Source of the DNA: Aggregatilineales bacterium
GTDB taxonomy: Bacteria; Chloroflexota; Anaerolineae; Aggregatilineales; Ch27
Direction of reading: 5' to 3'
Length of the DNA: 37,188 bases
Assembly (NCBI GenBank): GCA_029976005.1
Contig: JARKOQ010000085.1
Location: forward strand, 1 to 37,188
How positions within the stretch are numbered: the stretch's first letter is position 1; each line of letters opens with the position of its first letter. The position numbers were made by a program, and so were the translations under genes. Positions 1 to 37,188 of the stretch are shown here, piece by piece. The notes below the pieces were generated by a model. It was not told where the DNA came from. It searched no databases and saw nothing but the letters and a program-made list of their open reading frames with translations.

Positions 1-41
1 CCTTCACAAGATAATCCGGCAACGGGATCGATACGCCATCC

Positions 42-89
42 GTAGGGGCGGGTCGCGAACCGCCCCGGACGACCGCCGGTCGTCCCTAC
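42..89. repeat. Compound palindromic intergenic repeat
   Basis: Two nested palindromes lie inside an outer GTAGGG/CCCTAC pair: GGGGCGG (45-51) pairs with CCGCCCC (60-66), and GGACGACC (67-74) pairs with GGTCGTCC (78-85). The same style of element (GTAGGG followed by a GC-rich palindrome and CCCTAC) recurs near 3536, 7631, 8091 and 25767. It resembles a REP-like or small non-autonomous mobile repeat; function is unknown. Confidence 0.6.
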
Positions 90-196
90 AACCGTCCGCA
101 GCGTTACCGGATCAATTTGTTAACCTTCATCAATCCGCGACCCAGACCACGATGACTCCATGCGATTGATTTCGATCACTCACAACGTAGACTCAA

Positions 197-240
197 ACGG
201 CCAATCCCGATCGAGGAAAACTTCGCTCAAGATTGGCCGT
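197..240 (-). terminator. Hairpin downstream of the ars operon
   Basis: ACGGCCAATC (197-206) and GATTGGCCGT (231-240) form a perfect 10-bp inverted repeat with a 24-base loop, 25 bases after the arsenite pump stop codon. On the minus strand the stem is followed by GTTTGAGT rather than a clean T run, so it is only a candidate terminator or 3' stabiliser. Confidence 0.35.
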
Positions 241-264
241 CTCTGTCGCATGACAACCGCGCTT

Positions 265-1368
265 CTAGTTCTTCTCCGCTTTCCACAGCGGGTCTTTGGG
301 ATACAGCCTGCGCCCCAGCCAGAGCGACACGTAGACCAGCCCGACCAGGACGGGGACCTCCACCAGCGGCCCGACCACGGTCGCCAGGGCTTCGCTGGAA
401 GCCAGCCCGAAGACGGCAATCGCCACCGCGATCGCCAGCTCGAAGTTGTTGCTGGCCGCCGTGAAAGAGATGGTCGCCGTGTCGGCATACGGGAACTTGA
501 GCAGGTACGAGAGGCCGAACGAGAGCAGAAACATGATGCCAAAGTACAGCAGCAGGGGCAGCGCGATGCGCAGGACGTCCAGCGGCTGGGCCAGGATAAC
601 CTCGCCCTTGAGCGAGAACATCATCACGATCGTGAACAGCAGGCCGATGATCGCGGTCGGCCCCAGGCGCGGGATGAACTGCGTCTCGTACCAGTCATTG
701 CCCTTGACCCGGCCCAGGATCAGGCGCGTCAGGAATCCGGCCGCCAGCGGGATGCCCAGGAAGATCAGCACGCTCTTGGCGATGCTGCCCATGTCGATGT
801 TCAGCGCCACGCCCTCCGCGCCGAGCCACTGGGGCACGACCGTCAGGTAGAAGTAGCCCAGCACGGTATACATCACGATCTGGAAGACCGAGTTGATCGC
901 CACCAGCACGGCGGCGTATTCGTTGTCGCCGCAGGCCAGCATGTTCCAGATCAGGACCATGGCGATGCAGCGCGCCAGCCCGACGATGATCAGCCCGGTG
1001 CGGTAGGCCGGGTGATCGGGCAGCAGCAGCCAGGCCAGGACGAACATCAGGGCCGGGCCGACGATCCAGTTGAGCACCAGGGAGGTGGCCGACATCTTCC
1101 AGTTGCCCATGATCGAGGGGATTTTTTCGTACTTCACCTTGGCCAGCACGGGGTACATCATCCACAGCAGGCCGATGGCGATCGGCAGCGAAACCGTGTC
1201 CAGCTTGACCGAATCCAGCGCGGGCGCGAGATCGGGGATGAGCTTGCCCAGTATGATCCCCACCGCCATCGCGAGGAAAATCCACAGCGGCAGCAGCCGG
1301 TCGAGCAGCGACAGGCGTCCCAGGACGCCCCCTTTTGAATGAGCCGCTTCAGCCGATTGAGTAGCCAT
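265..1368 (-). CDS. arsB: ACR3-family arsenite efflux permease
   Basis: This is a 367-aa polytopic inner-membrane protein with about ten hydrophobic segments, the normal length for ACR3 (also called arsB or acr3). It exports arsenite using the membrane potential. The hallmark stretch around LARCIAMVLIW places a Cys at residue 134, and SFTAASNNFELA places a Glu at residue 310. These match, with a constant offset of 5, the Cys129 and Glu305 that I recall as essential in Corynebacterium Acr3. A good ribosome site (AAGGGGG, 5 bases before ATG) supports the start. It is the last gene of the arsR-led operon, 36 bases after the permease gene, so it is expected to be induced by arsenite through ArsR. 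Confidence 0.95.
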   Translation of the reverse strand: MATQSAEAAHSKGGVLGRLSLLDRLLPLWIFLAMAVGIILGKLIPDLAPALDSVKLDTVSLPIAIGLLWMMYPVLAKVKYEKIPSIMGNWKMSATSLVLNWIVGPALMFVLAWLLLPDHPAYRTGLIIVGLARCIAMVLIWNMLACGDNEYAAVLVAINSVFQIVMYTVLGYFYLTVVPQWLGAEGVALNIDMGSIAKSVLIFLGIPLAAGFLTRLILGRVKGNDWYETQFIPRLGPTAIIGLLFTIVMMFSLKGEVILAQPLDVLRIALPLLLYFGIMFLLSFGLSYLLKFPYADTATISFTAASNNFELAIAVAIAVFGLASSEALATVVGPLVEVPVLVGLVYVSLWLGRRLYPKDPLWKAEKN

Positions 1369-1404
1369 ATTTCCCCCTTGAACAGAAAGAACACAAAGAA
1401 CTGG

Positions 1405-2721
1405 CTAGCGAGCCAGGAAAGCCCCGAACAAATAGCCCGCGATCGTGCTGAACACGGCCACCAGCCCGACGTAGGCGGTCGTTTTCTTGCGGCCCATGAT
1501 CCGGCTCGTGACCAGGATGCTCTGCACGCTCAACTCTGGGTCGGCCAGCAGGTAAGCCAGCAGCGGGCCGCGGTGCATCCCCAGGTCCAGGAACATCCGC
1601 GCGATCGGCACTTCCACCAGGGTCGGGAAGTACATGAACACGCCGAAGAACACCGCCAGCAGGTTGGCCCAGATCGTGTTCTGCCCGGCCAGGGCGCGAA
1701 TCCAGTCTTCCGGCACGATGCTGCGCACCATGCCCGCCACGAACACCCCCACGATCAGCAGCGGGAAAATCTGCTTCACGAAGCGCCACGTCTCCCACAG
1801 CCATTGGGCCAGCTCGTCGCGGGTCAGCTTCACGGCCGCCACGTAAGCCACCCCGCCCAGCAAGAGCAGTTCCACCACGAAGCGGCCGGTAATGTGGATC
1901 ACCAGGCTGCCGGCTTCGGTTTTGGGGGCGGCGATCAGCAGCGTGAAGGCCACCAGCCCCAGGGCGGCCCACGTCCAGCGGTTGAAGCCGCTCAGGACGC
2001 CGTCGAGTCCCTTCCAGGCGACCGGGGCGATCACGACCAGCAGGCCGATCAGCAGCGCGCCTTGCAGGGTCAGGTGCAGGCCGTCCAGCGCGGCCTGAGT
2101 GCCCGCGGAGAGCGTCAGAGGCAGATCGAGGCTGAACAGCGTCCCGGTCAGCAGGTCGACCTGGAGCGTCCCGGCGATCAGCACGGCGACCAGCAGCCCG
2201 AAGAAGACCCACAGGGCCGGACGCATGCCTTCCTGCTGTTCGAACAGGGCCGCGCCGTTGGCGGCCGTATCTTCCGGCTGCTTGAAGATCGCGGCCATGA
2301 TCAGGCCGATCGCGATCCCGAATCCGATCGAGAGCACGATCCGGGCCAGGGCGATGTCCATCCCAATCGCCGCGCCGGTGTAGCTGATCGCCAGGATGTT
2401 GACCGCCGGGCCAACGAACAGGAAGGTGATCGCCGGGCCGAGACCCGCCCCGCGCTTCCAGATTCCCGCGAAGAGGGGCAGGATCGTGCACGAGCAGACC
2501 GCCAGCAGAAAGCCGCCGATGGCCGAGGCCGGGTAGCTGATCCATTTGGGGGTCTTCGGCCCCAGGTAGCGGGTGACGATCCCCTGCGGCAGCAGGCCGC
2601 TGAGGTAACCCGCGATGAAGAAGGCCGGCACCAGGCACAGCAGAACGTGCGCGGCCAGGTAATCCAGCAGGCCCAGCCATCCGGCCTGCACGAGTTGTCC
2701 GATCAGGTCGAGGACGGTCAT
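1405..2721 (-). CDS. ArsP/DUF318-type permease
   Basis: This is a 438-aa membrane protein with two halves of several transmembrane helices separated by a long central region. The first half carries the family signature CSCTILPLFAGIWKRGAG (Cys76 and Cys78) followed by GPAVNILA. The second half carries a related PTLVEVPIARMFLDLG stretch. This is the UPF0718/ArsP permease family; some members export trivalent organoarsenicals, others act on other metals or metalloids. The ATG at 2721 is preferred over GTG at 2724 because GAGG lies 7 bases upstream. Its position between arsR and the ACR3 gene points to arsenic. An ATTCAATN5GAAT box lies 14 bases before the start, so it may also have its own regulated promoter. 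Confidence 0.88.
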   Translation of the reverse strand: MTVLDLIGQLVQAGWLGLLDYLAAHVLLCLVPAFFIAGYLSGLLPQGIVTRYLGPKTPKWISYPASAIGGFLLAVCSCTILPLFAGIWKRGAGLGPAITFLFVGPAVNILAISYTGAAIGMDIALARIVLSIGFGIAIGLIMAAIFKQPEDTAANGAALFEQQEGMRPALWVFFGLLVAVLIAGTLQVDLLTGTLFSLDLPLTLSAGTQAALDGLHLTLQGALLIGLLVVIAPVAWKGLDGVLSGFNRWTWAALGLVAFTLLIAAPKTEAGSLVIHITGRFVVELLLLGGVAYVAAVKLTRDELAQWLWETWRFVKQIFPLLIVGVFVAGMVRSIVPEDWIRALAGQNTIWANLLAVFFGVFMYFPTLVEVPIARMFLDLGMHRGPLLAYLLADPELSVQSILVTSRIMGRKKTTAYVGLVAVFSTIAGYLFGAFLAR

Positions 2722-2734
2722 CACTACGCCTCAC

Positions 2735-2750
2735 ATTCAATTCTTGGAAT
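2735..2750. promoter_or_regulatory. ArsR operator-like box, internal
   Basis: ATTCAATTCTTGGAAT lies just before the permease gene and shares the pattern ATTCAATN5GAAT with the box in front of arsR (3441-3456). Outer bases extend the dyad to ACATTC/GAATGT (2733-2752). The match between two independent sites supports an ArsR operator; binding is inferred. Confidence 0.6.
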
Positions 2751-2762
2751 GTATCCGTTGAT

Positions 2763-2787
2763 GAAAAGCGCCCCGGTTGGCCGGGGC
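2763..2787 (-). terminator. Intra-operon terminator or attenuator
   Basis: GCCCCGG (2770-2776) and CCGGGGC (2781-2787) form a 7-bp stem with a 4-base loop. On the minus strand the stem is followed by GCTTTTC. It lies between the thioredoxin-like gene stop and the internal operator, so it would partly uncouple arsR expression from the two transporters. Confidence 0.6.
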
Positions 2788-2804
2788 ATACTGCGTTGCG
2801 TTGC

Positions 2805-3059
2805 TTACTTGGCGGTCAGGGCGTTGGCCAGCCAGGTTACGATCTCGGCCACGGGTGGAATGCGCCCCTGGGAGACCACCTGGTCGCCGATCATCAGGCC
2901 GGGGGTACGCAGCACGTGCGCGCCGATCTCCATCGGATCGGTGATCTTGACGACTTCGTAGCCGCCTTCGGGGTTGAGCTGGGCCAGCGCCTCGCGGGCG
3001 TGGGCTTCCAGCCGCTGGCAGTTGGGGCAGCCGGTGCCGAGGACTTTAACGCTGAGCAT
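2805..3059 (-). CDS. Small thioredoxin-like redox protein (CxxC)
   Basis: This is an 84-aa protein of the thioredoxin-like redox-active disulfide protein 2 family. The active-site CPNC is at residues 11-14 right after the first strand (VKVLGTG). The cis-Pro region is TPGLMIGD, followed by VVSQGRIP. The ATG at 3059 is chosen because AAGGAG lies 7 bases upstream; it overlaps the end of arsR by 14 bases, a typical coupled arrangement. Members of this family are common in ars operons with ArsP-type permeases, where they probably reduce a thiol or disulfide partner. The exact substrate is not visible from sequence. It acts in the cytoplasm, as no signal peptide is present. Confidence 0.9.
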   Translation of the reverse strand: MLSVKVLGTGCPNCQRLEAHAREALAQLNPEGGYEVVKITDPMEIGAHVLRTPGLMIGDQVVSQGRIPPVAEIVTWLANALTAK

Positions 3060-3438
3060 GGGAATTCTCCTTGTTCGAGAAAACGGGAATGGTTTCCGCG
3101 TCGATGGATGCGGCGCAGTACGGGCAGGGGCAGCCATCGGCCCGATAGGATCCGCCCACGGGAGCCGGGCCACACAGCACGTCCAGCAGGCCATAGACCC
3201 GCCCGTCGCTGATCCAGTAGTAGACCATCCGCCCGTCCTTGCGGGAGTCGATCAACCCCGCCTCGCGGAGCTGCATCAACTGCTGGGAGATGTAGGCCTG
3301 GCGCTGGCCGAGCGTGGCTTCCAGGTGGCAGACGCACGCCTCGCGGCGGCGCAGCACGTCCAGGATCGCCAGCCGGACGGGATGGGCCAGGGCTTTCATC
3401 AGGGCGGCTTGAGTCTGGTAGTGTTTCATGGCGTCCAT
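3046..3438 (-). CDS. arsR: ArsR-family arsenic-responsive repressor
   Basis: This is a 130-aa winged-helix repressor. The helix-turn-helix runs roughly from residue 30 to 75 (ALAHPVRLAILDVL, then the recognition region QRQAYISQQL). A CVC pair in EACVCHLE sits where classical ArsR proteins bind As(III). The C-terminus adds a CPCPYC cluster near residue 103, which could provide further metal ligands. It heads the operon and should release DNA on arsenite binding. An alternative ATG at 3429 (MKHYQTQ) has a slightly better upstream GGATGG and would give 127 aa. The matching operator at 3441-3456 overlaps the expected transcription start, supporting autorepression. Confidence 0.93.
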   Translation of the reverse strand: MDAMKHYQTQAALMKALAHPVRLAILDVLRRREACVCHLEATLGQRQAYISQQLMQLREAGLIDSRKDGRMVYYWISDGRVYGLLDVLCGPAPVGGSYRADGCPCPYCAASIDAETIPVFSNKENSHAQR

Positions 3439-3440
3439 CC

Positions 3441-3464
3441 ATTCAATAAGCTGAATATATTGTA
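3441..3464 (-). promoter_or_regulatory. arsR: arsR promoter and operator
   Basis: ATTCAATAAGCTGAAT (3441-3456) is an inverted repeat ATTCA-N6-TGAAT. A minus-strand -10 candidate TACAAT occupies 3459-3464, so the expected start of transcription falls inside the operator, the usual layout for ArsR repression. No convincing -35 box is visible. Confidence 0.6.
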
Positions 3465-3535
3465 GCGCCGGTGACGCGGCAATGCAGCGCCGAATGTCAT
3501 CAGGTCGAGGGGATGTTTGTGAGCGGTGGGGAAAG

Positions 3536-3576
3536 CCGGCAGGGACGACCCGTGCATCGCGGGTCGTCCCTGCCGG
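3536..3576 (-). terminator. Long palindrome after the chemotaxis receptor gene
   Basis: A perfect 17-bp inverted repeat (3536-3552 and 3560-3576) with a 7-base loop starts 4 bases after the receptor stop codon. It contains GGGACGACCCG, so it also belongs with the GTAGGGACGGGTC-type palindromes of this window. It probably acts as a terminator for the receptor gene, although the T tract is weak (CTTTCCCC). Confidence 0.55.
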
Positions 3577-3580
3577 TGGT

Positions 3581-5752
3581 CTAAAGCTGGTACAGCGCCA
3601 CGATTTCTTCCATCTGTTTCGCCACGTCGGAGAGGCCCCGCGCGCTGACCTCTGCCTGGCGGGTGCTGGTGACCGTCTGGGCCGCGGCCTGTTTGATCGC
3701 GGCCATCGCGGCCAGGAGCTGGCGCATGCCGGTATTCTGCTGGCCGGTGCTGGCCGCGATCTGGGTCGCGGCCTGGGCCGCCGTCTCGATCGTGTCGGCC
3801 AGGATGCCGATGGCGTGCCCGGTCCGGTCGACGAGCGCCATGCCGCCGGCGGCGCTCTTGTTGCCCTCCTCGGTGACCATCACGGCGGTATTGGTCGCCT
3901 GCTGGATTTCCTCCAGGATGGTCCTGATCCGGGCCGTGGCCTGGCGCGACTGTTCGGCGAGCTGGCGGACTTCCATCGCTACCACGGCGAAGCCGCGCCC
4001 TTCTTCCCCGGCGCGGGCGGCCTCGATGCTGGCGTTGAGGGCCAGCAGCTTGGATTGATCGGCGATGTCGTTGACCGTCTCGATGATGTCGCCGATCTGC
4101 TGGGTGCGTTCGGAGAGGGCCAGGATGTTCTCGGCAATGGCCTCGACCTGGGTCTGGATGGTCTGCATGCCCTGGATGGTGTCCTCGACCGAGTCCTGGC
4201 CGGCGACGGAGGTCTTCAGCGACTGCTGGGCGGCCTCGGCGACGTTCTGGGCGCGTTCGGCCGTCTGGGCCACGGTGGCCTGGACTTCCTCGACGGTGGC
4301 GATGGTCTGGGTCACGGCGGCGTCCTGCTCGGCCGCGCTGGCAAGCTGCTGGTTGGTCGCCCCCAGGATTTCTATCGCGGCGGTCTTGACCTGGAGCGCC
4401 GTGTCGCGGATCTGGCGGGTCAGCCCGCCCAGGCTCTCGACCATGCCGTTGAGGTTCTCGCCCAGCAGGTGCAGGTTTTCGTCGGCGGCCTCCCCGACCT
4501 GATCGACCTGGAGCCGGATGTCCAGCCGGCCGCGCGCCACTTCCTGCACGAAGTCGACGTACCGGGCGACGTTTTGCTCCAGCCGGGCGCGGCCCAACTG
4601 CTCGGCTTCGACCATGGCTTGCAGGCTGTCGGTCATCCGGTTGAACGCGGTCGCCAGACTCCCGATCTCGTCGCCGGACGTGATCCGCACGCGCTGATCC
4701 AGCTGGCCGCCGGCCACCTGCTGGGAGACGCGGGTCAGCGCGCCCAGCGGCCGGGTGATCCCCCGCGTGATGACCAGCGCCATCAGCAGCCCGGCCGTGA
4801 AGGCCACGCCGATCACCAGCCAGACGATTCCTCGCGATGTACTGATCTGGTCGAAAATGGCGTTCGTGGCTTCGGAGATGTGCTCCAGGGACTCGGCTTC
4901 GATTTCGCCCAGCAGCGGTTCGAGCATGTCGACGGCGTTGCGGTAGTTCTGGATGGTCTGGGCCATGGCCGCGTCGGTATCGACCACGACGTTGAAGTTC
5001 GTCCGGTATTCGTCGGCCAGCCTTCGCAGGGTCTCGATCACCTCCGGCGCGAGGTCGAGCTGGCCCAGCAGAGTCTGGAGGTCGTCCAGCCCGGCGCGCA
5101 CCAGATCGGCCTGTTCGGTGGCCTGGGTGAGCAGGTATTCCTTCTCGCGCGACTGGATGATCAGCACCTGAGCCAGCAGCCGCGGCTCGTCCAGCGGGGT
5201 GATGGCTTCCCCGATTGCCGCCAGGGTGGCGTGGAACGCGCCGATCTTGCCTTCGTCGTCGATGCCGCGCTGTTCGAGCAGGCGCGTCACGCCCATGAAT
5301 CCGTTCCGGTAGGCGTTCAGCGCGGATCGGATCGACGTGACGGTTTCGGGGATGTCGGTGTGGCCGTTTTCGGTTTCCGTCGTCTCAATCGCGTCCAGGC
5401 GATCGAGGGCGTCGGCGATGTGGTTGACGAAGGTCACGGCGTATTCGTTGCGGGCCGCGTCGAGGCCCATCTCGGTATAGCGCAGCAGGTAGTCCTTCTC
5501 AAGCTGCTCGGCGCGCAGGATGTCGGCCAGCGCGCCCGTCACCTGGTTGTTCAGCTCAAAGCCGCCGGACAGATTGTCGCGCAGGGTGGTTTCGATGGCG
5601 ATCATGTTGATCGAGCTGATCAGGCCGACCAGGGTGATCAGGATCAGCAGCACCCCGAAACCGGCGGTGAGCCTGCGGCCGATGCTATGGTTCACCCCAA
5701 GGGAGCGAATCGCACCAGGCAGACGGGTGATAAAGGAGGGGATAGTCGTCAT
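3581..5752 (-). CDS. Methyl-accepting chemotaxis protein
   Basis: This is a 723-aa transmembrane receptor. Transmembrane helix 1 is about residues 30-50. An extracytoplasmic all-helical sensor region of about 255 residues follows; it carries two related EKDYLL and EKEYLL motifs (near 85 and 204), which suggests a helical bimodular (HBM-like) ligand domain. Helix 2 is about 308-330, followed by a HAMP domain to about 383, a second HAMP-like segment, and a coiled-coil signalling domain from about 460 to 715. The conserved hairpin tip ([16 protein letters not shown], then GRGFAVVA) near 567-592 should contact CheA and CheW. No che genes are nearby, so it is an orphan receptor in this window. It ends in ALYQL with no clear CheR-tethering pentapeptide. 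Confidence 0.95.
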
Positions 5753-5989
5753 GGCCTTCTTTCACGGAATGGGGAGTCCTTGCCCACAGGCGCAATCCTC
5801 AAGGGCAAGAGTCCGCCCGGCACACATCCGGGCGACAGGTCGGACGGGGGACGCCTCGGCGCCGGCGGGATATCGCCAGCTTGATAATTAAGGGATGGTG
5901 TCCATGATGTGACGCCTTCATTCTGAAAACAATTCTAGCACAATTTTCCGGCTTGTCCACAATTCTACTTGAACTTCTAACCTGCCTGA
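5753..5989 (-). promoter_or_regulatory. Receptor gene promoter and structured leader
   Basis: A minus-strand promoter candidate has -35 TGGACA (5954-5959), a 16-base spacer and -10 TAGAAT (5932-5937), leaving a leader of about 180 bases before the receptor ATG at 5752. The leader can form a CGCCCGG/CCGGGCG hairpin (5814-5834) and a CTTGCCC/GGGCAAG stem (5779-5809). No known riboswitch consensus was recognised. Confidence 0.4.
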
Positions 5990-6026
5990 AACGAAACCGG
6001 CCGTCCCCCACGGGCGGACGGCCGGT
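5990..6026 (-). terminator. Terminator after the 60-aa gene
   Basis: ACCGGCCGTCC (5996-6006) and GGACGGCCGGT (6016-6026) form a perfect 11-bp stem. On the minus strand it is followed by TTTCGTTTCAGG, a T-rich tail. It lies just past the stop of the small gene at 6060. Confidence 0.65.
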
Positions 6027-6059
6027 CATGGCAGAGGGCGCGGAAAAGCGCCGCCGCGC

Positions 6060-6242
6060 TCAGCCGCCCAGGAATTCCCGCACCAGGCGGTTGAACAGAG
6101 CCGGGTGCTCCCACAGGCTCTCGACCGGCTCGACGGCCTCCCCCAGCAGGTCGCGCCGGACGAAATAGCGCAACGCGTCGTCGTCCACCGCCAGCAGGGC
6201 CGGCAGCGGATCGACGCGGAGGATGTCTCGCCAGGCGGGCAT
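6060..6242 (-). CDS. Hypothetical 60-aa protein
   Basis: This small soluble protein starts at the ATG at 6242, which has GGGAGG 7 bases upstream. It lies 22 bases after the stop of the FSPDG-repeat gene, so the two are probably co-transcribed, and it is followed by a terminator hairpin. The sequence DDDALRYFVRRDLLGE recalls the first helical repeat of squalene-cyclase-like or prenyltransferase-like alpha/alpha proteins (pattern DP.VRY...RDLL), but only one such unit is present. No signal peptide, membrane segment or catalytic motif is visible. It may be a stand-alone small protein or a remnant of a larger gene. Confidence 0.6.
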   Translation of the reverse strand: MPAWRDILRVDPLPALLAVDDDALRYFVRRDLLGEAVEPVESLWEHPALFNRLVREFLGG

Positions 6243-6264
6243 GAGTCGCCTCCCTGAACGCGCT

Positions 6265-7572
6265 CTAGGGCACAATCACCAGGTCGGGCGGCAGGTATTC
6301 GATCGCCACCGCGCCGCGCCAGACCCACAGGTCGCTGCGCAGTCCGGCCGCGTAGCCGATGCGCAGCCAGCCGCCATTGGCCGAGGCCGCGCTGAAGAAC
6401 AGCGGGGTGGGCGTGGTGATGCTGCGGAAGATGTCGGCGCTGTCCGAGGGGGCGGTGCGGATCGCGGCGCTGGTGGCCGATCCCCAGCCGTAACGGGTGG
6501 CCGGGGGCAGGCGCGTTCGGGCCGAGGCGTAGACCGCGCAGACGTAGTTCTGGGGGACCGAGCCTTCCGGGAGCAGGTACCCGGCGGCCAGCAGCCCGCC
6601 GTCGGCGCTGAAACTCAGCCCCGATGCGCCGGGCAAAGCCAACCGCAGCGCTCCCGTGTTGGTCTCGTACAGGCCGCCGTTGTCGACCGCCAGCAGCATC
6701 CCATCCGGGCTGAAGCGCCGCGCGCCGGGCGGAATCTCAAAGAGGAACGTGCCATCCCGCGCGTCGAAGACGCCCGTGCCGGTTGCGATCAGCGACCCAC
6801 CGGGGCTGAACGTCGCCCGGTCGGCGGCGGACGCCGCCAGGGTGTAGCGCACGTCCCCGCTGTCCGGGTCGTAGACCGTGCCGCCGGCGGCGAGGCGCTC
6901 CCCATCCGGGCTGAAGACCGGCTGCAAACCGGCGAAGGCGAAGCGCCGTTCGCCGCTGGCGACCACGTACAGGCCGTCGCCCCCCGCCGCCAGCAGGCTC
7001 CCATCCGGACTGAAGGCGACCGTCCCCTCCGGCGCGCCGCCCAGGGGGAAGCGTGATTCGCCGCTGATCGGGTCGTAGACGCCATCCCCGGCGCAGGCGA
7101 ACAGCGTCCCGGCCGGGTCGAAGACGGGCGTGCATCCGGCGGGGTTGGCGCTGATCCGCCGCGCGGCGACCTCGTAGCGTTGTGCGTCGGTCGTCAGCCA
7201 GCCGCCGTCCGGGCTGAAGGCCGCGCCGCCCCCCTCCAGGATGACCGAGGCCACGAGCTGCCCGCTGGTCAGGTCAAACAGGCCGTCGCCGTAGTAGCGG
7301 GTGCTATCCGGGGTAAAGGCCTGGAACGCGGGGGCGAAGAGCCGCTGGGTCAGGGTCTCGGTCGCGTAGACGCCGCCCGCCGTGCCGCCCGGCACGACCA
7401 CGCCCAGCCAGCGCCCGTCCGGGCTGAAGCCCCGGCACTCGCCGGGCAGCACGGCCCGCAGGGTGATATCCCCCGCCTCGGAGAGCGGGCGCGGCCCGGT
7501 CTGGGCCGTCACGGGCAGGCCCGCGCCCACAAACATCACCAGCAGCACTCCCACCAGCAGCCCACGTTTCAT
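6265..7572 (-). CDS. Exported FSPDG (WD40-like) repeat protein with C-terminal SH3-like domain
   Basis: This is a 435-aa protein with a Sec signal peptide (MKRGLLVGVLLVMFVGAG, cleavage near VTA-Q at residue 24). About nine repeats of the FSPDGxxLA..G type run from about residue 48 to 330, each followed by LY or VYD and a short strand, as in WD40/TolB-like beta-propellers. The last hundred residues (AIRTAPSDSADIFRSI, then GGWLRIGY and DLWVWRG) look like a bacterial SH3 domain. The predicted role is an extracytoplasmic binding scaffold; no enzyme motif is seen. It is followed closely by the 60-aa gene. Confidence 0.8.
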   Translation of the reverse strand: MKRGLLVGVLLVMFVGAGLPVTAQTGPRPLSEAGDITLRAVLPGECRGFSPDGRWLGVVVPGGTAGGVYATETLTQRLFAPAFQAFTPDSTRYYGDGLFDLTSGQLVASVILEGGGAAFSPDGGWLTTDAQRYEVAARRISANPAGCTPVFDPAGTLFACAGDGVYDPISGESRFPLGGAPEGTVAFSPDGSLLAAGGDGLYVVASGERRFAFAGLQPVFSPDGERLAAGGTVYDPDSGDVRYTLAASAADRATFSPGGSLIATGTGVFDARDGTFLFEIPPGARRFSPDGMLLAVDNGGLYETNTGALRLALPGASGLSFSADGGLLAAGYLLPEGSVPQNYVCAVYASARTRLPPATRYGWGSATSAAIRTAPSDSADIFRSITTPTPLFFSAASANGGWLRIGYAAGLRSDLWVWRGAVAIEYLPPDLVIVP

Positions 7573-8168
7573 CGCGCGACTCCTAAAAAACAGTCATCAG
7601 TCGTCAGTTCACAGCGGTCAGGGAAAGAGGGTAGGGACGGGTCACTGACCCGTCCGCTGTGTGTCAATTGCATTTCTCCGCCGGGCACGCCTTCCCATCC
7701 ATTAACGGAACTCGGCCGAGAGATCGGCTGGACACGGCCGCATCGGAATTCATGAAAGTCAACAATTTAGTCCGGTAATTGGACAAGATTGTGATCCAGG
7801 CGGCGCAGCGGCCACGCCGGGGACTCAAGTCCCCGGCTACGGTCACGAAGTCCGCTGAAGCGGACTGGGTGGTTGGGCGTTTTTGAGTCCACTTCCAGTG
7901 GACTTCGTATCCCTAGCCCGCGACTTGAGTCGCGGGCGATCCGACGGTCGATGCCTATCGATTCTGGCGTGTGAGTAACCGGATTATTTGTAAAGGTTCA
8001 TCAATTCCGACGCGACAGCTTCACTGTCCACCCTCCGTTTTCGCTTGTCGCTTCGCCGCTTGGGCGCGTTTCTCGGGCCTCGGCGCAAGCGGACGGGTCA
8101 CCGACCCGTCCCTACATAGACTCGATGTTTTCTCTGGTCTCCTGGACTCTGGCCTCCGGCCTCTGCTT
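7573..8168. repeat. Repeat-filled intergenic region
   Basis: No gene is supported here. In order it holds a GGACGGGTC/GACCCGTCC palindrome (7635-7655), then four short palindromes in a row: CCGGGGACT/AGTCCCCGG (7817-7836), AGTCCGC/GCGGACT (7849-7866), AGTCCAC/GTGGACT (7886-7904) and CCCGCGACT/AGTCGCGGG (7917-7936). A second GGACGGGTC/GACCCGTCC copy is at 8091-8111, and a CTGGTCTCC...CCTCTGCTTTC segment at 8133-8170 recurs inverted near 25689. Similar clustered palindromes are common in Chloroflexota and cyanobacterial intergenes. Confidence 0.7.
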
Positions 8169-9401
8169 TCACACCACCCGCAGCAGCAGCCCCTTCAGAT
8201 ACTCCCCCTCCGGGAAGGTCAGCGCCACCGGGTGATCCGGCCCCGCGCCGAGCGTCTGGATCACCTGGGCTTCGCGCCCGGCGTCGACCAGCGCCCCGAA
8301 CACGATCTTGCGGAACAGGTCGGCCGTTACCCCGCCGGAGCAGGAGAAGGTCAGCAGCATCCCACCCGGCTTGATCAGCTTGAAGGCCAGCAGGTTGATG
8401 TCCTTGTAGCCGCGCGCGGCGCTCTCCACCTGGCGGGCCGACTGGGCGAACTTGGGCGGGTCGAGCACGATGATATCGAACTGGCGGCGCGAATCCCGGC
8501 ACAGGCGCAAATATTGAAACACGTCGCCCACGACGAAATCCTCGTCCGCCGCGTGCAGGCCGTTGAGGGCCACGTTGCGCCGGGCCAGGTCGATTGCTTC
8601 GGCCGACGAATCGACCGTGATCACGCGCCGGGCCAGCCCGTCCAGGGCGTAGACGCTGAAGCCGCCGGTGTAACCGAAGGTGTTGAGCACGTCGCGGGTC
8701 TGGGCCTGGGGGTCGAAGCGCAGCAGGCTGCCCAGCAACTGGCGGTTGTAGCGCTGGTCGAGGTAGAAGCCGGTCTTGTGGCCCAGCCGGACATCCACCA
8801 GGAAGCGCCGCCCGAACTCGTCGATCTCGATCAGGTCGGGCGGCTCCTGCCCGGTCAGGCGGCCGCTGGCGGGAGAAAGCCCTTCCTTCTCGCGCACGTC
8901 GACGTCGCTGCGCTCGTAGATTCCGGCCGGGTGGAGCAGCTCGTCCAGCAGGCCGACCAGCAGCGATTTACGCGCCTCGATGCCCAGGGTCAGGGCTTGC
9001 AGCACCAGCCAGTCGCCATAGCGATCGACCACCAGGCCGGGCAGGTAGTCGTTTTCGGCGTTGACCAGGCGGTAGGCCTGGGGCGTGCCGCCCGCCGCGA
9101 TCAGATTGTCCTCGCCGCGCGCGGCGATGGCGCGCGCCAGCCGCCGCCGCCAGAAGTCGTCGTCGAGCGCTTCGCCCTCGTCCCAGGAGAGCAGGCGCAC
9201 CCGGATCTGGGATTGGGCGTTCCAGTAGCCCCAGGCCAGGAAGCGCCCGGAGTCGTCCGCCACGCGGACCAGCCCGCCGGGGGCCGGGTCGCCGCGCACG
9301 GCCTTGATCGCGCCGGAGAAGACCCAGGGATGGTGGTTCAGGACGGCCTTGGTCCGGTCGGCGTGCAGGATGATGGTGGGGAAATCCGATGGTGTCGTCA
9401 T
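8169..9401 (-). CDS. rlmI: RlmI-type 23S rRNA (cytosine) methyltransferase
   Basis: This is a 410-aa class I SAM-dependent methyltransferase, close to the usual 390-400 aa of the RlmI/YccW family, which makes 5-methylcytosine in 23S rRNA (C1962 in E. coli). An N-terminal PUA RNA-binding domain covers about residues 8-80 (HHPWVFSGAI, then GRFLAWGYWN). A middle EEHEP-like domain includes GHKTGFYLDQR near 207. The SAM motif LNTFGYTGGFSVYA is at 239-252, the catalytic DPPKFA at 314-319 and the second cysteine motif FSCSGG at 352-357. The intact motifs suggest an active housekeeping enzyme. It appears to be a single-gene unit between two repeat-bearing gaps. Confidence 0.92.
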   Translation of the reverse strand: MTTPSDFPTIILHADRTKAVLNHHPWVFSGAIKAVRGDPAPGGLVRVADDSGRFLAWGYWNAQSQIRVRLLSWDEGEALDDDFWRRRLARAIAARGEDNLIAAGGTPQAYRLVNAENDYLPGLVVDRYGDWLVLQALTLGIEARKSLLVGLLDELLHPAGIYERSDVDVREKEGLSPASGRLTGQEPPDLIEIDEFGRRFLVDVRLGHKTGFYLDQRYNRQLLGSLLRFDPQAQTRDVLNTFGYTGGFSVYALDGLARRVITVDSSAEAIDLARRNVALNGLHAADEDFVVGDVFQYLRLCRDSRRQFDIIVLDPPKFAQSARQVESAARGYKDINLLAFKLIKPGGMLLTFSCSGGVTADLFRKIVFGALVDAGREAQVIQTLGAGPDHPVALTFPEGEYLKGLLLRVV

Positions 9402-9488
9402 GCCTCTACGATAGGGCAGGCCGGGCCGGAACGCAAGGGCGAGGCCGTTAGGGACGATTCAATGCAACCCGGATGACCCGGATAGGAT

Positions 9489-9592
9489 GGATTTTCACGG
9501 CTTTGAATAGCTTCCACCGTGAAAATCCTTTGAATCCGTGCAATCTGTGTTGAATTGAAAGGTCGCCTGACCGGCCTGGCCGAACGGCCAGG
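9489..9592. repeat. Inverted repeats upstream of the methyltransferase gene
   Basis: A perfect 12-bp inverted repeat GGATTTTCACGG (9489-9500)/CCGTGAAAATCC (9517-9528) is followed by AATCCGTG and by a CCTGGCCG/CGGCCAGG hairpin (9575-9592). The GTGAAAATCC core recurs in the direct repeats at 11517-11848, and the CCTGGCCGAACG motif recurs at 16093-16104. The rest of the 9402-9748 gap holds only the promoter listed next. Confidence 0.5.
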
Positions 9593-9653
9593 GGGACAGG
9601 TAGTCATTTGGATGGTTTTTATCTATATATGCCACTTTTGGGATGATTGCTTA

Positions 9654-9681
9654 TTGACTTTGTGGATAATTGTACTAGGAT
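9654..9681 (+). promoter_or_regulatory. Promoter for the 73-aa membrane peptide
   Basis: TTGACT (9654-9659) and TAGGAT (9676-9681) are separated by 16 bases in an AT-rich island that contrasts with the GC-rich surroundings. It lies about 65 bases before the ATG at 9749. Confidence 0.5.
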
Positions 9682-9748
9682 TTGAATTGTTCGTCCGTTG
9701 TCTGGAATGCTTGCAAGAGAGTTACTGTTGAAGGGCAAGGAAAATCAC

Positions 9749-9970
9749 ATGGCTGCTCAAACCAACAACATTCGTACGGTCGGCGTTGGCCTCTCGATTG
9801 TGGCCGGCGCGATGCTGTTCGGCGCGCTGGTCCACGCCGTCGGCCAGGGCCAGATGGCGTTCGCCGGCCGGAGCGAAGGCGGCCTCGTCCGGGCGGAACC
9901 GCTCCGCGCCGATGGCGACCTGGGTCTGTTCGTGGTCGTCTATCCGGACGGCAACACCCTGGGCGGCTAG
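9749..9970 (+). CDS. Hypothetical 73-aa single-span membrane protein
   Basis: This small protein has a short polar N-terminus (MAAQTNNIRT), one hydrophobic segment (VGVGLSIVAGAMLFGALVHA, about residues 11-30) and a 43-residue tail ending in LFVVVYPDGNTLGG. The ATG at 9749 is chosen because AAGGA lies 7 bases upstream; an upstream TTG in the same frame is less likely. A clear promoter and a hairpin with a TTTT tail frame it, so it is an independent transcription unit. The hydrophobic segment could be a signal peptide or an anchor. I do not recognise a family. Confidence 0.65.
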   Translation: MAAQTNNIRTVGVGLSIVAGAMLFGALVHAVGQGQMAFAGRSEGGLVRAEPLRADGDLGLFVVVYPDGNTLGG

Positions 9971-9995
9971 CCCGCCACTCTCACGCTCACCCCGG

Positions 9996-10030
9996 CGGGG
10001 ACAGGCCCTTTCGCGGTCTGTCCCCGTTTT
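9996..10030 (+). terminator. Rho-independent terminator
   Basis: CGGGGACAG (9996-10004) pairs with CTGTCCCCG (10018-10026) and is directly followed by TTTT (10027-10030). It ends the 73-aa gene and lies 20 bases before the convergent DinB-family stop codon. Confidence 0.8.
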
Positions 10031-10049
10031 GATTCTCCCCGATCGCGGG

Positions 10050-10553
10050 CTACTCAAGCCCCAGCTTCGCCACGCTCCCCAGGTAATAGACCAGATCGAC
10101 CCGCTCGTGCTTGAAGCCGGAACGGGTGAACATGGCGGCCAGCTCGCTGCGGTGCTCCACGGCGTGGTTGAGGACGTGCCACACCAGCAGCCCCAGGGGA
10201 TGGTGGTAGGTTTCGCCGCGCGTGGTGGTGTAGGTCACCACGCGGGCCGGGTCGCTGCCGAGGACGTAGGCCCGGAATTCGGCGCGGAGCGGTTCCCAGG
10301 CGGCCTCGACCTGATCCAGCGTCTCGTAATCGTCTCGCGTCGAAAAGCGGGCGGGCGGGGTGCCCTGCCAGCGTTGCAGCCAGGCCCGCTGGGCGTCCAT
10401 CATGTGCACCAGTGTGTCGAAGATGATTCCGAAGCCCAACCCCTGCGGGGCGTGCAGGACATCTTCCGGCAATCCCTGGGCCGTGCGCAGCATCGTCTGG
10501 TCGGCCCAGGCGTTGTAATCCAGCATGAGGCGCAGCTCGTCCTGGGTGATCAT
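10050..10553 (-). CDS. DinB-family metal-binding four-helix protein
   Basis: This is a 167-aa protein of the DinB/YfiT four-helix bundle superfamily, at the usual length. The opening motif LDYNAWADQTML and the His triad H50 (LVHMMDAQRAWLQRWQG), H130 and H134 (HVLNHAVEHRSEL) match the divalent-metal site of the family. Family members are metal-dependent thiol-handling or hydrolytic enzymes; many are uncharacterised, so substrate cannot be assigned. The ATG at 10553 is chosen over upstream starts because AAGGG lies 9 bases before it and the protein then begins with the typical MITQDELRLM. It appears monocistronic. Confidence 0.88.
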   Translation of the reverse strand: MITQDELRLMLDYNAWADQTMLRTAQGLPEDVLHAPQGLGFGIIFDTLVHMMDAQRAWLQRWQGTPPARFSTRDDYETLDQVEAAWEPLRAEFRAYVLGSDPARVVTYTTTRGETYHHPLGLLVWHVLNHAVEHRSELAAMFTRSGFKHERVDLVYYLGSVAKLGLE

Positions 10554-10860
10554 GGATTTTTCCCTTTCCGTTGTTTGTATGACACGGCGCAGCAGACCCA
10601 GCATGGCCCTGTGTGCTCGAATGAGCAAGTCCGCGCGGCGCGGCCGTGGGCGCCATGGCTGGGGCGGCCGGGGAGTCGCCGGTCGGGCCGGTTGTCCGGG
10701 TTGCGTCCGGTTGGGGCAGGTTCTTGCGCGCCGCCCCTGCCGGGCGTCAGAAGCGATCCTTCAGGCGGAACAGGCTGGCCGGCGGCGATAGCCGATACGC
10801 CGCCGCGCAACGTCGCGCGGCGGCGGTGTGATTCAGGGGGCGAGGGGCCTCAAGGGTGGA
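10554..10860. other. Intergenic region with one hairpin
   Basis: No gene is supported. The only structure seen is CGCCGCCGCGC (10798-10808)/GCGCGGCGGCG (10815-10825), an 11-bp stem after the 94-aa gene that lacks a T tract. The remainder is GC-rich sequence without recognisable signals. Confidence 0.45.
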
Positions 10861-11145
10861 TCATTCCAGCCGCCGCACCAGATGCAGGGTGGTGTATTTG
10901 GCGACATCCGGGAACTGCTTGCGCCAGGCGGTCTGCTGGGCTTTGAACATATCGGGGAGGGTCTGGCAGAGGGGGGCGTAGGGCACCGTCTCGTCCAGCT
11001 CCGGAAGCTGGTGGATACAGCCGCACAGCGGGCAGCAGCGGAGCCAGCGCTCCTGGTTCACGACCTCGACCAGCGCCTGAGGTTGTCCGTCTGGATGCAG
11101 GGTCAGCTTGAACTGTTTTTGCAGGTGAAGCAGCGCGGCGGGCAT
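10861..11145 (-). CDS. Hypothetical 94-aa protein with a CCxxCxC motif
   Basis: This is a soluble 94-aa protein. The ATG at 11145 is supported by AAAGGAG 9 bases upstream. Around residue 37 it has CCPLCGCIHQLPELDE, a compact Cys cluster that could bind zinc or another metal, and a further Cys in APLCQTLPDMF. The C-terminal part (QQTAWRKQFPDVAKYTTLHLVRRLE) is rich in basic and aromatic residues. No signal peptide or membrane segment is present. I do not recognise the family. It seems to be a single-gene unit. Confidence 0.65.
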   Translation of the reverse strand: MPAALLHLQKQFKLTLHPDGQPQALVEVVNQERWLRCCPLCGCIHQLPELDETVPYAPLCQTLPDMFKAQQTAWRKQFPDVAKYTTLHLVRRLE

Positions 11146-11516
11146 GGGATTTCACTCCTTTACCTGCCCTTTGGCGGGACGGCCGGGGCAGGTCTGGCCG
11201 GGCGGCGGAGGCCGTCCGGTACCACTCGACACTCAACGTTCCCCCGCCGCGCCCGACCCTGAACAGGCCCGCGACCCGGCCCGCGCTGGAACGGAAAAAC
11301 GACCGCAGCCAGCCTCGGCACGGATTGGTTTGGCCCAGCGGGTGGGTTCGGACGCCTGTACTCTTGACTGCCGGGGGCGCGGTGCAGACGGGAGGGTTGG
11401 GGGCGCATGATCCAACCCGGTCTGTGGGACAGATTCTCTCGCCATTTTGATCGGCGAAAGACGCGGATTGACTTATTAAAAGTATATCATGCGGCGGGTT
11501 GTTTCACAAACCGCCG

Positions 11517-11848
11517 GTGGCGCCAGGTGTATTCCGAATGGGGGGCAAGGTCACGGAAAAACAGGAATAGGACACGGATTTACACGGAAAAGGCACGGAA
11601 AAACACGGATTCAAAGCAAAATGGGTGAAAATCCGTGTCCAAAGTTTTTGACTGCCCCCAATCTGAAACACACCCGTGGCGCCGGGTGTATTCCGAATGG
11701 GGGCAAGTCAGGCAGGGCCAATGGAAAAACAGGAATGGGACACGGATTTACACAGAAAAGGCACCGAAAAACACGGATTCAAGGCATCATTTGGTGAAAA
11801 TCCGCTTCCATCCGTTCTATCCGTGTCCAAAGTTTTTTGACTGCCCTC
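11517..11848 (+). repeat. Two long direct repeats before the SH3/Cys array
   Basis: Unit 1 (11517-11660) and unit 2 (11676-11848) both run from GTGGCGCC.GGTGTATTCC through AAAAACAGGAAT, ACACGGATTTACAC, CACGGATTCAA and GTGAAAATCCG to GTGTCCAAAGTTTTT and GACTGCCC. Unit 2 carries two small insertions. The open frames that can be drawn through them are by-products of the repetition. The rest of the 11146-11938 gap has no supported gene; the last 70 bases are the conserved upstream region of the first array gene. Confidence 0.8.
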
Positions 11849-11866
11849 GATCTCGCACCCCGCGCC

Positions 11867-11938
11867 CGGACCTTGACTGTCGCCAACCGCCGTTTGTGAT
11901 ATTCTGAGCATAATCCTCATTCCCCCACGGAGGTAATG
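11867..11938 (+). promoter_or_regulatory. Conserved upstream region of array gene 1
   Basis: This segment (CGGACCTTGACTGTCGCC, then GCCGTTTGTGATATTCTGA and CACGGAGGT) is repeated almost unchanged at 14787-14859 before array gene 5. TTGACT at 11873 is a possible -35, and GGAGG at 11929-11933 is the ribosome site. Conservation through the duplication suggests a shared promoter; the -10 is not clear. Confidence 0.5.
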
Positions 11939-12745
11939 ATGCGTTGGCTATCGGCGGCGGCGCGGAGAAGCACGGGGTTGACTCTCGTCCTGATTTTCGC
12001 CCTTCAGTCCTGCTGTGGCTCCTGTGTCAATGATCTCACGCGGGGTCTGGGAGGGAATCTCACAGAGGCGCTCGCAAGATTATCAACCTCGATCGGCGCT
12101 GTTCCAGACCCATCGACGGGCGCTCAGGACACGTCCGAGCCATGCACGGTGAGCACCGATCGGCAGGACGTGGCGGTGCATGTTGGGCCGGGGGAAGGCC
12201 GCGCGACGCTGCGCTATCTGCCCGCCAACGAAGACATTCAGGTCACCGGCCGCGCGACGGCGGACGATGGCTCCGCCTGGTGGCAGGTGGCGCTGGCGGG
12301 AGTCGCGCAGGCCTGGGTCAGCGCGGCGGATGTGAGCGCCGCCGGGGACTGCGACGGGGTGCCAGAAGTGGCCGCGCCGCCGGTGATCCCCGCCGCGCCA
12401 CAGGGTGGTTCTCAGGGCACGGGCGGCGATTCCGGCGGGACGGCGGGCAGCCGTGCGTGGGGCGCGTGCGGAAGCTGCGCCGACTGCGGGGCCGATCCCA
12501 GCCAGTGCGTGCTCTCCTCCGATGGGCAATGCCTGTGGGACGCGGCCCGCTGCGGTGGGGTCAGCGCGCCACCTTCTGGCGGCAATGCAGCCTGCGTGCC
12601 GGATGGGCAGAGCTATTGCGGCTTCACATCTGAAATGCGGGACTTTTGTGGCACTGGCGAGCTGATGCCGGTCTGGGAGTGCCGCGATTCATGCGGGACA
12701 CTCCTGTATTCAGGTAATCCGGATGGTTGCGGCGGAGACGTTTAG
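11939..12745 (+). CDS. Array gene 1: secreted SH3-like/Cys-rich protein, long form
   Basis: This 268-aa protein starts at MRWLSAAARRSTGL, with GGAGG 5 bases before the ATG at 11939 (an ATG 3 bases earlier is too close to GGAGG). A hydrophobic export segment is at about residues 13-28. An SH3-like domain (about 60-150) has the features VAVHVGPGEGRATLRYL, then WWQVAL, AWVSAADV and GDCDGVPEV, as in bacterial SH3 domains of Chloroflexota. A Gly/Ser linker follows, then a Cys-rich module C-x2-C-x2-C-x6-C-x7-C-x6-C and a second part with about six more Cys (CVPDGQSYCGF to CRDSCG). It probably acts outside the membrane, disulfide-stabilised. Its N-terminus matches gene 5, its linker gene 3 and its tail gene 2. 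Confidence 0.82.
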   Translation: MRWLSAAARRSTGLTLVLIFALQSCCGSCVNDLTRGLGGNLTEALARLSTSIGAVPDPSTGAQDTSEPCTVSTDRQDVAVHVGPGEGRATLRYLPANEDIQVTGRATADDGSAWWQVALAGVAQAWVSAADVSAAGDCDGVPEVAAPPVIPAAPQGGSQGTGGDSGGTAGSRAWGACGSCADCGADPSQCVLSSDGQCLWDAARCGGVSAPPSGGNAACVPDGQSYCGFTSEMRDFCGTGELMPVWECRDSCGTLLYSGNPDGCGGDV

Positions 12746-12807
12746 AGGACCCGAAATCAGATCGTGATAGGCTGGGGACAGTGCTGATCGTATCGGGGGG
12801 ATGAATC

Positions 12808-13503
12808 ATGGGTTGCTGCCTGCAATGGCTCCTGACGGGAGTCGTAGGGTTCCTCGCTTCGCTGGGCTTCTTTGGCTGGACTACCTCGATCGAGCAGCCC
12901 GCCTTGCCGCCGGACGCGCCCTGCACGGTCCTGGCCGAACGGGCGGACGTGCCGGTACGGGTCGGGCCGGGGGAAGGCCGCGCGGTGCGCCTGTTCCTGC
13001 CCGTGGGTCAGGATGTCCCGGTGATTGGCCGGGCCGTGGTCGACGGCGGCGGGTGGTGGCAGGTGGCGCTGGAGGGAGTCGCGCAGGCCTGGGTCAGCGC
13101 GGCGGATGTGACCGCCGCCGGGGCCTGTGACGGGGTGCCGAACGTGGCCGCGCCGCCCATCGTCCTCCCACCGAATGCCACGCAAGAACCGGGGGACGTA
13201 CCCGGCGCGTGGGGCGCGTGTGGGAGTTGCGCCGACTGCGGGGCCGATCCCAGCCAGTGTGTGCTCTCCTCCGATGGGCAATGCCTGTGGGATGCGGCCC
13301 GCTGCGGCGGGGCGGCCGGCGCGCCGCCACCTTCTGGCGGCGGTTCATCCTGCGTGCCGGATGGGCAGAGCTATTGCGGCTTCACATCTGAAATGCGGGA
13401 CTTTTGTGGCACTGGCGAGCTGATGCCGGTCTGGGAGTGCCGCGATTCATGCGGCACGATCACCTATTCAGGCAATCCGGATGGTTGTGGGGGAGAGCAG
13501 TAG
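12808..13503 (+). CDS. Array gene 2: secreted SH3-like/Cys-rich protein, short form
   Basis: This 231-aa paralogue begins MGCCLQWLLTGVVGFLASLG, an N-terminal hydrophobic segment that could be a signal anchor. The SH3-like domain starts near residue 35 (CTVLAERADVPVRVGPGEGR). The linker (NVAAPPIVLPPNATQEPGD) is the type found in gene 5. The Cys-rich module CGSCADCGADPSQCVLSSDG and the tail GFTSEMRDFCGTGELMPVWE are nearly identical to gene 1. GGGGGG lies before the ATG at 12808. The mixture of features from different neighbours points to recombination within the array. Function is unknown; an extracytoplasmic binding role is inferred from the SH3 domain. Confidence 0.8.
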   Translation: MGCCLQWLLTGVVGFLASLGFFGWTTSIEQPALPPDAPCTVLAERADVPVRVGPGEGRAVRLFLPVGQDVPVIGRAVVDGGGWWQVALEGVAQAWVSAADVTAAGACDGVPNVAAPPIVLPPNATQEPGDVPGAWGACGSCADCGADPSQCVLSSDGQCLWDAARCGGAAGAPPPSGGGSSCVPDGQSYCGFTSEMRDFCGTGELMPVWECRDSCGTITYSGNPDGCGGEQ

Positions 13504-13619
13504 GCGGCACAGGAGTCGGCCCACTCCCAGGAAGAACAGGCGCGAGACGTCCCCGAACCACGCGGCCTGTCTTCTCGTGCGGAATTGAACAGAGTCCGCT
13601 GGACTGATGGAGGGAAATC

Positions 13620-14327
13620 ATGGGCTGTCTGCCATCGTGGATTGTGACGCTGCTCCTCAGTCTGTTGCTGGGCGCAGGGCTCATCGGCTGGGACACCACT
13701 CTCCGGCAGCCGCCTGAACCGTGCACCGTCCTGGCCGGGCGGCCGGATGTGCCGGTACGGGTCGGGCCGGGGGAAGGCCGCGCGGTGCGCCTGTTCCTGC
13801 CCGTGGGTCAGGATGTCCCGGTGATTGGCCGGGCCGTGGTCGACGGCGGCGGGTGGTGGCAGGTGGCGCTGGCGGGAGTCGCGCAGGCCTGGGTCAGTGC
13901 GGGGGACGTGACCGCCGCCGGGGCCTGCGACGGGGTGCCGGACGTGGCCGCGCCGCCGGTGATCCCCGCCGCGCCACAGGGTGGTTCTCAGGGCACGGGC
14001 GGCGATTCCGGCGGGACGGCGGGCAGCCGCGCATGGGGCGCGTGTGGGAGTTGCGCCGACTGCGGGGCCGATCCCAGCCAGTGCGTGCTCTCCCCGGACG
14101 GGCAATGCGTGTGGGATGCGGCCCGCTGCGGCGGGGCCGGCGCGTCGCCACCTTCTGGCGGCGGTTCATCCTGCGTGCCGGATGGGCAGAGCTATTGCGG
14201 CCACACGGGCGAGTTCTATGACTACTGCGGCAGCGGGGAACTCAACCCGGAGTGGGAATGCCGCGATTCGTGCGGGACGCTGCTGTATCGCGGCGTGGAC
14301 CCAGCCGGTTGCGGGGGAGATGACTAG
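13620..14327 (+). CDS. Array gene 3: secreted SH3-like/Cys-rich protein, short form
   Basis: This 235-aa paralogue starts MGCLPSWIVTLLLSLLLGAG, with GGAGGG upstream of the ATG at 13620. After the N-terminal hydrophobic segment comes the SH3-like domain (CTVLAGRPDVPVRVGPGEGR, WWQVALAGVAQAWVSAGDV), a Gly/Ser-rich linker shared with gene 1, the Cys-rich module (CGSCADCGADPSQCVLSPDG) and a divergent tail (YCGHTGEFYDYCGSGELNPE). The 116-base upstream gap resembles the one upstream of the decayed copy at 14502, so duplication included intergenic DNA. Confidence 0.8.
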   Translation: MGCLPSWIVTLLLSLLLGAGLIGWDTTLRQPPEPCTVLAGRPDVPVRVGPGEGRAVRLFLPVGQDVPVIGRAVVDGGGWWQVALAGVAQAWVSAGDVTAAGACDGVPDVAAPPVIPAAPQGGSQGTGGDSGGTAGSRAWGACGSCADCGADPSQCVLSPDGQCVWDAARCGGAGASPPSGGGSSCVPDGQSYCGHTGEFYDYCGSGELNPEWECRDSCGTLLYRGVDPAGCGGDD

Positions 14328-14501
14328 ACAGGTCCATTCACGGCAGGGACACAGCACCGCGCAGCCGTTGGAATCCCCATGGACTGATTCCGGCACAGGG
14401 ATCGGCACGACACCGGAGGCAGGCGCGACAGGTCCCAAACCTGCGCGGCCTATCATCTCATGCCAGGCTGAACTTGCCGACCGGACTGCCGGAGGAAAAT
14501 C

Positions 14502-14785
14502 ATGGGCTGTCTGCCCCAGTGGATTGTGACGCTGCTCCTCAGTCTGTTGGTGGGCGGGGGCTTTTCGGAGGGAATGCCTACCTTCAGCGACCGGCCGAGT
14601 CGTGCACCGGCCTGGCCGGGCGGCCGGATGTGCCGGTGCGGGTCAGACCGGGCGAGAGTCGCTCGGTGCGGCTCTACCTGCTCGCCAGCAATGCCGCCTC
14701 TGTCATGGGCCTGGCCTGCTTGCTGGTCGAGGTGGCCCTGATCCAGCGTTGCCTGCTGGCGGCAGGGCTGGCGGGTGGGCACGCG
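14502..14785 (+). pseudogene. Array gene 4: frameshifted and truncated copy
   Basis: The start MGCLPQWIVTLLLSLLVGGG is almost identical to gene 3 and has GGAGG before the ATG. After about residue 25 the homologous reading continues in another frame (ESCTGLAGRPDVPVRVRPGE, then SRSVRLYLLAS), showing a frameshift near 14570-14610. Similarity stops within the SH3-like domain; the linker and Cys-rich module are missing. At 14787 the conserved upstream block of gene 5 begins abruptly, marking a probable duplication or deletion junction. Confidence 0.8.
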
Positions 14786-14786
14786 G

Positions 14787-14859
14787 CCGGACCCTGACTT
14801 TCGCCAGGCGCCGTTTGTGATATTCTGAACATAGTCATCATTCTCCCACGGAGGTGATT
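14787..14859 (+). promoter_or_regulatory. Conserved upstream region of array gene 5
   Basis: This is a near copy of 11867-11938 (CGGACC.TGACT.TCGCCA, then CGCCGTTTGTGATATTCTGA, CCCACGGAGGT). It carries the GGAGG ribosome site 5 bases before the ATG at 14860. Confidence 0.5.
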
Positions 14860-15600
14860 ATGCGTTGGCTATCGGCTGCTGCGCGGAGAAGTACCGGGTT
14901 GACTCTCATCTTGGTTTTCGCCCTTCAGTCCTGCTATGGCTCCTGTGTTGGTGATCTCACGCGGGGTCTGGGAGGGAATCTCACAGAGGCGCTCGCCAGT
15001 TTATCAACTTCAATCGGCGGTCTTCCAAGTTTGTCGACGGGTGCTCAGGGCATGCCCCAGCCATGCACGGTGAGCACCGAACGGCCGGACGTGGCGGTGC
15101 ATGTCGGGCCGGGAGAAACGCGCGCGACGCTGCGCTATCTGCCCGCCAACGAAGACATTCAGGTCACCGGCCGCGCGACGGCGGACGATGGCTCCGCCTG
15201 GTGGCAGGTGGCGCTGGCGGGAGTCGCGCAGGCCTGGGTCAGTGCGGGGGACGTGACCGCCGCCGGGGCCTGTGACGGGGTGCCGAACGTGGCCGCGCCG
15301 CCCATCGTCCTCCCACCGAATGCCACGCAAGAACCGGGGGACGAACCCGGCGCATGGGGCGCGTGCGGGAGCTGCGCCGACTGCGGGGCCGACCCGGGCC
15401 AGTGCGTGCGGTCTCCCGAAGGGCAATGCCTGTGGGACCCGGCCGGCTGCGGGGGAATCGGCCCGACGCCCAGGTCCGGCTGCGTGCCCGATGGGTCGAG
15501 CTACTGCGTCTACACGTACACGGTTGTTTGTTCGCCGTATCAGACCCGGAACTGCTACGATTCGTGCGGCGCGCTCCTCTCCACGACCTGTATGCCATAA
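14860..15600 (+). CDS. Array gene 5: secreted SH3-like/Cys-rich protein, long form
   Basis: This 246-aa paralogue shares its N-terminus with gene 1 (MRWLSAAARRSTGL, LTRGLGGNLTEAL, LSTSIG). The SH3-like domain is about residues 65-145 (VAVHVGPGETRATLRYL, WWQVALAGVAQAWVSAGDV). Its linker matches gene 2. The first Cys-rich module is kept (CGSCADCGADPGQCVRSPEG), but the C-terminal tail is unlike the other copies (SYCVYTYTVVCSPYQTRNCY). GTG at 14854 is a possible but less likely start, as it overlaps GGAGG. A strong hairpin follows the stop at 15650-15676. Confidence 0.8.
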   Translation: MRWLSAAARRSTGLTLILVFALQSCYGSCVGDLTRGLGGNLTEALASLSTSIGGLPSLSTGAQGMPQPCTVSTERPDVAVHVGPGETRATLRYLPANEDIQVTGRATADDGSAWWQVALAGVAQAWVSAGDVTAAGACDGVPNVAAPPIVLPPNATQEPGDEPGAWGACGSCADCGADPGQCVRSPEGQCLWDPAGCGGIGPTPRSGCVPDGSSYCVYTYTVVCSPYQTRNCYDSCGALLSTTCMP

Positions 15601-15649
15601 GGGGCGGGCGTTTCCGTTCGGGGTGTTCCTGTGAGGCAAGGCAAACAAA

Positions 15650-15676
15650 CCGGGCCGGTCAACCTGACCGGCCCGG
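15650..15676. terminator. Bidirectional terminator
   Basis: CCGGGCCGGTC (15650-15660) and GACCGGCCCGG (15666-15676) form a perfect 11-bp stem with a 5-base loop between two convergent genes. On the minus strand the stem is followed by TTTGTTTG. Confidence 0.75.
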
Positions 15677-15704
15677 CGTCTGATGTTCGGGTGATGGCGG
15701 CGGG

Positions 15705-15956
15705 TTAGAGGTTCCCGACGCGGCGGATCTCGGCCGTGCTGCGCACGCTTTCGGGCCGTTCCTCGTAGCGGGCTTCCAGGCGGCGGCCCTGGGCGACCAG
15801 CCAGACTCCGGCTCCGGCCAGGGCGCGCTGGATCAGGCCGGCAGGCGCGGGATGGGCGGCGCGCGCCCCGCGGACGAGGGCTTCACGCGCCCTGGCGCGC
15901 TGCCCGTCCCGGATGCGTTCCTGCATGACGTCGAGGGTATTGAAGTTCGGGTTCAT
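15705..15956 (-). CDS. Hypothetical 83-aa protein
   Basis: This short protein starts MNPNFNTLDVMQERIRDGQR with AAAGGG upstream of the ATG at 15956. It is rich in Arg and Ala, with one moderately hydrophobic amphipathic stretch (LIQRALAGAGVWLVAQGRRL, about residues 42-61) that could associate with the membrane. It lies 158 bases downstream of the TIR-NTPase gene on the same strand and ends at a bidirectional terminator. No family was recognised. A longer frame extends upstream of the ATG, but it crosses the intergenic hairpin and lacks a ribosome site. Confidence 0.6.
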   Translation of the reverse strand: MNPNFNTLDVMQERIRDGQRARAREALVRGARAAHPAPAGLIQRALAGAGVWLVAQGRRLEARYEERPESVRSTAEIRRVGNL

Positions 15957-16091
15957 CCTGGTTTCCCTTTCCCCGGCGGCGGCGAACCTGTGTGTGGCTC
16001 GTTCGCGGCCTGATTCCAGGGTAGGGGAAAACGGGGCGGATGTCGTCTGCCGTCCGGCGAGTCTCTGGCCTGACCGGTGGGGGAGTTCCCG

Positions 16092-16111
16092 GCCTGGCCG
16101 AACGTCCAGGC
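16092..16111 (-). terminator. Hairpin after the TIR-NTPase gene
   Basis: GCCTGG (16092-16097) and CCAGGC (16106-16111) pair around CCGAACGT, 3 bases past the stop codon. The CCTGGCCGAACG core also occurs at 9575-9586, so it may be part of a dispersed repeat. Confidence 0.4.
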
Positions 16112-16114
16112 CGC

Positions 16115-17698
16115 TCAGGAAGCCACCGGTTTCGCCAGGTGATCGCGGATGGCGTTGGCCAGCCGGGCCGCGTCCGACTCGAAGTCGTCGGGGCTGAGGG
16201 TAAATACTTGGCGGCCGAACAGCGCGGCGATGTCCTCCGGCAGCCAGGCCCGCTCCGGGACGGGCTGCCCCTCGTCCATCACCGGGACGACCAGCACATC
16301 CGGCCGTTTGAGAACCGCGGCGATCTCGCGCCGCACGTAGTCGTTGGGGTCGTCCAGACGGCGGCGGCCGCTCTCCTTGTCCTGGATGCGCAGCCACTGC
16401 GGGCCGATCATGGCGAGCAGCACCCGGCAGCCGTTGAGCGCCTGATCGAGCACGTCAACCCACTGCTGGCCGGGGCCGATGCTCTTTACGTCCAGGAAAA
16501 TGTCCACCCCCAGCCGTGCGCCGAGAAATTCGTACAGGACCTTGACCATCCAGGCGGTATCGGCCCGCCGGTAACTGATGAAGATCGGGGGCGGCGGCGC
16601 GGGCGCCAGGGCGGCCGCGCCCGTTTCCCCGGCCTGATAGATGTCGATTGCCCTGGTCACGGTTTCGGCGCTGATCAGGGCGTCCCCGGTGGCGACGTGC
16701 AGGCGCAGGACGGTTTCGCACAGCCTCAGCAGGCGGCGCGGACTCGCCTCGCAGGCCGCCAGCAGCAGGGCGAACATCTTCGGGCGGGCGTCGGTCCGGC
16801 ACAGGTCTTCCAGGTTCGGGTACAGGCCGCTGCTGTAGTAGCTCAGGCGGGTGTTGACCACTGCCTTGAGCGCGTCGTCGTCCCACGCGGCCTGCTCGAC
16901 CACGTAGTCGTCCGGCGGGATGCCCGGCAGAGCCAGCAGCGCCCGGCCGGCTTCCGGGGGCAGGAAGAACTTGAAGGCCACGTGCGGCGAGCGCAGGATC
17001 GCGCCGTCCGCGAACAGCGGGCGCAGCAGCGGCACGATCCCGGCCTCGTCCAGGGCGGTTTCCCCCACCCGGTCGACCAGGATATAGATCGCCTGGTAGG
17101 GCTGCTGGGGCCGGGGCCCGGCCCGCAGCACGACCTGGACCAGGCTGTCCAGCAGGTCGTGAGGCGGCAGCGCGCGCAGGTCGAGTTCCCTGGCCGGTTC
17201 CTTGATCAGTTCGGCCAGGTCGAGCTGGACGATGGGGTTGGCATACGTCTGGGCGTAGGACTGGAGCATGGCGCGATCCGCGCTGCTCAGGCGCTGGAAG
17301 TAATCCGGCGGGGCATAGCGGGTCAGGGCGCTGAGGATGTAGCGCACGAGGCGCTCCACGTGCTGGCCGAGCGTGACCCGGGCCGGATCGCCCCCGGCCT
17401 CGTCCAGCAGGGCGGCGAAGTCGTAGTAGTGCACCGGCAGGACGTGCCCCTGCGAGGCGCACAAATGGGCCACGATCTCGCGCGTGGCGGTCTTGCCCGC
17501 GCCGCGCTCGGCCAGCAGGAAGGCGGTGCGCGGCGCGCCGGCATCGCCGATGAGTGGCTCCAGGAAGGGCCGGTCGACGAAACAATCGACCAGCAGCCTG
17601 ATCTCCTCCTGCTCGGCGGTGCGGGACGCGAACGGGTTCGCGCTGAACCCCAGGCGCGCCAGCCAGTCGTGCAGCGGTTGCTCGATTCGGGCCGTCAT
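16115..17698 (-). CDS. P-loop NTPase with C-terminal TIR domain
   Basis: This 527-aa predicted cytoplasmic protein starts at the ATG at 17698 (GGAGGGGGAG upstream). Residues 1-350 are an AAA/STAND-like ATPase: Walker A AERGAGKT at 63-70, Walker B IYILVDRVGE near 204-213, then a helical region. A Pro-rich linker (APAPPPP) leads to a TIR domain from about 371: PIFISYRRADT, then DIFLDVKSIGPGQQW and CRVLLAMIGPQWL. DYVRREIAAVL puts Glu458 where NADase TIR domains such as SARM1 have their catalytic Glu, so NAD+ cleavage is plausible. Domain order is the reverse of plant TIR-NLRs. It could be a single-gene immune sensor, with the NTPase controlling TIR activity; no other defence gene is adjacent. 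Confidence 0.85.
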   Translation of the reverse strand: MTARIEQPLHDWLARLGFSANPFASRTAEQEEIRLLVDCFVDRPFLEPLIGDAGAPRTAFLLAERGAGKTATREIVAHLCASQGHVLPVHYYDFAALLDEAGGDPARVTLGQHVERLVRYILSALTRYAPPDYFQRLSSADRAMLQSYAQTYANPIVQLDLAELIKEPARELDLRALPPHDLLDSLVQVVLRAGPRPQQPYQAIYILVDRVGETALDEAGIVPLLRPLFADGAILRSPHVAFKFFLPPEAGRALLALPGIPPDDYVVEQAAWDDDALKAVVNTRLSYYSSGLYPNLEDLCRTDARPKMFALLLAACEASPRRLLRLCETVLRLHVATGDALISAETVTRAIDIYQAGETGAAALAPAPPPPIFISYRRADTAWMVKVLYEFLGARLGVDIFLDVKSIGPGQQWVDVLDQALNGCRVLLAMIGPQWLRIQDKESGRRRLDDPNDYVRREIAAVLKRPDVLVVPVMDEGQPVPERAWLPEDIAALFGRQVFTLSPDDFESDAARLANAIRDHLAKPVAS

Positions 17699-18087
17699 GG
17701 CGGCTCCCCCTCCGGGTAGGTGCGGCCGGTTGCCAGCGTCCACTATAGCATCGACGCCCGGCCCGGCAAAGCCGGGAAAACGGCGATCAGCCAGAGGCAA
17801 AAGCAGCCAGGCCGCGTGCTGCTGGCGGAAACCGCACCCGGTTTGTCACGTTGCCCTGGACGCCTGGCATTTGACGCTGCCAGCGCCATGGGGAGTTGAG
17901 CGGTCGATCCTGTTTTTTGGCCCAGCAGGCGCGCGCAAGACGTTTTCGAGTTATACTCTGTCCGGTCTCGCCCGTAGCAGCTCCCCGTGTGTCCATCCAG
18001 CGCGTGACAGGGAGACCCCGCGCCGTTCCGCCGTGTGGTCGAACGCCAAGACCGTCGGTTGAAAACCACGTTCACAGGAAGAACCCT
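17699..18087. other. Intergenic region between divergent genes
   Basis: This 389-base gap separates the TIR-NTPase gene from the response regulator gene. The only signal seen is a + strand TATACT (17952-17957), a possible -10 box for the regulator without a matching -35. No repeat or small gene is supported. Confidence 0.35.
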
Positions 18088-18447
18088 ATGCCCGGCCGAA
18101 TCCTGATCCTGGAAGACGATCCCGATCAAAACCTGATGATGTGCGACGTGCTGGGCGTGGACGGCCACACCTGCCTGTCCGCCCGCTCGGTGGACGAGGC
18201 GGAGCGCATCCTGGCCGAAAACGCCGTCGATATGGCGATTCTGGACATGAACCTCCCCGGCCGCACCGGCCTGGAGGCCCTGGCGACCATTCGCCAGAGT
18301 CCCACCCTGCACGCCATCCCGGTCATCGTCGTGACGGCCAACCCGCAGTTCCAGAACCAGGCGGAGGAGTACGAGATCGAGCTGTTCCTGGTCAAGCCGT
18401 TCAGCGTCGCCCAGCTCCGCACCCTGGTGAAACGCTACCTGGCGTAG
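18088..18447 (+). CDS. Single-domain response regulator (CheY-like)
   Basis: This 119-aa receiver domain stands alone, with no output domain. The acidic pair is D10/D11 (ILEDDPDQN), the phospho-acceptor is D53 (AILDMNLPG), the switch Thr is T83 (VIVVTAN) and the conserved Lys is K103 (FLVKPFS). All key residues are present, so phosphorylation-dependent switching is expected. The ATG at 18088 follows AGGAAG. No histidine kinase is in the window; an orphan partner elsewhere, or the chemotaxis system, is likely. Confidence 0.92.
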   Translation: MPGRILILEDDPDQNLMMCDVLGVDGHTCLSARSVDEAERILAENAVDMAILDMNLPGRTGLEALATIRQSPTLHAIPVIVVTANPQFQNQAEEYEIELFLVKPFSVAQLRTLVKRYLA

Positions 18448-18678
18448 CCCGCCCGCCCCTGGATGGAGGCGGCCCGTCGTCACGGGCGACGCCGCCACGA
18501 AGACGATCCGGGCGTGGCATGGATTGCGATCATCCACGGTGTGCTGCATCCTGCGCGGTGCGGAGGCCCTGTCGGCGGAGTGCGCTGCCCCCCGCTGGTA
18601 CTCGCGGTCGGTTGCGGCTGGCCGCGCTCCGGCGCTACAATGCCAGGGTATCTTTCATCAACCATCAGGAGCAGGCTC

Positions 18679-19515
18679 ATGCGCAGACTGCTGATTTTTG
18701 GACTTCTCGCGCTGGCATTGTTCGGCGCTTGCACCCCGCTCAACCCGCCCCAACCCTCCGAATCGGTGGACGCCAATGCCATCGGCAGCGCCCTGGACTG
18801 GGATCGCTCGCCGGAGGCGGTCGTCGTGCGCCTGGATACGACCGGCAGCACCGGCGATCCCGTGTACGACCGCAATACTATCCCCTTCTGCACCCTGTTT
18901 GGCGACGGCCACCTGATGTGGGTCGATCCCTTCGCCGACCCGGAGCAGGTGCTGGAAGACCGCCTGAGCGACCAGGCCATCCGCGACTTTCTGGAGTTCG
19001 TGATCGGCTCCGGCTTCTATAGCTGGGACCCCACCAACGGCATCCTGCTGCCGGTCACCCAGGAGCCGGACGAGCCCAGCCCAATCATCGAGCGGATCGC
19101 GATCACGCTCTTCGGCCAGACGGTGGAGCAGACCGCGCTCTCCAACTGGCCGCGCGAGGCCTTCGCCACGATCCTGGATCGCTGCCAGCACCTGAGCAGC
19201 ACCCCGACCCTGTTCGTCCCGACCGGAGCCTGGCTGAGCGCCGTGCCCGGCGCGATGCGCAGCGACGTGCCCAGCCTGCCCTGGGACATGTTCGCCCAGA
19301 GCTTCCCGGACCTGGACCTGACCGCCATCCCCCTGGACAGTCCCCGCTGGGTCACGGGCGAGATGGCGCGCGTCATGTGGGAGATCGTGCGCGAGGGGCG
19401 GATGCAGATCACGCGGGACGGCATCGCCTACCGGCTGATCGTCCAGGTGCCCGGCTTGCAGCCCGCCGCCCCTGCCGCCCCCGCCCAGGCGGATTCCGCC
19501 AGCACCGGCTCATGA
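18679..19515 (+). CDS. Lipoprotein with a GDG-type repeated domain
   Basis: This 278-aa protein has a lipoprotein signal (MRRLLIFGLLALALFGAC, lipid-anchored Cys at 18) and AGGAG upstream of the ATG at 18679. Its core (FCTLFGDGHLMWVDP, then LSDQAIRDFLEFVIGSGFY) matches domains in the next gene (CAIYGDRRARWLEP and CTIYGDGRVVISE, each followed by a helix and SGFF or TGFF). Its 3' end overlaps the next start in ATGA, indicating translational coupling. It is anchored at the outer face of the membrane. No known enzyme motif is visible; a paired binding or sensor role is only a guess. TTGCGG-N18-TACAAT at 18612-18641 is a weak promoter candidate. Confidence 0.78.
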   Translation: MRRLLIFGLLALALFGACTPLNPPQPSESVDANAIGSALDWDRSPEAVVVRLDTTGSTGDPVYDRNTIPFCTLFGDGHLMWVDPFADPEQVLEDRLSDQAIRDFLEFVIGSGFYSWDPTNGILLPVTQEPDEPSPIIERIAITLFGQTVEQTALSNWPREAFATILDRCQHLSSTPTLFVPTGAWLSAVPGAMRSDVPSLPWDMFAQSFPDLDLTAIPLDSPRWVTGEMARVMWEIVREGRMQITRDGIAYRLIVQVPGLQPAAPAAPAQADSASTGS

Positions 19516-21089
19516 ACGGCCGCATGCCTCCCCGCCGCCGGGCCGGCCTGGGGCTGATGACCGGCCTCCTGCTGCTGGCTGCCTGCCAGTCGATCCTGCC
19601 CGGCGCCAACGTCCCGGCCACGCCGCTGCCCACCCCAATCCCGCTGTACTGGGACGAGCGCGCTGCCGTGACCCTGATCCAGGCCGACCGCCTGACCCTG
19701 CCCCTCGCCGAGCCAGACAAGGTGGCCTTCGTGCCGACCTGCGCGATTTACGGCGACCGGCGCGCCCGCTGGCTGGAGCCGCCGCCGGACGGCGCGCCCG
19801 CCGGGGCGACCGGCCGCCTGCTGGAAAGTCCGGTCGACCCGGAACGGCTCGCGGCCCTGGTGCGCACCGTGGCCGAATCGGGCTTCTTCGGGCTGGCCCC
19901 GGTCTACGGGGTGGAGAGCGGCCCGGTGCGGCGGCTGGCCATCCGCCTGGAGGGTCTGGGCCAGCACGCCGTCCAGGTTTCGGACGCGACCATCACCCCG
20001 CAGGGCTTTGATGACCTGTTCGCCTTGTGCGAGGGCTTGCGCCAGCCGGACGCCGCCCAGGAAGTCCTGCCGGACGGCGGCTGGGTGTACGCCTTCGAAG
20101 CGCCCGCCCCAGGCGCGGCGCAGACCCTCTGGCCGGACGACGCCGGCTGGCCGCTGACAACCCTGGCCGAAGGCCCGCGCTGGCTCCAGGGCGACCTGGC
20201 GGGCCAGGTCTGGACGCAACGCCGCGACTACGGGGCCGAGGCGACCTTTGGCTTTCTGGACAAGGCTTACCGCGTCGTCCTGCGCGTGCCGGGCGTGACG
20301 CCGGATACCCTGCGCCAGCCCCGCAACCCGGACGAAGCCCCGCCGCCCTCCTCGCTGTGGACGGCCGAGCAGCTTTCGCGGGTTTTCGTGGCCCGCCTGA
20401 CGGGTGGGACGCCCATCCCCTCCGGGACGATCGGGGCCAACATCGTCGACGCCTGCACGATCTACGGCGATGGCCGGGTGGTGATCAGCGAGCAGCCGGT
20501 CGGCCGGGTGCAGGAAGGCCGTCTCACCCCCCAGGAGATGGACAACTTCCTGGAAGGCTGGATCAACACCGGCTTCTTTGACTTTCCGCCTGAGGCCCCG
20601 ACCGCGACCCCGCCCCCGCCCGAAACCCTGGTGCAGGAAGTTTCGATCCTGCTCAACGACGGGCGCGAGGCGACCCGGCGCTACCCGCTGGGGGCCGGAT
20701 CGGTGCGCACGGCGCGCAATCCCTGCGCCACCCTGACCGAGTTCCAGCCCGCCGAGCCGCGGGGCGGCTACCTGTGGGCGATCGAGCAGGGGCCGTCCAC
20801 CCGCTATGAGGACAATCCCGATTACCTGCTGGTCGCCTGGCCGGAGGAGTACGTCGAGCTGGAGGAGTTCCAGCAGCCGGTGTGGCAGGAGGACGACCCC
20901 GCCGCCGGGCTGAGCGCGGACGGGCTGCGCTTCGCCTGGGAGACGATCCACGGGCCGCAGCGCCGGCCCAACCTGCTGTTCGTCCAGCGCGGGCTGGCTT
21001 ACCAGGTCAACGTGGACGTGCCGGACATCACCGCCCGCCTGGGCGGCGTGCTGGGGGCCATCGCCACCGAGGAACCGGCCGCGCAATAG
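19512..21089 (+). CDS. Larger lipoprotein with two GDG-type domains
   Basis: This 525-aa protein has a perfect lipobox (LLLLAAC, Cys at about 25). Two copies of the domain seen in the preceding lipoprotein are present: CAIYGDRRARWLEP...SGFFGLAP (about residues 77-135) and CTIYGDGRVVISEQ...TGFFDFPP (about 315-360). Each is followed by a beta-rich stretch and a Cys-containing CxxL region. It starts within the stop codon of the upstream gene (ATGA). The pair likely arose by duplication and forms one complex or pathway at the membrane surface. Function is unknown. Confidence 0.78.
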   Translation: MNGRMPPRRRAGLGLMTGLLLLAACQSILPGANVPATPLPTPIPLYWDERAAVTLIQADRLTLPLAEPDKVAFVPTCAIYGDRRARWLEPPPDGAPAGATGRLLESPVDPERLAALVRTVAESGFFGLAPVYGVESGPVRRLAIRLEGLGQHAVQVSDATITPQGFDDLFALCEGLRQPDAAQEVLPDGGWVYAFEAPAPGAAQTLWPDDAGWPLTTLAEGPRWLQGDLAGQVWTQRRDYGAEATFGFLDKAYRVVLRVPGVTPDTLRQPRNPDEAPPPSSLWTAEQLSRVFVARLTGGTPIPSGTIGANIVDACTIYGDGRVVISEQPVGRVQEGRLTPQEMDNFLEGWINTGFFDFPPEAPTATPPPPETLVQEVSILLNDGREATRRYPLGAGSVRTARNPCATLTEFQPAEPRGGYLWAIEQGPSTRYEDNPDYLLVAWPEEYVELEEFQQPVWQEDDPAAGLSADGLRFAWETIHGPQRRPNLLFVQRGLAYQVNVDVPDITARLGGVLGAIATEEPAAQ

Positions 21090-21135
21090 GGCGTTCCGAA
21101 CGCCGCGTCGCAAGATCGCCGCGCAGGAGGATGCC

Positions 21136-21687
21136 ATGCCGATCGCCATCCACCGTTTCGACCCCGCCCGCCGCGCCGATTTTTTCCGCCTGCACAGCGC
21201 GGCGCACGAGGCCGGGTGGTGCTTCTGCGCGGCGTGGTGGGTGGAGACCTGGGAGGGCTTTGGCGAGCGCCGCGCCGAGCAGAATCGGGCCGTGCGCGAG
21301 GCTCTGCTTGACCGGGGCGAATACGATGGCTACCTGCTCTACGTCGACGGCGACCCGGCGGGATGGTGCCAGGCCGGGCCGCGCGACCGGCTGATCAAGC
21401 TGGCCCGCCAGTTCGATCTGGCCCCCGATCCGGCCGTGTGGGCCATCACCTGCTTCCTGATCGCCCCGGCCCGGCGCGGGCGGGGACTGGCCGCCGCCTT
21501 GCTGGACGGCGTCCTGGCCGACCTGCGGGGGCGCGGCGTGCGGCGCGTGGAAGCCTTCCCCAAACGCGGGGAAGGGCTGGCGGCGGACGACCTGTGGACC
21601 GGGCCGGAGAGCCTGTTCCGGCGGGCAGGTTTCGCCGTGGCGCGGGACGATCCCGCCCGCCCGGTGCTGGCCCTCGACCTGGAATAA
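21136..21687 (+). CDS. GNAT-family N-acetyltransferase
   Basis: This 183-aa protein has AGGAGG before the ATG at 21136. The acetyl-CoA-binding motif A is seen as CFLIAPARRGRGLAAALLDG (about residues 106-125), followed by the motif B region (DLWTGPESLFRRAGFAVARD). The N-terminal part has a Cys/Trp-rich stretch (WCFCAAWW) found in a subgroup of uncharacterised GNAT proteins. It would transfer an acetyl group from acetyl-CoA to an unknown amine. It lies 46 bases downstream of the lipoprotein pair, so it may be in the same transcription unit, and it is convergent with the next gene. Confidence 0.88.
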   Translation: MPIAIHRFDPARRADFFRLHSAAHEAGWCFCAAWWVETWEGFGERRAEQNRAVREALLDRGEYDGYLLYVDGDPAGWCQAGPRDRLIKLARQFDLAPDPAVWAITCFLIAPARRGRGLAAALLDGVLADLRGRGVRRVEAFPKRGEGLAADDLWTGPESLFRRAGFAVARDDPARPVLALDLE

Positions 21688-21708
21688 TCCCCCGTAGTAG
21701 CCGGCCCA

Positions 21709-24700
21709 TCACGGAGCCGGCACGATCACCCCGTTGTCCAGAATCTCGCTTCCCGCCGGGGCCGCCTCAACCGGCAGGCGCGCGCCGTCCGGCAGGCTGT
21801 AGAGGCCCACGTAGAGCCGCCATGCGCCAGCGCCCTCCGGCAGCGTGAAGCGGTGCGGGTCGGCGATGACCATGGCGGGCAGCCATTGCCCGGTCGGATA
21901 GCGCCCATCCAATGGGGCCGAATCGGCCTGCGCCAGCGATCCGCCCGCCGCGTCCAGCGCATGCACGAAAACCTGATAATCCCGGCCCGGCGGGCCATCC
22001 GCCTCCCAGTACAGGGTGGCGGTGACGGCATCCCCCGCGCGTTCGATCAGGGCCGCATGCAGGCGGATCCCCTCCGCGAAGCGCACCTCCAGCGATTGGG
22101 CCTCGGCGGGAATCGCCGCATTGGCCGGCCGGCGGACGACCACGTCCGCGCTCGCCCCAGGATAGACGACCCGGTTGTCGTAGGCCGGCTGGACGAAGAC
22201 GCGCACCGGGGTCAGCTCGCCCAGGTCGGCGGGCAGATCGAGCGTGGCCGTCACGCGGGTCAGCGCCCCAGTGACCCAGGCCATCCCGCCGTCCAACGCG
22301 ACGGTCGTCCCGGCGCGGGTCAGGTCGTCCGGGACCCAGACGGCCGGGAGGCGGACCTCGGCGTAGCGGATGGCGGTGTCCGGGCTGGCGGCGACGATCC
22401 GCCACTCGCGCACGGCCAGCGCGCCGGGATGGCTGGCCGCGTCGAAGCGGATGGTCAGCGCCGGGGCGCTATCGTCGACCGTCACCGTCAGGCCGCTGGC
22501 GTAGGGGCTGGCCGGGTCGAGGGCCAGCAGCGAGCGCATCTCCGGCGGCGCGGCCGCGCCGGTCACGGCCGACCAGTCGGCGGCCAGAGACGCGGCCAGC
22601 GCATCCGCTTCGTCCGCCCGTCCGGCGGCGCGGAGGGACTCGCCCAGCAGGGCGCGCCCGGCCCAGGTCGACCCGGCGGCGACCGCCTGCCGGTAGGCGG
22701 CGACGGCCTCGTCGAGCTGCCCCCGCTGCGCGGCGATTCCCCCGGCCAGCAGGTCATCGATCGCGATCGCGGCGTTCGCTTCCCAGCGATCGGGGTGCAG
22801 CCAGACATTGGGCGCGCGCGCGTCGGGATCGATGGCCGGGACCAGCGCGGCCCGCGCGCCGTCCGGATCGGCCTGCATCAGCCGGATCAGGGCCAGGCTG
22901 ATCAGGTCGTCCGGCCCGCGCTCGATTTTGGGGATCGCCAGCAGGGTCGCCGCCGCTTCCTCCGGCCGGTTCCGGCCGGTCAGCAGCGCGGCCCGCGCCC
23001 GCACTTCCGGCCAGCGATCGTTGACGGCCAGCAGCTCCCAGGCGGCCGGGTCGACCTCCACCACCCCCAGCACCCGATCGAGTTGGGAATCGTCCAGCAG
23101 GTAGACAAAATCGGCGGAGAGCAGCGTCCGGGCGGCCAGGATGCGCGCCCCCACGTCGCCCGAATCGAGCTGGGCCAGCAGGCTGTCGCGCCCCGCGCCG
23201 GGATCGCCCAGGATGGCCTGGGTGGCGGCCAGCGCCCCGCCGATCAGGGCCGAATCCGGCCGCGCGGCGTGCAGGGCCTGCCACTCCGGCAGGGCCTGGG
23301 CGTCCGCGCCCATCATCAGGCGCGTGAAGGCCAGCCCCAGCCGGGCGGCCGGATCGTCCGGCGAGCCGGTTTGCAGCGCCTGCCAGCGGGCCAGGATCGG
23401 CCGCCAGGGGGCGGGATCGGCGGGCCGTGCCAGGGCGAAGCCCTCCGGCGTCCAGCGCGGCGAGTCCAGATCGGCGTAGATCGCGTTCATGTCCGCGAAG
23501 AGCGCGTCGACCTCGGCCCGCCCCGCGTCCAGGTCGCCCACGCCGAAGATCAGGTAGCCCGCTACCTCGTCGAGCAGAGGGAAGCGCTCCGGCTGGAGTT
23601 GCATCTGGGCCAGGCGCGTGTCATTCGCCTCGGCGACGATGTGGGTCGCGCCTGTCTCGCGCAGGAAGTCCAGGTCGGCGCTGTCCAGCCAGGGGGCGAG
23701 GGGGATCGCCTCGTTGAAGAAGCGCGCGGTCTGCGGGTAGAGCAGGTTGCCGCTCTGCCGTCCCCCGGTGATCAGGGCGTGGGGCACGCTCTCGATCACG
23801 TAATTCGAGGCCCGTCCGTTCATGAGCACGACGGCGTCGCCCGGCAGGGCGGGGACGAGGTCCGCCAGCGCCTCGATCGCGGCCTGATCGGCGGGCAGCA
23901 TCCGGCGCAGGGCCTCGGCTTCGCCCGCCGCGCGAATCTGGTCGCGCCCGCTGCCGGCGATAGGCAGCGGCTCCAGGTACAGCCCGACGATGGCGGCGGC
24001 CAGCAGGACGGCCAGCCCGCCCGCCAACCCGCGCCGGTTCAGCCGGGTCAGCACCCCATCCAGGCTGATGCCCAGGATCGCCGCGACCGGGATGGCGATC
24101 GCCATCCGCTCGGAGGTGGACAGCGTGGCGAAGCGGGCAAACAACGCGGCCAGCCCCGGCACGAAAACCACTGCCAGCGGCCCGATCGTGGCCGCGAACA
24201 GGACGTTGGCCGCGAAACTGCGCCGCCAGAACAGGCCGTGGAGCAGTCCCAGCCCGATCGCAAGCAGGATCAGCGGGTGGTAGACGATCACCGCCGGGTC
24301 GAGGATGTAGGTGGAACCGACCAGGGGCAGCCCGGACAGGGAGAGGACGCTCACCCCGGCCGCCGTGGTGGTGCGCTCCACTCCCGCAGCCGGGACGGCG
24401 CTCTCCGGCCCGGCCGTGAAGGAGGCGTTGACCTCGGCCGTCAGGTTCACCGTCCGGATCGGGTCCAACGCCCACTGGATGGCGGGCAGGATCATCACCC
24501 CGGCCAGCACCGCGCCGACCGCGATCAGGCGGCGCAGGCGCGCCCGATCTGGGTGGGCCAGCCACCACAGCCCGCCGATCGCCCCGGCATCGACCAGGAA
24601 CATCGCCACCTGCTGGGGGTGCAGCATCGCCAGGGCCACGCCGATCAGGAGCAGGATCAGCCAGTCCCGGCGGCGCGGGGCATGCAGCAGCGAGACCAGC

Positions 24701-25617
24701 ACGGCCAGGGCCAGCGGCAGCACCACTCCGGAGCTGAACTTGCGCAGGGTATTCAGCTCGAACAGCCCATCCTGCCCAAAGACCCCGCCGCCCTGGATGT
24801 ACACGAGGTCATCCACGGTCAGCAGGCCGAAGATCACCACGCAGGCCGCGCTCCAGACGGCGGCCGATTCGCTGCCGGTCAGCGCGTAGGCCAGCGCGGC
24901 CCAGATCAGCGGGATTGTCCAGGCGAAGAGCGGAGTCAGGTCGTGCCAGATGAGGTCCGCCGGGGGGCGTCCGCTGCTCCAGGCCCACACGGCGTGGGTG
25001 TACGTCCAGCCGTCGGTGGCCCAGCGGATGTCGAAGCCCGGATTGCCCAGTTGGACGGAGAGCCGGCCCGGATCGGACGGGTCGTGGGCCAGCCAGTTGG
25101 CCAGCGAGACGAACACGGTCTGATCCTCGAAGCCGCTGTAGCGCACCCGGGTGCGCTCGTAGCCGCCCGCCGCGCCGACCGCGCAGGCCACGATCAGCAC
25201 GGCCAGTCCGGGCACAGCCCGCCGGGTCAGCCGCCAGGGAATGGCCTCGGCCGGGGCGGTCGCGGCCGGCAGCAGTCCCAGGCCGAGCAGCAGCCCGTGC
25301 AGCACGAACAGGTAGACGACCGGCGGCGTCTCGATCAGGCGCGCCAGCCCGCCCAGCCCAATCGTCAGCCCCAGCCCGGCGGCCATGATCCAGCCCAGGG
25401 CGAGCAGGGGATGATCCCCCCGGCGCAGGCGGCCCAGGGCGCGGGCCAGCACCGCGCCGGGCCAGTAGACCTGAAGCGCAATCGTGATGACCAGGGCAAT
25501 CAGGCTGCCGTGCAGCGGCCCGGCGTGGACCAGGGCGAAGCCCAGCGAGAACAGGGTGACGGCGCTCCGGGCGGCGCGCGGGTGGGCATTGATCCGCGCC
25601 AGCAAGGGGATAGACAT
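21709..25617 (-). CDS. Large GT-C-like membrane protein with TPR-like and C-terminal beta domains
   Basis: This 1302-aa protein has about a dozen transmembrane helices in residues 1-550. A first extracytoplasmic loop contains an acidic motif (SGFEDQTVF near 161), as in GT-C polyprenol-phosphate-sugar glycosyltransferases. Residues 570-690 are soluble, and about 700-1040 look like TPR-type helical repeats. The C-terminus (DYQVFVHALDAAGG, then PTGQWLP and RLYVGLYSLPDGARLP) matches the beta domain at the end of many Chloroflexota GT39-like membrane proteins. A role in cell-surface glycosylation is inferred. AAGGA lies 7 bases before the ATG. It is far longer than ordinary GT-C enzymes, due to the TPR-like insertion. 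Confidence 0.7.
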   Translation of the reverse strand: MSIPLLARINAHPRAARSAVTLFSLGFALVHAGPLHGSLIALVITIALQVYWPGAVLARALGRLRRGDHPLLALGWIMAAGLGLTIGLGGLARLIETPPVVYLFVLHGLLLGLGLLPAATAPAEAIPWRLTRRAVPGLAVLIVACAVGAAGGYERTRVRYSGFEDQTVFVSLANWLAHDPSDPGRLSVQLGNPGFDIRWATDGWTYTHAVWAWSSGRPPADLIWHDLTPLFAWTIPLIWAALAYALTGSESAAVWSAACVVIFGLLTVDDLVYIQGGGVFGQDGLFELNTLRKFSSGVVLPLALAVLVSLLHAPRRRDWLILLLIGVALAMLHPQQVAMFLVDAGAIGGLWWLAHPDRARLRRLIAVGAVLAGVMILPAIQWALDPIRTVNLTAEVNASFTAGPESAVPAAGVERTTTAAGVSVLSLSGLPLVGSTYILDPAVIVYHPLILLAIGLGLLHGLFWRRSFAANVLFAATIGPLAVVFVPGLAALFARFATLSTSERMAIAIPVAAILGISLDGVLTRLNRRGLAGGLAVLLAAAIVGLYLEPLPIAGSGRDQIRAAGEAEALRRMLPADQAAIEALADLVPALPGDAVVLMNGRASNYVIESVPHALITGGRQSGNLLYPQTARFFNEAIPLAPWLDSADLDFLRETGATHIVAEANDTRLAQMQLQPERFPLLDEVAGYLIFGVGDLDAGRAEVDALFADMNAIYADLDSPRWTPEGFALARPADPAPWRPILARWQALQTGSPDDPAARLGLAFTRLMMGADAQALPEWQALHAARPDSALIGGALAATQAILGDPGAGRDSLLAQLDSGDVGARILAARTLLSADFVYLLDDSQLDRVLGVVEVDPAAWELLAVNDRWPEVRARAALLTGRNRPEEAAATLLAIPKIERGPDDLISLALIRLMQADPDGARAALVPAIDPDARAPNVWLHPDRWEANAAIAIDDLLAGGIAAQRGQLDEAVAAYRQAVAAGSTWAGRALLGESLRAAGRADEADALAASLAADWSAVTGAAAPPEMRSLLALDPASPYASGLTVTVDDSAPALTIRFDAASHPGALAVREWRIVAASPDTAIRYAEVRLPAVWVPDDLTRAGTTVALDGGMAWVTGALTRVTATLDLPADLGELTPVRVFVQPAYDNRVVYPGASADVVVRRPANAAIPAEAQSLEVRFAEGIRLHAALIERAGDAVTATLYWEADGPPGRDYQVFVHALDAAGGSLAQADSAPLDGRYPTGQWLPAMVIADPHRFTLPEGAGAWRLYVGLYSLPDGARLPVEAAPAGSEILDNGVIVPAP

Positions 25618-25688
25618 GGGCGATCCTTCGAGCGGCGATCCGAGCGTACTCCGGGGGAGAACTATAGCGCAGGCGCGGGCCAGGGGCG

Positions 25689-25787
25689 AAAAGCAGAGGC
25701 CAGAGGCCGGGAGACCAGCGGCCAGAGAGGGACCGGATTGGCAGCGCCGGGGTCCGGGCGGCCTGGGTAGGGATGGGTCACCGACCC
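25689..25787 (-). repeat. Compound intergenic repeat, inverted relative to 8091-8170
   Basis: GCAGAGGCCAGAGGCCGGG (from 25692) is the complement of a segment at 8133-8170, and the palindrome GTAGGGATGGGTCACCGACCC (25767-25787) matches the one at 8091-8111. Both elements thus occur together at two sites in opposite orientation. A direct AGCTGA(C/T)..GCTGA run (25856-25886) follows before the reductase stop codon. Confidence 0.55.
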
Positions 25788-25893
25788 GGCCGCGTCGTTT
25801 TGCCTGGGCAACTCGCGCGGCCGGAGGATGCGGGCGGGTCTCGCTGTTCGCCTTTAGCTGACTGCTGATAGCTGAAAGCTGACTGCTGGCCGC

Positions 25894-26751
25894 TTACGTA
25901 AACATCGGCTCCAGGCCCAGGGCGGCCAGCTTTGGCTCCAGTTCGGCCTGAGTCGTGCCCGGCTGGAAGCGGCTGGCCGCGTCCAGCACCCTGGGCAGCA
26001 GGCGGATGTCGGCGATGGTGTTGACGAACACGTCCGGGTTGGCCAGCGCCCAGTGGACGGCCAGGTCGATCTCGGCCTGGTCGGTCAGCGGCTCGTACCA
26101 GGAAGCGCTGGTGTGCGGCTTGGTGCCCCACGGCCCGCGCTGGATCGTCTTGATCGCCTGCACGGCCACGTTGCGCGCCTTCGCCACCTGAAGGAGCTGC
26201 GCCACGTCGGCGGCATAGCGCGGGTTCTGGAGCATGATGTAGTTGTAGGGCAGCAGGACCGTGTCGAAATCGAAGCGTTCCAGGCTGCGCAGGTGCATGT
26301 GCGCGACGCTGATGTCGTGCCCGGTCACGCCCAGGTAGCGCACGATGCCCTGCTCGCGCGCCTTGACGAAGGCTTCCAGCGCGCCGCCGGGGCCCATCGC
26401 CGTTTCCCACTGGGCCGGATCGACCAGGTAGTGCATCTGCCACAGATCGATGTGATCGGTCTGCAACCGCTGGAGCGACAGGTCAAGGTGGTGCATCGCG
26501 CCGCTGTAGGTGCGCTCCTCGGTCTTGGTCGCCAGGAAGAAGCGGTCGCGGTAGCGGGCGATCCAGGGGCCGAGACGCTGCTCGGCCTTGCCGTAGCTGT
26601 TGGCCGTGTCGATGTGGTTAAGGCCGTAATGGAGCACGATCTCCATCGTCTCGTCGGCCTCGTCCTGGGTTACGTCGTAGAACGCCGCCGCGCCGAACAG
26701 CGTCCGGGTGCTGAGGTGGCCGGTACGCCCAAAAGGACTGGTCGGGATCAT
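25894..26751 (-). CDS. Aldo/keto reductase
   Basis: This 285-aa NADPH-dependent oxidoreductase folds as a TIM barrel. The catalytic tetrad is visible as D48 and Y53 (DTANSYGKAE), K76 (FLATKTEE) and H107 (DLWQMHYL). The start at 26751 has AAGGAG 7 bases upstream; more upstream in-frame starts are unlikely. The protein is slightly short (family about 300 aa), and the C-terminal cofactor region is less typical, so substrate and cofactor are uncertain. It lies downstream of the exported SH3 protein gene on the same strand but with a gap of nearly 190 bases. Confidence 0.9.
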   Translation of the reverse strand: MIPTSPFGRTGHLSTRTLFGAAAFYDVTQDEADETMEIVLHYGLNHIDTANSYGKAEQRLGPWIARYRDRFFLATKTEERTYSGAMHHLDLSLQRLQTDHIDLWQMHYLVDPAQWETAMGPGGALEAFVKAREQGIVRYLGVTGHDISVAHMHLRSLERFDFDTVLLPYNYIMLQNPRYAADVAQLLQVAKARNVAVQAIKTIQRGPWGTKPHTSASWYEPLTDQAEIDLAVHWALANPDVFVNTIADIRLLPRVLDAASRFQPGTTQAELEPKLAALGLEPMFT

Positions 26752-26938
26752 CGCTCGCTCCTTGTACTGGGTCTCCACGTCCATCTGTATCTTAATGCGG
26801 ACTTCGCCGCCCTGGCAAGGTGCGCGGGAAAACAAGGCGAACCGCCAGGACGCCAGGGAAAAACGCGGAGCAAGGCAGGGAGGAGAAAGCCTCGTGCCGT
26901 CGATCCATCTATCGCACAGGATAGCGGATCGCTGGCTG

Positions 26939-28291
26939 CTATGGCGTCACCACCGGCAGGCTGCGGCAGTCGCCCACCTCGACGATCACGTCTTCCCGCA
27001 CCCAGGAGCCATCCCCCAGCATCCACCACTGGTAGCCGGCCGCGTCGCTCGCCTGGCCGACCACCCGCTGGACCACTCCCGGCGTGAGCTTGCCGAGCAG
27101 GGCGTAGCCGACTCCGGGGCCGCTGCGCTGGTTGACCGGACGGGCGGCGCTGGCTTCGCACACGCCGGGGGTGATCACCGGCACGGCGTAGGCCCACAGC
27201 ATCTGGCCGAGGCAGCCTGCCGCCGGGCTGGCGGCGGTCAGGCCGAAGCCGTAGACGCCCGACCGCGCCTCGACCGGCACGTCCTCGAACATGAGCTGGC
27301 CGTCCACGTAGAGGCTGGCGGTCTGGTCGAGCGCGATCAGCAGGATGTGGTGCGGCCCGGCCAGCGGGCGGCTGTAGGCGCTCTCGCTGCGGGAGCGAGT
27401 CGCTTCGGCCTGGGTGTAATCGGAGATGAACACGGCGTCCTGACTGGTGATCCCGGCGTCGAGGGAGGCGTCCAGGCGGCCGTCGCGCTGGGTGACGCGC
27501 ACCCCCAGCCGGCAGTCCTCGGTTTCGGCGGCGCTGCCGGGGGTGAAGGTCAGCCAGCCGCCAAGAATCACGTCGCGCTGGGGCCGGTCCGGGGCCATGA
27601 AACGGAAGGTCGCGCCGCTGCCGGACAGAATAGCCTGGTCCGCCTGGAAGACCGGCTCGCCACCGTAGGGGATGACCCCCAGGCGCTCCAGCTCCCGCAC
27701 CGTTGCCTCCCAGTCCGCGCCGAAGCTGTCCAGACGGGTGGGCAGGCGCCGGCTGCTGGCGTCGAAGCTGGCCGCCACGGCCAGGGCGGTCTCCACGTCC
27801 AGGGGCAGCATGGCCGCGCCCGTGGTCAGGATATGGATCAGGCCCGGACGGCCGTTGCGAAAGGCCACGGCCAGCAGCAGACCGTTCTTGCCCTGCGCGT
27901 CGATGAAGTCCAGGCGGGCGGCCGGGCGGCCGTCCAGGGTCAGGGCGGTTGCCGTCTCGACTCCGGAGGCCGGGCCCGGCATGGTCGAGAGAAAGGCGCG
28001 CGCCAGATCGGCGGGAGCCGAAAAACTGCCCAGGCCCAGCCCGGCCAGGCTGTCCGGGCCGTAGATCACCAGATTGATCGTGCCGCCCACCACCCGCACC
28101 GGCGCGAGGCCCCGCCCGGACTGAACCTGCCAGATCGCGGGGTAAAGGAACTGGAAGGAGCCGTCGGGGGCGCGGTACTGGCTGTCCAGCGGAATCTGGG
28201 CCAGGGCCGGGCGGATCGCGCCGGCCAGCGGCAGGGCGCACGCCAATACACTCAGCAGACACACAGCCAGGGAGCGCAGGGCCTTCTTCAT
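26939..28291 (-). CDS. Exported protein with C-terminal SH3 domain
   Basis: This 450-aa protein has a long Sec signal (MKKALRSLAVCLLSVLACAL, cleavage near ALA-Q at residue 32). The N-terminal region is like lipoprotein or PsbP-type domains (FQFLYPAIWQV, then DGRPAARLDF). A central beta-sandwich of LamG/concanavalin type is suggested by DQTASLYVDGQLMFED and SGVYGFGL. The end is a clear bacterial SH3 domain (NQRSGPGVGYALLGKL, then WWMLGDGSWVRED and GDCRSLPVV). The ATG at 28291 was chosen to give the signal peptide; its ribosome site is weak. It follows the rhodanese gene in transcription order, but a GC hairpin lies between them. Confidence 0.75.
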   Translation of the reverse strand: MKKALRSLAVCLLSVLACALPLAGAIRPALAQIPLDSQYRAPDGSFQFLYPAIWQVQSGRGLAPVRVVGGTINLVIYGPDSLAGLGLGSFSAPADLARAFLSTMPGPASGVETATALTLDGRPAARLDFIDAQGKNGLLLAVAFRNGRPGLIHILTTGAAMLPLDVETALAVAASFDASSRRLPTRLDSFGADWEATVRELERLGVIPYGGEPVFQADQAILSGSGATFRFMAPDRPQRDVILGGWLTFTPGSAAETEDCRLGVRVTQRDGRLDASLDAGITSQDAVFISDYTQAEATRSRSESAYSRPLAGPHHILLIALDQTASLYVDGQLMFEDVPVEARSGVYGFGLTAASPAAGCLGQMLWAYAVPVITPGVCEASAARPVNQRSGPGVGYALLGKLTPGVVQRVVGQASDAAGYQWWMLGDGSWVREDVIVEVGDCRSLPVVTP

Positions 28292-28466
28292 GACGAATCC
28301 AAAATCCCGTTGGCGCAGCGAGACGCGGTTATTCAAGAGATGAAGGTCGGAAAACGATTTGGTGCCGGTATGTATTCAGTATATCCAGGTCGAGGGGAGT
28401 TGGGTCAAAAAAAGCGTGAAAACCGGGGCGAGAATCCGGAGATCGGGCAGTTCCCCGCCGGAACCG

Positions 28467-28498
28467 CCCCCCGACCGCGACGGCGCGCGATCGGGGGG
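28467..28498 (-). terminator. Hairpin after the rhodanese gene
   Basis: CCCCCCGA (28467-28474) pairs with TCGGGGGG (28491-28498) 22 bases after the stop codon. There is no T tract, so termination is only likely. Confidence 0.4.
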
Positions 28499-28520
28499 AC
28501 GATGGTTGGAACGGGAAAAC

Positions 28521-31001
28521 CTAGGGCGTGACGAGGGCCATGCCCCCGGCCACCCAGGCGGCGGTGCCGCCCGGATAGCTGCGCACGTCCGCGAAGCCGG
28601 CCATCTGCAGGGCGGTCATCACGACGGCGCTGCGGTGCCCGGAGCTGTCGTAAACGACGATGGGCGTATCCTGGGCGGGCAGTTCACCCAGAACATCCCC
28701 GAAGCTGCGCATCGGCAGGTTGACCGCGCCCTCGATGAAGCCCTGGGCATATTCGCTGGCTTCGCGCACGTCGCCCAGGAACAGGCCACCTTCGGTCAGG
28801 GCCAGGCTGAGGTCCTCGGCGCTGATGGTCGAGAAGCCGGCCGGCAGGGCGCTGAGGTAGGCATCCACCGTGGCCCACACGTCGGCGTCCACCGCCGGGA
28901 ACTCACCGGCGGTCACGGCGGGCACGTCCTGCGACAGCGGGCCGGTGTAGCTCTTGATGCCGCCGCGCAGGCTGGTCACGTTCTGGTAGCCGAGCAGCAC
29001 CAGGGCCGTCTCCGCGATCGCGCCGCGATGGCCGGCCGCGCAGTAGATCACGATCGGCTGGTCGAAGGCGGGCAGCACGGCCAGGTTCTGGGCCAGCGTC
29101 CGCAGCGGGACGTTGACCGCGCCGGCGATGAAGCCCTCGGCGTATTCGTTCGGCTCGCGCACGTCCAGCAGGAAGGCCTCGCTGTAGTCCGACGCCAGGG
29201 TATCGACGGTGATCGTGCCGAAGCCGGGCTGCATGGCGATCGTGGTCACGGCCTCGTAGGCCAGCGGGGCGACGACCGCCGCTTCCAGCGGGGTGCCTTC
29301 CGGCAGCACGACTTCCACTGCGGTTTCGGAAGCCGGTTCCTCGGCCTCGGCCGCGCCGACGACGGGGTAACCCGCCGCGATCCAGCCGTCGATGCCGCCC
29401 GCCATGTTGCGGGCGTTGTAGCCGAGCATCTGGAGCACGGTCGTGGCGATCGCGCCCCGGAAGCCGCCCTTGCAGTAGACGACGATTGGCTGGTCGGCCG
29501 GAAGCTGGCTCAGGTTGGCGGCCACTTCGCGCAGGGGGATGTTGATCGCGCCGTCGACGTGGCCCACGTCCGTCCACTCGCTGACTTCGCGCACGTCCAG
29601 CAGGAAGGGCGGATTCTCCACCAGCTCGGTCGCGACGTCGGCCACTGGCACCACGCCCCAGCCCTGCGGCAGGACGTTGACCAGGTAGTTATCCACGGCG
29701 GCGACCAGTTCCGGATCGATGGCGGCCGCTTCGCCGGGGGTGACGGTCACTTCGTCCGTGACGACGGAGTTACCGGCCGCGATCCAGCCGTCGATGCCGC
29801 CGGACAGGTTGCGCACGTTGGTGAAGCCGAGTACCTGGAGGCTGGTCATGGCGATCGCGCCACGGGTGCCCTTGGCGCAGTAGACCACGATCGGGGCGTC
29901 CAGGTTGGCGGGCAGCAGATTCAGGTTCTGGGCCAGCGACCGCACCGGGACGTTGACCGCGCCCTCGATGTGGCCGACTTCGGTCCATTCGTTGGCTTCG
30001 CGCACGTCCAGCAGGAAGGGCGGCTCCTCCACCAGGGCCGTCGCCAGGTCGGCGGCGGCGATCCCGCCAAAGCCCTGCGGAATGGCCGGCATATAGGCCG
30101 CGATCACGGCCTGGAGGTCGAAGGCCGCCGGCTGGGCTGCCGCGCCGCCCGTGACTTCGTAGCCCGCGTTGACCCAGGCGGTGATGCCGCCGGCCAGGTT
30201 GCGGACTTGATAGCCAAGCATCTGGAGCGAGACCATGGCGATCGTGCCGCGATGGCCGCTCTTGCAGTAGACCACGATCGGCTGGTCGGTGGGAAGCTGG
30301 TCGAGGTTATCGCCCAACTGGCGCAGCGGGATGTGCAGCGCGCCCTCGATCGGGCCAACTTCGGCGACTTCGGCGTCCTCGCGCACGTCGAGCAGGAAGG
30401 GCGGATTCTCCACCAGCTCCAGGGCCAGGTCGTCCGCGCCGACCACGCCCCAGCCCTGCGGCAGGACGTTGGTCAGGTAGTTGTCGACGGCGGCGACCAG
30501 GGCCGGGTCGATGGCGGCGGCTTCGCCGGTTTCGAAGGTCACTTCGTCCTTGACGACGGGCAGCCCGGCATCGATCCAGGCCGAAATGCCGCCCGACATG
30601 TTGCGGACGTTGGTGAAGCCCAGGATTTGCAGGGCGGTCATGGCGATCGCGCCGCGCGTGCCCTTGGCGCAGTAGACGATGATCGGGGTGCTGGGGTCGG
30701 TGGGCAGCAGCGCCAGGTTCTGGGCCAGCGTCCGCACCGGGACGTTGACCGCGCCCTCGATGTAGCCGACTTCGGCCCATTCGCTGGCTTCACGCACGTC
30801 CACCAGGAAGGGCGCGTCCTCTTCCAGCAGCTCGACCGAGGCCGTGTCGACGCTGACCGCGCCGAAGCCCTGGGGGATAGCGGGCAGGTAGGCCTGGATA
30901 ACGCTTTGCAGGTCCAGCCCGGCCTGGGCCAGGACCGGCATCACCCCGGTCAGCAGGACGCTGACCAGGACCAGCAGGGTGATCAACCGCTTGAATGACA
31001 T
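28521..31001 (-). CDS. Exported protein with six rhodanese domains
   Basis: This 826-aa protein has a Sec signal (MSFKRLITLLVLVSVLLTGV, cleavage near VLA-Q at 25). Six rhodanese domains lie at about 47-150, 185-285, 312-412, 447-548, 594-690 and 723-825. Active-site loops 1-5 carry Cys at 111, 246, 374, 510 and 654 (for example YCAKGTRG and YCKSGHRG). In domain 6 the loop is VYDSSGHR, so the Cys is replaced by Asp785. Domains 1-2 and 3-4 are near copies of each other. Rhodaneses carry persulfide (or selenium) on Cys. The next gene upstream is a multiheme cytochrome; in Geobacter ext loci a multi-rhodanese protein named ExtH accompanies such cytochromes (recalled, not searched). AAGGAG precedes the ATG. 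Confidence 0.92.
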   Translation of the reverse strand: MSFKRLITLLVLVSVLLTGVMPVLAQAGLDLQSVIQAYLPAIPQGFGAVSVDTASVELLEEDAPFLVDVREASEWAEVGYIEGAVNVPVRTLAQNLALLPTDPSTPIIVYCAKGTRGAIAMTALQILGFTNVRNMSGGISAWIDAGLPVVKDEVTFETGEAAAIDPALVAAVDNYLTNVLPQGWGVVGADDLALELVENPPFLLDVREDAEVAEVGPIEGALHIPLRQLGDNLDQLPTDQPIVVYCKSGHRGTIAMVSLQMLGYQVRNLAGGITAWVNAGYEVTGGAAAQPAAFDLQAVIAAYMPAIPQGFGGIAAADLATALVEEPPFLLDVREANEWTEVGHIEGAVNVPVRSLAQNLNLLPANLDAPIVVYCAKGTRGAIAMTSLQVLGFTNVRNLSGGIDGWIAAGNSVVTDEVTVTPGEAAAIDPELVAAVDNYLVNVLPQGWGVVPVADVATELVENPPFLLDVREVSEWTDVGHVDGAINIPLREVAANLSQLPADQPIVVYCKGGFRGAIATTVLQMLGYNARNMAGGIDGWIAAGYPVVGAAEAEEPASETAVEVVLPEGTPLEAAVVAPLAYEAVTTIAMQPGFGTITVDTLASDYSEAFLLDVREPNEYAEGFIAGAVNVPLRTLAQNLAVLPAFDQPIVIYCAAGHRGAIAETALVLLGYQNVTSLRGGIKSYTGPLSQDVPAVTAGEFPAVDADVWATVDAYLSALPAGFSTISAEDLSLALTEGGLFLGDVREASEYAQGFIEGAVNLPMRSFGDVLGELPAQDTPIVVYDSSGHRSAVVMTALQMAGFADVRSYPGGTAAWVAGGMALVTP

Positions 31002-31112
31002 AGGTTCTCCTTCAACTGACTAGCGGGTCTACGGTATAGATGCGTCGGCAGGGACGCAAGATGCAAGTGTTGTCGATATTTAGGGTGAATTTCCCCTGGT
31101 TAGTCCGGCACG

Positions 31113-31149
31113 GGAGGCGACAGGGCGCGGAAAACACCCTGTCACCTCC
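31113..31149 (-). terminator. Hairpin after the multiheme cytochrome gene
   Basis: GGAGGCGACAGGG (31113-31125) pairs with CCCTGTCACCTCC (31137-31149) with one mismatch. It lies 15 bases after the stop codon; no T tract follows. Confidence 0.5.
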
Positions 31150-31164
31150 TCGTCCTGTACGTGG

Positions 31165-32820
31165 TTAAGACGGCGGCGCGTCCAGCGGATCAACCGCAGG
31201 GGCGTCCAACGGATCGGTGCTGCCCCCGGCTGGTGCGTCCAGTGGATCGGCGCTGCCTCCCGCCGGGGCGTCCAATGGGTCGACGGCGGGTGCGTCCAGC
31301 GGATCGGTGCTGCCTCCCGCCGGGGCGTCCAGCGGATCAACCGAGGGCGTCGCCGGTTGCGCCGCGCCCGGCCGGGTGCCATCCTCCCCGGCCCGCGGCA
31401 TGAACTGGTAGGCTTCCGGCAGGGGCGGCGCGGAAGGCACCACCACGGCCAGGTTGGCCTGCAATTCGTCCGGCCGGACCTTGTCCGGGGTCAGGAACAG
31501 GGCGTCGTTGCCGTGGCACGTCTCGCACGACGCGGTTTGCGGCGTGTTGCGCTGGATGTTGTGCGGCGTCGCGTAGGTCCAGGTGGACAGCGCGTCGAAG
31601 TTGTTCAGCACGTCCTCCCCGTACAACTGGAACAGGTCCGGGAAGGTGGGCACGTGGCGCACCGGGACGTAACGATACGGGCGCTCGGCGCTGCGCAGCG
31701 GGTTGCGGCCGATGTAGAAGCCCAGGTATTCCTCCTGAAGGCGATAGAACGGGACATCGTCCTCGCTGCGCTCCAGGTGGCAGTCGTAGCAGTTGATGTA
31801 CGAAACCGAATGGCAGGTCTGGCAGGACAGGATCTCGGTGCCGTGGGCCTCGTGGTACGGGTTGCCGGAGCCGATCCCGACCTGATCCTGGTGGCACGAT
31901 TCGCAGGACGGAGCCTGCGCGCCGTCGTAGCGATGGCCCACCGTGCTGCTGACGCTGCCGTCCTCGGCCACGCTCAGGTAGTCGGTGCCGTGCATGTCAC
32001 CGCCTGTATGGCAGTCGGTGCAGGTCATCCGGGCCGAGCGCAGGTGCACGTCGCCGGGGATGCCTTCGTGCGCGCCGGTGTATTCGTTCTTGACGCGGCT
32101 GCCGTGGCAGGCCGTGCATTGGCGGCTCATCGACGGGGTGCGGTTGAAGTCGTGCCCGTTGATCAGGCCGCCGCCGACGCTGGTCGGCTGGCTGACGTGG
32201 CACTGGCCGCAGGTCGTATGGCAGTTCTGGCAGTGATAGGACTCGCCCTCCTCGATGACCGGGTGATTCTCCGGCATGCTGCGGGCGTACAGCCGGGTAT
32301 CGTAGCCGGCCAGGTTGTTGTGCAGGCTGTATTCCTGGAACGGCGCGATATTGGGATGGCAGGAGCCGCAGGTGGCGGTGGCGTCCACCGAGGGATCGCG
32401 CACCATGCCGTCGTGGGCCGCGGCCTTGTCGGGCACGTCCTGGCCGCCGTGGCAGTCCGTGCAGGGGATGTAGCCGTGCACGTCCTCGGCCAGCAGCGCC
32501 GGGTCAATCAGGACCTTCTCCCAGACCTCCAACGGAGGTACAGAGCCGCCTCAGCCAGACCCTTCATTCAGTGACACGGTCTCGACCGGCGCTTCGGCCA
32601 GGGCCATGAGCTGTTCCTGGTTGGCGTGGCACGTCACGCAGTTGGAGGCCGGGATGGGTTCGGCGGTCGGCTCGGCGGGAATCGCCGTGGCTTCAGCGGC
32701 CGGAGCGACCGGGGTCGCCGTCGCCTGAAGGGCGGGGCGGGGGGCCGGCTGGGCGCTGACCGCCGCGGCCAGTCCGGCCAGGCCGATCAGCGCGATTGGA
32801 AAGAACAGGATGCGTTTCAC
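31165..32820 (-). CDS. extKL: Exported 11-haem cytochrome c, probable selenoprotein (ExtKL-like), in-frame TGA
   Basis: The frame opens with GTG at 32820 and a Sec signal (MKRILFFPIALIGLAGLAAA), then one CxxCH (CVTCH, residues 61-65). It meets TGA at 32553-32551 (residue 90) and continues in the same frame for 461 codons with ten more CxxCH motifs (first Cys at residues 120, 151, 197, 204, 235, 267, 306, 333, 344 and 432). Read through, it is one 551-aa periplasmic cytochrome with Sec in EGSG-U-GGSVPP. A SECIS-like hairpin follows the TGA. The downstream part has no ribosome site or signal peptide of its own, so separate translation is unlikely. I recall a family called multiheme c-type cytochrome (seleno)protein ExtKL; assignment is from memory. 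A nonsense mutation or base error is the alternative. Confidence 0.75.
31168..31338 (-). repeat. Coding tandem repeat: six DPLDAP units
   Basis: The last 57 codons of the multiheme cytochrome consist of six copies of DPLDAP separated by AGGST, AV or AGGSA spacers. It forms a flexible acidic tail after the last haem motif. The DNA repeats are close to exact, so copy number may vary between strains. Confidence 0.85.
32525..32553 (-). promoter_or_regulatory. Bacterial SECIS-like element with UGA
   Basis: On the minus strand TGA (32553-32551) is followed by 11 bases and then ACCTCC (32539-32534), loop GTT (32533-32531) and GGAGGT (32530-32525). The stem is perfect, the apical loop begins with G followed by U, and the loop starts 17 bases after the UGA. 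These fit the published bacterial SECIS model as I recall it (loop 3-14 bases, G in the first two positions, spacing about 16-37). A lower CUC/GAG helix may extend it past an internal loop. Confidence 0.72.
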
Positions 32821-32937
32821 GGGTGGTTTGACCCCTTTTCGAATGGCTGTAGCTGCGCTTCTCGAACCATCAGGGTAGGAACCGCCAGAGTCATTATGAC
32901 AATTTTAGTACAATTCTGAGTCTTTTTTCACAAGACT

Positions 32938-32965
32938 ATTATACGAAATATCTTATAGTCTTCAA
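32938..32965 (-). promoter_or_regulatory. Promoter of the multiheme cytochrome gene
   Basis: Minus strand -35 TTGAAG (32965-32960), 16-base spacer and a perfect -10 TATAAT (32943-32938), in an AT-rich divergent control region. It leaves a leader of about 110 bases before the GTG at 32820. Confidence 0.6.
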
Positions 32966-32973
32966 CTTTTCGC

Positions 32974-33014
32974 ATAAGCTTTTCTTATATAGCTTTCTTA
33001 TACCCATGCATAAG
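32974..33014. promoter_or_regulatory. Candidate LysR-type binding sites
   Basis: ATAAGCTTTTCTTAT (32974-32988) is a 5-bp dyad of the T-N11-A form, and CTTAT (32997-33001)/ATAAG (33010-33014) forms a second dyad. They lie between the divergent promoters for the cytochrome and lysR-type genes, where a LysR regulator would bind. A further AGTCTT/AAGACT dyad is at 32919-32937. Confidence 0.45.
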
Positions 33015-33044
33015 GAGATCGAATAGAAAGTGATGTCTATCATA

Positions 33045-33074
33045 TTGAATTCCTGATGCAAGACTCGCTATGAT
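33045..33074 (+). promoter_or_regulatory. Promoter of the LysR-type gene
   Basis: TTGAAT (33045-33050) and TATGAT (33069-33074) with an 18-base spacer lie 25 bases before the ATG at 33100. Confidence 0.5.
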
Positions 33075-33099
33075 GATCATCAGGGGGTGAGAACGGACG

Positions 33100-34023
33100 A
33101 TGCTCGACATCTACGAGATGCAGATTTTCGTGACGGCCGCCGACACGGGCAGTTTCTCCGAGGCCGGCCGCCGCCTGCAAATGTCGCAGCCGGCGGTCAG
33201 CATGCAGATTCGCTCGCTGGAAAAGCGGGTGGGAGTCCGGCTGTTCCAGCGGGCGGGCCGCCACATCGAGCTGACCGAGGCCGGGAACGTCCTGCTGCCC
33301 CTGGCGCGGGAGATGATCAACCTGTCGATCCATGCCGAGGAGACGATGGCCTCCTTAAAAGGCAACGTCGTCGGCGTGCTGCGTCTGGCGTGCAGCACCA
33401 CCGCCGGCAAGTACCTGCTGCCCAGGCTGATCGCCGGGTTCATCGAGGAGCATCCCGACGTGCAGGTGGTCTGCGACGTGGTCTCGCGCGGGCTGGCCCT
33501 GGCCAAGCTGGAGGATGGCACGACCCACCTGGCCCTGACCAGCATCCGGGAGCCTTCCCGCGATCTGGAGTACCGGGTGTTCACCACCGATCCGATCGCG
33601 CTGGTCGTGCCGCCCGACCACGCCTGGGCGCAGGCGGGCCACATCTCGGTCGACGAGCTGTGCCAGGGGCGCTTCATCGTCCGCGAGCTGAGCTCCGGCA
33701 CCCAGCAGGCGGTCGTCCAGGCCCTGGCCGAGTTCGACCTGGGCCTCAACTCCCTGCCCCAGGTGATGACCCTGGGCAACACCGAGGCGATCATCATGGC
33801 GGTGCGGGAAGGGATCGGCGTGGCGTTCGTGTCGCGCCGGGCGGCGGACGAGGTCCTGCGTTACGAGCGCGTGGTCGAGGTCCGGGTGGACGGGCTGGAC
33901 ATCCAGCAGCAGGTTTACATGGTGCGCCACGCCCACCGCGCGCCCACCGGCCCCCAGACCGCCTTCTGGGAATTCGTGTACCGCCCGGAGAACAGCGTCA
34001 TGCTGGATTACCGGGTGAATTAG
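33100..34023 (+). CDS. LysR-family transcriptional regulator
   Basis: This 307-aa regulator has the N-terminal winged helix (residues 1-60: FVTAADTGSFSEAGRRLQMS, QPAVSMQIRSLEKRVGVRLF), a linker helix and a two-lobed effector-binding domain (about 90-295: GVLRLACSTTAGKYLLPRLI, later TEAIIMAVREGIGVAFVSRR). GGGGG lies upstream of the ATG. It is divergent from the multiheme cytochrome gene and followed by the octaheme/Fe-S/NrfD genes, so it probably controls one or both units in response to a small molecule, perhaps an electron acceptor or a sulfur or selenium compound. The effector cannot be read from sequence; CysB- and CbbR-like members have the same architecture. Confidence 0.93.
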   Translation: MLDIYEMQIFVTAADTGSFSEAGRRLQMSQPAVSMQIRSLEKRVGVRLFQRAGRHIELTEAGNVLLPLAREMINLSIHAEETMASLKGNVVGVLRLACSTTAGKYLLPRLIAGFIEEHPDVQVVCDVVSRGLALAKLEDGTTHLALTSIREPSRDLEYRVFTTDPIALVVPPDHAWAQAGHISVDELCQGRFIVRELSSGTQQAVVQALAEFDLGLNSLPQVMTLGNTEAIIMAVREGIGVAFVSRRAADEVLRYERVVEVRVDGLDIQQQVYMVRHAHRAPTGPQTAFWEFVYRPENSVMLDYRVN

Positions 34024-34042
34024 CAGGGCAACCAGGCAGCCT

Positions 34043-34074
34043 GGCGCCGGCCCGAAAATACGGGAGCCGGCGCC
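34043..34074 (+). terminator. Hairpin after the LysR-type gene
   Basis: GGCGCCGGC (34043-34051) pairs with GCCGGCGCC (34066-34074), with an inner CCG/CGG stem around AAAATA. No T tract follows, so it may only partly terminate. Confidence 0.5.
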
Positions 34075-34103
34075 TCATCGGGGGATAGGCGCGTGTGGTT
34101 TCG

Positions 34104-34119
34104 TGATCGACTGCGATCA
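34104..34119. promoter_or_regulatory. Palindromic operator candidate before the octaheme gene
   Basis: TGATCGACTGCGATCA is a perfect 6-bp dyad (TGATCG-N4-CGATCA) ending 18 bases before the ATG at 34138. Its place at the head of the cytochrome/Fe-S/NrfD unit suggests a regulator site, but the binding protein is unknown. Confidence 0.45.
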
Positions 34120-34137
34120 GTGAAAGAGAGCAACTCC

Positions 34138-35145
34138 ATGAACCGTGTTTGGGTTCGGCTCCAGGGGGGACCGATCATCGTTTTCTGTCTGTCGCTGGCG
34201 CTGGCGGCCGTGTTTGGCTTGCTGGCGGATCAGCCGGTCGCCGAAGCTCAGGGCGGCCCGGAGGATCATTCCGGCCAGTTCTGCGCCGAATGCCACCTCG
34301 ATTACGCCGCATCCTGGCAGCGTGGTGCGCACTCGATTGCCTATACCCGCGACACCTTCCAGGCGGCGTGGGCCGACTTCAACAACGACCCTACCTGCCT
34401 CGAATGTCACACCACCGGGTACAACCTGCACGACAACACGTACCTGATTGAGAACGTGACCTGCGAGGCCTGCCACGGCACCACGCCGGCCGATCATCCG
34501 CCGGCTGATTTCGTGGTCAACACCGCGCCTTCGGCCTGCCGCAACTGCCACACCGGCACCTTCGCGGAGTGGCGGCGCAGCGCGCACGCCTTCACCGAGG
34601 AGATGGGCGCGCTGGGCTGCGCGACCTGCCATAACCCGCACGGTCAGAACCTGCGCTTCGACTCGGTCGACGCGCTGTGCCTGAACTGCCACCAGACCGT
34701 GCCCAACAACTACGTGCACCTGACTCACAACTCGGTCGACTTTGGCGACCTGGAGGTCAACTGCGCGAGCTGCCACATGTACCGCGCCCAGGGCCTGGGC
34801 GACGGCACGCGGGATGACGTGGTCTCCCACCAGATTCCCAACCACACCATGCAGGTCGAGACGACGCCCTGCACCGCCTGCCACGAGGCCCTGTCGCAGA
34901 CCGGCGAGTTCGAGCGGCTGATCGACATCGACGCCGCGATCGCCGAGGAGCGCGACTCGCTGCGCGCCCAGGTGACCGAGCTGCAAACGGCCCTGGACAC
35001 CGCCAGCGTGCAGAAACAGGAAACCGGGATCAACTACATTCAGCTCACGCAGGGCCTGATCGTCGGGTTGGGCCTGGGGCTGACGGCGGCCTGGGTCCTG
35101 CTGCGCCGTGACGGCAGCAGTTCAAACACCGGTAAAAAATCCTGA
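34138..35145 (+). CDS. Membrane-anchored octaheme cytochrome c
   Basis: This 335-aa protein has an N-terminal signal or anchor (IIVFCLSLALAAVFGLLADQ, about 13-32), eight CxxCH haem motifs (Cys at 49, 87, 109, 134, 161, 181, 209 and 245), a short predicted coiled coil (about 262-292, AAIAEERDSLRAQVTELQTA) and a C-terminal transmembrane helix (302-322). It resembles cytochrome c554-like electron carriers. The haem domain faces outside the membrane and likely takes electrons from the Fe-S/NrfD pair encoded next. The ATG at 34138 is preferred because it gives the signal segment; its ribosome site is weak (GAGAG). Confidence 0.9.
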   Translation: MNRVWVRLQGGPIIVFCLSLALAAVFGLLADQPVAEAQGGPEDHSGQFCAECHLDYAASWQRGAHSIAYTRDTFQAAWADFNNDPTCLECHTTGYNLHDNTYLIENVTCEACHGTTPADHPPADFVVNTAPSACRNCHTGTFAEWRRSAHAFTEEMGALGCATCHNPHGQNLRFDSVDALCLNCHQTVPNNYVHLTHNSVDFGDLEVNCASCHMYRAQGLGDGTRDDVVSHQIPNHTMQVETTPCTACHEALSQTGEFERLIDIDAAIAEERDSLRAQVTELQTALDTASVQKQETGINYIQLTQGLIVGLGLGLTAAWVLLRRDGSSSNTGKKS

Positions 35146-35156
35146 CGGGGGCTGAC

Positions 35157-35978
35157 ATGAGCGAACCCAACACAACCGTCATTTCCCGCCGCGACCTGAT
35201 CAAAGTCCTGGTCGGGGCGGGAGTCTCCCTGGGGGCGGCGGTCGTCCTGGCCGATCCGCTCCAGCCGCTGATGCACCAGCTCCTCTCCGGCCTGGAAGCT
35301 CAGCCGGACGAGCGCGGCGGGCCGTGCTGCCCGCACTGGGGCATGGTCATCGACCTGAGCAAGTGCATCGGCTGCGAATACTGCGTGTACGCCTGCCAGG
35401 CGACCAACGACGTGGCCGACGACATGCGCTGGAACATCCACCTGGTGGACCAGACGCCCACCGGCAGGACCTTCCACATCACGCGGCCGTGCCTGCACTG
35501 CCAGAACGCGCCGTGCGTGCACGTGTGCCCGGTCGGCGCGACCTACTACCGCCCGGACGGCCTGGTGGCGATGGATTACGCCAAGTGCATCGGCTGCCGC
35601 TACTGCCAGGCCGCCTGTCCCTACGGCGCGCGGACCTTCAACTGGCGCGATCGCGGCGACGAGCCGAACACCAAGGCCCCGGAGTGGGGCACGCCGGAAG
35701 TCGATCGCCGCCCGCGCGGCGTGGTGGAGAAGTGCACCTTCTGCGTGCATCGCCTGGATGCGGGATTGGCGCGCGGCCTGACCCCCGGCGTGGATCGGGA
35801 CGCGACCCCGGCCTGCGTCAACGCCTGCCCGGTCAACGCCCGCCACTTCGGCGACCTCAACGATCCCGACAGCCCGGTGTCGCGCATCATCGCCAGCACG
35901 CCCACGCTGCGCCTGCGCGAGGACCTGGGCACCGAGGCGAGTGTGTACTACATCCCGCCGGAAGGATTGGCCCTATGA
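35157..35978 (+). CDS. 4x[4Fe-4S] ferredoxin-type electron transfer subunit
   Basis: This 273-aa protein is of the NrfC/DmsB/PsrB family. A Tat-like signal begins SRRDLIKVLVGAGVSLGAAV. Sixteen Cys in four groups fit four [4Fe-4S] clusters: 70/73/76/80, 112/115/120/124, 144/147/150/154 and 193/196/220/224. It would pass electrons between the NrfD-type membrane subunit and the cytochrome encoded just upstream. Its stop overlaps the start of the next gene (ATGA). No molybdopterin subunit lies within the window. Confidence 0.94.
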   Translation: MSEPNTTVISRRDLIKVLVGAGVSLGAAVVLADPLQPLMHQLLSGLEAQPDERGGPCCPHWGMVIDLSKCIGCEYCVYACQATNDVADDMRWNIHLVDQTPTGRTFHITRPCLHCQNAPCVHVCPVGATYYRPDGLVAMDYAKCIGCRYCQAACPYGARTFNWRDRGDEPNTKAPEWGTPEVDRRPRGVVEKCTFCVHRLDAGLARGLTPGVDRDATPACVNACPVNARHFGDLNDPDSPVSRIIASTPTLRLREDLGTEASVYYIPPEGLAL

Positions 35979-37188
35979 GCGCGATCACCAGTTTCGTCCG
36001 GCGCTCGCCGGTCTACAGCCTGTGGATTGGCCTGCTGGCCGCCATGTTCGGGATCGGGGCGATCTCGATCCTGATCGTGCTGGCCCAGGGGCTGGAAATC
36101 ACCGACCTGAGCAACCAGCTTCCCTGGGGGTTGTGGATCACGGTCGACCTGTCCTCGATCGCCCTGGGGGCCGGAGCCTTCACGCTCTCGGCGGCGGTCT
36201 ACATCTTCGGGATGAAGAAGTACGAGGCGATCGCCCGCGCGGCGGTGCTGATCGGCTTGCTGGGCTATACCGGCGCGATGATGGCCCTCTTCGTGGACAT
36301 CGGCCGCCCGGATCGCTTCTACCACCCGCTGATCTACTGGAACGTGCACTCGGTGCTGTGGGAAATCACGCTGTGCGTCATGGTTTACACCACCGTGCTC
36401 GTGATGGAAGTCGTCCCGATCGTGATCGAGAGCACGCCGCTGAGGAATAACCGCTTCCTGCTGGGGCTGGCCCACTTCCTGCACCGGATCATGCCGGTGG
36501 CGGCCCTGCTGGGCATGGCGCTCTCGCTGCTGCACCAGTCCTCGCTGGGGGCGACCTACGGCGTGCTGACCGCCCGGCCGGTCTGGTTCTCGCCCAGCGC
36601 GCCGGTGCTGTTCATCCTGTCGGCGGTGGCGGCCGGGATCGGCCTGACGGTCGGACTGACCATGTTCACCGGCCTGATCAAACGCCAGGAACTGGTCCCG
36701 CCGGACATTATCGACAGCGTGGCGAAGTTCGCCGGGTTCGCCAACCTGGCCTACCTGTACCTGAAAATCTGGAGCTGGGCCGCGACCAACTACTACAGCC
36801 ACTCGCCGGCCATCGCGCGCGACCTGGAGCTGCTGGGGGAAAACACGCCCTACGGCTTCACCTTCTGGTGGTTCGAGATTCTGCTTGGCGCGCTGGTGCC
36901 CGCGGTCCTGTTCCTGTGGCCGCGCACCCGGCGCAACCGCTGGGCGCTGATGCTGGCGGCCGTGCTGGGCGTGGTCGGCGTGATCGTCTACCGCTGGAAC
37001 ATGACCCTGGCCGGACTCGTGGTGCCGATGGACTGGTCGCCCGGCGTGGCGGACGTGTTCAGCGTGGCCTCGTACACGCCGTCCGTGATCGAGTGGGGCG
37101 TGGCGATCGGCGTACTGGGCTACTGGCTGCTGATCTGGAGCCTGGCGGCCCGCTTCCTGCACCTGTATCCCCAGGCCCGGCCGTTTGG
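35975..37188 (+). CDS. NrfD/PsrC-family quinol-oxidising membrane subunit (partial)
   Basis: The gene starts in the stop of the Fe-S gene and is still open at the window end (404 codons seen). It has about ten transmembrane helices. Conserved family stretches include LPWGLWITVDLSSIALGAGA near residue 49, VDIGRPDRFYHPLIYWNVHS near 108 and LLGMALSLLHQSSLGATYGV near 176. NrfD-like proteins exchange electrons with the quinone pool and bind no haem in most cases. With the Fe-S protein it forms a quinol:cytochrome module, as in the Nrf, Psr, Qrc and Act complexes; the HybB-like subgroup is also similar. The 3' end is outside the window. Confidence 0.93.
   Translation, partial: MSAITSFVRRSPVYSLWIGLLAAMFGIGAISILIVLAQGLEITDLSNQLPWGLWITVDLSSIALGAGAFTLSAAVYIFGMKKYEAIARAAVLIGLLGYTGAMMALFVDIGRPDRFYHPLIYWNVHSVLWEITLCVMVYTTVLVMEVVPIVIESTPLRNNRFLLGLAHFLHRIMPVAALLGMALSLLHQSSLGATYGVLTARPVWFSPSAPVLFILSAVAAGIGLTVGLTMFTGLIKRQELVPPDIIDSVAKFAGFANLAYLYLKIWSWAATNYYSHSPAIARDLELLGENTPYGFTFWWFEILLGALVPAVLFLWPRTRRNRWALMLAAVLGVVGVIVYRWNMTLAGLVVPMDWSPGVADVFSVASYTPSVIEWGVAIGVLGYWLLIWSLAARFLHLYPQARPF

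Follow-up and report, generated by a model that had tools for sequence, protein, structure and literature searches.

Among the closest described systems is the ext cluster of Geobacter (extHIJKL), in which a rhodanese lipoprotein, ExtH, is encoded together with a predicted seleno-cytochrome, ExtKL, and in which loss of extI impairs the reduction of selenite and tellurite (PMC5877670, PMC6148476). In ExtKL, a TGA codon separates the pentahaem ExtK from the small ExtL (PMC6148476). The haem proteins in Table 1 of PMC13188914, which comprises 119 selenoprotein families and subfamilies, are ExtKL, the TIGR04315 octahaem family and the GSU2204 CXXCH barrel. The same source models the bacterial SECIS element as a stem of 4-16 bp closed by a loop of 3-9 nt, with a G in the first two loop bases, the loop lying 16-37 nt from the UGA, and an energy of -7.5 or lower. 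A Cys form exists for nearly all selenoprotein families, according to PMC13188914, and the methods by which selenoproteins are found depend on such Cys homologues (PMC12013277, PMC13188914). A family without any would therefore escape detection.

The locus described here lies in a stretch of 37,188 nt from an Aggregatilineales bacterium of the phylum Chloroflexota (contig JARKOQ010000085.1), which we will refer to as the window. Its features are collected in Table 1. In the read-through translation of the window, the 551-residue cytochrome frame contains a single in-frame TGA, which falls at residue 90 (nt 32553-32551), and 11 CxxCH motifs, one of them before the TGA and ten after it. The first-pass annotation had described just such a frame, running from a signal peptide and a first CxxCH through one TGA into ten more motifs, and the translation bears this out, coordinates included. 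Many of the relatives discussed below have a lipobox-like LxxC in place of such a signal peptide, as judged by eye. The C-terminal tail (window 31168-31420, minus strand) is composed of low-complexity DPLDAP/GGST repeats, and relatives carry other tails, such as DFWG-type repeats. Three relatives (L039, L076 and L081) are much longer, with 751-863 residues and 18-21 CxxCH motifs.

Table 1. Features of the seleno-cytochrome locus, in window coordinates
Feature	Position	Strand	Remarks
Tandem-rhodanese gene	28521..31001	-	826 residues; six PF00581 domains; signal-peptide-like start; next gene 3' of the cytochrome gene, same strand
Predicted seleno-cytochrome gene	31165..32820	-	GTG start; 551 residues when read through TGA; stop at 31165-31167
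SECIS-like hairpin	32525..32539	-	ACCTCC-GTT-GGAGGT; perfect 6-bp stem; loop GTT starting after 17 nt
In-frame TGA, predicted Sec codon	32551..32553	-	residue 90; motif GSG-U-GG
CxxCH haem motif 1	32626..32640	-	residues 61-65, 29 residues ahead of TGA
Likely signal peptide	32752..32820	-	residues 1-23; cleavage guessed after VSA; hydrophobic N-terminus, by eye
LysR-type regulator	33100..34023	+	divergent; nearest NCBIfam model NF040786 (selenium metabolism-associated LysR), 223 bits, below the cut-off of 250
Multihaem c-type cytochrome	34093..35145	+	Cytochrome_C554, Cytochrome_C7; C-terminal hydrophobic segment, by eye
DsrO/QrcC-type Fe-S protein	35157..35978	+	NF045797 (DsrO), 203.8 bits, above the cut-off of 200; twin-arginine start, by eye
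NrfD/QrcD-like integral membrane subunit	35975..37186	+	PF03916; QrcD model NF041784, 270 bits, below the cut-off of 570; open at window end

Relatives of the cytochrome were gathered in two ways. A protein search of 298 genomes of the same class returned 68 places in 66 genomes (the class set), 65 of which cover the Sec column, with a gap there in L082-L084. A scan of named genomes supplied the best 80 of 575 relatives, all taken as Chloroflexota. The codon is TGA in 59 of the 65 class-set relatives, the other six reading W (TGG), L (TTG), H, V, V and F, and in 77 of the best 80 named-genome loci, where the remainder read F, W and V. The two sets combine to 145 rows, with some species common to both, and here TGA occupies the column in 136 (118 of 127 at 95% identity), leaving nine rows with W, L, H, V or F. 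Cys occurs in none of the 145 loci, and neither TAA nor TAG was ever seen among the 65 class-set and 80 named-genome rows. An alignment to look for U or C at this column, the check that the first-pass annotation had called for, thus finds the former in nearly all homologues and the latter in none; with no Cys form found, the usual pairing of Cys and Sec is unable to support the Sec call. The position of the codon is also constrained, in that 26-31 residues separate haem motif 1 from the Sec column in 64 of the 65 class-set rows, the remaining one (L080) being cut at its start. In a phylum-wide sample of 400 genomes, 13 match the cytochrome at E <= 1e-40. Three of these belong to other classes, two of them with TGA (G307 and G404) and one without (G314, a partial match at E 3e-41). 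The non-UGA cytochromes retain their haem motifs, from which it follows that the cytochrome can do something even without Sec.

The 11 nt between the TGA and the stem read GGCGGCTCTGT. The window hairpin satisfies the bacterial SECIS model, with a 3-nt loop that has G first and begins after 17 nt, a stem of 6 bp and an energy of -9.6 (nt 7-36), so that the spacer of 11 bases, perfect 6-bp stem and GUU loop reported from the sequence at the outset all stand. Taken alone, the 61-nt stretch has no folding advantage over shuffled versions of itself (z 0.05), and the case for the hairpin therefore rests on comparison; a search of Rfam gave no SECIS match. Among non-redundant TGA relatives, 112 of 118 have at least five Watson-Crick pairs in SECIS geometry, against 9.7% of randomizations in which codons were swapped for synonyms drawn from the same genes (relatedness is left uncorrected in these counts). 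Hairpin energy is lower than the null mean for each of the 118 genes (mean -12.4 versus -6.4) and is -7.5 or lower in 117 of them. The codons of the stem are frozen, namely CCT/GCT in 114/115, CCG in 115/115, TTG in 98/100 and GAG in 114/116; codons +1, +3 and +4 after the TGA are biased too, and those from +11 to +14 are far closer to background (smallest p 7e-6). At pair 13-25, 56 sequences have C-G and 59 have G-C, with PPLEA and APLEP swapping in step as Pro and Ala change places between the arms, and pair 12-26 occurs as A-T, G-T, G-C and C-G. Of the rows without TGA, nine in all, L049 alone retains a hairpin in this position, and its change is a recent one. The compensatory pairs and frozen synonymous codons support a real hairpin.

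The source genome (G000) possesses what is needed to decode such a codon: SelB at 358 bits (cut-off 242), SelA at 547 bits (cut-off 268), SelD at 354 bits and a tRNA-Sec at 68.9 bits (gathering threshold 47). The first-pass annotation had named these same genes as a check. The selD gene of this genome (G000:C163:92938-93873, L087) has an in-frame TGA of its own and is a predicted selenoprotein gene, which serves as a positive control. SelB exceeds its cut-off in 239 of the 298 class genomes, in 60 of the 66 with a cytochrome homolog and in 54 of the 58 with a TGA homolog. The four genomes that have a UGA cytochrome and no SelB match over the cut-off (G124, G161, G207 and G295) are drafts, perhaps incomplete; SelA is found in all four, and the tRNA-Sec is strong in G207 and G295 and reaches only 47.1 bits in G124 and 43.7 bits in G161. 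UGA terminates 19 of 77 cytochrome genes, so it is not generally reassigned, and its decoding must depend on context. This same count speaks against the idea that the UGA is read through as some other amino acid, for instance Trp, which TGG at two of the seven changes (L049 and L144) might suggest. At the other changes the codon is one for L, F, H or V, the SECIS-type hairpin and the full set of sel genes point elsewhere, and we regard such a readthrough as the least probable of the explanations considered. Sec insertion at residue 90 is, judging from these sequence comparisons, very probable, and the original proposal of Sec in a multihaem cytochrome is strongly supported by the conserved UGA, the covarying SECIS-like hairpin and the complete Sec gene set.

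In the list of open reading frames, a TTG start is given at 32532, immediately beyond the TGA on its 3' side, which is also where the database copy P0002 begins. The copy from Aggregatilinea lenta (P0092), a species in culture, begins with MPPVEAW, as expected of a start downstream of the TGA. A first search reported 1408 homologs, of which the best 120 were listed, and 138 database proteins were retrieved in all, one of them the window's own. Every one of the 138 begins past the Sec site (for 134 the start falls at P0001 positions 91-100, for the other four further on), and a search aimed at the Sec-site region returned 18 proteins, none reaching the site. These 138 retrieved homologs appear to be misannotated, having neither the N-terminal signal stretch nor the first haem motif nor the Sec. 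Were the UGA instead a true stop, the locus would encode a short exported mono-haem peptide followed by a second protein translated from a downstream GTG or TTG, with the hairpin acting in translational coupling. Codon +4 is indeed GTG in 24 of 59 genes and TTG in 19 of 59, and it is near this codon that the database proteins begin. The haem motifs of c-type cytochromes require export, however, and the second protein would carry ten of them with no N-terminal signal stretch. In addition, the site never holds TAA or TAG and has sense codons in 9 of 145 rows, the upstream frame stays in phase at a near-constant spacing, and a stop would leave the SECIS-type constraint and the sel genes without explanation. 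We consider termination very improbable, if a little less so than insertion of another amino acid.

If the UGA is read as Sec, the question becomes what the residue does. In an alignment of 25 members, no conserved Cys-type column other than that of the Sec lies outside the haem motifs, and the conserved His residues outside the motifs number 11, the same as the motifs (nine present in 25/25 and two in 24/25). This suggests that all of the haems can be bis-His ligated. Taken together, the sole Cys-type column and the 11 His imply that the selenol is probably available for chemistry and not required as a haem ligand. It would then have no internal partner thiol, and the persulfide of the rhodanese would be a natural partner.

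This rhodanese is encoded next to the cytochrome. Five of its six domains have an active-site Cys, the last has Asp, and the CxxGxRG loop is found in five. A model built from the window's rhodanese detects a homolog 3' of the cytochrome in 74 of the 77 UGA loci among the best 80 of 575 named-genome relatives, and in the remaining three the contig ends 120-390 nt past the gene. In class loci with TGA and wide flanks, the rhodanese adjoins on the same strand in 11 of 11, here 5' of the cytochrome; the link thus survives a changed gene order. In L187 (G161), rhodanese genes flank the seleno-cytochrome on both sides (3219-5471 and 8302-9684). Within the short flanks of the class-set TGA loci, rhodanese occurs in 50 of 59, and a wider look adds L043 and a fragment by L069. 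The seven class-set UGA loci that then remain without rhodanese have their 5' side cut at less than 450 nt and their 3' side free, and they were left unscored; in G285, which has two UGA copies, and in G131, the 3' side is free of rhodanese for several kb. These seven could be exceptions to the link. Both cytochromes of G285 (L203 and L204) are followed by Fe-S and membrane-protein-like frames, and their 5' sides end at contig ends.

No intact rhodanese gene was found in any of the nine non-UGA rows, one flank being cut in L080 and L164, whereas the rhodanese is present in 86 of 86 scorable UGA rows; the scored rows thus consist of 86 with both traits and nine with neither. Mapped on a 98-row tree, the TGA trait requires seven changes, and the rhodanese agrees in 7 of 7 independent pairs (sign test p 0.016), or in 6 of 6 (p 0.031) when the cut-flank rows L080 and L164 are set aside. 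From their scatter over the tree, we infer that the changes are losses. To illustrate, the loci of G062 (TGG) and its congener G028 (TGA) align on both sides of the G028 rhodanese gene (within L184 3075-4300), which is missing in G062, where 8 nt stand between the aligned parts. In L144 (TGG), a frame-broken remnant of the rhodanese persists at 7622-8000, and G261 contains both states, a TGA copy with rhodanese 1.3 kb off (a small opposite frame lies between) and an F copy without it. Assembly errors may account for single joint absences but hardly for all seven. The neighbor link suggests that the cytochrome and rhodanese work jointly, and the substrate is not thereby indicated.

The remaining genes of the locus vary from relative to relative. 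Among the best 80 of 575 named-genome loci, homologs were found of the LysR regulator in 59, the small multihaem cytochrome in 43, the Fe-S protein in 38 and the NrfD/QrcD-like subunit in 36, and cytochrome, Fe-S and NrfD genes are all present in 18 of the 39 loci with about 6 kb on each side. L126 and L144, both non-UGA copies, still have the Fe-S protein and small cytochrome as neighbors, and G062 retains the upstream genes. These observations bear on whether the Sec might serve some purpose inside the cytochrome unrelated to sulfur transfer, such as haem ligation or protection against peroxide, with the rhodanese a mere operon companion. That operon partners vary and that non-UGA members keep their haem motifs would fit this explanation, as would the seven UGA loci where the sequence examined, cut on its 5' side, has no rhodanese. 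Against it, L126, L144 and G062 keep other neighbors while the rhodanese is gone or broken, and we think a companion-only role for the rhodanese unlikely. Elsewhere in the window, the gene at 26939-28336 (minus strand), 3' of the rhodanese gene, encodes 465 residues with no Pfam match and no homolog in the 80 loci. At 21709-25770, two frames of roughly 1300 codons each overlap on opposite strands, the minus-strand one without a Pfam match, and the sole tRNA of the window, a tRNA-Arg (CCG), lies at 15769-15850 (plus strand).

The reading that we favor, and consider probable on the strength of sequence and gene neighborhood, is that the protein is an exported cytochrome with 11 haem motifs whose UGA is read as Sec, and that the Sec takes the sulfane sulfur of the rhodanese while the haems supply its reduction. 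Both seleno-cytochrome and rhodanese would be exported. Electrons from menaquinol would pass by way of the NrfD/QrcD-like and DsrO/QrcC-like subunits and the small multihaem cytochrome, the rhodanese would pass a sulfur (or selenium) atom bound to Cys on to the selenol of the cytochrome, and reduction would free sulfide, in the respiration or detoxification of, for example, polysulfide or thiosulfate. The direction of this reaction and the sulfur species are guesses. We infer reduction of thiosulfate or polysulfide as the first choice and of selenite as its main rival. In the latter case, Sec would likewise be inserted and the system would be a selenite or tellurite reductase like that of the ext cluster in Geobacter, and it would be selenium, not sulfur, that the rhodanese carries. 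The ext cluster does also couple a rhodanese to a predicted seleno-cytochrome, with an effect of extI loss on selenite and tellurite reduction (PMC5877670, PMC6148476), and the model closest to the LysR regulator at this locus is that of the selenium metabolism-associated LysR. Yet none of 25 cytochrome members matches the ExtKL model (NF040886) at E <= 0.1, and the models closest to the Fe-S and NrfD subunits, DsrO and QrcD, are those of sulfur respiration. Furthermore, environmental selenite is scarce, which fits poorly with so widespread a system. We judge a selenite or tellurite reductase improbable, if marginally less so than the companion-only role.

More broadly, and as a tentative proposal about which our doubts slightly outweigh our confidence, these proteins may constitute a class of Sec-only respiratory cytochromes, in which a haem-wired selenol directly takes and reduces the sulfane sulfur of a secreted tandem rhodanese, with no natural Cys form, widespread in Chloroflexota and hidden by database copies that are cut shortly past the Sec codon. 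If so, two seleno-cytochromes without detectable kinship, ExtKL and the present one, would have met the same type of partner, which would point to rhodanese-to-selenol chemistry as something general in anaerobic respiration. The cytochrome itself would represent a further selenoprotein family, one that escapes the usual Cys/Sec search because no Cys homolog was found, and would show the selenium dependence of a respiratory module in a phylum that is common and mostly uncultured. That the Sec codon and an intact rhodanese gene are repeatedly absent together offers a rare genetic handle on Sec function.

As the ext cluster is described in PMC5877670 and PMC6148476, it resembles the present system in having a c-type cytochrome with predicted Sec and a rhodanese encoded alongside. 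ExtKL, however, has five haems with its TGA 3' of the haem part, whereas 11 CxxCH motifs are found here and the TGA lies between motifs 1 and 2; these differences, with the lack of NF040886 matches, led us to reject identity with ExtKL, the family suggested in the first-pass annotation. The GSU2204 model (NF041027) is absent from the matches of the 25 cytochrome members. Membership in the octahaem tetrathionate reductase family (TIGR04315) is likewise not indicated, as only one of the 25 touches the model (best E 0.014). A similarity in fold to the octahaem cytochrome of Shewanella (PDB 1sp3) is a weak hint, coming from a predicted model of middling quality, with 17% identity and the Sec N-terminal to the aligned region. 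In common with SelD and other bacterial selenoproteins, as described in PMC13188914, the cytochrome combines a UGA with a bSECIS-type hairpin and selABCD. It differs from them in that no Cys homolog was found here and in the setting of the Sec, mostly GxG-U-[GA]-[GA] with no CxxU or UxxC. The partner shares with PF00581 sulfurtransferases its six domains, five with the CxxGxRG loop, and departs from others of that family in its tandem arrangement, its signal-like start and its place beside a multihaem seleno-cytochrome. Finally, the locus is like the QrcD and DsrO modules in that its Fe-S subunit scores over the DsrO cut-off and its NrfD subunit is related to QrcD, but here these subunits are joined with a small multihaem cytochrome, a LysR regulator and a seleno-cytochrome.
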